From NCBI GenBank assembly GCA_021234155.1, contig JAJEKV010000006.1, positions 11,247,317 to 11,311,316 on the forward strand: a stretch of 64,000 bases of DNA. Reading direction: 5' to 3'. Positions within the stretch are counted from its first letter, which is position 1; every line of letters starts with the position of its first letter. Of this stretch, positions 1 to 64,000 are shown piece after piece. The translations under genes were made by a program, and so were the position numbers. This stretch comes from Isoetes taiwanensis. Taxonomy: Eukaryota > Streptophyta > Lycopodiopsida > Isoetales > Isoetaceae. Under the pieces are notes generated by a model. The model had not been told where the DNA came from and did no database searches. It saw only the letters and a list, made by a program, of their open reading frames with translations.

Positions 1-453
1 CAGGTCGATCCATTTGACGCTCCGGCTACCTATGTTGGACCTGCTAAGGATAAACCCAAGAATGCAGTGGAGATATTTGACCCATACCAAGATGTACAGA
101 AAGGTATGTTTCTTCTTGTAAGACCAGCAGATGCATGTCCTACATGGGTAGCGTATGCGGAAGAGGATCCAATACAAGATCCCACTGCCCCTCATTATAA
201 CGAGGTTTTTGTTTCTTGGTGGGAGCCTGTGGCTAGGAAAGGCACCCCGTACGCTCAACAGTATCGGGACTGCTGGCATAAAAAGTGGAGGCCGAATCCT
301 AATGACAGACCACGTTATCAGCCTCTCAAAACGATAGACTATGCTTGGTTTGTGGAACCGAAGCCATTAATGGTTGTGATACCTCCTATTGTAGGAATCC
401 AGCTGCAAGAATTGCTTGCTAAAGAGGCATCTGATGATGGAGATGAAACTTGA
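1..453 (+). CDS. C-terminal part of a DUF7869-like transposase (element A)
   Basis: The reading frame is open from base 1 to the TGA at 451-453, about 150 codons, and its start lies outside the window. The visible part has a beta-rich stretch with FLLVRP, WVAYAEEDP and VFVSWWEP, then YRDCWHKKW and a final IDYAWFVEPKP, followed by an acidic tail. This W-rich tail resembles the C-terminal region found after the catalytic domain in DUF7869-type plant proteins; that assignment is from memory of the family. The position fits: in element B the transposase also reads toward the small gene. The corresponding tail is not intact in element B, so this copy is the better guide to the C-terminus. Confidence 0.55.
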   Translation, partial: QVDPFDAPATYVGPAKDKPKNAVEIFDPYQDVQKGMFLLVRPADACPTWVAYAEEDPIQDPTAPHYNEVFVSWWEPVARKGTPYAQQYRDCWHKKWRPNPNDRPRYQPLKTIDYAWFVEPKPLMVVIPPIVGIQLQELLAKEASDDGDET

Positions 454-592
454 GTGTTACAGGTACATTAAAGCATCTCACACTTTTTATTATCCATAAC
501 ATCACTACAATAGACTATTTATTATTCATTACGTCTTGCATTTTTCATCTTAACACAAGAGCTCTTACACTATAACATGTTGAACAGGTGAT

Positions 593-833
593 TCATTCAT
601 CTTCGGGATCTGTAGTAGTGATCCCTGATATCTCATAGCTCATGCGCGGGAAGCCAAATCGGATGGATCATCACACTAATTGATTTGAGGCGCGAATCTC
701 GGCCGCCCAAAGCTTTTCTTCGCAGGTAGGGATCAAGAAGAAGATGCCTGTCTAGGCAACCAACAAGATCAGAGTGGCTCATTGAGCACTTGATCGCCTC
801 GATGTGGTTAACTGATGAAGGCGAAAAATCCAT
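593..833 (-). pseudogene. Diverged, frameshifted paralogue of the element's 80-aa protein
   Basis: The minus-strand frame from the ATG at 833 reads MDFSPSSVNHIEAIKCSMSH and aligns along its length with the 80-aa protein at 1209-1451 (shared IKCS/FKCY, LDP, WLP). The open frame stops at 633, but shifting by one base near 645 recovers YEISGITTTDPEDE and a stop at 593-595, which matches the YELNGITSFDVDDE end of the intact copy. It is therefore a one-base frameshift relative to its paralogue. A TATA box (TATAAAA, complement of 870-876) sits about 40 bp upstream, as in the intact copies. Function is unknown. Confidence 0.6.
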
Positions 834-869
834 GAGAGAAGAATGAACTTCAGCCCCGAAGTGAGAAGC

Positions 870-876
870 TTTTATA
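870..876 (-). promoter_or_regulatory. TATA box of the first small gene in element A
   Basis: TATAAAA on the minus strand, about 37 bp upstream of the ATG at 833. It lies in a block (about 860-925) that is similar to the promoter block of the neighbouring copy at 1480-1545, so promoter and gene were duplicated together. Confidence 0.5.
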
Positions 877-1208
877 GTGAAGTAGAATTATTGAGGTGAA
901 TTATTGGGGTTGAATTCGGCGCCATTATTGCTCGTGTATAAGACCGTTGTATAAATACAAGTTTAATACATCTTTCGTATGGATATATATATGCTTTTAA
1001 AACGTGTGCTTGAAAACATGTTTGCTTGACGAATTTAGCTATGATTGAATTCAATGACAGCTTGCAGAATAAGTGGAGGTGGGATAGCACATCGTTACAA
1101 TATACTCAGTTAAGGTACTTGATATTACATCCTTAATCATAATGCTATTACATTCTTACTTAGTTATTAGATACCCATGTCATTATTACATTATTAGCAG
1201 GTGCAGAT

Positions 1209-1451
1209 TTACTCGTCATCAACATCAAAGCTCGTGATGCCATTCAGCTCATAGATCTCCTGGTAAGGAAGCCAGTAAATATAGACTTTAACACGAGTGA
1301 GCTTCCTGCAAGCACTAGCAGGTCCGTCAGCTTTAGATAAGAGCCATGGATCAAGCTTAACGCCATTTCTAGCGCATTCGCCCAGATCGTTGTAGCTCAA
1401 GTAACACTTGAAAGAGCGGATGTGCTCTGGACGAGGCATCGAGGAAGCCAT
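1209..1451 (-). CDS. 80-aa protein of unknown function carried by element A
   Basis: An intact 80-codon frame, MASSMPRPEHIRSFKCYLSY to the acidic end FDVDDE. It differs from the element B copy (24525-24767) by only three visible residues: R/W at the CRKL motif, Y/H and Y/D. No signal peptide, membrane segment or known domain is visible; it has conserved Cys, Trp and Tyr positions and an acidic C-terminus. The start is supported by a shared 5' leader and a TATA box 36-43 bp upstream in both copies. Its 3' end faces the 3' end of the transposase, so the two genes are convergent. Conservation of frame in two dispersed copies suggests it is a real accessory gene of the transposon. Confidence 0.65.
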   Translation of the reverse strand: MASSMPRPEHIRSFKCYLSYNDLGECARNGVKLDPWLLSKADGPASACRKLTRVKVYIYWLPYQEIYELNGITSFDVDDE

Positions 1452-1485
1452 GGAAGATGAATGGCCTCTACCCCCTCGTCAAGCC

Positions 1486-1494
1486 GTTTTTATA
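1486..1494 (-). promoter_or_regulatory. TATA box of the 80-aa gene (element A)
   Basis: TATAAAAAC on the minus strand, followed by a leader of about 35 nt (GAGGGGGTAGAGGCC then CATTCATCTTCC) before the ATG at 1451. The same box, leader and spacing occur at 24482-24524 in element B. Confidence 0.6.
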
Positions 1495-1678
1495 GTGAAG
1501 TAAAATTATTGATGTCAATTATTGGTGTACAATGTAGGGCCATTATTGACCTTATACGAGTGTCATGTACACCTACAAGTATAACACAAAATTTGTATGT
1601 ATATGTGTATGTTAATTACCTCATGTTTGTTGGGCTCGAGAACTAGGTGAAAGTATTCGTGCTTGAGCAAATAAGGTG

Positions 1679-1731
1679 TGCTGAAAATTCTCAAAATTGT
1701 GTTATTTTATCCAATTAATGAAATCATGCTT
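1679..1731. repeat. Terminal inverted repeat region, right end of element A
   Basis: Reads outward as CCAATTAATGAAATCATGCTT. It is the reverse complement of the left end of element B (24245 onward) and similar to that element's right end (33609-33654). It abuts LINE ORF2 sequence at 1732. Confidence 0.7.
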
Positions 1732-4700
1732 CACTGTAAGAAAACATGTGTTTCATCCTCAACCCGGCCCGAATCACATGTTCTACAAATTCGATCTTCA
1801 AGTGGTGTCTTTGACCATCGACCTGTCTCGATTTCCAATCTGTGTGAGCTTGTCCTGTAACGGGCAATGATGTGCTTCAGGGATGTCGGCATGTCTTCTG
1901 ATAGGTATGCTTGACTCTTGTATTCATCCATATGATTGATCTGAGTTCTATAATGAAGCAACCTGCTACCTTGATGCTGCCATAACCGTTCTAGTGCCAA
2001 CCGTTGCAGCGAAATTCTCGCATTTGATTTACAATCTGGCCAGTTTCCATCATGCAAACCCCATCTACCTGCCCATTTTGCGATGTCCTGCATCCAACCT
2101 TGCTATTCTGACATCTTCATAGCTTGAAAGGATAGGCGTTCTGGTGATTGACCTCTGATCCTGTTCACAAAATTCACACTCTGAAACAATGCTTCTAATT
2201 CCAAAGGGAACATACCTGCTTCAGCGAGCATGATTGCGTAAGGGGTCTGAACCTTTATGCCTAACACATTTCTCAGAAAGAGTTTCTGAATCGCTTCTAT
2301 CCGGTTCCACAGCTTGGTGGAGAGACTAGGCCCCCATATTGGAGCTCCGTATAAAAGCACTGTTTGAATCAATGTTTTAAATAACATTTTTCTAAGATCC
2401 CAATCATACAGAGCAATCTTAGAGCATTTTGCAAGCATAGCATAGAGTGCCATTTTCCCCCCTGTTGATCTTCTTTTGACACAATCCTTCCAATCATATT
2501 TGGAGAAGAAATCAATCCCGAGGTATTTATAGCTTTCCACCGTCTCAATCTCTTGCCCCTGATATGTAAAACCAGGCCTTTCCCGTGTTCCAAATACCAT
2601 AACTTTCGATTTTTTGAGATTCACTTTCATCTTCCTTTCTTTGCAGAAAGCTTCAAGGCTGTGTAAGTGTGTCTGCATTACATGTTTTTTGGATGCCAAA
2701 AGCACTACATCATCAGCGTATAATAACAATTGGATCATATATGTGCCAAGCTGGACCCCTGCCAGAGACCGTGCATGCAGCCATTCTTCTAGCTCATCTA
2801 TAAAGAGGTCGAATAATGTTGGGGATAAAGGGCATCCACCCCAATGGTGTTCTTGATCACAGAATGGACATCCCATGATATTTTAATTAGTACTTCAGAG
2901 TATAACTGTGCCACTGCTCCTCTCATATCTTCTGGGACACCTAGATTCTCCATTCGATCCCCTAGCTCTTTTCTTTGCACGGTATCATAAGCCTTGGAGA
3001 AATCTATAAACGCAACATACAATGCAGCAAATGGTGCTTTTGCATTCTCTACTAACACACGAAGCGTAAGTGCATGGTCAAGCGTATTAAAATCTTGCCG
3101 GAAACCTGCTTGACATTTAGATCGTTTATTTTTCTCCTCTGCCCATGTGCTCAGCTTGTGCTCCAACAGACTTCCCAGTATTTTGGCAAAGGTACTACCT
3201 ATGAGGATAGTTTTGTAGTTCTGCACTTCTGCCTTATCTCCTGATTTATGAATTGGATGGACCCTATTTAGCTTCCAACCACGTGGCAGGCCCTGTCTAA
3301 TACTCATGTTCAGCAACTCTGTAAGCTTATCCCGAGTATTTTCCCCTCCCCATTTAAAAAGCTCCACACATAACCCATCTAGATCATGCGCTTTATTATT
3401 CTTCATCCCTGATAGCACTTCACTAACCTCTTCTTTATTAAATAGATCTTCTCCAATGGCTAAAATTGGCATGCATTCTAAATCACCCATATCATACATA
3501 CCTTGCACTAATTTTAGCAGGGCGCCTGTCTCCAAAATTGGCTGGCCCGATTTCCTATTCAAGGATGTCCAGAATCCTTTTAGGTCATGCCATATCTGTT
3601 CTTTCAAGGCAGATTGCTTTTGTTTAAGAAAAGCTTGCTTTTTCTTTTGCACAAATCTCTTGTACCAATTTGGCTTCCTGATGCATTTAGGTGGAAGTCT
3701 GGCTCTTGCTGCTCTACATTCTGAGTCCCACCATGAGTTACATGGTCGTCCTGGCATTGGTTTTTTAGTCAGACCAAAGATTTATGTGGCAGCCTACAAA
3801 ACCAAGCTAGCAAACTTATCTGCATCTTCGGCTAGATGTCCCGTCCATTCAGCAGAAGAAATGAGGTGTTCGACCTGCTTCTCATATAGCTCATTGTATT
3901 TATAAGTGATCTCCAGTCTTGGATGGAAAGAGAGACGTTCCTTACGCAAAGGATTAGATGTAAACTCCACATGCAAAGGGGAATGATCTGATTCCGGCGT
4001 TTTATCTCCCACAGTGTATGCTGATACCATATCCAAATCACATGCTAAGAAATAATCCACTATGCTTGATCCCGTATGGCTGAAGCAAGTGGAATTTCCA
4101 GAGTAGGGAAACTTATGGATGCCATTTGCTATCTTCAATCCACAAATGGTGCCTGTTTCTAGCAAAAATTCTCCCATTGCATTTGAGAGTTTGTCTTCAG
4201 AACTCCTGTTAAATAACTCTCCTTGCTCATCCAGGCATGTATCCAAAGGATCTACAAATGTTCGAGACTGATGGCAGCCCGTTCTGGCATTAAAATCACC
4301 AACAAAGAATATTTTTCCCTGCTCACTAAATTCCAATGCATCTGCACACAGGTTTCGTAGAGGATCCTCCATATCGAAATTCCTATTTTTGTATAAAGTA
4401 GCATTGAGTGGAGCAAAATAGCATGCAGCAATGAAAAGATCTACATTTGAAGTCTTTATTTTCAACCACATATACTGTTTATTTACATCTTCTTTCACTA
4501 TTTGGAGAGCAGGCTCCATGTATTTGTTTCCATAGACAGCTATTCCTCCATGACCTCGCCCAGGTCCTTCCTTCTTTTCATTCCATAGATGACCAATTAC
4601 TACATGTCCCAGTATGTCTGGCAAAGAGCGAGATTGATGTTCCCATGTCTCAACAAAGATCAATATATCTTGCTGTTTCCATGTTTCAGTTGTTGCATCC

Positions 4701-4747
4701 ACCTTAACTTGATTCAATCCATGAGCATTCCACATACTCATTCTCAA
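1732..4747 (-). pseudogene. LINE-1 ORF2 (endonuclease and reverse transcriptase), broken
   Basis: The N-terminal 317 codons form an apurinic-type endonuclease domain (WNAHGL, VETW, FVGDFNARTG, SIVDYFLA, SDHSPL). The reverse transcriptase follows, with SWWDSEC, AFIDFSKAYDTV, GCPLSPTLFDLFIDEL and the catalytic YADD near 2727-2738. The C-terminal region has YGAPIWGP and a Cys-rich CRTCDSG end. Defects: two in-frame stops near 3780-3794, a frameshift near 2870 at the TIG/GCPLSP junction where two residues of the usual RQGCPLSP are lost, an in-frame stop at about 2103, and truncation at 1731 by element A. It cannot encode an active protein. Confidence 0.85.
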
Positions 4748-4759
4748 GGCCCTGAATCC

Positions 4760-5458
4760 CTAGTTCTTTTTTCTCTTCGTGATCACTGCTTTTCCACTTT
4801 GATCTAGATATGCCACAAAACCAGCATCCCTTGCTTCTTTCACCCTTGCCCATTCTTTTTTCCGGATTTCCAACTGTGTTGGTGTGAGATCTGAGTCAAG
4901 CCATATCTTTTCTCCTTTTAATGCAACTCGATTTTGCATGATCCTGTCTCTGGCTTCTTTTGAACGAAACCTGACAAGAATTGGGCGAGTATGGAAACCA
5001 GGTTTCCCCAATCTCCTTCCTGATACAAACTGGGGCTCATGAAGATGCATCAATTCCGAGAAAAAATGCTCTAGTACCTCTCGGATATTTTCATTTTCTT
5101 CTTCAGATAGTCCTGAGATTTTCAGGTTTCTAGCTCGAAACTCAAGATCCGCCTGCTCTGTTGTGATATGCTCATGGTGGAGTGACATTTTCTCCTTAGT
5201 TGTTTCAGCAATTAAGGTTGCAAGATTGGTTTCCAAAGTCTGGATCTGCGCAGTATAATCAATTTCCGGGTGCTTATTGGAATCACTGGGTGTTGATTTC
5301 TGCTGTATCAGTTCATCCAAGGATTTTCTGAGCGATGAAACCTCACCCCTAAGATTGTGAATTTCAGATTTCAATTCCTGAACAAGGGCCACCAGATCCG
5401 AGCCCCCCTCATATTCGATCCCCTCACCTTCAGATGAGGATTTCTTCTTCGGAGGCAT
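4760..5458 (-). CDS. LINE-1 ORF1 protein (nucleic-acid-binding chaperone type), 232 aa
   Basis: Intact 232-codon frame. It starts MPPKKKSSSEGEG, has a predicted coiled coil at about residues 25-100 (LVALVQELKSEIHNL and following heptads), then an RRM-like/Transposase_22-like region (ARNLKISGL, RRLGKPG, RPILVRF, ARDRIMQNR) and a basic KRKKN tail. In LINEs of this type ORF1 protein binds the element RNA and forms the RNP. It stays open although the neighbouring ORF2 is broken. The homologous ORF1 of the LINE at 42655-46677 has two in-frame stops. Confidence 0.75.
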   Translation of the reverse strand: MPPKKKSSSEGEGIEYEGGSDLVALVQELKSEIHNLRGEVSSLRKSLDELIQQKSTPSDSNKHPEIDYTAQIQTLETNLATLIAETTKEKMSLHHEHITTEQADLEFRARNLKISGLSEEENENIREVLEHFFSELMHLHEPQFVSGRRLGKPGFHTRPILVRFRSKEARDRIMQNRVALKGEKIWLDSDLTPTQLEIRKKEWARVKEARDAGFVAYLDQSGKAVITKRKKN

Positions 5459-5550
5459 ACAAAGATACCCTAATGTCCGTTGAAGCCGAAAAAAGGTTGC
5501 GACCTAAGCCAGAAAGATTCAAATTCCAGATTATCATGAACATTACTATA

Positions 5551-5967
5551 TTACATCCTCAAGGCTCTGTTCCTTGCCACGCATTTGCGTCTCAAATGTT
5601 TTCTTCTCTGACTATGAGTTTCATTTTCAGGTGTCTTGTAGGAGGGATTACTCGCCACTATAGGGGGCATTTTTTGATGGGATCTTCTAGTGGGCCTTGT
5701 TTGAGGTATTGTGCTAAACCCATGCACGTTCATGTCTATAGACTGCGATAACATCATCTGATTACTTAGTTGCTCTATTCCTGCTCCCTCTGTTCTGGAA
5801 AATAATTGGACTCTACTGCCACCAACGTCTGATGCAATGAAATGTGGAACTGCTGCGTCTCTCCTATGTACAACAGATCCATCCACTACCGAGTCACTTA
5901 ATGCATTTGAACCTTCTTCAACCATAGCATTCAAGCGTCGATGTCTTGCTGAATGTCTATCTACATG
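5551..5967 (-). CDS. 3' half of an unidentified ORF split by the hAT element
   Basis: Minus-strand frame ending at the stop 5551-5553, reading from the hAT target-site duplication. It ends with MPPIVASNPSYKTPENET and a basic RRKHLRRK run. The same block (PPIVA.NPSY.TP.NET then Arg-rich) occurs in the 5' half at 16730-16443. If the hAT and one TSD copy are removed the two halves join in frame (96 plus 138 codons), showing that the ORF was open when the hAT inserted. I do not recognise the protein; it may itself belong to a transposon. The two repeated blocks at its ends are its most distinctive feature. Confidence 0.5.
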   Translation of the reverse strand, partial: HVDRHSARHRRLNAMVEEGSNALSDSVVDGSVVHRRDAAVPHFIASDVGGSRVQLFSRTEGAGIEQLSNQMMLSQSIDMNVHGFSTIPQTRPTRRSHQKMPPIVASNPSYKTPENETHSQRRKHLRRKCVARNRALRM

Positions 5968-5975
5968 ACCAGAAG
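5968..5975. repeat. hAT target-site duplication, left copy (ACCAGAAG)
   Basis: ACCAGAAG immediately outside the left TIR; the identical octamer at 16443-16450 lies immediately outside the right TIR. Confidence 0.9.
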
Positions 5976-6000
5976 CAGGGATAGGTTCTATACGTACAAA

Positions 6001-6420
6001 ATTAAAATTCGACGATAAAAAAAAAAAAATACATTATTTTTAATAAAACACGATTTAACGATAAAAACCTCCCCGCCGGAAAAAAAAAAATCGCGACGCC
6101 GAAAGCTTCGCGGAAAGCGTGACGTGAAAAACTCACAGACGCTGAATACAAAGTTTTGGCGTCGCAAAAGTACAGGTTCGATTTTCGCAGACGCGAAAAT
6201 TTCGGAAAGCGTCACGAAAGTTTTTTCACAGACGCCACAATATTTTCGTCTGACGCTAAACCGGGCGCTTGTTCGCGTCAGACGATTTTTTCAGTTTCAG
6301 CAGTCTGTGAACCGAAGTTTTCCTGCCACAGACGCGAAATGTTTTTATATATTTGCGGCGCGCGGATTCAGTTTTTGCGTCGCAAATTAGGTATTTTCTG
6401 CGCCCAACCTTGCAATTTGC
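6001..6420. repeat. hAT left subterminal repeat zone (GCGTC/GACGC motifs)
   Basis: Many short copies of GCGTC(G/T) and its complement in both orientations, for example CAGACGC at about 6133, GGCGTCGC at about 6159, CAGACGCG at about 6188, GTCTGACGC at about 6248 and CGCGTCAGACG at about 6275. The same motifs crowd 16040-16340. Subterminal arrays of short motifs are typical hAT transposase binding regions; binding is inferred. 6421-7382 after it is AT-rich with poly-A/T and TAA runs and no supported gene. Confidence 0.6.
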
Positions 6421-7382
6421 CACCCAAACCCAATTTTTTTTTTTTGTTTTTCTTAGCTTTTAGGTTTTTTTTTGTTGTTTTTTTGATAGGTAGGCGGGTT
6501 AGGTCATAGGTTAGGCCTCGCCTGTTGCCCCCGTGTAAGGGCGAACGATGGTGAGTGCCTTGTTCTGTGGGCTGAGCTTGGCCTATTTTAGAAAAAAAAA
6601 TAATAATAATAATTTAAGCAAATAATAATTCAAGACTAAAGTAAAAAAAAAAAAAAACCAAAAAAGAAAAGAAATTGGTTGCCTTCCTTAAAGCGATTAA
6701 CCGAGAGGGCTTTTTAGGGTTGCGTGTTGCTAAGAGCATAGGCATGCCCTTGCACGGTATTGCCGCATTTATTTGCGCCATGCCGAGGGTGGGTGGCCTT
6801 CTTTGAAGCTTAAGGCAACTAGGGTCTTCCTTTATTAAGAGTATAACCCCGCCCGGCCGTTGTTGGCCTTGGTCACGCTTGGGTGGTGTCGAAAAGGTGT
6901 GCGTTGTACTTTTATTAAGGGTTAAGAGAATGTTTTATTAATTCACACCCTAGTTCCTGATGGTGTTGTTGATGAAAGTCCGACACTAATATAGGAACTG
7001 GCGTATGTTTTGATAAGCATTCGATTGGTCTCGTCTTTTGAAAAAAGCGTGACCTGGGACAAGTGCAATGCATTTAAAACTTGCTAGCCTTGCATTTTGG
7101 CGATGATTTGGGCTATAGATCATAAATCGTGTTTTGGTCCTTTTATTGGTTACCCTATCCTTGGCCTTGCACATACATACTCATGTTAGGGTCAGTGTAG
7201 GAATAGGAAGCGTAAAATTAGCGTTTTGTTTTGGTTAAAGTGAGTTGATTTACCCTCATGTGCTAAGCACTAAATTGAAAGTTTTATCTTTGCTTGACTT
7301 GTAGGTGTTGCTGTTGTCAGTTGTGTATTATCGCGGAGTCACATTTTGCTAGTCTGCTAGACAATCCCTTAAAACAAGCAGT

Positions 7383-9100
7383 ATGACTTCAGAAGAGAGA
7401 GCGGAAGTTAACTTGCAACCAAATGTGGCATTAGTGTCTCAGATAGAGCCGCAAGCGTCTCAAACACGGCTCGAGCTGCAACCCGAGTCATCTTCGCAAA
7501 GACCGCGCGTAGAAAAGAAGTAGACCACAACAAGCATGGTCTACTTTGAGACCAGATTTCATGGTGGGTTGTGTCGGTACGTGTGCAATGCCTCAGCTCA
7601 AGATTTGGAATTGATTACCAGCAGCGAGGAAGGATGGCTAGACTACCATGCAGGGCTGGTAAAAGATGCCGAGAGGGCTTTTAAGCTTCGAATGATGGAG
7701 CTAGAGCCTGGAAAGAGTGAGCAAGAGAGGTATACATGGATAGTGGGTAATATCAGCCGCACTACCGGCAATATGATCACAGAAGTTGCAAATTTGAGTA
7801 GTCATCGCTTGAGGCTAGAGCTGAAAGAAAAAGCCAAAGACATGGAATGCGGCATGGACCAACAGAAAATTGAAGAAAGAAGCCCATCAACCCCCCCATC
7901 TTGTTAAGAAAGTGTTGGCACAAACCATAAAAGCCAAACGTCCTGGTGAGACAGATAGGGAGTGGGAAGCTCGTAGAAGAGCAGATGCCAAGACTACTTG
8001 GTTTGCCATGGTAGACTCATCACAAATAATAAACAGACAACGAATTGGTTCTGGTTCATATGGCGCAGTGTACAAGTGCAATATTTTAGGGTCTAGTTTT
8101 ATTAAGGATGAACCTTATTGTGTAAAACTTCAACATAATAATTTTCAGCCTAGTACAGAACCCAATAAGTTAGTGGAAGCTATGCTGAAGAACATGAGGG
8201 AGTCAGGAATGCAAGTTAGGCATGGGTGTATAATACGCTGCATTGGTAGCACAACCGGCCTAGAAAGACAAGGCTTAATTTTCCCTTTTTGGAATGGAGG
8301 TTCGTTGGCAACCTTCTTCACAAGTCATGGGTCCAATGCCTTTGCAGAGCTTGCATTTAAGAAGTTGGGAGCTGTCCCCAGAGTTGAGACGGACTTGAGG
8401 CTGCTTGAGGAGCGCAGAAAGAAAGAATTATTTGTTGCATCTAGGGTTGGGGACTTAGCAATGTCATTCTGTAGCGGGCTACGAAAGCTCCATCAAGAAA
8501 GATATTTGCATATGGACTTGCATCCGGGCAATATATTGCTCCATTTTGATTATGGAAAGGAGAAGGGATGTATTAATCCTCAGGCTGTATATATTGGCAT
8601 TTGTGATTGGGGTGAATCCAGGTTGATCCACGAGATAGTGGAGGTAAAACGATGGCATTACAAGGGTATGGATGGCGAAGGTAAGAAAAGAATTGAGATG
8701 GAAAGGGCCAGGCATCCATATATGCATGATGATCTTTTTTTTTGGTAGTGGCTCGAAGACAGTGCCTGCAAGGGTTGACTTTGATTTACACGGGGCAGTG
8801 TACATTGTCTACTACTTAGCTGACTTTGCTAGTAAGCACTCCTACATGGAGTCAATAGGAAACTTGGAGCAGCAAGGCAAGCATCGGAGAATGTGCGACT
8901 ATTTGAAACATTGCGTTGAGTCGCCAATGAGGGACAAAACACGAAAATTTGATATGGCCCAGCTACTTGACACAATGCGGAGCAGTTTTCATTGCTCTCC
9001 AATTCCGTGCACGAGGCCACAATTGGAATCAGATTGGATTCTTCAACTTGGCCAGGGTGGCGACGATGCATTAGACCAAGCTGGTCCTAGTCACGCCTAG
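7383..9100 (+). pseudogene. Protein kinase-like gene captured in the hAT element, broken
   Basis: The frame from ATG 7383 (MTSEERAEVNLQ) meets a TAG at 7521-7523 and continues to 7907. After a shift of frame near 7890, in a C-rich run, the kinase domain follows: IGSGSYGAVYK (glycine loop, about 8044), CVKLQH (VK lysine), LHMDLHPGNILL (catalytic loop, about 8508) and GICDWGES in place of the DFG motif (about 8598). At a run of about 11 T (8732-8742) the frame shifts again and goes on as FFFGSGSKTVPARVDF to the stop at 9098-9100. There are no introns. The catalytic Asp of HMDLHPGN is kept, while DWG replaces DFG. The family beyond 'protein kinase-like' is not clear. The homopolymer breaks could be sequence errors. 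Confidence 0.65.
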
Positions 9101-9358
9101 CGTGCATATTCACTTACATTCAAACATCCTTGTATTACATAATATTCCAATTAAATTCATTAAACACTTATCTGATGCTATTTGAAAGATTATTGTCCAT
9201 GTGTGTTGTGTAGCTTAGTTTTTCTTTTCGTGTGTTTTTTGTGTTATTTATTCTATGCTTTTTTATATGTCGCAGCTAACGAAAATTATAAAGACAAGAA
9301 GTCAAAGCACACCTATACAAGTCAGTCAGTGCACCTATAGAAGTCAGCACTCCAAATT

Positions 9359-10771
9359 ATGTCCCACGAACAGGACGAAGAATCGAATCCAATTCCACGG
9401 AATGTGGGTGCGTCAGAGCAGCAGGATCAGCATGAATTTTCGGTTCCCTCTAATTTGAGGACCCCCTCTCCTTGGCATCAAGGCATGGAGAACGAGCTTG
9501 AGATGTCAGCTGCTCGGCAAATGGAGAGAGCAGCAGCACATGCAAGGGCGAATGAGTTTCGCACGGCTGAGTTAAGAAGGTTGCGTGCGATGGATGAAGT
9601 TTCAAAGAGGGATAATTGCACCATCACAGAGGTGCATAATGTAGCTGGCGAGGCAGGGCCTGGCTATTGTCCAAGTGGAGCAGACTACGACGATGTAATC
9701 ACAAATTTGGACAAGAATGAGTTTGAAAGTGAGTGGCCTAGTAGGCGGGGTAAGTATAAGGCTCACGAGTGCAAGAATGCTGTGGTTCGAGCAAAAGCAG
9801 TCGAGCGTCATGTCCAAGTGAAGGGACATTTACCCCACAACGGTGAGTTTAGTAAGAGTTTTGCGCAGCAAGTATACTACGAGCTTGTGAAGGAAGTGCC
9901 CGTAAATTATGGGAGTAGGAAATGGAGGCAAGGAAGCGGTAGTGGCAGCACGAAGAGGGTCAAGCTATCGGAAGATAGCGAGAGTGGGCCACATGGTGAG
10001 CCCATCACCATTACATACCTTGTTGCTGACGCTATCCAACTTTTGGAGGTGACAGGGGTAGCCGCGGCTGGAGCCGTGAATGAGCTTGTGGATATTTGGG
10101 CCCAACTGGAGAATGAGAGAAGTCGGAACCTAACACTTTCTGAAGAGAATATTCGCTTGAAGGACCGTGCCGATGGGTATGACAAGATGGCCGCTGAATT
10201 AGAGGACGCTAAACGGCAACTAGCGGCATTAAACAGGGAGGCAACGGTCCTTAGAGAAAACAACGAGCACTTGCGCAATTTGACCAGATCGTTAGACTCT
10301 GACCCTTTTAGGGTGACTTCGGAGCAGTCGATATCCTATCTCCCTCGCGAGTATTTGTATGAGAGTCAGTGGGAAGAGCTAAAGGTTGTTGATTACAGAC
10401 ATTGCCAATTGTGTGGTGACAACCTGACACAGGTGGGCTGGTACACTCTAGGGTGTGGGCATCGTATGCACATGCGATGTGTTCTTGATTGGATGTTGCA
10501 AAGCCGCTTCTGTCCAACAATGCAAGACGGATGGATTTTTCCTGAGTTACAATATGCCATATTTAATATGCAAGGTCGCATGCCAGCGTTGCCACATTTG
10601 ACCGCTCGCAGGAGGGATGGGCAGATGCACACTTTTCAAACCTTTCGCGAGATGGAATTGTGGAGGGGGGTGGAGGAGCCGCGTGAAGGAGAGACAGTGC
10701 CAGACATTAACCAGTTCTTACCACCACCTCCAGGGCCGCAGGGTGATTATATTGATCCAAATGACCAATGA
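9359..10771 (+). CDS. Coiled-coil RING-H2-like protein, 470 aa, inside the hAT element
   Basis: Intact intronless 470-codon frame from the ATG at 9359. Residues about 50-80 form an Ala/Arg-rich helix. Residues about 235-320 form a long coiled coil (VNELVDIWAQLENERSRN and following heptads). Residues about 348-385 carry a RING-like pattern: CQLCGDN, then LGCGHRMHMRCVLDWML, then FCPTMQ, where the last expected Cys is replaced by Met or Gln. The tail is Pro-rich (QFLPPPPGPQ). RING proteins are usually ubiquitin ligases, but the missing final ligand makes activity doubtful. It follows the kinase gene by about 260 bp in the same orientation and faces the transposase. I infer gene capture or long-term cargo; it is the only intact gene in the element. 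Confidence 0.65.
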   Translation: MSHEQDEESNPIPRNVGASEQQDQHEFSVPSNLRTPSPWHQGMENELEMSAARQMERAAAHARANEFRTAELRRLRAMDEVSKRDNCTITEVHNVAGEAGPGYCPSGADYDDVITNLDKNEFESEWPSRRGKYKAHECKNAVVRAKAVERHVQVKGHLPHNGEFSKSFAQQVYYELVKEVPVNYGSRKWRQGSGSGSTKRVKLSEDSESGPHGEPITITYLVADAIQLLEVTGVAAAGAVNELVDIWAQLENERSRNLTLSEENIRLKDRADGYDKMAAELEDAKRQLAALNREATVLRENNEHLRNLTRSLDSDPFRVTSEQSISYLPREYLYESQWEELKVVDYRHCQLCGDNLTQVGWYTLGCGHRMHMRCVLDWMLQSRFCPTMQDGWIFPELQYAIFNMQGRMPALPHLTARRRDGQMHTFQTFREMELWRGVEEPREGETVPDINQFLPPPPGPQGDYIDPNDQ

Positions 10772-11455
10772 AAATGAGATATTACATTTTTAGACAAAGA
10801 AAATTTTGACATGTATCATTTTGTGAATGGATAATAAGGTAATGACGGGTATAATGACGTTATTTCAAACAAGGTATAATGATGTTATCAAAGGATCAAG
10901 TAGTGCTCATAGTAAAAGCATCGAGACTTCCAAATCGCTCTTTCGTTTTCTGTTTGACGAGTAAAGGCATTGAGATTTCCCAATCTCTTTTATCCTGGCT
11001 TAGTCTCTTTTGTTTGTCCTCTTTGCTGTAAGCCAAGAGCGCGACCCTCTTGAATGGATGTCAGGTCACCAGGCTTTATATTCTCCATGGCAAACAATAT
11101 AGACAGATGCCAATTAGGGATTAGTGGACTTCCTAACTCGAGACTTCCAACTCGCTCACCCTGGCTTAGTCTCCTTCGTTTTCTGTTTATCGTATCTAAT
11201 TTGCCCCCTAGGATGACATCGCTCACTCAGGTGGCGAATTAGATACGTTAAGCAGGAAACTCGAAAAGGGAGTAAGCCAAGAGCGCGACCCTCTTGGATG
11301 GTTGGATGGTGAGTGAGTCAAAACATCTGCACACGCAACCTATTTGACATCTGGACCTCATGTCAGGCTTAGTCGCTTTTGTTTGTCCTGTTTGATGTAT
11401 CTAAATTGCCCCCTAGGATGAGGTCGCTCACTCATTTATGTGGCGATTTAGATAC

Positions 11456-11776
11456 GGGTAAAAGCATGTTAGGGTGTCCCTTAAAAAGTATTATTTAGTG
11501 ACCAAAAAAGTACCTAAAAAGGTACCCAGGACTGGGTACTGGGTACTTGTGTAATATCCCAATAAAAGGTACATTCTAGAACTTTTATATATATTTTGGT
11601 CTCCGGTAGCATTATCTTTATCTTAACTTTGAATATTAATGCATCCTTGACTTTTATTTTGGATATTTGTACTAGTTTTAATGAAAATAAAAATGAGAAA
11701 GTACCCAGTTCTGAAGTACCTAGTGTATGTACTTTTGCAGGTTCCAAAAGTGGTACACCCTAACATGCTTTTACCC
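11456..11776. mobile_element. MITE, 321 bp, perfect 22-bp TIRs
   Basis: Begins GGGTAAAAGCATGTTAGGGT and ends with its exact inverse; 22 bp match. Flanked by ATAC on both sides (11452-11455 and 11777-11780). A related sequence without the insert lies at about 11233-11275 (GATACGTTAAGCAGGAAACTCG against GATAC, MITE, ATACATCAAGCAAGAAACTCG), which serves as an empty-site paralogue. No coding potential. The superfamily is not clear from a 4-bp TSD and GGGTAAAAGC ends. Confidence 0.85.
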
Positions 11777-12176
11777 ATACATCAAGCAAGAAACTCGAAA
11801 AGGGAGTAAGTCTGAATTAGATCGCGACCCTCTTGAATGGTTGTCAGGTCACCAGGTTTTATATTCTCCATGGCAAACAATATAGACTTCTCGAAATTCT
11901 TGTTACCTCCTTTAGAAGGAGCGAGCTTTGCTCTGACTCTCTTTTGCGTGTCTCTGTGTCAATGTATCTTAGATACTTTGCTAGGTTATATTACACAAAG
12001 ACGCGCAAAATGGGGGTCGGAGCAGAAATCGTTCGTTCTAGAGGAGGTTACAAGGTTTTTGAGTACTCTATTTTTATTGTGGCCACGGAGGATATATAAG
12101 GCCTAGTGGTTGCTTGCGATTCTGTGGGTTCATTAGATGTTAGTGATTGAAGCAGACTTTCACTCTTGAATTCAAG

Positions 12177-12297
12177 CATCGAGACTTCCCCGTTTTTCTT
12201 CCCCCCCGGCTCTTTGGGCAATGTAGCTTAGTTTACATGCTAAGTTCCATTGTCCAAAGAGCCGGGGGAAAGCAAAGATTGGGACGTCTCGATGCCT
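12177..12297. repeat. Inverted repeat (hairpin), about 50-bp arms
   Basis: The left arm GCATCGAGACTTCCCC followed by CCCCCCGGCTCTTTGGGCAA pairs with the right arm TTGTCCAAAGAGCCGGGGG followed by GACGTCTCGATGC, around a loop that is itself a small palindrome (TAGCTTAGTTTACATGCTAAG). Confidence 0.7.
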
Positions 12298-12484
12298 GGA
12301 CCCAGGTCTCGAGGCGTCAGAGGTGAGAGCGCACTCTAATTTCAAGCCAAAGTGGTGCCTGGGCGTTGTCCATCTATATAGTGGCTGTTAGGCACCAAAT
12401 CATGGAACATCCTAACTCCTTCTATTGATGGAGAACCGTGAGCATCACTATGACTTGAAATTGGAGGACGCGTCCCCTTTGGCA

Positions 12485-12680
12485 CGTTAACTTTGGTACG
12501 CCAAATCGGCATTTGGATGCCATCAGGACCTATAATTTGTACCTCCATTCCTTTGGGTGGCACATGCCATGCAAACCCATTTGGGTATTCAGAGCATGTG
12601 CCACCCAGAGGAATAGAGTACAGATTATAGGTCCTGATAGCATTCAAAGCCCAATTTGGCATACCGAAGTTATTCCCGAC
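12485..12680. repeat. Long inverted repeat, about 85-bp arms
   Basis: The left arm (12485-12572) contains CCAAATCGGCATTTGGATGC, GGACCTATAATTTGTAC and TTTGGGTGGCACATGC. The right arm (12588-12680) holds their imperfect inverse: GCATGTGCCACCC, GTACAGATTATAGGTCC, GCATTCAAAGCCCAATTTGG. Likely a fold-back element remnant. Confidence 0.7.
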
Positions 12681-13259
12681 TTGGGTACCGAAGTACCTTG
12701 TGAACCTTCGGATGGATCAGATTCGTCCGGGCTGGTCCGAGGCTGTTTAGCCCCTTCGCATGCGTAGATTACTTCTCATCAGCAAGATTCTGGCGCATGC
12801 GAAGAGGCAAGCAACAACGGAAGTCGAGACGGGTCTGATCCGAGGAAGGTTTTCAGGGCACTGCGGTTACACATGAATGAAACATGAAAGAAACATAGAA
12901 AGAACTATCATACATTAACGAAACATTTGTGACAAAAAATTATAACCAAAAACTTCTTTTTTATTAATAGTGCCAGGGACGGTTACAATAGTATGAAAAT
13001 CCTCAAGACCAATTACAACAGACTGAAGATACTCATCACATCATTTTTCTAGGCGCCTTCTTCATCGATTTCATCATTCGCAGGTTCCATCCTCTTCTTC
13101 ACGGGGACCTAGGTTCAACCTCCGATGACCCTTTCCTTTAGTGAAACGCCCTCGAGGCGATGTTTCTTCTAGCCCGTTCTCTCGTTTGTCAAGGTAAAGC
13201 GCGAAGGTGAGTCCATTTGGATTACGTAGGGCGGTCAAGTCATCAACCGCATTGCTCGA

Positions 13260-15569
13260 ACACTCGCCTTTCAGACGAACTCCTTGGTATCCTCGCCGCC
13301 GGCTGATCCAAGATGCGAGAATATGACTTGGTCTATATCATCTTCGCCATCAACGAAGGGTACGCGTTGAATGTCTTCATCAACATGGCTTGCAAAGCAT
13401 TTATTGCAAGCATCTCGCCCCTCACCGTCAAGGCGTCCTCTTCCACTTCGAATCTGATCCATGAAAGGAAACCGAGCTTATCGACACGGATGTACCATCG
13501 CGATTCAATTCAATAGCCGCCAGTTTGAGAAGTTGTATACAAGTTTTATGCGCCTTCTTATGTAGCAAGCGATTGCGGGTGGCGTTGTGTATGTACTTAT
13601 AGGCACTCCAATTCCTCTCACTTGCACTATTGGAAGATACCAAAGAGAGGATAGTCATTGCAATTGCCCCGCAAGGTATCAGTAACTTGCCCATGGGCTT
13701 GCCACCATGCATATGATTCCATATTTGGTTCCTTCTTATGACTCTCCAGTGCGTCGTGAAGCTCTTCATCTGCCCACCTTCCACTCAGGTTCTGGTATTC
13801 AGTTAACTCGGCAATAAAAAGCTTGTAGTCCGAGCTGTTGGGATAGAACATTTTTGCAATCTTCTTCAACGAGCCCATCACTTCTTTATCTGTATGCTGG
13901 TCCATATCGTGGTTGTGTGGGTCTAAGGCATGCGCGGCGCCATGAAGATCATTGTATGACTTCTTCCATCGTTCATTGAAGTCTCTGAGTAGTGCTGCGC
14001 GCTTAGCATTGTCAAATGGCGCATTGGGCCCATCACGTTCTAGGAAGGATTGAATGGAGTGCCAACACCTCCAGACCTTTCCAGTGCTTGCCTTCGAAGA
14101 ATCAAGGGTTTTGATGGCATGACAAACAGGTTGCATGCACCTCACAACATTTTTTACACCTTTCCAAAATGTCCCGCCAAGCATTTCTCGAAGGGCGGCA
14201 GCTTCTTTGTCGGTGTTTGGCGGCATTTTTCCCTTTCGCCTTCTTTCCCAATAAAAAAACTCGATGATTAAAGGTTGAGATAATCCAATCACGACACTTC
14301 AGCACTCTTTCAAGCGGATGTAATTGGAACCAAACCGAAGTTTGCCGGGGATTCATGAGTGCTAGGCTCTTCCGACCTTAATGACTTGTAAATGGCATAA
14401 ATTGCCGGCTTCTTTGTGATGAATTTTACAAGGCGGCGCTTTCTGAATGGGATCTTTGAACCACGTGTGCTGTGAGAACCAGTCCTTCAGCAATAGGTTC
14501 AGGCAATGGCATTGGCAACTAGTAGCATGCAACCCTGGAAATTCGGACTCCAATAATTGACCCGCTAGCTTGCAATTAGACGCGTTATCCATTACAACTT
14601 GAAATATTCTCTTCGGTCCAAAACTCTCTATCACGGCCTTTGTTTTCTGAAAAATCCAATCTCCGGTCACTTGGTCAGTTTTGGTTTCTACGGTTTTCAA
14701 AAATACTTCACCCCCTGGATACACGATCATGAAATTAATAAGATGGTCCTTGTTTACATTGCTCCAACCATCAGTCACTAATGAAGCTGGCCGCGCTTCA
14801 GTCACACGACACGACTTCATCTCCACCCTCTCAACCATTTTTCCATGTATTTCATCAACCATTTTATTGTTGGCATGCTTGTATGAAGGCAGTCTAAAAG
14901 CCGATCCTGCTTTGGCAACTTCATGGAAAGCTTCTTTCATTGCTTTGTGCTCCAAAATATGTGGAGACAACCCAGCATATAAAAATGCCTCTACAACCTT
15001 CAGTTGCGTCTTCTTCAATTGCTCTGATGTTAAGCAATGATCAACCCTCTGTTGCTTCGTCTGTCTTTCCACTATTTCAATTGTCTCTATCATTCTCTGT
15101 TCTCCCGTGCTTATACCTATTGACCCTAGTCCACCCTCTGATTGGTATGCTGTCCCAACAGGGGGGGTGGTATAGTTATCTTCGTCTGCTCCTGCCCGGC
15201 CCTGCTCTTGAGTATTCGTAACTCGTCTTTTTCTCATATTATTCTTCGTTTTGCGTATCCCATCCAGTCGAGACAATCTTTCGATGGCATCCTTTCATAA
15301 GTCGGCCAGATGCGCATACAAGTTGCGCGACACCGACGTCTCGTTCACGTAAGATGTGAGCTCAATTCTTGTTGCGCAGAACCATTTACCGATGTGTATC
15401 CACAAAACACACATTCCCACTCATTTGCGCCAAACTCTTTCACAAACTCCCATTCTGGGCCTCTTTTCCGACCCGCAACTCCAGGACCGCGACCATGTGC
15501 ACGAGTTGCAATCCCCGTGGCCCCTGCCACGGACACACGCAGTCCTCGCACCTCTAGAGGTAGATGCAT
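13260..15569 (-). pseudogene. hAT transposase, BED finger plus DUF659 plus dimerization domain, broken
   Basis: From a possible ATG at 15569 the N-terminus shows a BED-finger-like region (WEFVKEFGANEWECVFCGYT, then SSHL). After a change of frame, 15276-14362 gives the DUF659/RNase-H part, with LVTDGWSNVNKDH and VVMDNASNCKLAGQ, and CQCHCLNLLLKDW. 14292-13627 gives the middle helical region. 13784-13428 gives the C-terminal dimerization motif SNSASERNWSAYKYIHNATR. At least three frame changes separate these parts. Some may be introns, but I could not define clean splice sites. It is the transposase family expected for the surrounding TIR/TSD structure; this copy is probably dead. Confidence 0.85.
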
Positions 15570-16442
15570 GATCCATTGCGCACCTCCGAGGTAGATGCAT
15601 GACCAGTAGCCACCATTGCTCGGACCCGGCTGACAATGTCTCTTAATCTGACTCCTTGATTACACGAACTAAAGGAAGACGTATATATGCAAAGGAGCAA
15701 GCTCACAAAGCATATGTTACGTCGACGTTCCGTGCGAGAATCAAGGGGGGTTGGACGGGACCCTATAGGATATTCTATGGAAGCGATGCGAACCAAGGTC
15801 GGAAACCAGCGGGACGGAGTAAACTCACGTTCCAAAGATCCAACGTCAGCTCGCGGACTAAAAACGACACCTCAAAGGCAAACCATTTCCCAAGGAGTAT
15901 TTTGACTCAACCGGCGGTCAACGTTCGAGGTGAATTCTAGGGCTAATCACGTTTTCTTATATATACTATTAATGATTGCCACAAAACAGGGCCAAACGAA
16001 GGCGCCAAATATTTTTTGCTTAGTAAATCGGGCAAAAAGCATTTCGAAAATTTTCGGCGTCGCGAAAACAACTAAATCAGCGTCAGACAAAAAATATTTC
16101 AGCGTCTGCGAAATCTTGATTTAAGCGTCGCCGAAGTTCAAATTTTTCGCGTCTGCCGAAAACAACTAAACGTGTCATAAAAAAATTCCGCGTCTGTTGC
16201 CGTGGCGTTTTTAGCGTCGTGAAAAAAATTGGTTTCAGCGTCTGCGAGCTAAAATCTTCAGCGTCTGCGAAAATATTTTCAGCGTCTGCCGCGGTTTAGT
16301 TGTTTTCGGCGTCGCGAAAATTTTCTCGACGCCGGAATTGTTTTTTGCCGTATTTTTTGCGTTTTATACGGCAAATTTGTGCCGTATCATTCAATTCATA
16401 CGTATTCCGTATAAAACGTAAAGCGTATTGAACCTATCCCTG
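15570..16442. repeat. hAT right end: leader and right subterminal repeat zone
   Basis: 15570-15990 shows no supported gene. From about 16040 to 16340 there is a dense array of GCGTC(G/T)-type motifs (GGCGTCGCG, CAGCGTCAGAC, CAGCGTCTGCG several times) mirroring the left subterminal zone, followed by the TIR ending at 16442. Confidence 0.65.
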
Positions 16443-16450
16443 ACCAGAAG
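16443..16450. repeat. hAT target-site duplication, right copy (ACCAGAAG)
   Basis: Identical to 5968-5975. Removing the element and one copy restores an open reading frame in the interrupted ORF. Confidence 0.9.
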
Positions 16451-16730
16451 GAGAATCCATGTGATCTGCAAGTACCACCTGTGGCATAGTTGGTGTAGAA
16501 ACAAAACATGTTTGAGTGGGTTCAATATCCATTAGTGTTGGATTTGATGTTTGGCCAACTTCAACGCTCTCGGTAGCCTTTATACTGTATTCCAACCTCA
16601 GGGCTCTAGTTTTTGCTGCCCGCCTACATGCCAAGCGTCTCTTCCTTGCAGACTTAGTTTCATTAATAGGTGTAATGTATGAGGGATGGTTGGCCACAAT
16701 AGGTGGTGTTCTTTGGTTTGACCTCTCCAT
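16443..16730 (-). CDS. 5' half of the unidentified ORF split by the hAT element
   Basis: Starts MERSNQRTPPIVANHPSY and continues with TPINET and an Arg/Lys-rich stretch, then acidic and Ser/Thr-rich sequence. In the present DNA it runs into the hAT TIR and stops after seven codons. It joins in frame with 5967-5551 when the element is removed. An in-frame stop lies about 16 codons upstream, so the ATG at 16730 or a near-upstream codon is the probable start. No family is recognised. Its N-terminal block is repeated at the C-terminus of the other half. Confidence 0.5.
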
Positions 16731-16786
16731 ATGAGCCCTGGCAAGTGCATTGTATGTTCATTTAGACGTTGCAACGAAATACCCAC

Positions 16787-18049
16787 AACATCTTCATAGG
16801 AGGAATTAGTGTTTTATAAAGTACCCCATAAAGTATTAGCTTTATAATGTACCCCATATAACCCCATGTAGTACCTCCAAGAAAATGGAAAAATATGGTG
16901 GTTCCCAATCATAAAGCATAACTTTACTTAAAATGTACTAAGAGAGTCATATGACTTAAACATTTCAAGATAAGACCTTCACTTTAATAATTCTACATGT
17001 ATGCAAGATTATAAAGATTAACTAAACAAAGGAATATGACTCACCTTCGATGGTTGTCAAAAAATTCTTGTCACCGCAAATATAGAAGCCAAAAGTTCTC
17101 CTGTAAAGAAAGTGGCACACTATTTCAAATGTCAAAATTACAAAAAGTAAAGACTGGTTTAAGAATATGCAAGATAGGTTTCCTTGGCAGCTCCCAGTTA
17201 GTTCCTATAGGGTCATATATTCCTATAGGGTTATATGAGATATAAATAGGCATGGGTCATATTGCAATGCCAAGAGCCACATCTTTATTATTTGACCTTC
17301 TCTTTTATGCCACATAATCTTTGCTATCACATGTCTTATTGCGTAATAGAATTTCAAGCTAAACCTTCAAATTTAATGGTCAAATATGCTTATGCAAGAT
17401 TGAGTGCCAACCAAGATATACATCTTTATTAGTGAAAACGTTTGTGGAAAACAAAGAGTACTATAGATAGGGAGCACTTTTATTACAACAATGTCCAAAG
17501 CTCGCATGGTTCAACAACTACACATCTAAATCATTTTGTACCATGTACTCCGTGTACAAAATAGCACCCATGGCATTTGTGAACTTTTGAACGTGGATAT
17601 ATGTGTTTACGAAACACACCATCTAAAAGATTGATGAACTTGTCAACATCTAATTGAATTTTAGACGTTTGAGATAGCGGCAACCCAAGTGACTCTTGAA
17701 CTCCATACCATTCTGCAAAAATCCTCGCAGCCCATAGCAAACTGTCAATTTTGGCTAGCTTGGAAACTCTCTCTCGGTTTGATGATGTTGAGGATTCAGC
17801 CTCAATCTCCAATATAATTTCTTCAAGGTCCTCATAGTTATTCAAAGTATTGAACATATTTATCAAGTTCATCATCAAATGGAGGCACATCATGCCCATC
17901 CTCAAAATGTTTGGCAACCAGTCTTAGGTAGGAATCCCACTCAACATTGATCACTACCATCTGCATTTGTGTTAGATAACATCATTAGTTTATGTTATCT
18001 ACTGGAACGTCTGTGTTATTCTAAATCATCTTAAAGAATAGAATAGAAT
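16787..18049. other. Intergenic stretch, no supported gene
   Basis: AT-rich sequence with short direct repeats (GTACCCCATA near 16821-16860; GTTCCTATAGGGTCATAT and TTCCTATAGGGTTATAT near 17200-17240). A minus-strand frame of 128 codons (17917-17531) has no recognisable domain and ordinary composition; I do not call it a gene. An AT-rich inverted repeat (GATAACATCATTAGTTTATGTTATC) lies near 17970-17998. Confidence 0.4.
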
Positions 18050-19072
18050 AGAATAGAATAGATTTTTTAACGTCCACGGAGACCAATATGTCATGGCACC
18101 CATACAATGGGCTAGTACAATCATTACTACTAGGATTAAAAAACCCCTGCCTCGAAAGGTTTTCAAGGGAAAAACCTTGGCAGTAATGATGATACTAGAC
18201 AAGCGGAGATAATAACTACTGAGGGCTCAGTAATTGCAGATGTTTATCTAGAACCTCAAGTATGTATAATGCCAAGTCATGCACAGATGGTGCTCTGAGA
18301 AGTTGTGGAAGCGTGGAATGGAATGCTAAGGTCCAAAAATGATTCCAGACTATCTCAAAAGCAGGGGAACTCAGAATAGTATGGCTTTCATCTTCAATAA
18401 CACATGGCGGAATCAGGCACATAGTCTTCTTCTCAGCGGCAATTGCGGCGCTCCCATCTATCTGTCTCAATCCGTAGCTTTGTGGGACCCCCGTGCGAAT
18501 TGATGCAATAGCTACAAGCTTGTTCCTGGACAATGAAGCAAGCAAATAAGCTTGGGGCCCTGGTGCCAAGGTGGGATTAATGTGTGCATGATAATGACCA
18601 GTTTTCACTTGGGCCAAAGTAACTGCGTCCCATATCTTTTGAGAAAAACGACCATTGAGATATTGTTGCAAAAGTTCGGGGATCGAATCGGCAAGCATCG
18701 GCGATGCTCCGGTGTAATGACCCAACGGGCAAACCATGTAGTGCAATGCTCTTTCCAACATCGTTTCAAACGCTGAGGAGATTCATCCATGGCAAGTGCA
18801 AGAACAGGATACCTAACATCATCCATGTGGTGCACCTTGCAGATATAGGGGAGATGGCGCTTCATGGCAGAATGTTGAAGAGGCCAAAAACCTGTCTCTT
18901 GTAAAAGAATAGCATAGGGCACCGTTGTTTTAACTCCGAGGCTGTAAGTGAGAAAGGACTTTTGCACCCGCTCCAAGCTCTCCCAAGCAATAGCACTAAT
19001 GATAAGCCCCCACACTTCAGAACCATACAGTAAAACAGGCTCTGGAACCTTATTTCTAATTCTAGAGTACAA
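18034..19072 (-). mobile_element. 5'-truncated LINE fragment (different family) with (TTCTA)n tail
   Basis: The minus strand from 19072 shows the late reverse-transcriptase region (PVLLYGSEVWGLI, then SLERVQKSFL, LGVKTTVPYAILLQETG) and, after a frame change near 18700, the C-terminal region (SRNKLVAIASIRTG, LIPPCVIEDESHTILSS). The sequence differs clearly from the two LINEs at 1732-5520 and 42655-46677. The minus-strand 3' end is a short (CTATT)n run (18036-18061 as GAATA repeats), which I take as its microsatellite tail. The endonuclease and most of the RT are missing, as usual for 5' truncation during target-primed reverse transcription. Confidence 0.7.
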
Positions 19073-20596
19073 ACTTAGGTGCTTGGTGCTTGCAACTGTT
19101 CATCTATAGCATGCAATATAGTGTAGTTTGTGTAGTTTTTTTTTTTTTTTTTTGCATTGTTGTCTATCTAACATAGCAATACTTGTGTTTATTATATGTG
19201 CATGCTTAGGCTTTATAGAATGAAATGTGATATGATATGTATAGGTAATCGTAGCTGATTATGTATAGGTATCTACTTGCTCAAAAACGTGTATTTGTGA
19301 GGTAAAAAATTGTTCAAAAGCAATGTCTTTTGGGTTTTGTTAGCATGCACCAAATTTTAGTGTTATCACTACTTTTCTTTTCTTCCTTTTACCTTGTATT
19401 TGTTCTTATAAATGCAAAGCCGCCTCAATTCTAACTCTAAAAAATGCCTGCAATAATATAAGAAAGAACATATTAGTTGAAGATATGAGTAAGAACATAT
19501 CACTAAAAGCATCATAAGTAAAAGTGCACAAAAATTAAATAAAGAATATCAAAGAAATAACATGATGAATCAAAGAACCGCTTGTTTTATCAACATCTAC
19601 CAATAGCTTACCTGTTTAATGGATAACACATATGTAACCATTTTATTTGTGGCCCAAAGAGCTCCATCCATAGAGCTGCGCTCTTCATATTCTTTAAACT
19701 ATGGTGGCTCCAAAAATAATACAGACAATCAACTTATCAACCTAAGATCTGACCCTTAGATTATTTACATATCTAGAGATGCAACTCACAAATTTGATAA
19801 TGAAAAATTGCGACTCTCATTCTGCTTTGTTCAGTCAAGAAACAGGAAGAGCAGTATCTGGGAAGGCTCAAATTTATCAGAACGTTCTTCAATCTGTTCA
19901 AACGTCCAAGCATACATATGGCTTCAATTATGCCCTCCTTATTACTTTAGATGCTGGGTGCACTAACTGGAAAAAAGTAGAAGCCTCAAAAAATTAAAAA
20001 GAAAAAGAGATCATTGTTTAAAGTTAGAAGGATCGTTAAAAAACAAAAAGTTAGCAAGACTGTTCTCTCATGGAGTACACTTATAGCAGGAATGTTGTTT
20101 CATGGAATGAACTTATAGCCCACGGCCGAGAGGATCCTTTAAAAGGTCTCCCAAGCTTTGCATTATGCTAGCATTTGGAAACAACTCAACAAAACAGTTA
20201 AAAAAAAGTTTATCAACTCAACAGCTTGGATATTTAAAAGCTTAAGTGCACCACAAGCTTCTGCTGATCAGAATATGGCAAAGAAAATATTGTCAAACGA
20301 AAGGCTTGTACACAATCTAACTGAAGATTGAGTTGATAAAGCTAAATGAATATTGCAAACGGCCTAGAAAGGAGTACTACCTCTGGAACAAATGAAGTTT
20401 ACATATCAAAAAAGTTTACTTACTTGATGTGTAAAAACTGGAATAAATCAGGCTTATGTGTTGTAGCACCCTAAAAAGCTGGGAGATTTTTACCTGTGTT
20501 CAACAGTATGTGTTCAACTGCACAGCTACCTGTGTTCAACCGCAAACTCTCTGCATCAGATACAAATAATGAGAGATGCCAGAGACTATTGGAACA
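19073..20596. other. Intergenic stretch, no supported gene
   Basis: AT-rich, with a T run of about 16 bases near 19137-19153. A 72-codon frame at 19779-19997 has no recognisable features. Nothing else can be supported. Confidence 0.4.
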
Positions 20597-20836
20597 TGTT
20601 GTAAAGGCTATAACAAACAGACGTAACAAAAATAGTCCGTGACGTTATCTGCCTATTAGTGTTCCAGAACCCTAAAGTTCAGCAGCCAAATTTGGCATGC
20701 CTTTAGGATAAGAGGACACCTCAAGATATCTCGGTTGCCGCTTTGCCGCCTCCTTGGTTCTGGGATGGCCCTTATTTCTTTATGCTTTGTTATTTCTGTC
20801 GTCACTACTTTTCAATATCAAGCTCTCTTATTTTCA
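20597..20836 (+). repeat. Putative 5' LTR of the copia element
   Basis: Ends TTTTCA directly before the primer binding site. The start at TGTTGTAAAGG (20597) is chosen because it gives a TG...CA unit of about 240 bp; the 3' LTR is missing, so it cannot be verified by comparison. Confidence 0.4.
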
Positions 20837-20848
20837 TGGTATCAGAGC
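20837..20848 (+). other. Primer binding site (initiator Met tRNA)
   Basis: TGGTATCAGAGC, the sequence complementary to the 3' end of plant initiator tRNA-Met used by most plant copia elements, immediately after the putative 5' LTR and 56 bp before gag. Confidence 0.85.
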
Positions 20849-20903
20849 GGCCACGATCCAGGGCCCGAGGAAGTTGAAAGGCAGGCTAAGCTGAGCTCTA
20901 ATC

Positions 20904-21746
20904 ATGAGGATTGAGCCACTAAATCACACCAATTCCTATAACTGGTTTCTTAAGGTGCAGACGAAGCTCTGTGAAAAGGGATTATGGGGGATTATATCAG
21001 GAGATGAGCCCAGACCTCCTATGCGTGCAAAAGGCACAACCACGGTGCCAACGACAGCCCAAGTGGTTAAGGGAGAAGCTGCAGCTGAAGGTTCTGTAAA
21101 GACAGAAGCTGAAAGGCAAGCTTTAGCCAAGTGGTTGCAGAAAGACTGGACAGCTAAGAGTAGAATCCTCAAGTATCTTGATGATACTCTTATGCCACAG
21201 GTTGCAGAAGCTGCATCTACAAGAGAAGCATGGGAACAACTCAAGAAATCATACAGTAAAGGGCATTTTTCTGTCCAAGCAAATCTGTATAGTGTAGTTT
21301 GTGACTCCATGGAAGAGTACATGGGTATCATATGCCAAGCAACCAAGCAGTTACAGGGCATGAAGAAAGCTCTTGATGAAGATGTTATTATAGGAGCATT
21401 GCTGCTAGGTCTTCCCCCAACCTACAATAATGTGGAAAACATTATTGGCTCAGCTAAAAAGGTTGAATTAGAGTGGGCATGTCAACAACTCATTCTTGAA
21501 GAAAGAAATCAGGGAGGCAACAAGAAATCTGGGCACAAGGAAAACCAGGCATTTATGGGGAATCGTGAGGATTCTCGAAAATGCTTTAATTGCAACAAAG
21601 TTGGGCATATAGGAAGGAATTGTCCTGGCCAGATAGGAGAAAGAGGAAGCATGAACCTAAAGCATCACGAGACAAAGGAAAAGAACACAGCCATGAGAAA
21701 GAAAGGGACTATCCAAGAAGAAAAAGGAAGATCCGAGGGCACATAA
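20904..21746 (+). CDS. Copia gag polyprotein, 280 aa
   Basis: Open frame starting MRIEPLNHTNSYNWFLKVQT, the usual N-terminus of plant copia gag (DUF4219/UBN2 type). It continues with WLQKDWTAKSRILKYLDDTL and the UBN2 region, then a CCHC zinc knuckle CFNCNKVGHIGRNC at about residues 228-241 and a Lys/Arg/Glu-rich tail. Gag forms the virus-like particle and binds the element RNA through the knuckle. The frame is intact to 21746, whereas the downstream pol frames are broken, so the normal continuous gag-pol frame is lost just after the knuckle. Confidence 0.85.
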   Translation: MRIEPLNHTNSYNWFLKVQTKLCEKGLWGIISGDEPRPPMRAKGTTTVPTTAQVVKGEAAAEGSVKTEAERQALAKWLQKDWTAKSRILKYLDDTLMPQVAEAASTREAWEQLKKSYSKGHFSVQANLYSVVCDSMEEYMGIICQATKQLQGMKKALDEDVIIGALLLGLPPTYNNVENIIGSAKKVELEWACQQLILEERNQGGNKKSGHKENQAFMGNREDSRKCFNCNKVGHIGRNCPGQIGERGSMNLKHHETKEKNTAMRKKGTIQEEKGRSEGT

Positions 21747-24244
21747 GGCAAGCAAGAGCAGCTCCTCAGAAGAAGAGAATTCAGAATCATCAGATGATGA
21801 TTCAATTATTTCGGCTGGAAGGGCATTTTTTGCAACAACAGAACCTACAGTTAGCAAACTTGGCAAGTTCACGTCCATATTTCCATATTTGTTTAGTATG
21901 TTGCAAGTCATAGTGACATATGTTGTGTGGAGATGCACAAGTGCCACAGCATCATGTTTTATTGCATGTGACATAGTTCAGGGAGTCTGGTATCTAGACT
22001 CAGGTGCAAGCGACCATATGACCCTGACAAAAGGAGTTGTTTCTGGATTACCAGCCCAATAAGACAGGGAGAAAAGTGAGAATAGGCAAGGTTAAACTGA
22101 ACATTGCAGGAGTTGGGAGTGTAAAGCTCAGTTTGCCACAGGGGTCGTTGCACCTAAAGAATGTCCTTCACGTGTCGGACCTTGAGGCGAACTTGCTTTC
22201 CATATCAAAAATGGATGATGCGGGATTTTATATCAATTTTGGCAATGGCAGATGCATTGTGAAGGACAGGAAGGAGATCATTGCCACAGGGACAAGGGCT
22301 GGCAACATATACCAGCTTAGTTGGACTGCCAACTCTAGCACAACACTGACAGCAGTAGAACTGCAAAAGGCCAAGACATGGCATGAACGATTAAGGCATG
22401 CTAACTACCCTCTCATCAAACAGATGAAGGCACAGGAATTAGTCACTGGTCTGCCAAAGATTTCCAAGCCTCATGCCATTTGTGAAGGGTGTGTATTGGG
22501 TAAGCTCAAACGGAAACCATATAAGAAGGAGAAGACAAAAAGGGCAGCCAAACAGTTGGAACTGTCACACATCGATTTGTGGGGACCAGCCAGTGTAAAA
22601 TCACTTGGAGGATCCAAGTACTTCATGTTGGTGATCGATGACTTTAGTAGGAAGAACTGGGTGTTCTTCCTTAAACACAAATCAGAGGCTTTCGATACTT
22701 TCACCAAATGGAAGAGGGAGGTGGAAAAGCAAATTGAACAGGCGGTCAAAACCATAAGAACTGATCAGGGCAGGGAATTTCTCAATACCAAGTTCAGAAA
22801 TTTCCTACAAGATGCTGGAATCCACCACCAAAAGTCAGTAGTTTCTTCTTGGTATCAGAGCATCAACAAAACGGTGTGGTTGAAAGAAAAAACTGCACCA
22901 TATTGGAATGTGCTCGTGCAATGATCCATGGAAGAGGAATTGATCCAATTTTTTAAGCTGAAGCGGTACACACAGCATGCTACCTGCTAAATCGCATACC
23001 CACTAAAGCCAATCCAAATGTGGGTCCCAAAGAAATGTGGTCAGGCCACAAACCGGATGTGCATGAACTGAAAATCTTCGGCTGCAGGGCGTATGCACAC
23101 TTGAGCCAGCAAGAACGTCCTCGAGGTAAACTCTCTATGAGGGCAGTAGAATGCATGTTTGTCGGCTATAACGAGCACACAAAAAGATATCGTTTGTATG
23201 TTCCACTCACGAAGAAAATCATTGTGAGACGAAGTGTTGAGTTTGATGAACACACGTTCTTCTTTGGGAAAAGGGAGAAATCAAGCAGGCTTGAATGGTA
23301 TGAGGTAAATGCAGATGATGAAGCTAAGGAAGGTGCAGACCAATAGCATGATGTCCCACTAGAAGAAGCTGCTGCTAATGACATGGAAGATATCCCTTCT
23401 GAACCAGAGGAGACTGACCTTGAAGACAATGAGGAGCTCTCTGCTATGCCATTGAGGAGGTCCACAAGGAAGGCAGATCACAGATCGAATGCAAGCTTAT
23501 ATCGAATCTCGATCAGGTAAAACTGCCTCTTACATTGCCTTTCATAGTAATGCACCAGTAGATGAGCCTGCCCACTTTCAAGAGGCAATGGCCAGCATGC
23601 ATCATAAAGAATGGCACAATGCCATGACTGAAGAATATCAGTCCTTATTGGACAATGATACTTGGGACTTGTGCCATCTTCCTGCCAATAGAAAGGCTGT
23701 CGCTTGCAAATGGGTTTACAAGGTAAAATATGATGAACAAGGGAACATTGATAGATTCAAGGCACACTTGGTAGCCAAAGGATACTCATAAGTGCCAGGC
23801 ATAGACTTTCACGAAACTTTTGCTCCGGTTGCACGCCTCACCCCTGTTAGATTGGTCATCGCCTTAGCTGTAGTCCATGGCCTAGACTTATAACAAATGA
23901 ACGTCAAGACTGCCTTCCTTAATGGCAAACTTAAGGAAGCAGTCTACATGAAGCAAGCAGCAGGGTTTGTTCAAAAGGGACAAGAACAGTTAGTGTACAA
24001 GCTTAAAAGGGCCATTTATGGGCTCAGGCAATCATCATGACAGTGGTACCACACGATTGATCAATTCTTTACTCAAATGGGCTTTTCTCGCAGTTAAGCA
24101 GACTGGAACATATACTTTAAGTTTGATGGATCTAAAATGTTGCTTATAGTTCTTTACGTGGATGATCTGATCCTGGCCAGCAACTGTAAGACATTGATGC
24201 AGGACACCAAAGATGCTCTCAACCAACGCTTTCACATGACAGAC
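21747..24244 (+). pseudogene. Copia pol (protease, integrase, reverse transcriptase), broken
   Basis: The protease motif YLDSGASDHM is at 21991-22020. The integrase begins with the pre-integrase zinc region (WHERLRHANYPLIKQM, CEGC) and has DLWGP and TDQGREF carrying the first two catalytic Asp residues, at about 22578 and 22762. The RT begins near 23590 (EWHNAMTEEYQSLLDN, CKWVYKVKYDEQGN) and has the catalytic YVDD at 24154-24165. There are several in-frame stops (for example after VAKGYS, HGLDL and LRQSS) and frameshifts. It is cut by element B at 24244 after the codons for HMTD. Confidence 0.9.
24241..24244. repeat. Target-site duplication of element B, left copy (AGAC)
   Basis: AGAC directly before the terminal AAGCATGA; repeated at 33655-33658 directly after the right terminus. 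Confidence 0.9.
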
Positions 24245-24298
24245 AAGCATGATTTCATTAATTGGATAAAATAACGCAATTTTGAGAATTTTCAGCAC
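24245..24298. repeat. Left terminal inverted repeat of element B
   Basis: AAGCATGATTTCATTAATTG followed by GATAAAATAACGC. Near-identical in element A (1679-1731, inverted) and similar to the complement of 33609-33654. Confidence 0.85.
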
Positions 24299-24481
24299 AC
24301 CTTATTTGCTCAAGCACGAATACTTTCACCTAGTTCTCGAGCCCAACAAACATGAGGTAATTAACATACACATATACATACAAATTTTGTGTTATACTTG
24401 TACGTGTACATGACACTCGTATAAGCTCAATAATGGCCCTACATTGTACACCAATAATTCACATCAATAATTTTACTTCAC

Positions 24482-24489
24482 TATAAAAA
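24482..24489 (+). promoter_or_regulatory. TATA box of the 80-aa gene (element B)
   Basis: TATAAAAA, 36 bp before the ATG at 24525, inside a leader shared with element A. Because two dispersed copies keep the same box and spacing, it is probably the functional core promoter. Confidence 0.6.
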
Positions 24490-24524
24490 CGGCTTCACGA
24501 GGGGGTAGAGGCCATTCATCTTCC

Positions 24525-24767
24525 ATGGCTTCCTCGATGCCTCGTCCAGAGCACATCCGCTCTTTCAAGTGTTACTTGAGCTACAACGATCTGGGCGAAT
24601 GCGCTAGAAATGGCGTTAAGCTTGATCCATGGCTCTTATCTAAAGCTGATGGACCTGCTAGTGCTTGCTGGAAGCTCACTCGCGTTAAAGTCCATATTTA
24701 CTGGCTTCCTGATCAGGAGATCTATGAGCTGAATGGCATCACGAGCTTTGATGTTGATGACGAGTGA
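24525..24767 (+). CDS. 80-aa protein of unknown function carried by element B
   Basis: Intact 80-codon frame, the same protein as at 1209-1451 with three residue differences (W for R before KL, H for Y, D for Y). It starts MASSMPRPEHIRSFKCYLSY and ends GITSFDVDDE. No known domain, signal or membrane segment. It lies about 230 bp inside the left terminus, with its own TATA box, and is convergent with the transposase gene, whose strand begins about 80 bp downstream. Possible roles include a transposition accessory or regulator; nothing in the sequence decides. Confidence 0.65.
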   Translation: MASSMPRPEHIRSFKCYLSYNDLGECARNGVKLDPWLLSKADGPASACWKLTRVKVHIYWLPDQEIYELNGITSFDVDDE

Positions 24768-24847
24768 ATCTGCACCTGCTAATAATGTAATAATGACATG
24801 GATACCTAATAACTAAGTAAGGATGTAATAGCATTCTGATTAAGGAT

Positions 24848-27633
24848 GTAATATCACGTACCTTAACTGAGTATATTGTAACGATGTGCTATCCCACCTC
24901 CACTTATTCTGCAAGCCCAACGTAATGAGATGCTTCAATGTGCTCATCCACAAACACTCTTTCGGGTTCTTCCAATGCACTTTGCCTGGTGCTGGGCTAG
25001 AAATCCTGAATGACAGCTCTACCGGGCTGCACGTCACCAAGCACTCGCAGCAAGGTGGACCAGTAGTCAATAACTTCATTCTTATATGTGTTGGACCATG
25101 ACTTATCGCCAGCTCTAGAAATAGCTGCCCAGTGCATCATGTACTTGGCAATAGAAGCTCTTAATGCACCTATATCTTTCAAGCTCCCATATGGCTGCAG
25201 GACCTTAGATGACCCTCTCGGAATCATAGGTAAACCTTGGGCATCCTCCTTCCACATTCTCGATTTCCCTTTCAGGGGGAGCCACTCCCTATGCCCCGCC
25301 TCATCTTGTAGAACATTAGTGGCCATCCATCCTTCATGCAAAACTTGAAGAGTAGAGGTTCCAAGTGACCACATAAACGGTCCTTCTTATCAGGGATAAA
25401 ACCTTTCACGAATTCCTTCCAATCAGGAACCTCTATCACAAGGTAAGGTGAAGGAGCCTTTGAACTACACTGCCTGAAGAGTTGCATAAGCTCCGGAATA
25501 GTCAATGCATCTGATCTTCTCATTAGAGTAGAGTAGTTTCCAAATAGGGCATCTATGTCATCGTGGGTGTGTCCAACCATCATGAATCCCAGCTGCACTT
25601 GATCAAAGACACCTAACCAAACCAAGTATGACAAGTAAGAGAAAAGATATCTATTCTTATTCTGACCTGAGCAATTATCTAGCTGCAAGTAAAGCCTCCT
25701 AGGCAACTTGTTTGCTACCATGGGGCCTTTGATAGGAGGCATAAAATCATTTCTACTGCCATTCATCATTTTTGTCCTAAGGTTATCTGTGTTTAAAATT
25801 CTTTGCACACCGGTTTGCTTTCAGGACGATCTGTATCTCTCAAATGGCCCCAATTATCCTCAGATTTATTCTCCAGTGTCTTCAAGGTATGATTCAAGGA
25901 TCCCACATGAAAATTAGAATCATCAGGCCAGAGGTCCAGTGAGAAGTGGCCCAAGGCACCTATACCATGGCCGTGCATGAAAGCACCTGTAACACTGACC
26001 TTCAGTCGTTCACCCCTCCATACAGACTTTGCTAGCTTCTCTAGGCGAGGGACCATGGTCTTATTCTGATCCATCTTATCATGTATAATGGTTAAAGCGT
26101 GCTTTCGGGGAGATCTATGCGACAAAGCTCTCGGGACCGATAAAGGCTCTCGCATGAAATCTGGGCGTCATATGCGATTTTTTCTCTATTGCAAGTACCC
26201 TTCTTTCGTTTGGATCTCTGGTCTTATCAAGCTTTTCCTTTATGACAATACAGGTGTTACACTTGGAAAATGCTATCCTCTTAGCTATTGCTACCTCTGA
26301 ATGATTCTCTTTCCAAGCAGACAGAAATGACGAAGGAGAAATATGCTTGCCTGTCATCTCTGTAACGGTAATATCTACTTCTTGGTGTATATCCTTCTTA
26401 GTCAAGACTGAAGGAAGCCTCTTAACATTTTGTCTGCTACCCTCGCTCGTAATTTTCGAGCGGTGTGGCATCGTCTCTGCGTTTTCATCTATGAACATGG
26501 ATATAATAAAGCATTGCCGACCAAAGTATGAGATCTTGGCTTCTTAGACCCAGTATTTCCGTGCTCAGCAATTCTGTGGCCGTCATTGAAGAGCTTCTTC
26601 CACTTGTAAAAAGTGGAAATGGGAATGCCATAGGCTTTATGCCATGCTTTCACGCACACCTGTTTGTTATTCAACATCAGTTTGCGGACTACACCATTTT
26701 CAGAGCAAAGATCTAGCATGTTATATGCAAAAGTTGTGTGCTCAGGGACTTCATGTTCAAAGAAAAGGTTCTCATGCAAGCTATCTCACGGGATGTAAAA
26801 TTTGCCTGGCATCGTTTCATGCAAAGACGGTGATGACTGAAGTCTAGAATAGCCTCAGCACTAGTTTTCTTTCACATTTAGTGCGTGTTGGGCGTGTTCG
26901 GGTCTCCGATTGACCATCTTTGTAAGGTCTCTTTTTGGTGATGCCAATTTCGGGTCTAATGGAGTAAGGTTCATTCTCCACATCCTTCTCCTTCACCGCA
27001 ACCACAAGAGTAGAAACTGGAATGTTATCAACGAGCACGAGGGCTATGGGCCATCTCACAAGGTCATGCAGTTGGGGCATTTTACGCACACGGGCCTGGC
27101 GGTAAGATAGAGATCTTTTCGGGCATTGGAAAAATGCTCATGATAGTAGCGACTATCGAGCCTTCCCCTAACTTCACGTCGGACCACGACATGGTTTGGA
27201 TCGGCAAAACGATAACACCATAGGCATAAGCCATGTGGCAAAGCATTCATGCATGAGTGCACGCCTTCTCAACTAACTCATCTCTAGAAAGCCCTTGCAC
27301 ATGATTCGTCTCATTACTGGCTAACCCCTCATTCCCCTCGTCCTGCCAGTCTATGCGTTTTATCTGACCTGGTGGGGTGCAAGCTTCCTCCTGTCTATCA
27401 AGTTGAGCAGCAATGTCCTTCTTGTACCACAACACAAAAGTCCCCACAGCTTCACCCATTTTTTCTATTTCCATTTCGGGAATTGGTAGCGATGAATTGT
27501 CCATCCGGAACATTCACAATTGAAACAACAACCATACCCTCGGGACGATCGAATTGTGATGGCGCCGAAATTGTGGACTCTTCCTTCGCCACCTTTTTCC
27601 CCCCCAGATAATCTGGTGAATTACATCAGCCAT
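24848..27633 (-). pseudogene. DUF7869-like transposase gene of element B, interrupted
   Basis: Reads from the ATG at 27633 (MADVIHQIIWGGK). Successive frames give an N-terminal region, a Cys pair CVKCPNC (about 27085), a segment with VCVKAWHKAYGIPISTFYKW (about 26640), FSKCNTC (about 26265), IHDKMDQNKT (about 26080), LQLDNCSGQNKNRYLF (about 25680), GHTHDDIDALFG (about 25574) and a PLLFKFCMKDGWPLMFYK block (about 25335). Conserved D, DNC and GHTHDDID blocks like these occur in DUF7869-type proteins and suggest an RNase-H-like (DDE/DDD) nuclease core; this is family knowledge plus inference. Frame changes between blocks may be introns or decay. The C-terminal W-rich tail seen in element A (1-453) is not intact here. 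Confidence 0.6.
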
Positions 27634-29020
27634 CCTGCAAACAAGAGGTCGTGAATAGCGCGGCCGCGATCCTCGTAAGCAAAAAGCACTGTGATCATAA
27701 ACCACTACAAAAAATAGCAACTGAAAAATAAAAAATGGTCAGGACTTTCGCCACCGCGATCTTATCGAGCATGGGTAAGAACGCAGCGGTCGGCGCTTTT
27801 GCAAGCATTCACACTAGTTTGTTTTCGATAAGAACTCGTGCAAATCACATTTCGAGGCTAGCTAGTGGTTTCAACTCAAAGTTATCGATAGCTGGGAGTT
27901 CTTTGGTCAATAGCAAGTGTAGATGGTTGAAGGTATCGCGACCGCGATCTCGTAGAGCATCAAAGTTAAACGATTGACTTACAGAATAAAGCATTACTCA
28001 TACCTCACAGAATACGGTGGCGTCAACGTCAACTTGTAGCCGAGGACCCGTCAGAAGCTGCAGTGTCATAAAAACAGTGTTTTGTTTCATCCACATGGAG
28101 AAAGAAAGCATATACTTGAAACACGTTTACATTGTATAATAAACACACCAGAGTGCACAGGTTTGCTTAGAACATCTATTTTTGCATAGTTGCAACAAAG
28201 TATCAGGAGGTATCTTATCAATCCATGCAATACATAGTGAAGTTAGTGCAGAGACTCGGAGGTTGTAGTTATAATTGAAATTCAGTGCAACATAAACGTT
28301 GAGTTCACTTCAGTGAGGGATATGCATCAGAATAGGCCTTTTACCTTGCCCGAAACCCTGAATTCGATGCAGTTGAAGAATTCCGAATGTGTAGTGGCGG
28401 ATTGCAAGCGGATTATCAGCGCCCTCGTCAGTGCCTTCAATGGATGCGAATTCGCGGCAAATCCTTGCCGAACTTGGCCCGGCTTAATTTTAGACTCGGC
28501 GCCTCGAAGATCTTGCAAAACAATGAAATTTGAATTGGCTTTTCCCGCTTTCTCGAATTGGTTTGTTCTCGAATTCAAATTTTACAGTCACTGTCCGTTC
28601 GTAAACCGGTTTTTTGTGGGGCATTTATGGCTGCATACTGTGTCAGGTCCGAAATTACGGCCCAAAATTGAACGCGGACGTCCAAGTTGATAAAGACCTT
28701 TTGTACGGATTACTTGCCTTTTTGGACGGGTATATTCGCACGACCGCATTTATGTCAGGGAATAAATACGGCCGGCCGGCCGGTAATTATTACTTCCGGC
28801 GTACGACGCCATTATGGCTGGCACGTTTTTTCACGCGCCATTATGATGGGCGGGCAATTAATTTCCGCGGCCGCGTTCTATAAATTGAAACTCAGAACAT
28901 TTAAAAACAAATTTCAACTCCGCGATTTCTTTCAGCGCCTAGCGCCTTCGCCCTCCGAGCGCCTTCTCGAGCCTCTCCAAAAGGACTCGAATTTCGTACT
29001 CAGCCAGCGCCCGCGATCCC
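27634..29020. other. Divergent inter-gene region of element B with palindromes and a promoter
   Basis: No supported gene. It separates the divergent transposase and ParB/methyltransferase-like genes. It holds copies of the GC-rich palindrome (about 27657-27670, 27747-27760, 27935-27948). A GC-rich section from 28440 to 28900 includes a GGCCGGCCGGCC run (28770s). A TATA-like TATAAATT lies near 28878, about 140 bp before the ATG at 29021. The short frames in this region are not convincing. Confidence 0.5.
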
Positions 29021-29048
29021 ATGGCACCTAAGGACTCCCTCAGAGAAG

Positions 29049-29496
29049 GTATTTTCTAACATTTCAGCTCAGCAACATCGCGGCCGCGATCTTGCCTACT
29101 AGAACTTCTATTGTTTTCATAAGTATAGCTGCTCAGCAAGATCGCGGCCGCGGTCTTGCTTGCTAGGTTTTGTAATTTCTTGATAGCGGTCTTCATAAGT
29201 GTAGCTGCTCAACAAGATCGCGGCCGCGGTCTTGCTGAGCATAGATTTTCTTTCTTGCGATGTTCATGAGTACTAGTGTAGTATGTCATTAGGATCGCGA
29301 CCGCGATGTTCATGAGCAGTGAAATTGTTTTCTTGCCGTGCTTAAGTGCTACACAACATCGCGGCCGCGATAGTGTGGAGTGCTATTTTAGCTGCTTGGC
29401 AGGATCGCGGTCGCGTTTCTCTACAGTAGTTTATACCTTTTCGTTGCACCACATTATGCAGCCTACCAGGCACTCACCACAGGCTTTTGTTTACAG
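29049..29496 (+). other. First intron of the ParB/methyltransferase-like gene, with six palindromes
   Basis: Donor GAAG|GTATTT and acceptor TTTACAG|CACTTG; removal joins exons 1 and 2 in frame. It contains six copies of the GC-rich palindrome at 29077, 29141, 29217, 29294, 29358 and 29404, spaced 46-77 bp apart, several flanked by CAGCAAG on the left and CTTGCTGAG on the right. Confidence 0.6.
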
Positions 29497-31046
29497 CACT
29501 TGCTCTCTTCCGAGGACCGGATGTCGAGCCCGTCCGTATTATAACCCCTTCCAATGAAAGGAAATGGTGTATTGAGATTGCACAGGCTATACCGCACATT
29601 AAGGGTGATCGCAGAAAGGACCTGTGCTTGTTTCTGCGGACTGGAAAAAAACCTGAGGACGTTGAACAAGTTGGCATAGTGGTGGCAATGTGGGAAGGCA
29701 CGAAGAACAATGTGCAAGATGCTATCATATGCAGCATTGAGGACACACAAGCATTGCAGTTCCTGGAGTACATTTTGAAATGGCGCAATTATGACCCGTC
29801 TCTGATGACAGCCAGCAAAATGAACAAGCCAGCCACAGGGAAAAACGTCCCCACGTCAGCTAAGGGTTATGGCTGGTTGTTGCCATCCTATGAATCTCTC
29901 TCTTTGTCAGGAATAAAGGGAAACAGAGACATATTGCTCGGGTTCTCGGCATGCAGAAATGGTTTGTCTACAGACAAGAAGCCTCCGAGCTGTGCCTTGA
30001 AAGCAGTTCGGGACGAGAAGATGCCCTCCGTGATGGACACCAATTGTCTAAGAGCCGTGGCCAAGAAAAAGAGTGTGAAGCCTATTGCTACTTTGGGAGA
30101 GACATCAGCACCAAAAGAGGTTGTTCAAGAACCACAATCCACGATAAACCCCTCCGGTATTGTTAACCCTACTCTTCCTCTTGCTATGAAGGCCCCAGAT
30201 AGCACTACATCTGGTGGATTTATTCCAAAAAAACTCCCTCCTTTCAGAATTAGCCTTAGGAATCTGACACCTACTGAAGATAGCCCGCAGCCCAGCAGTT
30301 CTCAAACCCCCCCCTCAGTTACGGATGCCTCCTCTAGACTAGCATTGACATGGCCCCACGCACCTGCCATTCCAGTCGAGTTGAAGTTCAATCCCGAAGA
30401 GGAACGCAAGATGGCAGAGCAAACCACCCAGAAGCTTGAACAGTTCAAAAGGTTCTACCCCTTAGGGGTTAATTGGTTTACAAAGATTTCTATTTTTGAT
30501 TGTGAACCTGCACCAGCAAACTTGACACGGGAGAATGCGATCAAATGACCATGTTCAAACTCGGTTAAAAGCTTCAAGACATACAGAAGTGAGAGGTCCA
30601 CACACCCGACGCGTCGTTCCGTTTGACCCTATTACTAAGTAACTAATTCTTTATCTTTTGGACACTCGTTATGTAGATTTGTACTGACGGTTGTCTATCT
30701 TTCAGGAGGAGGATGACATGGAGCAATCCAGAAGATTTGAAGGGCAAGAAATTTTATATTATTTCTGGCAACCACAGTATTTGCGCTGCACAACTTCTTT
30801 GTTCGGTCGTCGGCGAGTTGGAGCAGCAACGAGAATTTGCCAAAGTATATGCTAGAAAAAGATCGAGGGTGCTCAACGGAAATCTTACAGACAAGGAATA
30901 TATAGAGTTGATGCAACGAAGTAATTGCAAACACCGTGTACAGAGAGCCACTGATTGAAAAACTGCAACAACTTCGTCATCAGCACAAGGCTTATGGCTG
31001 CCCTCCACAAGGACCTATAGGGACAGCTAAAACTTCAGCTTGGAAG

Positions 31047-31115
31047 GTATTTATTTGTTTTCTACTCGCCAACTTCGCGGCCGCGATCTTGATGACCTTG
31101 AAATTGCTTCTGCAG
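31047..31115 (+). other. 69-bp intron containing one palindrome copy
   Basis: GGAAG|GTATTTATTT ... CTTCTGCAG|GATTTCC. The length is divisible by three, so the frame reads through, but the translation of the insert (LLANFAAAIL) breaks the charged surroundings. It contains TTCGCGGCCGCGAT at 31074-31087, as does intron 1. Confidence 0.6.
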
Positions 31116-33067
31116 GATTTCCATGAAATTGCAACGACCACCTTGAAAGTGCAGGAGCTTAAGGATGAAAAACAATTCATTTTTATGGATGAGAAGGTTT
31201 TCAAGAAGTTAATGGAAGTTGCCGGTATGTGGGTGAGTCGTAAACTCAGTGACGACCATGGTGACTTTCCAGACAAGCCATCGAAAGACTTCTTTAACAA
31301 GACCTGGCTCCGGTTGCTACGAGGTATGTCGAATGCAGAGGTGTCACAGCTGCTCGATGAGATTATAGAAGGCAAGACCTATTTGAAGGTGCAGTCAGGT
31401 TATAGCGGGAGATTTGATTGCAAACAATGGGCAACTGACATCAGAACCCTCACTTTTATGAGGCGAGAAATTTTATCTTATGCCACAAATTTGCTGCAAA
31501 GGGATTTCTATAGCTGGGACGAATTGCTTCAGGCTTTTCCTGATTTGGTGAGCGAGAGAATCTTGGATATATCGGATCTCGATCTGAGAATACGTGAAGG
31601 CTAACTATAACAAGGATCATACACTTGGTAACCTACCTGTAGCCTTTCTGGAGCCAGTCAGGAATATTCTAAAGCCAGAGGAGGCTAGAAAAAGAAAGGA
31701 AAAGAGAAATATTGTCATAGCAGTGACAAAGGATGGCATCCCTACTTCCTCCCAAGTGTCAGAGAATGCGACATTGATATTTATTGACATCCGAGGGATA
31801 AACAAGGTATGGGATTGCAAGAAATACACAGATCTATTTACAAGGATATCTACCATGACGAATGCCAAAGTTTATCACTTGGTCATTATCATGCGCTCAG
31901 TGAATTTGCCCAATTGCTTGTACAGTCAGAAGCAAATTCAGGGCGGTGGCTACCTATCTTTAGGTTCTTATGAAGAAATGGGATGGGAGAGCAAACGAAG
32001 GGTGAAAGAACATCAGTACTTTATTAGTCATATGTGCATTAACAGAGTGATGTTAGGTGTAGCACCTTTGTGCAACCAGAGCTGGAGCTTCACCTATCTC
32101 CACTGCGGCAAGGCTCCTAAGTCAACACCATTGCCTCCAATGCCACCGGCGGTGTAATGAGGATGCCGGCGAGAAGATAAAAAGAAATATCGGACTCTTT
32201 TACAGGCAAACCAAGATTCAAATGGGCGGCAATGGAAGGAGATCTTGTATTGAAATGCCCATTTGAAAACCTCGTATGCCTACCATATTGTTGAGCGGTG
32301 GTGCCGATCGATGGTTGCGTTCGGATTTCTTTTCTATTTGGGGCCGGCTTCGTGTTGCTCTTATGCAAGGCAAAAAGAGCGTGGCTTTCGAAAGTTCAGG
32401 TAAAGTGTGCCGTTTCCTGAGGGCGTTCTTTGAAACGCTTGATAAAATGGCCAATCCAAGTGCGGATGGGTTTGAAGAAGAGGAGAAAGCAGAGAATGTT
32501 GAGCCTGATCCAGGGATGCCCAACATCAGTATCACCCAAAACACAGATCTATCAAAGTTGGATTCCATTTTGGAAAACCTCGATGCTAAGTCCTACGAAG
32601 AGAGAATGCAAGAAACAAAACGCTTGCTTGAAGAGACGGAAAAAGGTATAGAAGCCCTGGAGCCCACTTTTCAAAAATTGAGTGCACTTAATGAGAAGCT
32701 TGATGGGTACATGCCTTTCTTGACAGGCGAACATAAGTTTGAATACGTGGGCGTAGAACACATGGAAACAGACCACCAGCACATGGAAGCAGACCAACAA
32801 AGACATGGAGGCCCGACCAAGATGAGGTTCTTGGGACACGGGGAGCATCGGTACACAAAGAAGAAGCGAAGCTCTCTCATCCACGAGAATGCTCTTGAAT
32901 CGGAGAAGGAACTTATAGGCGGGAGGCTGATCACGGTGGACAAAGTGAAAAATGGGAGCCCGATTCACATCTGCGGCAAGATCATAAACGCCATGGGTGT
33001 TGAGATTCCGAGGAGGTCACGTGTTATTCGAGGAGATGGACACAACACAAGCTATGGAATTGGGTAG

Positions 33068-33608
33068 AGAGCATGTCACCCGCATGGCCAATGAAATGGG
33101 TGTGATACCTGATCAAGTATCTGAAACACAATCAGAATAATTATTGCCTTCAATCAGAATAATTATGTTGTATATTACTTCCTTCAATGGAAATTTTGGT
33201 TTCGGGAATTTTGGTTTTGTCTTTACCCATATCTTTTACCATATGTTTAATGCTAAAAATAATCGCGACCGCGATCCTCTGTAGCAATTATATGGCTTTA
33301 AATACTAAATTTTTGTGATATGCTTGCTCCTCGGTACCTTCTTTTAACACAATGCTCTCATATGGTTTTAATAAAAGGCTCATTATTTTGTCACCTTTCA
33401 GCTGCGAAACATCGCGTTCGCGCTTCTTGCGAGAAGTTTGAACACTCCCTCCTACTACGTTCTATTCGCGGTGAACCTTTGCATTAGCTGTAAAAATTAT
33501 ATTTCCGAATAACACTGAAGCATTTGCAGAATTTGTGCAAAAAAACGCCAACTTTTACTCAATTGGTAGTAGTTTTTGCACTATATGGCTACCCGCTAAC
33601 CTATTTCA
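33068..33608. other. 3' flank of the cargo gene, right interior of element B
   Basis: AT-rich, no supported gene; holds palindrome copies at 33262-33275 and 33411-33424 before the right terminus. Confidence 0.5.
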
Positions 33609-33654
33609 TGCTAAACGAGAATTCCAAATTTCTCTAATTAATGAATTCATGCTT
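33609..33654. repeat. Right terminal inverted repeat of element B
   Basis: Ends AATTAATGAATTCATGCTT, the imperfect inverse of the left terminus; followed by the AGAC duplication. Confidence 0.8.
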
Positions 33655-33853
33655 AGACCTTGGGACACTAAGGTACCTTCTTGGAATATAGGTATGCAGG
33701 GATCCAACCACTTGTAGCATCACGTTGCATCAAACCAGTCCCTACTCCACAAATGTAACATGGACTCAAGTAAGTCTGTTACAACCCCTGCTACCATTCA
33801 ATGTGTGAACTCTTTAAAAGGCATAAATTCTGAAATGCAAGCCATCCATCCAC
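33655..33853 (+). pseudogene. Copia reverse transcriptase, continuation after element B
   Basis: From 33659 the frame reads LGTLRYLLGI, a stop, then VCRDPTTCSITLHQT; after a one-base shift it reads LLHKCNMDSSKSVTTPATIQ, standard late-RT copia sequence. It ends near 33853, where the duplicated host segment starts. It has one in-frame stop and one frameshift. Confidence 0.85.
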
Positions 33854-34226
33854 TTACAATGATAATATTTCTTCGTGTCCATCCACTTTGTAACAAAGAT
33901 TAAAGTCAAAGTATCCAAAGGGGTCCAGTATATTATTTGCATAAGCAACAGAATAGTAAATATTTCAGACCTTTCCATAGAATAAGAAATAATCATTTTT
34001 ATCCCATGTCTTTTGCTATAGTAGTCAATCTTCCTTATCTTTGGTTTACTCAACCAGGCAGAACTCGTAAGGTGTCTTGTTCTGCAATTTCAACTTAAAA
34101 AGTATAAGCGTTGTGCTCAAATATATTCATTTTAAGAAAGAGAAGTAGACAATACTTATCTCGATATTTAGAACCATATTTTAGCATGGTCTTGATCTGA
34201 AAAATAACATCGTACCATCCTACAAC
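33854..34226. repeat. Duplicated host segment, left copy, part 1
   Basis: Nearly identical to 51269-51639 in the same orientation. It continues at 42268 after the CACTA insertion. No gene could be assigned. Confidence 0.9.
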
Positions 34227-34249
34227 ACTATAACCCCAAAATCTGCCAT

Positions 34250-34700
34250 ATGTGTAGTTTTTTGCCATTGTTTTAGCAAGAAAACAACACTAAAAAACCA
34301 CCCATACTTTTGTTCCGAAAATGCTAGAAACAATAGTAGTTTTTTACTGTAGTTTTTCACACACAAAAGACACGTAGTTTTCATGCGTGGTTTTTAGACA
34401 AAAAACAATGCGTACTTTTTATGTGTAGTTTTTACCCGTGGTTTTTAGACAAAAACAATGTGTAAATTTATGTGTGGTTTTCACCCAAAATAAAAAACAA
34501 TGCATGGTTTTTAGATGTGGTCTTCACCTAGAAACAATGCATATGTCAATTCTTTAGCATGGTTTTCCTTCAATTATCCATGTGTTATTTTCATTGTTTG
34601 TAGTGAAACCACGTGTTGGTTTCTTACTAATACACATGTTGGTTTCTTACTAATACACATCGTTCTTTCTAGTGTAGGTTTAAGGACACAACAAAACTTA
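34250..34700. repeat. CACTA left subterminal motif zone
   Basis: Repeated short blocks of the type GTGTAGTTTTT, CGTAGTTTT, GTGGTTTTTAGACAAAAA and GTGTGGTTTTCACCC (about ten). The right subterminal zone (about 41960-42230) has the inverse blocks (AAAAAACCACAC, AAAAACTACG). Such arrays are transposase-binding sites in CACTA elements; binding here is inferred. Confidence 0.7.
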
Positions 34701-35329
34701 AGAATTGCGGTTGTTTTTGTTGACACAAGTTAAGAAATTGCGACGAAATGAACTTTGGCATTATCTAATGAGCATAAATTTAAGGGTGCCCTTATATCTA
34801 ATTGCTTGTTTCTAAGTTTTGTTATTACTGAACCATTGGAAAATAATAAAATACATGCCCATAAAACTATTGAATAACACGAATAGGTATTTTCAATGTA
34901 TCTCGTATTAGCTAAAAACATCTAGGATCCCAGAATAAATCTGTTTCACATAAAATTGTAAGCTGACTTACAAACTGGTCATTTGGGCTTCTCCTGATAT
35001 CCCAAACCTTTGGAACAGTTTTATGCAGCTCTTTTTGCAAAGTTTTATTGCAAGTCTTTTTGCAAAAGAAGAAAAGGCTGCATATAAGGGTCGTGTTCAC
35101 ATTTACCATTCAGATGCACTGCTGTGATGCAGAAAAAAGAAGCACTAAAAAAATCTTGCATATTCGTGCTGCTTACCCTGTCTGACTAGGGCCAAATTTG
35201 GCATGAATCCATCCCATTTTCCTCCTAGTTGAAATGCCACTGCATTTTGATTTTATAAACATACAGACTTCGCATTCTCAAAGATGGCCTGGACTTGGCT
35301 GCCGGACTTGGTCATCAAGAGCAAGAATG

Positions 35330-35830
35330 CTTCCAGCCGGCCTACAAAATATCTGAAACAAGAATTAGCAAGTGATGCATCTAAAGAAAGATACATCAGA
35401 TTCAAACAATGCCAAAATAGACTCTAGCTCCTGCCTTACCAGAAACTTCAGGATTCGAACCTCCTCAACTCATAGAAGATAGATCTGGCTCCAAGGTGCT
35501 GCCGCAAGGCTGTTAAATCCGGCTCCAAACTGCTCCAAGCTATTAAATCCGGCTCCAAGTTCTTTGCACCTCATCACTTTTCGGACTTGATAAGCCCTAA
35601 ATGATAGAACCTAGCTCACGCCTTCGGCCTACAAAATATCTGAAACAAGAATTAGCAAGTGAGGCATCTGAAGAAAGATACATCGGATTCAAACTATGCC
35701 AAAATAGAACCTAGCTCACGCTTTTAAACTTAAGCATTCTAACCTCCTCAACTCAAATAAGATGGATCCGACTCCAAAGGCTGCTGCCGCAAGGCTCCAA
35801 AGTTTGTTAAATCCGGCTCCAAGGCTGCTG
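35330..35830. repeat. Direct repeat of about 290-bp period inside the CACTA element
   Basis: A block of about 95 bp beginning GGCCTACAAAATATCTGAAA occurs at about 35338 and again at about 35627, with only a few differences. Between and after the two copies lie related GGCTCCAA/CTGCCGCAAGGCT stretches. 34700-36966 otherwise has no supported gene; short frames at 35762, 36313 and 36631 have no recognised domain. Confidence 0.7.
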
Positions 35831-36966
35831 CACCTCGTCACTTTCGGAGGATTATTTCATTTGCAGTTAGAGAGGAGAAAGTACCGGGCTATGGCTATGG
35901 TCGCCGGAATGGGAGCAGAAGGGTTAGGGCAAATGTACAGGTCCCGGAATAGAGTTCTCCTGCCCATACTTGTGTTTCTTAATTGTGTATAATTGTGTTT
36001 CTTTAACAAAGTAGTTAGGTCAGGTTAGATCTCAATCGTTGGATCAAGTCCTATAAGATTAGATCTCAACCGTTGGATAAGCTGTGTTACCAGCCAATAA
36101 CAAAGTGTTGTCAAATTTTCTTTCTAAAAAAAAAAAAGCACAATAGAAATTGAAAACAAACTAGGATGTATAGGGGAATGCCCACCGGGAGCACTTTCTG
36201 GTGTGGTTCGGCGGAGTCGGGAGCGGGTAGCCACACCGCAAAAAACTACTCGTTGAGCTTAGAAGGTTGTTAACTACAAAACTCATAGTCATCGCCGCAA
36301 TCAAAGAACAAAATGCTCTATTTTTTACCTTTGGAAGCTGTGGCTATGGTGGCTTTATCTTCTGCGGCGCCGAATATAGATCCCCATAAGCCCCTTCCCA
36401 TCCTCTTTTTCGTCAGATTTTTACCTGCAATAGGCGGTTCTATCAGGTTCAATTCTATAAGCATGTTTCCTATCCTCCTTCCACTCTTCCTAATTCTTGC
36501 ACAAGCTAAGCTATAGATATGGCCATCAGACAAAAGAACCATCAATGTGCATACGTGGTTAGTCATAAGTTAAGTTAAGTGATACCTTTTGAAATTTTAA
36601 AGTTTAACTATTGGATTATAAACCATTGAATTGTCAAATATAAACAATAAATACCTGAAAATGTACAAATACATCCCGGACTCACTGGTTTGCAAAACCG
36701 AGGCTTCACTGATGAGCTCCAGTCAAACCAATGCAAGCAAAAAGACTTCACGAATCACTTGTACAGAAAGCCATGACTTTTATTCAAAAAGTAAAGACTT
36801 GCTTCAAGTTGACATGGAATATGATGATGTGGCACTCCAATTAGGTGACATGTCATGCCAAGTAAGGAAGGCCGACCAACAATGAAGTACAACCCTGATT
36901 TTTCATGGGGTGGTGTGGCAATGTTTGGCGACATGGCCAGCAGCCCGGGGTCACCTCAGCAGCCTG

Positions 36967-38490
36967 GGGAAAGCTCAAACATGCCAAGGTGGCTCAAACA
37001 TGCCACCTAGGCTCCAACATGCCAAGGTGGCCCCAACATGCCACCTAGGCTTTAACATGCCAAGGCGGCTCAAACATGCCACCTAAGCTCCAACATGCCA
37101 AGGTGGCCCCAACATGCCACCTAGGCTCCAACATGCCACCTAGGCTCAAACATGCCAAGGTGGCTCAAACATTCCACCTAGGCTCCAACATGCCACCTAG
37201 GCTCCAACATGCCAAGGTGGCCCCAACATGCCACCTAGGCTCCAACATGCCAAGGTGGCCCCAACATGCCACCTAGGCTCCAACATGCCAAGGTGACTCA
37301 AACATGCCACCTAAGCTCCAACATGCCAAGGTGGCCCCAACATGCCACCTAGGCTCCAACATGCCAAGGTGGCTCAAACATGCCACCTAGGCTCCAACAT
37401 GCCACCTAGGCTCCAACATGCCAAGGTGGCTCAAACATTCCACCTAGGCTCCAACATGCCAAGGTGGCCCCAACATGCCACCTAGGCTCCAACATGCCAA
37501 GGTGGTTCGAACATGCCACCTAGGCTCCAACATGCCAAGGTGGCTCAAACATGCCACCTAGGCTCCAACATGCCACCTAGGCTCAAACATGCCAAGGTGC
37601 CTCCAACATGCCACCTAGGCTCCAACATGACAAGGTGGCTCAAACATGCCACCTAGGCTCCAACATTCTCAAACATGCCAAGGTGGCTCAAACATGCCAC
37701 CTAGGCTCCAACATGCCACTATAGGCTCAAACATGCCAAGGTGGCTCCAACATGCCACCTAGGCTCCAACATGCCACCTAGGCTCAAACATGTTTGAGCC
37801 TAGGTGGCATGTTGAAGGTTCGTGGCAACGCTTTGAGCCACCTTGGCATGTTGGAGCCCCGTGGTGGCATGTTTGAGCCACCTGGCATGTTTAATCCTAA
37901 GTGGGAGTCTTGGTGGCATCTTGGAGCGGCGTGGCATGTTTGAGCCACCTTGGCATGTTTGAGCCTAGGTGGCATGTTGGAGCGTGTGTGGCATGTTTGA
38001 GCCACCTTGGCATGTTGGAGCCACCATGGCATGTTTGATCCTAGGTGGCATGTTGGAGCCTAGGTGGCATGTTGGAGCCTAGGTGGCATCTTGGTGTGCG
38101 CGTGGCATGTTTGAGCCACCTTGGCATGTTCGAGCCTAGGTGGCATGTTGGTGCCGAGGTGGCATGTTTGAGCCACCTTGGCACGTTGGAGCCTAGGTGG
38201 CATGTTGGAGCGCGCGTGGCATGTTGGAGCCTAGGTGGCATGTTTGAGCCACCTTGGAATGATGGAGCCTAGGGGTGGCATATTGGAGCCCACGTGGCAT
38301 GTTTGAGCCGCCTTGGCATGTTGGAGCCCGCGTGGCATGTTTGAGCCACTTTGGCATGTTTGAGCCACCTTGGCATTTTGGAGCCCACGTGGCATGTTTG
38401 ATCCACCTTGGCATGTTGGAGCCTAGGTGGCATGTTGGAGCTTTCGCATGGCATGTTTGAACCACCTTGGCATGTTTGAGATACCTTGGC
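36967..38490. repeat. Fold-back minisatellite array, first block
   Basis: Alternating 19-bp units CATGCCACCTAGGCTCCAA (type A) and CATGCCAAGGTGGCTCAAA (type B). From 36967 to about 37790 they read on the plus strand; from 37791 to about 38490 the same units read inverted. The switch is a perfect palindrome, GGCTCAAACA|TGTTTGAGCC, at 37781-37800. The core of A (CCACCTAGG) is also one base from the inverse of the core of B (CCACCTTGG), so neighbouring units can pair as well. All overlapping frames on both strands are by-products of the repeat. Confidence 0.95.
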
Positions 38491-39908
38491 ATGTTGAAAA
38501 ACTCGAGATAACATCATTTGAGTGTGCAGATCTTGTTTTGTCTCAGGGAAGTGCACTAACCAATTTTTCTTCCAACTTTGAACCCGATTTACTCAGACAT
38601 CCCAGATCCAAATTGAGCCAAGTTTTCTTCCACATGTCACCACAATGTTTCTCTTGTTGTTCCTCCAAAAATCATTTGAAAAAGATAAGCACAACTCGAG
38701 ATATTCAGATCTAAGTGCAACTACCTCATTTTGCTTTAGGGATCCTAATGTAGTTGATGCCTTTTTGCATAATTTTGCATAAAGATTGGTTGCCTTAAGC
38801 AACCTGGAGGTTCTAACACACCATATCCATATCACAGCATGTGTCCTAAGTGCAAAAGACCAAAATTCGACCTCCAAAATGTAAACTCTTCAACAACCTA
38901 GCAACTCATAGGGTTTACGTTTTGGAGGCCGAAACGTGGTTCTTTTCATGGATAACTTGGTGGACCATCTCTAAACATGAATGCAGAGTCATGCCAACTG
39001 AAGAAATGGGGTTCGGATCTATCAGTCATCCAGAATATCCCAAACAATGTCTTCCTAATGCAAAAGTGGCTCTTGACTTCTAATTGCCATAGGGGGAGAA
39101 GAATAGATGCAAACCCCATTTCTTCAGTTCATATTGCTTCGCGTCTTCAACTGCAACCTCCCGACCATGTCCCAAGTGCAAACCACCAGAACTCGACCTC
39201 CAGAACGTAAACCCTTCAATAACCTAGCATCACACAGGGTTTACGTTTCGGAGGCCATATCCTAGTCAGATTCGACCAGGATCTTACACAATGTCATCGC
39301 GTAGAGGGAGGGTGTTGACGCCAGAAGACGGACCCTTAAAACCTTCTGAAAGCAGCTCGACCTAAAAGTCAATTGGCCTAGGAGGTGGCTGCGGAATACT
39401 GCCATGTAGAGGGTTCGTGTTTCTTTCGTTGCAAAAATGACCGTGTAACTTGGTCCCTAGGGTAATTTCACCATTCCGAACGACATGGCGAAGTCGAATC
39501 TCCATTCCGGAGCCTTTGTACTGCCCGAACGACAAAACACTTGGGTTTCTACACGGTCAACCGCAGGACGCTTCGTGGTTTGGTAAGTTCTCCCGGACCG
39601 ATCTTGGATTTTTTTGAACCCGCCGGCGGGTTACTTTGAAATGGGATTCAACGGTTGGATAGCGAAACCGAGGTCTGGGAGGGGGGGCATTGGCATTTTC
39701 CCTCCCGGAGGAGCGCTGGCAAAAAAGGCTGCCTCGACAACCTTTCTGATGTTCGTCTCATGGGGTCTGGCCTCTCCCCTCTGGTGAGGAAGCCGCGCAA
39801 AGTCCTGGTCCGGGTTTCGACTTGGGAAGGATGTCGGGCTTTTAAGTTCTTCAAGATCCCTCTATTCTATCCCTTGCCAAACTCGTCTACCAAAAATTCC
39901 ACTTGGAG
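38491..39908. other. Spacer between the two minisatellite blocks, with a nested fold-back
   Basis: No supported gene. At 38845-38935 and 39165-39253 lies a repeated block of about 90 bp, each copy itself a hairpin (CGACCTCCAAAATGTAAAC ... GTTTACGTTTTGGAGGCCG). Between them AACTGAAGAAATGGGGTT (about 38997) pairs with AACCCCATTTCTTCAGTT (about 39111), so 38860-39255 can fold as one larger inverted repeat. 39290-39908 has no recognisable content. Confidence 0.6.
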
Positions 39909-41750
39909 TGCCTAGGTGGCATGGTTGAGCTGTTTGAGCCACCTTGGCATGTTTGAGCCTAGGTGGCATGTTGAAGCCTAGTGGCATGTTGCAGCCACCT
40001 TGGCATGTTTGTGGCATGTTGGAGCCTAGGTGGCATGTTGGAGCCACCTTGGCATGTTTGAGCCACCTTGGAGCCTAGGTGGCATGTTTGAGCCACCTTG
40101 TCATGTGGGAGCCTAGGTGGCATGTTGGAGCCCACGTGGCATGTTTGAGCCACCTTGGCATGTTTGAGCCTAGGTGGCATGTTGGAGCCTCGGTGGCATG
40201 TTTGAGCCTATAGCGGCATGTTTGTGGCATGTTGGAGCCTAGGGTGACATGTTGGAGCCACTTTGGCATGTTTCATGCCCACCTTGGAGCCCTAGGTGGC
40301 ATGTTTGAGCCACCTTGTCATGTTGGAGCCTAGGTGGCATGTTGGAGCCACCTTGTCATGTTGGAGCCTAGGTGGCATGTTGGAGCCACCTTGGCATGTT
40401 GGAGCCTAGGGTGGCATGTTGGAGCCCATGTGGCATGTTTGAGCCACCTTGGCATGTTTGAGCCTAGGGTGGCATGTTGGAGCCTAGGTGGCATGTTTGA
40501 GCCACCTTGGCATGTTTGAGCCCATTGGAGCCTAGGTGGTATGTTTGAGCCACCTTGGCATGTTTGAGAATGTTGGAGCCTAGGTGGCATGTTTGAGCCA
40601 CCTTGTCATGTTGGAGCCTAGGTGGCATGTATGAGCCCAGGGTGGCATGTTTGAGCCACCTTGGCATGTTTGAGCCTATATGTGGCATGTTGGAACCTAG
40701 GTGGCATGTTTGAGCCACCTTGGCATGTTGGAGCCTAGGTGGCATGTTGGAGCCCTAGGGGCGTGGCATGTTTGAGCCACCTTGGCATGTTTGAGCCACC
40801 TTGGCATGTTGGAGCCACCTTGGCATGTTGGAGCCTAGGGTGGCATGTTGGAGCCTAGGTGGCATGTTGAAGCACACGTGGCATGTTTGAGCCACCTTGG
40901 CATGTTTGAGCCTAGGTGGCATGTATGATTGGAGCCTAGAAGGCATGTTGGAGCCCACGTGCCATGTTTGAGCCACCTTGGCATGTTGGAGCCTAGGTGG
41001 CCTTGGAGCCCGTGGCATGTTTGAGCCACCTTGGCATGTTGGAGCCTAGGTGGCATGTTTGAGTCACCTTGGCATGTTGGAGCCTTGATGGTGGCATGTT
41101 TTGAGCCACCTTGGCATGTTTGAGCCTAGGTGGCATGTTGGAGCCTAGGTGGCATGTTTGAGCCACCTTGGTACGTTGGAGCCTAGGTGGCATGTTGGAG
41201 CCCATTGGCATGTTTGAGCCACCTTGGCATGTTGGAGCCTAGGTGGCATGTTGGAGCCCGTGTACCTTTGCTGCCTAGGTGGCATATTGGAGCCGTGGAG
41301 ATGTTTGAGCCACCTTGGCATGTTAGAGCCTAGGGTGGCATTTTTGAGCCCCGCCTTTGGCATGTTGGAGCCAGGTGGCATGTTGTGAGCCACCTTGGCA
41401 TGTTGGAGCCCGTGTGGCATGTTTGAGATACCTTGGCATGTTTGAGCCCGGGTGGCATGTTGGAGCCTAGGTGACATGTTTGAGCCACCTTGGCATGTTG
41501 GAGCCTAGGTGGCATGTTGGAGCCCACGTGGCATGTTTGAGCCACCTTGGCATGTTGGAGCCCACATGGCATGTTTGAGCCACCTTGTATTGGAGCCTAG
41601 TTGGCATGTTGGAGCCCACGTGGCGTGATTGAGCCACCTTGGCATGTTGGAGCCTAGGTGGCATATTGGAGTCCACGTGGCATGTTTGAGCCACCTTGGC
41701 ATGTTAGAGCCACCTTGGCATGTTATAGTAGGTGTGGCATGTTTGAGTCC
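39909..41750. repeat. Fold-back minisatellite array, second block
   Basis: The same A and B units as at 36967-38490, here all inverted (TTTGAGCCACCTTGGCATG and TTGGAGCCTAGGTGGCATG), about 1.84 kb, with many truncated or variant units. 41760-41960 is unique, followed by the right subterminal zone of the CACTA element. Confidence 0.95.
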
Positions 41751-42267
41751 TTCAAGAAATGCCTATATGATGCCAACCCAGTGTCCATCTCTGGTTCTTC
41801 ATATCAATGTGTCTTCTACAAGTTGCCAAGTGACGGATGTCTTCAAGTTTCACGCTCTAGAAGCTCACACACACACATGTATGAAGCTAAATGCCAGTGA
41901 AGTGTGTCAATTTGTAATGGCATGCAGACAACTTGGTCATACATGGATTCTTAGAAAACTATAAAAAACCACATCTAAAAAAAACACTACCTTAAAAAAC
42001 AACACCTTAAAAAAACCATCGCTTCAAAAAACCATACCGCCTGAGAAAACAACACATCCTTAAAAAAGAAACTACGCCTCCTTAAGAAACCACACATTCT
42101 TAAAAAAAAAAACTACGGCTCCCTAAGAAAAACTATACAGCATATCCTTGAAAAACCACACCTCCGTATAACTACGTAGGTTTTTTTCAAATCTTCAAAA
42201 AAACAACCCGTAGTGTGTTTTTACTGTTGTTTTCAACTGTGGAACAAATTTTGGGGTTGTAGTGCAA

Positions 42268-42649
42268 AAATCAAAGGAGGTGAAGTTCTGGTTACCTGCA
42301 GTCAACCAGTCAAATGTTAGCCTTAGAAGGGTAACAATGAAAGGACCGACACAGGTAAGCTATTGAACTTCACGGCTTATCGCCCTTCACCTTATGTGTT
42401 AGAATACATTATTTGAAACATAAGAGCATCAAATAACAAATAGAAAATGCAATCTTCTAGACTTTGGATTTTATCAGACATACTAAAGCATTAATGGTCA
42501 AATTTATGCTCAGATTTTATGCCGACCACCACCTCCAACGTGCCTCAGCCATAATAGTCCATAGATGGCAACATTTTATGATTGATATTTACATGCTCTT
42601 AAAGCTTCGATGTGAAACTCACATGTTTAAAGCAATAAAGCTAAAGTTT
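42268..42649. repeat. Duplicated host segment, left copy, part 2
   Basis: Nearly identical to about 51643-52023 with a few small differences (for example GACACAGG against GACAGG). Interrupted on the left by the CACTA element and on the right by the LINE. Confidence 0.9.
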
Positions 42650-42652
42650 AAA

Positions 42653-42654
<2 letters not shown>

Positions 42655-42711
<57 letters not shown>
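42655..42711. repeat. (TTA)n microsatellite, the 3' tail of LINE-2
   Basis: About 19 TTA/ATT units directly between the target-site duplication and the LINE 3' end. Confidence 0.9.
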
Positions 42712-42712
<1 letters not shown>

Positions 42713-42766
42713 TTTGTCCGATGCTCTCTTGGGCCTCGAAGACCATGGAGCACATGAACAAGCTAT

Positions 42767-45700
42767 TTACAACTTTAAACAAAAAGAGCGGTGAGTATCA
42801 AAAGCTCTAATATAGGGTCCTAAAGCCATTGGTGGCATCTCAGAATAAAGATAGAAAATCAAGAGCTTGAATCCCAAAGCTATCTCTCGATGTGGGCGAT
42901 TTCGCAAAGATGTGAAAACATGGTCTTCGTCTTCAACTGCCTCTGCCTCACATATTTTACATAAGCGTTCTTCTACCTCGTATCTTGGCCCATCTCCCGG
43001 CCTCAATTTCCAGCTTATGAGACCCCTGTTTCGCACCTAGCCGCCAGGCATCTCCCGAGACTTAGGTATATTCGCTATCAAATAGAGTTGGCTTTCACCG
43101 TTATCATGGGATTGACATTTTTCGGTAATCAGATCATTCTCTTTCCTGGTTTGCCCACATGCGTTGCATTGCTTGCTTCTCTAGCATGGCTCTGATTTCA
43201 TCTTTCTCGAAAGTGGGCTGCTGTTACCCCCATCTAGCAGCCCAAGCTAATAACTTGTTCTTCCATTCTCGAAGTTCTCCAAAGCATGGTGAGATAATCG
43301 GGTTGTATCTTGAGCATTCACCCTGTTAAAGAAGTTTATTGCCTGGTATAAACCTTCTAACTCCAGTGGTAGCAGGCCTACTTCAGCAAGCATAATTGGA
43401 TAAGGGATTTGAGATCTAATGCCGAGTTCTTCTTTTATGAAGGATTTTTGAATCGCTTCAATCTGCTTCCACAGCTTGGCCGAAATCTCTGGACCCCAGA
43501 TTGGAGCACCGTACAGCACCACCGTCTGTACTAGTGTTTTGAAGAGAAGCTTCTTCAAATTCCAGTCCGTGAGTGATGCCTTATTGCATTTAGCTAGCAT
43601 GCTATATAGTGCCGCTTTCCCGCCTGAAACTCTTCTATTAATGCAGATTTTCCAACTTTAGTTGGATGCCATGTCAATCCCCAAATATTTATATGACTCA
43701 ACTATTTCCAGCAGCTCTCCCCTGTAGGTGAAATCTGGCCTTTCTCTTGAGCCAAAGACCATAATTTTAGACTTTGACAGATTAATGGTCATCTTCTTTG
43801 CTGCACAGAAGTCTGCTAAGTGATTGAGATGCTCTTGCAATGCTTTTTTCTTGCTGGCAATTAGAACTACATCGTCCGGATAGAGGAGGAGCTGAAGGAT
43901 GTAGCTGCCCAGTTTTGTCCCTGCTAGTGATCTCTGGCGTAGCCAATCATCTAGTTCATCAATATAAATGCCGAATAGAGTGGGGGATAAAGGGCATCCC
44001 TGCCTTACTCCTATCGTGCTCTTCAAAACTGAATTGCTCTCTCTGGAGATTGTTATCAGAACTTCGGCATATAGTTGAGATACCGCCTCTCTAATTTCTT
44101 TGGGGACTCCGAGTTGAAACAATCTATCACCAAGATCTTTACGGGGAACTGTATCAAACGCCTTAGAAAAGTCAATGAATGCTAGATACAGGGAAGAGTT
44201 TGGTGTTTTAGCTTTCTCAATCACAGCCCGGAGTGTGAGGACATGATCAAGGGTGTTATGATCACATCGGAACCCTACCTGATATTGTGAGCGAGCCTCT
44301 GCTTGCTCTGCCCAGCTGCTAAGCTTGTTCTCAAGAAGACTGCCCAGAATTTTTGAGAAAATGCTGCCAATAAGAATGGTTCTATAATTTGCTGCCACCT
44401 TGTGATTTCCTCCTTTATGGATTGGGTGTACTCGGTTTAGTTTCCAACTGTGAGGCAGTCCCTGGGTGAGGCTTAAGTTCAGCAATTCTGTTAAGATTTC
44501 ATGAGTCTTCTCTCCGCCCCACTTTAAGAGCTCTATGCATAAACCGTCAGCATCTGGAGCCTTATTATTTGCTAACTTGGATAGGCATAGTTCTACCTCT
44601 GCAACAGTAAAAAGTGTTTCAGATGGAGCCATAATAGGCATGCTGGTAGCGCCTTCCCTTTCATAAATATCCTTGACTAATTTTAGCAGAGCATCATTAT
44701 CAAGGCTATTATGTGTATGGCTATCTTTAAGCATGTTCCAGAACCGTTTAGGTTTCTTTAGGAGCTGATCAGATAATGTCTGCTGCCTTGCAGCAAAATA
44801 GGTGCGCTTTTTGTGCCTTATGAGGCGTTTATACCATGCAGGCTTGTACACACAGTTATGATGCAGTTTACTTCGGGCATCTTGGCATTCAGCATCCCAC
44901 CAAGAGTTGCAAGGACTGCCTCTCCTGTGCATTTTCGTGAGACCAAAAGTTCCAGTTGCAGCATTCAATATGTGTTCTTGGAGTAGCTTTGCATCTTTTT
45001 CTATTTCTCCTGACCATATTGCATCTGTAAGCAGTCCCTCCAGATGCTCTCTATACTTGACATGATGCTCATAGTCTACCCTGATCCTTGGGTGGAATTT
45101 CTGGGCCTGCTTCAATGTTTTAGCATGCGCTTCGAATATCATGTGCAAGGGCGCATGGTCAGATTCTGGCATAAGATCTCCTTTAGAGAAATCCCTGATT
45201 TGGTCTTTGTTTCCGGCTAATAGATAGTCAATAGTACTTGCACCTGTGTGGTTCTGGTAGGTGAATTTGCCCGATAGATTGAAGGGCTGAACTCCATTTA
45301 GTATTTTGAGTTGGCAGGTGATGCATAACTCCAAGAGTTTTTGTCCCCTATCATTTGAAATTTGATCTGCTGAAATTCTGTTGTACAATGGGTCTTCGAG
45401 CTCATCTAAATGCAGATTTGTGAGGTTTTCAAAAACATTTGCTTGTTGGTTGCTTGTGCGACCGTTAAAGTCTCCTATAACAAAGATTTTACCTTGAGAT
45501 GAATAATCCAGAATATCCATGCATAGGCTCTCAAACGGATTTTCCTTGTCATGATCTGGTTGTTTGTAAATCTGGGAGGATTCGGGAGCAAAATAGCATA
45601 TGGCAAAGAATGCTTGCTGTCCATTCTCGCAGAGTTTAACCCATATGTATTGTTTTTTGGGATCCTTCTTCCAGATTTCCATATCAAATGCAGAGTTAGA

Positions 45701-45922
45701 TCTTTTGTATAAAGCAATACCTCCATGGCCACAACCTGCGCCTGGTTTCTTATCATTTTCAACATGTCCTAACAGCTCAAAACCAAGAATGTCTGGAAGA
45801 GAGCGTGTTTTGTGGTGCCAGGTTTCTGTAAAGCATACTAGATCTTGATGTTCCCAAACAGCAAAAGTAGCATTCAGCTTAGCTTGAGATAGTCCATGTG
45901 TGTTCCACAGACTGACCCTCAA
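42767..45922 (-). pseudogene. LINE-2 ORF2 (endonuclease and reverse transcriptase), YPDD mutant
   Basis: The first 754 codons are open. The endonuclease shows WNTHGL, TETW, GDFNGRT, STIDYLLA, SDHAPLH. The RT shows CNSWWDAECQD, ADGLCIELLKWG, AFIDFSKAFDTV, RQGCPLSPTLFGIYIDEL. The catalytic YADD box reads YPDD (about 43874-43885), where the Ala is replaced by Pro; the related LINE-1 keeps YADD. An in-frame stop follows at about 43656 (after DMASN). The later parts continue in broken frames (43600-43247 with YGAPIWGP, 43036-42767 with the Cys-rich CKICEA end). The YPDD change alone would probably disable the enzyme. Confidence 0.9.
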
Positions 45923-45935
45923 GGCCCCTATTTCC

Positions 45936-46657
45936 TATTTGTGCTTCTTACTTGTGATTATGGCTTTACCTCCCTTATCAAGATACGCCACCAATCCTTC
46001 TTCCCTTGCAGTTTTCACCTTTGCCCATTCCGCTTTCCTTATCTCCTGTTGTCCTGGGGTAAGATCTATATCTAACCAAACATTTTTGCCCTTGAGAGCA
46101 GCTCTGTTATGCATGACTCTATCTCTGGCTTCCTTGCTCTAAAATCTGACCAAAATTGGCCGGGTATATGGTCCTGGTTTCCCTAGCCTGCGTGCTGTTG
46201 TGTATAGAGGATCATGTAACCTCATTGTGGTAGCAAAGAAATTCCTAACTGTGTCATTGATGTCTTCTCCATCAATCTCATGGAGGCCAGAGATTTTCAA
46301 GTTTCTTGCCCGTGCTTCTTGGTCTAGTTGCTCCGAAGAGATCTCTGCGTGATGATTTTTCATCTGTTCTTTGACCTCAGCATGATGAATTTTCATCTGT
46401 TCTTTAGTAGACTCCGCTACTAGGGAAGCAAGCTTGATTTCTAAAGCTGTGATCTGCGCTCAGAAATCGTAGGTCTGTTTATCAGATGATAATTCCGATT
46501 TCGGGTTCTCGGAATTTTGGGCCATTAGATTGAGCGTTTCATTGATGCCCTTAACTTCTGATCTCAACGTTAATACCTCGTTCTTCAATTCCAGCATCAC
46601 AGATAGAAGATGAGCCGTGTCTCCCTCATACTCCATAGCTTTCTTCTTGGGCGGCAT
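45936..46657 (-). pseudogene. LINE-2 ORF1, two in-frame stops
   Basis: Begins MPPKKKAMEYEGD and follows LINE-1 ORF1 along its length: coiled-coil region, ARNLKISGL, ARRLGKPGPYTRPILVRF, then VWLDIDLTPGQQEIRKAEWA and a basic end. It is interrupted by a stop at about 46460 and another at about 46139 (TAG in place of the Arg after VRF in LINE-1). The stop at the end, near 45936, lies 14 bp before the ORF2 start. Confidence 0.8.
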
Positions 46658-46682
46658 ACGAAAAGCTCGGAGGCGCCAAAAT

Positions 46683-47640
46683 GGCACACCCGAACATGTG
46701 TTGAAAATACTTACTATAAATTTAGACAATTAAAGCAGATGTAATATCTCAGATCTGTGTATCTAAGTATATGATACTACAGCAGCACAATACATATAGA
46801 CGAGCTGACCTTTTTGAAGCATGTCGTAATGCATAAATTGTAATCAAGCTTCGCATCTTCATAGCTTCTCAGCTTAGGATATTTTGTGCTATACATGCCC
46901 GTTGAGATCCAAATGCACGAGAATGGAACTAAGACATGTCTGCACTGTCTACAGTGGTGGAGATCAGCAATCTAGGAAGAGCTTAGCTCGTGTACGAGTG
47001 CAGTATTGACCCAAAATCTTGGAAGTAAAGGAATAGCATATTTGAAGACTTGTATAATAGAATGAATAACTGGATCTACAGCCCAGAAATGGTGCTTGCA
47101 TAATGGTGAACTTTCCACAACAAATAAAGCTAGATCATGAAGAAATACGTGGCCAAATGATGTAAAAGAATAGCTATCACTCTTATTCAGATCTAATGGA
47201 ACATGCCTCACTAAGCTCTTGAAAGAGAATCGTGGCCAAGCTCATGAAAAAGAATCGTGGCCATGCTATATGGAACAGAAAAATGCTGCCGCTCAAACGA
47301 GAAGGCTCTGAAAAAATAATTTAGGTTACGGTTACAGATATTTACCTTCCAATGTGATAATAACCCCCGTGATCAGCCAAGTGAAGTAGATGCACATCAT
47401 GTTTAAGCATTCCGAAGGCATACGTTTAGTTGTCCTTGAAAATGAGAATGCTCCCCTTTCGTATTTGCAATGTTAGAAATAAAAGTGTGCATGCATCATA
47501 AAGTAAATACCAACAAGTGGCATGCATGCAAACAAAGGGCTATGCCATTTAAATACATACTAAGCACAAAGCCTCCCTTACACAAGTGCTAAGCAAGAGA
47601 TAAAAAACATCCCTTACGTAGATGTTGGCTAATACTTCAT
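46683..47640. repeat. Duplicated host segment, left copy, part 3
   Basis: Nearly identical to 52026-53005. It contains a minus-strand frame of 79 codons (47211-46972) that is identical in amino acids to 52554-52315; it has no recognised domain and could be an exon or chance. Main differences are small indels near 47420 and 47570. Confidence 0.85.
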
Positions 47641-49420
47641 CAAATTTGTATACTTCACCCCTTATTCCTTAATCTACACCGTACACAAAATTCCTCGTTT
47701 GTGGGGTATGGATGTATAGACATTATGATACTGTATAACAAGATTTGAAAATTACTATAAGATTTCAGGTAACATACTATATGGTGTTGATTTTGTACGT
47801 GCAAAACATAATTATAGGGGCTCTCGCTGCCCTACGTCACCCCCCGTGTGAATATGCACCCAAACAAAAGGGGGTTTAAGGGGGAATTTAATTTTAAGGT
47901 GTGTAATGTAATGGTTTGTGTTTAACTTTAAAAAAATTTTGCCCCTTCGGGGCAAAAAACAAACAACATTACATGACACTTGGAAACATTGGATGTAATG
48001 GTTTGTGTTAGATTAAAAAATTTTTGGCCCCTTCAAGGCCTTGCCTAAAACAATATAGTCGTGAAGAGCACAAACCATGTCCTTTGCCATGGCACCTATG
48101 TTGTCGTATATTTAAAGAATGCCATCTTGGTCATATGTTGTGGGGACTGGGCACTTCAACTTGAAAATAAGCACAACTTTTACAAGAACTCACAAGAAAT
48201 AGACATGGGAGTATTCTTGTCCAAGAGTAGAGGGCCTCCCAAAATGTACACTAAATTTTTAAGGAGTAAAAAAAAAAAGGTACCCAAAACTCACCTTCAA
48301 GATTAACGGGGGGCCCACCCCTAAAACTTGGAAAAGGGGGAGGGGGTACCTAGAAAGAGGTCATGTGGCCGCCGTGTAAAACTTGGAAAAGGGGAGGGGT
48401 ACCTAGAAAGAGGTCATGTGGTCAGCCATGTTTGCCTCCCGTGATAACCCAAAAATTTAAAACCTAGACCTAGGGCCTAAATTTCGAGTCATCACCCCAA
48501 AATTTAGACCTAGTCCTGGGGCCTAAATTTCAAGGTGTCACCACTGCCTTGGCAACCCCCAAAATTAATTTAGACTTGAGTGCGGGAGGGACAGTGTCTA
48601 TCTCTTAAATGTCAAATGTTTGCATTTCGGGCAATCCAAAAGAAAAAAAAAAGCTCAGTCATTTTACTTTTCTAATTACACTATCTTAAACTGAAGAGAA
48701 TTCAAAGGAGAGTGTTGTTCCTCTTGTTTCACGTGCCATTTTGATATTGTAAGAATGCTTTCATATGTCTGCTAATTCAAGGTTTCCTTTCTATAAAGCT
48801 TCATATATATGCCACTGAAACTAAAAGGGAAAACGGTACTCTAAACAATGCAAACTTTTACTTTGCCCTATATTACTATCTACAGAGATGCACATTTGCT
48901 AAAAAAGAAGAGAATGCTTCCACAAGTTAATTCGTTCTGTTCGGTTTCCATGATACTTATACTTTACAGAACTGGCTCGTTTTCCCCATTTCCAGAAAAC
49001 GTTGGATCCACACTTGTATTTATCTTTGCCTTCGCATTCCACCTTCAAATCTTCTGTTAAGAACTTAACATCCTGCAACAAAGACAAGAATCAAGCAAGG
49101 AAGATGATATGCTTCTATGAATCTACTCGATTTTGCCATATATTACCGTTTTTCTTGGCAAGATCTTGACAACCGGTTGAAGTTCTCTTGAAATTTGCAT
49201 GTTCCAAATGTAACAGTATAAGCCCTGGCCAAATTCGCACCACTCGTTGCCAATCTTTTTTTATCATTGAGGTCCTGGATAAACCTAATGACTTAGCGAA
49301 GCTAAAGCACAAAACCCCTCACAAAATTATCTAAGAAACTACAATTTCACGAATACGATCTTCAATTCTATAAAACTAATGAACCATTCTTCAATACTTG
49401 ATGAATGTGTCGCCACTGCG
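47641..49420. other. Intergenic stretch, no supported gene
   Basis: Features seen: a GGGGCAAAA hairpin near 47935-47956 (TTTTGCCCCTTCGGGGCAAAA); a tandem duplication of about 53 bp (AAAACTTGGAAAAGGGG..GTACCTAGAAAGAGGTCATGTGG at 48322 and 48376); and two similar blocks with CCCAAAATTTAGACCTAG near 48450-48540. Short frames at 48061 and 48848 are not convincing. Confidence 0.4.
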
Positions 49421-49499
49421 CAAAATCTTCTACAGCTGCATTTTATATAAACTAGCTCGTAGATCTAGATCAAAATATTGAACCTGTAAATCAATTTGA

Positions 49500-49760
49500 T
49501 GGAGCAAATGCATCAAATTAAAAAGAACATACTGAAAAACGTAACAATCCAATAGAGAAAAGGATCTTATGGCAAACACGTGAGCATAATGTTTACTAGA
49601 TCCACCGGAGAAGAAGTCAGAGAACCGACAAAGAACGATTATTGAAATGAGCAGATCGTCATGCAGGGCATCGAACCCACAAGCATTTTTCTTCATGGCA
49701 ACATTTCTTGCAACTTTCCGAGGCCTTTTTGAGGCATCTTTAGTCCATCGATGCTTTCTC
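49500..49760 (-). pseudogene. Possible F-box-like exon fragment, frameshifted
   Basis: The minus strand reads a basic stretch (KRPRKVARNVAMKKNACG), then FDALHDDLLISIIV, and after a one-base shift SLTSSPVDLVNIMLTC, followed by a possible GT donor. The pattern F-DALPDDLL-SI, then SSP-DLVN-ML-CKR, resembles the first exon of plant F-box/MYND-type genes (At1g67340-like, from memory). No other exons were found. Could be a decayed or captured gene fragment. 49790-51268 around it shows nothing further I can support. Confidence 0.35.
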
Positions 49761-51268
49761 TTCTGATTGATGAGTCCGATAGAGGATCGTGGGCAGCCCG
49801 AGACAATATCCGCTTAGGTCGAACAGATCTCGGTTTGCCTCCATTGATAGAGATAGAGAGGAGCACGCCAAAAAAGGACTTACGAAAAAATGCTTCAAAA
49901 TTTTACCCTAGAAACTAAGACCTCGATTATGGTTATGGCCCTAATCCACACAACCCTAAAAAAACCCTAAAAATAATGGGAGGATATTCGCACCCACCAC
50001 AAAAGAAGCCTCCACCACAGGATTTGCCCCCTTTTCTAAAATCAACGGCTAACAAAAGGGTGCACTCTAGAAATACTATTTAGTACACCTGGATGAATAC
50101 GACCACCAAATCATATGAAAACCTTAGAGAAAACAGTACAAAAACAGGAAAAAAACCCCCTGTTATAATGCTAGATATTGTATATAAAAAAAACCCTACC
50201 TCCTTCCGCAGGATGATAGAGAACCCCAGTTCTTTTGTACTGTATTAGTAGGATGGGCAGGCCCCTACTATTACAGTAGGGGTCCTGTTTCATCCCATTT
50301 TTTGTTTATGTACCCATTAGTCGAACAACCGTCTTCCATTTAACCCTTTAAATGAATGGAAATACCATTAAAAGCATAAGACTATTTCTAGTCATATTTG
50401 AGCTGCCTGGCTCTATAGAAATAACATGCCGATTGGCATCATAAAGATAAAATGCCTAGTGGCATAGATGGGCATAACCCCTTTTCATGATAATCATGTT
50501 CAAAAAATGCTTTTGAAGCATTGGGCAATTTCTGAAAACCTTGCAAATGCATAAAGGTTTTAATTTTGAAATAAAAGAGCTCATACCTTTTAATATGACA
50601 CTTCTTTATCCCATAGTGGACATGCCTCTTGCAACATACTGCTTTCCTTCTCCATAAATAATAAACATATTCTTTATACAACACATCAATGTTTGTACAA
50701 CATTGTTGGGACATCCAACTTTCAGCTTGTCATACCCGATTTCCACTAGTTCCTTATTCCAAACTGGTGGTACATAATCCGTATTATAGTCCTCTTGGGC
50801 TTCATATTTTTCCTGCCCACATCAGCAACCAGTCAGTCATTCTATATTTTCAGAATACTATAATCATATTTTTCATGGCTCATTCCAAGGGAAGATGTTT
50901 CACCAGTAAAACCAGTGAGATGAAGTATCTAAAAAACCCGCACAAAGACTAGCCTTGACATAAGCCTTACTAGCCGCCTCTACATACCTCAGTCAATCCC
51001 TTGGTACTGTTATCATCCCAACCTAAGCCGAGCTAACTTAGACTGGCACATTTGTTTCCCTGGATTTCTATTTTATAATTTTAATGTTTGCATAATGCAT
51101 ATTTTAAGTCTGAAAGTCATTTCCCATACTCATGGACAATTATCGGTCAACTATAAGCACACAGGATAATTAACAAGATAAACTTTTATACAGATCACGA
51201 AAGACATGGAACATCCAAATGACTGTCCAATGACCAAATGATACCTTAGAATTGAACCTCAAGTAAAA

Positions 51269-53008
51269 ACTTACAATGATAATATTTCTTCGTGTCCATC
51301 CACTTTGTAACAAAGATTAAAGTCAAAGTATCCAAAGGGGACCAGTATATTATTTGCATAAGCAACAGAATAGTAAATATTTCAGACCTTTCCATAGAAT
51401 AAGAAATAATCATTTTTATCCCATGTCTTTTGCTATAGTAGTCAATCTTCCTTATCTTTGGTTTACTCAACCAGGCAGAACTCGTAAGGTGTCTTGTTCT
51501 GCAATTTCAACTTAAAAAGTATAAGCGTTGTGCTCAAATATATTCATTTTAAGAAAGAGAAGTAGACAATACTTATCTCGATATTTAGAACCATATTTTA
51601 GCATGGTCTTGATCTGAAAAATAACATCGTACCATCCTACAAAAATCAAAGGAGGTGAAGTTCTGGTTACCTACAGTCAACCAGTCAAATGTTAGCCTTA
51701 GAAGGGTAACAATGAAAGGACCGACAGGTAAGCTATTGAACTTCACGGCTTATCGCCCTTCACCTTATGTGTTAGAATACATTATTTGAAACATAAGAGC
51801 ATCAAATAACAAATAGAAAATGCAATCTTCTAGACTTTGGATTTTATCAGACATACTAAAGCATTAATGGTCAAATTTATGCTCAGATTTATGCTGACCA
51901 GCTGTTCTAACGTGCTCAGCCATAATAGTCCATAGATGGCAACATTTTATGATTGATATTTACATGCTCTTAAAGCTTAGATGTGAAACTCACATGTTTA
52001 AAGCAATAAAGCTAAAGTTTAAAATGGCATACCCGAACATGTGTTGAAAATACTTACTATAAATTTAGACAATTAAAGCAGATGTAATATCTCAGATCTG
52101 TGTATCTAAGTATATGATACTACAGCAGCACAATACATATAGACGAGCTGACCTTTTTGAAGCATGTCGTAATGCATAAATTGTAATCAAGCTTCGCATC
52201 TTCATAGCTTCTCAGCTTAGGATATTTTGTGCTATACATGCCCGTTGAGATCCAAATGCACGAGAATGGAACTAAGACATGTCTGCACTGTCTATAGTGG
52301 TGGAGATCATCAATCTAGGAAGAGCTTAGCTCGTGTACGAGTGCAGTATTGACCCAAAATCTTGGAAGTAAAGGAATAGCATATTTGAAGACTTGTATAA
52401 TAGAATGAATAACCGGATCTACAGCCCAGAAATGGTGCTTGCATAATGGTGAACTTTCCACAACAAATAAAGCTAGATCATGAAGAAATACGTGGCCAAA
52501 TGATGTAAAAGAATAGCTATCACTCTTATTCAGATCTAATGGAACATGCCTCACTAAGCTCTTGAAAGAGAATCGTGGCCAAGCTCATGAAAAAGAATCG
52601 TGGCCATGCTATATGGAACAGAAAAATGCTGCCGCTCAAACGAGAAGGCTCTGAAAAAATAATTTAGGTTACGGTTACAGATATTTACCTTTCAATGTGA
52701 TAATAACCCCCGTGATCAGCCAAGTGAAGTAGATGCACATCATGTTTAAGCATTCCGAAGGCGTTTAGTTGTCCTTGAAAATGAGAATGCTCCCCTTTCG
52801 TATTTGCAATGTTAGAAATAAAAGTGTGCATGCAATCATAAAGTAAATACCAACAAGTGGCATGCATGCAAACAAAGGGCTATGCCATTTAAATACATAC
52901 TAAGCACAAGATAAAAAGCCTCCCTTACACAAGTGCTAAGCAAGAGATAAAAAACATCCCTTACGTAGATGTTGGCTAATACTTCATCAAATTTGTATAC
53001 TTCATCCC
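51269..53008. repeat. Duplicated host segment, right copy (uninterrupted, both empty sites)
   Basis: Contiguous 1.74-kb counterpart of 33854-34226, 42268-42649 and 46683-47640. It lacks the CACTA element and LINE-2 and so shows each pre-insertion site. Both copies have the same orientation. No gene product is recognised; the 79-codon minus-strand frame 52554-52315 is shared with the left copy. Confidence 0.9.
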
Positions 53009-54526
53009 TGTATAAGCAATTGGACATTTACATTTATTGATGTATATATAAAAAAAAAAAATTATAAAAAAAAAATAAAAATAAAAAATTGCTTGTTAGG
53101 TTTTTTCCTGCCTTAATAGGCTTTTCCTTGCTGCTGAACTACTGAAATCAATTTCCATGCTGCCAAATTGGCCTTCCCTGCTACTACATTTGGTTGTTCT
53201 GCTTCTGGTGACTTCCCTTGCTATCGAAATAGCTATCTGGAAAGAGGATTAGAGAACAGGGATTCAAGGGAGCTCTCAAGGAGTTCAAAGTTGCCAAGTA
53301 CATTGCTTTGCAGATATTTTTTATTCCATTCATGAGCATTTTGCATCTAAACAGCATTTAGTGGTTGAAAACAAAGGATCAGCAGTTATAGTTATATAGT
53401 TATTAACAGAACAGTTACAATTAACATCTATTATAGCTCTATATCTGTTATTCTTTGTCGAATTTATTATTCAAAATTTTATGTGCCGCATCTAACGCAT
53501 CTTAAAAATCGATAGATTCTTTAGATGCTTAGATGCTTTAGATTCTCGCATCTCCCGCATCTATCTTTAGATGCTTTTGAACTATGTTTAACATGAGGTC
53601 CCATAACGTGCCACTAACCTCTTTAATATTTCAAACCTTATCTTACCATTCATTATAACTTGAATTTTATTTTCTAATGACCCATAAAAGAAGGAAAAAG
53701 TACAGCAGTAACTGCATGATTTTAGAAAGAAGGTGCATTTATCGTCTATCCCCAGACCTTGGCATTTCCTATCACCATAGCCCCACTTTTGGGCTGCCAT
53801 AACCAGAAATACCTCCACGCATGCATGCTGCATATACATGTCAAATCGCTTGGCATGGTCAATATCTAAGCGTTGCAAGGTAGTGCATCTTGTTTGTCTG
53901 ATTAAATCCATCACATGAACTTCAGAGACACGATGTAGACAAAGGCTACATTTGTCTATATAAAATGTTTCTTGCTTGTGCAGCCTCAAACATATCACCA
54001 TTTGCAAGGTCTAGTCATCAAAGTATTGTCTCGGAATTGCATACAGTATACTTTTTTAAAGACATATAACAGCAACCTCAACTTACATATATAAATGCAT
54101 GCTCAAAATGGTTGTCAATGACCTATGCATTATCACCAACAACTCTTTACATATTTTGCTTTATCAAAATGCAAACTCCAAGTGGGCGCAAGCATGATAT
54201 GGCCCAACTAAGATGGGATATTTTAAGAATTGGATATATGAAAGGACAAGTCCAACAGATATTCTGATATGGGACTTCTGTTTGGGGCCTGAACGGCGCT
54301 GCAAGAAATCTGCCCTGATAGACTAATGTTAGAAGCACGAAACTATTAATGTATAGACTGAAAAAATAACAGCAGCTGAACTCTCATGGCATAAGGTCAG
54401 AAGCCCGAACTATATATGCATAGAACTGGATACAGCACTATAGACCAGTGAGCCATGCAATTAGAAACTCACCCTTTGGGACACTTCCTTTCATATTTGT
54501 GCTAGAGGCATGCTCAGCTTACTTGC
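53009..54526. other. Region downstream of the DUF493 gene, no supported gene
   Basis: A/T-rich start (53040-53090), otherwise unique. A minus-strand frame of 139 codons (54007-53588) has no recognised domain. It may be 3' flank of the DUF493 gene. Confidence 0.4.
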
Positions 54527-56472
54527 CTACAAAAAGTACTTCATGCGGTCGTCCCTTCTCATTGCATCATATACAGCACGAACCTACCAAATGTACAGAA
54601 AAGAAAAAATATTTAATGAAGAGAAACAAGATCAATGATCTTCTTCTCTTTTTTCCAATTTAACATATTTCTGATCCATTTGCAGGAGGTGTTACAAACC
54701 TGCTCGCCGGATTCCACCTTAACGGGCCCAATGTTTACAGATACATACTTCCCTTTTGAAGACAACTTCTGTCTCACTTTTCCCTGCATATGACACACCA
54801 TATTCCTCTTAAGTTTACATTGCTTACTACATATAGGGCAATGATTTGCATACAAAAGATACAAATGGGAACGTGAATGTATGTGGGTCATTTATACAGA
54901 ACTTACAATTGAGAAGCCAAAGAACAAGATAGTTTACCAGGCAACAGTTGTCCATTACATTACAAAAAATTCACTTGCATTCATCGGGATGAGCTAAAAA
55001 ATTTCTATTAATATTCTAATCAATCACCAACAAACGTTTAATCTTATCCTATAGTGGTCCAGGCTCTGGCTGGAATGAAATAACTAGTAATTTTAAGAAC
55101 ATATCTTCTAACATCTTTTGTCTTTACTTTGCTATGCCCAAGAAGCGGCATGGTGCTGGAATAGAATGCTTGACCCCATGGTGATCTTTATCCACAAAAC
55201 TCTTCTGCTAGACAAAGCCCATGACAAATTTTGCTCCAGCGGGCAGTATTAGTAGAGGCAAACTGAAATACAATATCGGGGAAAACAGGGAACCTGGAAG
55301 TATGACAAAATCTAGACATGGCATAGGAAGGCCACTATTACTACACTATAGAAAAGCTCAAGTGTTGTGGATTGGCAGGACGTAATGAAATTTAGACAAT
55401 GCATGATGCAAAGTTTGCAAGGTGGCTGTGGCTATGCAATATCCTTGGGATGGGGAATACTGAAGAAAATTATGCATTAGTAACCATCCATGAAAAATAA
55501 ACTATTTCAGTTTCGCTGTTGAACACCTTAGAGAGGAATTGAGCCATTCCATTGAAAACTTGCCAAAAATAACTATAGCTGTAAACCTTACTTCAGGTAC
55601 AGAACATTGAAGAACAGACTCGACTGCTAGAACCATTGCTTGAACAAAATCATCCCCCCCAATTCCAATTGCAGTAAATGCTCTAACCATTGGATACATG
55701 TTGACCTACAGAAAATCATAAGATAAGTCTTTCAAGTCAGTATTCAGAAACTCACGGCCTCGAAACTAAGTAGCAATGTAATAAATCAGTAGCAAGAAAA
55801 CTTCAAAGCAAAAATTCGTGAAGAAGATACCTTGTTATTGGTCTTAAGCAGCATAATTGCTGAAAATGAATTGCCCTAAAATATTATCTTGTTCTTTGAA
55901 TAATCCAGTTATTAAAATTCATGGTCCTCTTTGAATAATGGCATGCTTTGAAGAGGTGTTCTATTTAAACTGCCAGCGCTATTGAAGCATTTTAATTTTA
56001 CATTTCTTGGAAAGTTCAACTAGGATGAAACCTGAATAAAGACTCGAGGAAACTTTACCTTCTCATCTATTACTTTCCAATCATCATCAGAGGTATTCGT
56101 TAAAGTTCCCCCTATTACAACATTTGTTGTCTGTGCAATCCTTCCTTCCGATTTCGACACCTCTGCAAGCTAACATGTAAGTTTGTGTTAACAAATACGG
56201 ACTACGTGCATGTCAATGTCTGACCAACCTGAGATTGCCTTCAATACTGCTTCTTGGGGTGCACTCTTGCCAGCTGAAGACTCCCCTTCTTCCCCGCTCT
56301 TGAAGTTCCCATTGTGGCTGCTACATGCCCGCACAGCAATTGGACAAGACCGCCAGACGGCACCAAGCCCAACGCCTATACAGTAAACTGACCTCTCCCT
56401 GGTGTGTTTTGCATGAATTCGCATACTCCGAATATCAGCTCCAAGCGTCCCGGTACAGGAGAACGCCTCCAT
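54527..56472 (-). CDS. DUF493 (UPF0250/YbeD-like) family protein, probable plastid-targeted, five exons
   Basis: Exons 56472-56229, 56162-56059, 55705-55592, 54783-54700 and 54583-54527 (minus). All four introns start GT and end AG, and the spliced CDS is 603 nt, 200 codons plus stop. Residues 1 to about 80 (MEAFSCTGTLGADIRSMRIH onward) are Ser/Arg/Cys-rich and low in acid until about residue 60, like a plastid transit peptide. The mature part has WKVIDEKVNMYP, then FTAIGIGGDDFVQAMV and AVESVL, VRQKLSSKGKYVSVNIGPV and the end VRAVYDAMRRDDRMKYFL. This is the DUF493 core, an ACT-like fold found in bacteria and plastids; its biochemical role is not known. No defect is visible, so this is probably an active single-copy host gene. 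Confidence 0.88.
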
Positions 56473-56568
56473 AGCCAGCTGAAATTTAGAAATGTCATTT
56501 TGTGTTGTGTTTTCTTTTACTAACTTATTCCTCACATATAATAATGACGCGCAGTTTTGACATCAAAA

Positions 56569-56640
56569 GTGGCTGTAGTTTAGTGGTGAGAATTCCACGT
56601 TGTGGCCGTGGAGACCTGGGCTCGAATCCCAGCAGCCACA
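56569..56640 (+). tRNA. tRNA-His (anticodon GTG)
   Basis: 72 bases, starting GTGGCTG and ending CAGCCACA: seven-base acceptor stem GTGGCTG/CAGCCAC with discriminator A, D arm with TAGTGGT, anticodon stem CCACG/CGTGG with loop TTGTGGC (anticodon GTG at 56602-56604), and T arm GGGCTCGAATCCC closed by CTGGG/CCCAG. No intron and no encoded CCA. A T5 run at about 56649-56653 fits a Pol III terminator. It lies 97 bp upstream of the DUF493 start, in divergent orientation. The missing 5' G-1 is normally added after transcription. Confidence 0.95.
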
Positions 56641-56648
56641 TTATGATA

Positions 56649-56653
56649 TTTTT
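56649..56653 (+). terminator. Pol III terminator of tRNA-His
   Basis: TTTTT eight bases after the tRNA 3' end. Confidence 0.6.
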
Positions 56654-58184
56654 GTTTAGGTCTTGTCTTACTTCGAAAGTGCTTGGAAATCGAATTCAAT
56701 CGAATCAGGTGGGAATAATTCATTTTATCATGAGAGAATTTTTATGTTTGAAGATAGAGAATCGCTCGAATTCAACTTTGGGTTGTCATTTTTCTTTCTC
56801 ATAAATCACGAGTACCCTATGATTTCCGCTTTCTTTCCTGTACTTTTATTTCTGGGTAATTTTTGGTTTCCCTATTCTAAGCGGGCCTGCCAGACCTACT
56901 CTAATGGATGTTTCTTGAAGCATTCCAGCCATGGCTCATTCCGGCATTGTCTGCCTTTGCATCGTCATTACTGTTGCTGCATCTGATAAGAAAACTTCTG
57001 GCTGCTCATCACGCCCCTGGTGGAATCCCCAGTGGCATTCCAGATTAGACATTGTTTTTGGAATGCAGCATGCCGAAGCATCGAGATTTTTCTGTCCTTG
57101 GCTATGGCTATGGCGTTGCCCACCTCCTGTCTGTCGAAATCCTTCTCACGTAATTGCTCAACTCGCCATAAGCTTCAAAACGAGCTCCTGATCGCCATTT
57201 CTGGCACAGTATTATAGCTAGAGGCGAAAATCTTCTTTGCTTCTATTTCTAAAGATGGCCGTCGCTGCAGACAAACAGAAGGAAAATTTCTGCCAGGGCC
57301 ATCGCTGAAGGCGTTTTGCAACGTGCCATCAATCGGTAGTTTCCAGCTGGAAACCGGCTGGCGACGGACCTGGAAACCACCGATTGGTGGCACGTTTCCA
57401 AATACATACATTTACATGATAGATGAGAGAGTACTCATTTCGCCATGAAAGAACACTTGCTTGAAGATGGAGACTTGGTCAGCATCTAAAAGTCATAATT
57501 GTTGAGTTGCCATAGGGGGTTTTTATAGGCAAGATTGCTAGAAAGAAATTTCCACTGTGTGGAAATTAGAAGCTTTTTCAACAGCTTATTTCAACATGGA
57601 ATTTCCTCTTGAATTCCTGTTGGCGATTAACGAAACTATGTCTTTGTAGGGCCGTTATAGATGGCAAAAAGCAAAATTAGCTACCTTTTCTATGAAAAAT
57701 CCTCTTGCCACCCACTCTCACATTCGCCTAGTCCTCTGTGTGGCGAAGCCATAGGGTTTCCCGACCCTTGACTTCTTGAAGAAATATCTTGTTACCCCCT
57801 AGTTTACTTCTTCAATTGATCAATTCTTTAAATCCATCCAAATATATAAAGACTCAACAATTCAAATACCTTCTGGGCTTCAAGTTAAGTTATTGCTATG
57901 CATATCAGTTAGTCCAATATGTTGTGTGCATATGCCTAGCTTGAAATTTACAATGAAAATTTATAAATATGCCCCCATATTTATGCAAAATTATAAATGC
58001 CCATGTTTTAGGGGTAGTTTTGATGGAATGACCATATCGTTTTCGTGATGATCCAAATGGGAATGTGTCCTTCAGATGCATTATAGATGAAGATGATATC
58101 TTCCTACTAAACTAAAATCACCCGAGTTCGAGTCCAAAATCTTAAGTCATGGTCTTCTAAATTCGTATAAAATCTTAAGTTGCT
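56654..58184. other. Intergenic stretch with one hairpin, no supported gene
   Basis: An inverted repeat at about 57318-57395: AACGTGCCATCAATCGGT then GTTTCCAG, against CTGGAAAC then CACCGATTGGTGGCACGTT. Short frames at 56663, 56931 and 57411-57175 have no recognised domain. Confidence 0.4.
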
Positions 58185-59745
58185 TTCTTTTATGAGGATT
58201 CACTACTCTGGGGTAGAATGCAGTATACAGGCCCCCCCTCCACGTCATCTGAAAGTTCCACGCTGGCTGAGAAATGTTGTCGGTCGTTTTCAACGGATTA
58301 GTTGAACGAACAAATTAGGTGAAGTCGTGCAATGGATACTGCTATTGTTAAACCAGAACTGAACATATAAAACAAAAAATGAACGAATCTACTTCATTAA
58401 AGGCAGAGTTTCCCATTCATCTTATTCGCAGCCCCTTCAAAATGACTTTGGATTTAGTCCGGGAGTACCAAAAGCAATTCTTCAGTGGGATCAGTTCTTG
58501 TGGTTTCTTGTCAGATATGGAATACAGGAATGCTGAAATTGAGATCAACAACATTCGAGATTTTCTTGATAAAACCAGAGATCAAGAGGAGACTGTTGCA
58601 ATGTATATCCAGGTTGGATTCTTGCCAGAGCATAGAAAGTGTATAAAATGTGAAAAGGATATAAAATTGAGAGGTGATACCAAGGGAACACGTGATGGAA
58701 TTAAATGGAAGTGTAAAGGCAAACATTGCAATTACAGTTGTTCTATTCGTAGCAGCACCTGGTTTGCTGGTAGTAAGCTTACTTTGTCTCAGATGCTCAT
58801 GGTAATGTATTGTTGGAGCATCAAGTTGCCTCAAGATCAAGCACAGACAGAATGCAAGATACAGAGTCTATATACTACGTACGATTGGTATAATTATTGT
58901 CGTGACATTTGCTGTATCGCTATTCAAAAGCAGATCAGGTTTTTGGTGGTCTGGGGACGACCACGACAATCTTCCACAATCTTTCCCGGACCACCAATAA
59001 CCTGATTCTGCTTTTGAATTGCGATACAGCAAACGTCACGACAATAATTATACCAATCGCACATAGTATTGGACTCTGTATCTTGCATTCTGTCCATGCT
59101 TGATCTTGAGGCAACTTCTTGATGCTCCAAAAATACATTACCATGAGCATCTGAGACAAAGTAAGCTTACTACCAGCAAACCAGGTGCTGCTACGAATAG
59201 AACAACTGTAATTGCAATGTTTGCCTTTACACTTCCATTTAATTCCATCACGTGTTCCCTTGGTATCACCTCTCAATTTCATATCCTTTTCACATTTTAT
59301 ACACTTTCTATGCTCGGGCAAGAATCCCCCTGGATATACAATGCAACATTCTCCTCTTGATCTCTGGTTTTATCAAGCAAATCTCGGACGTTGTTGATCC
59401 CAATGTTAGCATTCCTATATTCCATATCTGATAAGAAACCACGAGAACTAATCCCACAGAAGAAAAGAACTGCCTTTGGTACTCCCGGATTGAATCCGAA
59501 GTCATTTTGAAGGGGCTGCGAATAAGATGAACGGGAAACTCTGCTTTTAATGAAGTAGATTTGTTCGTTTTTGGTTTTATATGTTCGGTTTCTGGTTTAA
59601 TAGTAGCAGTATCCGTTGCTCGACTTCACCTAATTTGTTCGTTCAACTAATCCGTTAAAAAAGACGGATGACATTTCTCAGCCAGCGTGGAACTTTCCGA
59701 TGACATGGAAGGAGAGGGGGGAGGGGTCTCTATCTTGCATTCTAC
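58185..59745. mobile_element. Merlin-derived fold-back element, copy 1
   Basis: Two long inverted arms of about 750 bp (about 58205-58957 and 58986-59740) around a spacer of about 28 bp. Each arm carries the N-terminal half of a Merlin/IS1016-like transposase, and the DDE catalytic half is missing from both. The ends carry CTGGGGTAGAATGCA-type sequence. The same centre (GGTGGTC(T/C)GG, CAATCTT(C/T)CACAATCTT, CCACCAATAACCT) recurs in copy 2, so the structure was copied as a unit. Confidence 0.8.
58379..59005 (+). pseudogene. Merlin transposase N-terminal fragment (left arm, copy 1)
   Basis: 208-codon frame starting MNESTSLKAEFPIHLIRSPF. It contains a zinc-ribbon-like region CIKCEKDIKLRGDTKG, then GIKWKCKGKHCNYSCSIRSS and TWFAGSKLTLSQMLMVMYCW, and ends near DWYNYCRDICCIAIQKQ. 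This is the conserved N-terminal part of Merlin/ISXO2-like transposases. The DDE region that should follow is replaced by the fold-back centre. The inverted arm on the minus strand (59505-58935) repeats the same protein in broken frames. Confidence 0.75.
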
Positions 59746-60300
59746 CCATCATCTGCATCATGTTCATTCTCTTCATGTTCCCGTCATGCTCTTTATCTGC
59801 ACCCTGGGTAATCTAATGAGGTTGTTCTTTATCCTAAATCAAGTTTATCTATTTTGTACCTTCAAGAACATGCAATTTTTTAGCTTCATGTTGCACAAAA
59901 TATGTTGCGTGGTCTATGTTTAGTTGCATTTGCCTTGGCCAAATAACAAAAGATTTCGATAGCATCTTCTATGATCTCCGCCTCCATAGAAGGAAATGGC
60001 AATCTGCATGGGCCATCTACTGCATGATCCAGAACTACTACTATATAGTCTAGTCCAACCTCTTTGAACGTACTTTCTAATACAACGACCCCAAAGCTAA
60101 CAAAGGACATAGTTACTGATCGTTCATGATTGTAAATAACATGAATGGAAGCATCCACACAATTCCTTATATTAATTGCATTTACTATCTGTACGATGGA
60201 GAATATTGGCACTCTAAATGCTTTTGAGTGGAAGCTTATTCCCCGCTTCATGGGAAGAACTTCATGCTATGGAAGCGGAGAATTCAAATGCTCCTAGAGA
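59746..60300. other. Unassigned stretch between fold-back copy 1 and the copia fragment
   Basis: A minus-strand frame of 121 codons (60251-59886) with no recognised domain. Nothing else seen. Confidence 0.35.
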
Positions 60301-61306
60301 ATAAAGGATTTTGAAGCACTATGAATTCAATAGGACACATAGACAAAGCTGCTACTGAAGGCACAACTATGTCTACTGATGGAACTATCGAAGTTGTTTT
60401 AGGTGAATCTGCATCTAATCTTGCTGAGAAAGATAGAAAAACCAGATCGATTATCTGTTCTAGTCTAGATGACTCGTCCCCAAGGTTGGTTAGAAGAGCA
60501 TCATCTCTAAAGGAGAATTCTTCTCTAACTATCATAAGAAGCAATTGGAACAAGTACAGATTGTCTTTGGCAATTTTAGGCAACGTAGTCAAAGATATTT
60601 TGCATGTACCCCATTTGCAAAAACCCTCTTGTTTATTAGCAGGATGACTGATGCAGGACATGAGATTAAGTTTTTCAACTTCCAGTTCTTAAGTATTGAG
60701 TAGTAAGTGGCAAGTCTTGATGCAAGCCGACAGAAATGGAAATTTATATGAGATTCTTGGAAAACATAAGTTGGTTGAGGAAGTGCGCTATGCAGGAAAA
60801 GCATCTTCCGAAAAAACCCTGTGGCACTACAGACTGGGGCATGTAGCTCCTTTTAGAATGGACTCCTTGGTCAAACAATGATTTGTTAAAGCTGGTAAAA
60901 CAGACCTTGCAATGTTTATCTCCAATGTACAATAACTAGGAAGAGATTTCCAGTCTCCAATACTCATGCAGATAAGAGACTTGCTTTGCTGCATACTGAC
61001 CTTTGTGGGTCCATTACCTCAGCCGGTTCATGATACATTCTTGTGTTTCTGGATGACTTTTCTCAAAAGGTATTTGTATACTTGCTATAAAACAAGAGTC
61101 AGTGCTTTGAATTTTTTGTGTTTTCAAATAATTAATTGAAAAGGGGACTGGTGATCAAATCTTATCTTTAAGATCTGACAATAGTGGTGAGTTTTTCTAA
61201 GGCGTTTGAAGAGTTTTCCTTGATACATGTGATTGAACATCAGCTTACTGCCCCCTATACAAGTGAACAAAATGAGAGCAGAAAGGGTTAACAGAACCCT
61301 TATTGA
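60300..61306 (+). mobile_element. Copia fragment (protease end to integrase), decayed
   Basis: Broken frames give a pre-integrase region (LWHYRLGHVAPFRMDSLVKQ), an integrase start (DKRLALLHTDL then VFLDDFSQKVFVYL), SLRSDNSGEFF and finally APYTSEQN-like and ERAERVNRTLIE, typical of a copia integrase core. Frameshifts and stops are frequent. It ends abruptly at about 61306, where Merlin fold-back copy 2 begins. It is not part of the copia element at 20597-33853 by sequence. Confidence 0.75.
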
Positions 61307-62528
61307 AACTGAAATTGGGATCAACAACATCCGAGATTTGCTTGATAAAACCAGAGATCAAGAGGAGACTATTGCATTGTATATCCAGGTTAGATTCTTG
61401 CCAGAGCATAGAAAGTGTATAAAATGTGAAAGGGATATGAAATTGAGAGGTGATAACAAAGGAACACGTAATGGAATTAAGCGGAAGTGTAAGGGCAAAC
61501 ATTGCAATTACAGTTGTTCTATTCGTAGCAGCACCTGGTTTACTGGTAGTAAGCTTACTTTGTCTCAGATGCTCATGGTAATGTATTGTTGGAGCATCAA
61601 GTTGCCTCAAGATCAAGCGCGGACAGAATGCAAGATACAGAGTCTGCATACTACGTGCGATTGGTATAATTATTGTCGTGACATTTGTTGTATCGCTATT
61701 CAGAAGCAGATCAGGTTATTGGTGGTCCGGAGACGACTACGGCAATCTTTCACAATCTTCCCCAGACCACCAATAACCTAATTATGCTTTTGAATTGCGA
61801 TACAGCAAATGTCACGACAATAATTATACCAATCGCACGTAGTATGTGGACTCTGTATCTTGCATTCTGTCCGTGCTTGATCTTGAGGCAACTTCTTGAT
61901 GCTCCAACAGTACATTACCATGAGCATCTGAGACAAAGTAAGCTTACTACCAGCAAACCAGATGCTGCTACAAATAGAACAACTGTAATTGCAACGTTTG
62001 CCCTTACACTTCCACTTAATTCCATCACGTGTTCCCTTGGTATCACCTCTCAATACACTTTCTATGCTCTGGCAAGAATCTAACTGGATATACATTGCAA
62101 CAGTCTCCTCTTGATCTCTGCTTTTATCAAGTTAATCTCGAATGTTGTTGATACCAATTTCAGCATTCCTGTATTCCATATCTGACAAGAAACCAGAAGA
62201 ACTGATCCCACTGAAGAAAAGAATTACTTTTGGTACTCCCGGACTGAATCCGAAGTCATTTTGAAGGCGCTGCGAATAAGATGAACGGGAAACTCTGCCT
62301 TTAATGAAGTAAATTCGTTCATTTTTTGTTTTATATGTTCGGTTCTGGTTTAACAGTAGCAGTATCCATTGCACGACTTCGCCTAATTTGTTCGTTCAAC
62401 TAATCCGTTAAAAACGACCGACGTCATTTCTCAGCCAGCGTGGAACTTTCAGATGACGTGGAGGGGGGAGGGGGGAGGAGGGCTGTATACTGCATTCTAC
62501 CCCAGAGTAGTGAGTCCTCATAAAAGAA
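61307..62528. mobile_element. Merlin-derived fold-back element, copy 2, left arm truncated
   Basis: The left arm (61307-61744) starts at the sequence matching 58533 of copy 1, so its outer approximately 340 bp are missing; the right arm (61768-62528) is complete and ends in GTATACTGCATTCTACCCCAG then AGTAGTGAGTCCTC, the inverse of the start of copy 1 (58190-58232). The left arm encodes the same zinc-ribbon and TWFTGSKLTLSQML region. It abuts copia integrase sequence, so the truncation is probably a deletion or an insertion-associated rearrangement. Confidence 0.75.
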
Positions 62529-62869
62529 AGCATTCGATGACTAGTGACTGTGGCTTTGAAGAGGAGCCGTGGCAGAAAAGGCCCCAACTGTATGCCAACT
62601 ACAGAGGAAGCTGAGGTGAATGCAGCGGCAGAGACAATTAAGCATGATAATCCAAGGAAGCAGACAAATCCAAGGAGATTCAAAGGGCTAGCAAAAAGGG
62701 ATGAAAAGGACAGACTATATCAAAAATGTTATGGCCTTAAGGGAGACAGAAAATGGTAGGCTTGCATATAAAGCTTTATTTCGATACTAGCTTTTGGCAA
62801 TTTAATGACCCTTTTTATGACAAGGTAACTAAAATCTAGGCCACAGCCTTTGCAAGAAGCAACATCTGA
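62529..62869. other. Short unassigned stretch
   Basis: A 71-codon plus-strand frame (62544-62759) rich in Lys/Arg (ALKRSRGRKGP, NPRRFKGLAKRDEKDR) has no recognised family. I do not call it a gene. Confidence 0.3.
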
Positions 62870-64000
62870 TCTTAATTGATCACGCTCCTTTCTTGGGAAA
62901 GTCAATTATTATGCTACCTTCATTCCTGGCCTATCTGGCATTGCTGATCCCATCCACAAATACGGGTGATGAATCCACTTGGGCTTAGAATCCCCAGGCA
63001 GATGAGGCTTTTCAAAAATTGAAGGTTTTGCTTACTCAAGCCCGTCTACTTGTTCCACATCAATGGGACAAGTTCTTTCATGTTTATGTCGATATTTCAA
63101 CTTTTGCTATTGGTGTTGTTCTTTCCCAAGAATATGACTCTCACCTGAACAAACCCATTCCTTAGGCAAGCAGAAAACTCAACCCTGCTGAGAAAAATTA
63201 TTCTGCCACGGAATGAGAAGCATTTGGACTTATTTTTTGCATGAACGATTTCGCCATTATCTGCTGGGAAGCAAATTCAAGTTCTTTGTGGATCATCAAG
63301 CTCTGCTTAATCTGATCAATAAGACCATGCCCACGGGCCGTATTGCTCGTTGAGTACCGCTTCTAGGAGTTTACTCCCTTTGAAACAATTCATAACGCAG
63401 GAAAGTCTTATGTGGTGCCTGATTATCTTTCATGATCCACACCGATGACCCATCCTCAGGAGTTTTAGACACTTTTCAGGACGCCCAACACTTCTTGGTC
63501 ACGGCCACGCCACACTGGTTCCATGACTACCAACAATATCTTCTCTCTAGTGCCTTATCATCTGAAGATCTCACACTTTCTCCAGAAACTCTACACTTAT
63601 GCCGTCAGCAATTCCTTCGTGAAGTCTTTGACTATAACATGGTTGCTGGACATCTCTACAAGCGTGGCAAGGATATGATTTTGCGCCGATGTATTCTTCC
63701 TCATGAAGTCCCGGAGACGGTTTGCCACACACATGAAGGACTTGGTGGAGGCCATTCTAATGGTGATAACGTGGCACGAAAAATTCTTTTGGTCAGCTAT
63801 TTTTGGCCCACGTTGTTCAAGGACGCTCACGCTCATGCACGCCAATGTGATGTCTGCCAGCGCGTGGGAAGGCCCACGGCCCGTGACGCTCTATCCTTAA
63901 CTCTAGTAGCCATGGCATTGCCCTTCAGCAAATGGGGTGTGGATTTTATTGGGCCAATTAATCCACCTGCTCGAAACTATTGTGCTAGATACATCCTTGT
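62870..64000 (+). mobile_element. Ty3/gypsy pol (late RT, RNase H, integrase), decayed, runs off the window
   Basis: Begins in the late RT (FLGKVNYYATFIPGLSGIA). Then an RNase H region (around 63250-63350 with RHYLLGSKFKFFVDHQAL). Then the integrase H2C2 zinc finger (THEGLGGGHSN, WPTLFKDAHAHARQCDVCQ, about 63730-63860) and the start of the catalytic core (KWGVDFIGPI, about 63930). Several in-frame stops lie in the RT/RNase H part, whereas 63490-64000 is mostly open. The rest lies beyond the right edge. Confidence 0.85.

Follow-up and report, generated by a model that had tools for sequence, protein, structure and literature searches.

The DNA between positions 24245 and 33654 of the window (the whole 64,000-nt stretch of Isoetes taiwanensis contig JAJEKV010000006.1 under analysis) is almost certainly a cut-and-paste DNA transposon of this lycophyte, and we are scarcely less confident that the gene set within it belongs to the transposon. 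The overall explanation that we favour, with a probability of roughly 0.6, is that the transposon carries a DNA-binding accessory protein, putatively the product of its second long gene, that acts on palindromes in the element's own DNA. The relevant features are given below, with a strand where one applies.

1 to 1731, - strand: second, inverted copy, comprising the left arm plus the C-terminal end of the transposase, whose + strand reading frame is at 1-453; sequence comparison
24241 to 24244: left target site duplication, AGAC; read directly
24245 to 24263, + strand: left terminal inverted repeat, AAGCATGATTTCATTAATT; read directly, same ends in other copies
24525 to 24767, + strand: first of the paralogous 80-aa genes, more of which are present in full copies; reading frames, copy comparison
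24914 to 24916: internal deletion junction, about 1.1-1.6 kb still held by other copies; copy comparison
24915 to 27634, - strand: gene for the DUF7869 transposase, C-terminus cut off and frame broken in the window copy, upstream limit set by eye; Pfam PF25273, 3.4e-38
27635 to 29020: noncoding stretch between two divergent genes, four palindromes (27657, 27747, 27935, 28864); palindrome search
29021 to 29048, + strand: ParB/methyltransferase-like gene, exon 1; read directly, agrees with L047 and L050, both intact copies
29049 to 29496, + strand: intron 1, array of six palindromes (29077, 29141, 29217, 29294, 29358, 29404); palindrome search
29497 to 30638, + strand: exon 2, N-terminal domain, linker and start of ParB-like domain; reading frames, intact copies
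30706 to 31046, + strand: exon 3, remainder of ParB-like domain (IISGNHSICAAQ); reading frames, intact copies
31047 to 31115, + strand: intron 3, one palindrome (31074), its place kept in diverged copies; palindrome search, copy comparison
31116 to 33140, + strand: exon 4, helical region, methyltransferase-like region and C-terminus, several frameshifts in the window copy; reading frames, intact copies
33262 to 33424: pair of palindromes (33262, 33411) close to the right end; palindrome search
33636 to 33654, - strand: right terminal inverted repeat, AATTAATGAATTCATGCTT; read directly, same ends in other copies
33655 to 33658: right target site duplication, AGAC; read directly

The ends of the element could be read directly (24241-24263 and 33636-33658), and the original prediction of terminal inverted repeats with AGAC on both sides was correct. 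The repeats of the window copy are 19 bp long with one mismatch between them, and when a single AGAC is retained the flanks read MTDLGTLRYLLGI, restoring the copia RT reading as had been claimed. A genome search with the left-end 201 bp identified at least 40 copies at 99-100% identity. Perfect 4-bp target duplications flank all 15 copies examined at both ends, namely 13 of 13 that include the window copy (end pairs drawn from the best-40 lists for each end, plus the C1056 and window copies) and two diverged copies. In other copies the second end did not appear in the sequence covered. The duplications are AT-rich: at least three of the four letters are A or T in every case but AGAC, 14 of 15 in all.

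Although the predicted 9.4-kb element is exactly delimited, it is not full length. The deletion at about 24915 took out about 1.1-1.6 kb, depending on the comparison copy, and with it the C-terminal end of the transposase as well as additional 80-aa genes; the genes of the window copy also carry frameshifts. The second copy whose end had been placed at 1-1731 is real: its left end lies at 1731, inverted and 97% identical over 678 bp, and its transposase C-terminus matches those of copies E48 and E50. A search of the 5.2 kb preceding the window did not reveal its right end.

The same gene types are present, at least in part, in all eight copies read end to end (window, C1056, F1-F4, E48 and E50). 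All three types, including the conserved 80-aa genes, lie between the inverted repeats in each of them, as expected for a precisely delimited cargo transposon; copies with differing ends, or with the ParB/methyltransferase-like gene absent or outside the repeats, did not occur among these eight. Of these, the window and C1056 copies are internally deleted, and in F4 an inversion splits the passenger gene. Some copies are chimeric, with one end near-identical and the rest differing; because near-identity of the left ends was the criterion by which most copies were picked, this pattern is biased towards shared left arms.

The predicted DUF7869-like transposase was confirmed by a match to Pfam PF25273 (E 3.4e-38, 131.6 bits against a cut-off of 26), and its frame is near-continuous in E48. 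The predicted structure has an RNase H-like DDE/D fold with Mos1 as its best match, and Foldseek with the model gave no match at E <= 0.001. From the ends and duplications observed, and the fold modelled, we infer that the enzyme would use a DDE/D core to move the element, leaving the 4-bp duplications. No relative of the transposase appeared in a pattern-limited scan of viral contigs, nor in a tblastn search of phages with a piece of it. A literature search on DUF7869 returned nothing, which does not in itself establish absence from print.

The superfamily had been called unclear, and that description remains fair. The piggyBac and Kolobok transposons make a fixed TTAA duplication, which was found in only 1 of 15 copies, and Tc1/mariner elements make a 2-bp TA duplication, whereas those here are of 4 bp; both assignments were rejected. 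The AT-rich 4-bp duplications and short inverted repeats fit Sola. Sola2 elements are described with AT-rich 4-bp duplications, inverted repeats of 12-21 bp, an 888-aa transposase, a passenger gene, and chimeric members that share one near-identical end but diverge elsewhere (PMC3627910). This likeness is one of description, and the passenger there is Fanzor1 (PMC3627910).

The passenger gene comprises four exons and about 1,160 codons on the strand opposite the transposase. The earlier description of a gene with introns thus stands, but its identity as ParB/methyltransferase-like was left unconfirmed by profiles. We read the protein by eye as a putative ParB domain joined to a DNA methyltransferase, and the label stays a by-eye reading because profile searches gave no confirmation: searches of Pfam, PHROGs, NCBIfam and PDB profiles returned nothing credible (against PDB, query A1 had no match and query A2 only unrelated weak rows). 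Pfam ParB_N (PF02195) had no match in the Isoetes genome and matched in 10 of 14 control genomes, a harsh test because intron 2 splits the ParB-like domain. Among 7156 candidates from 5.8 billion proteins, none matched residues 190-704 of the stitched window protein at E <= 0.001. Pattern-limited scans of viral and prokaryote contigs revealed no relative of the protein, tblastn of L048 exon 4 in phages yielded nothing, and exon 3 of the same locus gave three insignificant matches in plasmids (best E 0.4); a viral or prokaryotic origin was rejected on these grounds.

Intact copies of the passenger gene show purifying selection (dN/dS) at saturated synonymous divergence. For this analysis six loci were fetched for intact genes, with L049, L051 and L052 excluded for breaks or missing parts; no exon 1 was identified in L048. 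The saturation rules out a recent acquisition of the gene.

A feature missed in the original prediction is the palindrome ATCGCGGCCGCGAT, which lies inside a 36-bp bipartite site and occurs 13 times in the noncoding DNA of the window copy. There are 961 exact copies in the genome, compared with 0 for the reversed control. Sampled sites fell within this transposon family in 18 of 20 cases, L062 and L064 being without similarity to it; the 20 contigs were sampled from 25 shown, omitting four known gene holders (C79, C81, C279 and C346) and also C300. In a comparison of 20 copies (62-72% identity) hand-picked from 150 rows, the intron-3 site keeps its place. The CpG positions of the sites are 98-100% conserved, and a CpG excess near the sites is absent in one of seven copies (L014). 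High CpG at the promoter-region sites could be explained by promoter position alone.

Bacterial ParB-parS systems have palindromic sites near the gene and a ParB signature similar to GNH. The Isoetes passenger likewise has palindromes near its gene and, by eye, a GNH motif, but it differs in that it has no profile match, no ParA was noticed, and it resides in a plant nucleus rather than on a plasmid. The palindrome arrays are candidate sites of the kind that cognate sites would be in ParB-parS-like systems, and judging from sequence the accessory protein probably binds them. Its ParB-like part, probably with the adjoining helices, would recognize the 14/36-bp palindromes wherever they lie in the element, whether in its promoter region, its introns or the subterminal DNA on the right, and the protein may coat or bridge the element. 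Since the usual catalytic motif IV is lost, the methyltransferase-like part would more probably bind or block than methylate. The likeliest benefit would be that the element's regulatory DNA is kept accessible, as VANC proteins do on VANDAL transposons, and the next likeliest would be help with synapsis of the ends. Anti-silencing, as opposed to any other use, we rate as less likely than not. A bolder version, which we consider doubtful, is that an algal-type ParB-methyltransferase has lost catalysis and become a clamp, loading at self-made parS-like palindromes, spreading over regulatory DNA and excluding host CG methylation, forming a eukaryotic self-targeted ParB system for anti-silencing.

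The palindromes might instead be transposase binding sites or enhancers, as the subterminal motifs of Spm are for TnpA, with the passenger protein serving another task. The intergenic sites and those close to the right end would suit this arrangement, but the window copy has no palindrome in its leftmost 3.4 kb and 7 of the 13 lie in passenger-gene introns far from both ends, making it an unlikely explanation. Less probable again are RNA or DNA hairpins, acting for example in short-intron splicing: intron 3 is 64-65 nt long in intact copies with the palindrome central, yet sites also occur upstream of both genes and past the passenger gene's stop codon, and we consider this reading quite improbable. 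That the passenger is a host gene or a chance nested insertion could be argued from its introns and from the lack of relatives in the protein search. Against this, the gene has the same place and orientation in five of six full-extent copies (F4, split by its inversion, is the sixth), and in this gene two of those copies have reached, or nearly reached, synonymous saturation relative to the others; together with purifying selection, the full copies rule the idea out, and we give it almost no weight.

DNA N6/N4 methyltransferases of the beta order have DPPY as catalytic motif IV. This motif is absent from all six loci, where the position reads DIRG, DIRS, DMRS or DFRG, i.e. D[IMF]R[GS]. These readings argue against active methylation, by which the protein would mark its own element at the CpG-rich palindromes; so does the conservation of the site CpGs, because methylated CpG tends to decay. 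The motif-I-like DFFSAGTASRVALMQGK is nevertheless kept, and in L025, a copy with a broken frame, DIVVFPP stands close to where motif IV would be, so some lineages may have a proline pair. Such activity is also what PMC12477816 suggests for the ParB-methyltransferase proteins of algal transposons, which are proposed to act on the transposon that encodes them by binding and modifying it. On balance we rate an active enzyme here as improbable, although less so than the hairpins.

The claim that no transposon kind with such a gene set had been described did not survive: PMC12477816, which cites Iyer 2011 and Petroll 2025, reports ParB-methyltransferase genes in algal transposons, one being the Sola-1 element of Ectocarpus, Sola1-1_Ec32. 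As described there, it too is a large DNA transposon in which accessory gene and transposase lie on opposite strands, and its 1104-aa accessory protein (1157-1171 aa in Isoetes) has ParB-like and DNA-methyltransferase parts, assigned by eye in Isoetes. Place, strand and size of the passenger gene agree with this accessory class, the domains being read by eye. The host differs, an alga as against a vascular plant; the Isoetes element is half as long; and the degenerate motif IV and palindrome arrays are described in Isoetes. No target sequence for the algal proteins is named in the passages of PMC12477816 used here. The relevant text of PMC5735166 describes, for VANDAL21 and VANC21, a transposon-encoded accessory gene and a short motif that is dense in its own introns and upstream regions, rare elsewhere and turning over in repeats. 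VANC21 is an unrelated protein with a 9-bp non-palindromic motif, and its binding and the loss of methylation were demonstrated (PMC5735166), whereas both would be conjectural for the Isoetes protein.

As far as we have seen, the vascular-plant host, the degenerate motif IV and the candidate target sites are new; a literature search on ParB, methyltransferase and transposon gave no paper whose title or opening abstract lines concern a plant transposon, which does not show absence from print. The ParB-methyltransferase class appears extended to a vascular plant, and the family may join VANC as a second example in which a gene carried by a transposon coevolves with arrays of a motif within its introns. 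A defined palindrome and intact genes at saturated divergence open the bind-and-modify proposal to binding assays and to methylation data from native DNA, and the suspected self-marking or self-shielding of transposons would become directly testable.

The terminal inverted repeats and AGAC target duplications of the original prediction are present on direct reading of the window copy. Searches of the assembly to which it belongs (1,658,258,908 bases, 1,110 contigs) recovered at least 40 copies of the left end at 99-100% identity (201-bp query; 1062 first-look candidates) and at least 40 copies of the right end at 97-100% (937 first-look candidates). Eleven left and right ends from the best-40 lists could be paired by contig, strand and distance. 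Together with the window copy and one on contig C1056, these gave 13 copies, all flanked by perfect 4-bp duplications (TAAA, TTGA, AAAA, ATTG, TTAA, ATTT, ATTA, ATAA, TGTT, ATAA, TTAC, ATAA and AGAC); with two diverged copies, E48 and E50, the count is 15 of 15. The near-identical ends suggest recent movement, to which exchange of left ends could also contribute. One further locus (L011) has two left ends pointing the same way, spaced by about 6.5 kb, and nothing in the 10 kb examined there matches the interior.

Eight copies were read from end to end.

Copies of the transposon read end to end
Window copy, 24245-33654: 9410 bp, without 1.1-1.6 kb near the left
C1056 copy (L009): about 6.4 kb, lacking the intergenic stretch and parts of each gene
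F1: 11007 bp
F2: 10891 bp
F3: 11624 bp
F4 (L026 with L032): 11015 bp
E48, C1067:983072-993317: 10246 bp, diverged, duplication AATT
E50, C1105:3839939-3850223: 10285 bp, diverged, duplication TAAG

In all eight, the inverted repeats enclose sequence of three genes (80-aa, transposase and passenger), as expected if the last is cargo. F4 is otherwise complete but, unless the assembly is in error, has about 5 kb inverted; the inverted segment starts in the transposase and reaches into the passenger gene, which it splits. The left arms of five copies (F1, L022, L025, E48 and E50) hold tandem paralogues of the 80-aa gene, about 40-50% alike and nearly equal in length. Many of the eight copies carry frame breaks. 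Because the published Isoetes taiwanensis assembly, with a reported 1658.30 Mb (204 scaffolds, 909 contigs), was made with nanopore reads (PMC8566536), many of the single-base breaks may be assembly errors.

An exon-4 protein query of the passenger gene scored at least 150 places (3676 candidates). The gene reads through four intact exons without repair at L047 (1171 aa) and L050 (1157 aa), where its introns are of the GT-AG type; at L048 the frame is open for 1154 codons beginning with exon 2, and no exon 1 was identified. Among these copies, pairwise dN is 0.21-0.34 and synonymous sites are saturated (pS 0.81-0.85). The predicted ParB/methyltransferase-like character is matched by motifs read by eye, and profile tests confirmed neither a ParB nor a methyltransferase domain. 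The putative ParB-like stretch runs from RSNDHVQTLVKSF to IISGNHSICAAQLL; a region of helices, a strand of Rossmann-like character (ENATLIFIDIRG) where motif IV is expected, GCVLDFFSAGTASRVALMQGK resembling motif I, and a tail at the C-terminus complete this by-eye reading. The motif IV position reads D[IMF]R[GS] in all six loci compared; the frame-broken L025 reads DIVVFPP there.

Different parts of the element have different histories, which were traced by comparing F1 with L025, L014, E48 and E50. F1 and L025 are 92-99% alike where aligned over the left 1.75 kb and 41-75% beyond it; for F1 and E50 the values are 81-96% in the aligned parts of roughly the first 3.5 kb, and 43-78% past that point. 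The transposase cores of E50 and the window copy differ by a dS of 0.31, whereas between E50 and L047, which is closely similar to the window copy, the passenger genes are synonymously saturated. As judged from these comparisons, deep lineages have swapped left arms and transposases, and recombination or template switching during gap repair is the probable route. Chimeric Sola2 elements described in PMC3627910 likewise share one nearly identical end and differ at the opposite one. The family is real, well delimited and old, and probably also recently active.

Thirteen matches to the palindrome ATCGCGGCCGCGAT, at three mismatches or fewer, lie in the window element and one more lies in the remaining part of the window, against a mean of 0.23 and a maximum of 2 in 30 shuffles. 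Other copies hold 4-12, and diverged ones 5-9 (9.95 kb each). None of the 13 lies in coding sequence; one of nine in E48 falls inside the stop-to-stop transposase frame, upstream of the likely start, and one of seven in E50, a weak match with three mismatches, in exon 2. Genome-wide there are 961 exact sites against 0 for the reversed control, and 18 of 20 sampled sites lie in family-like DNA (exceptions L062 and L064). The intron 3 site is kept in 18 of 20 diverged copies at three mismatches or fewer and in 11 at one or fewer, the exceptions having lost one base (L080) or carrying five mismatches (L081); its end lies about 22 nt upstream of exon 4, or 24-26 nt from the codon at which the query starts, which is one codon downstream. 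For 97 distinct sites, selected to have no more than one mismatch, the consensus reads TGcTCAacAaG-ATCGCGGCCGCGAT-CtTgtTGAgCA, with four CpGs kept at 98-100% and each base of the central GC at 82%. With sites masked, CpG observed/expected is 0.95 in noncoding DNA of the element, against 0.58 in coding sequence and 0.54 across the remainder of the window. The ratio is higher within 150 bp of a site than beyond 400 bp in six of seven copies (exception L014).

Other repeats in the window include large arrays of a 19-bp unit (GGCATGTTTGAGCC...) in direct and inverted orientation (36857-41700), and a direct duplication, 89-96% identical and about 2.77 kb apart (58533-59721 and 61309-62474). Three near-identical direct-repeat pairs (33852-34151 and 51269-51568; 46678-47662 and 52021-53009; 42265-42654 and 51640-52025) are probably LTRs of nested retrotransposons.

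This kind of transposon is known from algae, the closest published case that we found being the accessory gene of Ectocarpus Sola1-1_Ec32 (PMC12477816). The degenerate motif IV and the candidate target sites appear to be new. The closest published mechanism that we found is that of VANC21, described as binding short motifs dense in the introns and upstream regions of its own element and causing methylation loss there (PMC5735166). The passenger protein is predicted to bind the candidate palindromes, and would protect or organise the element.
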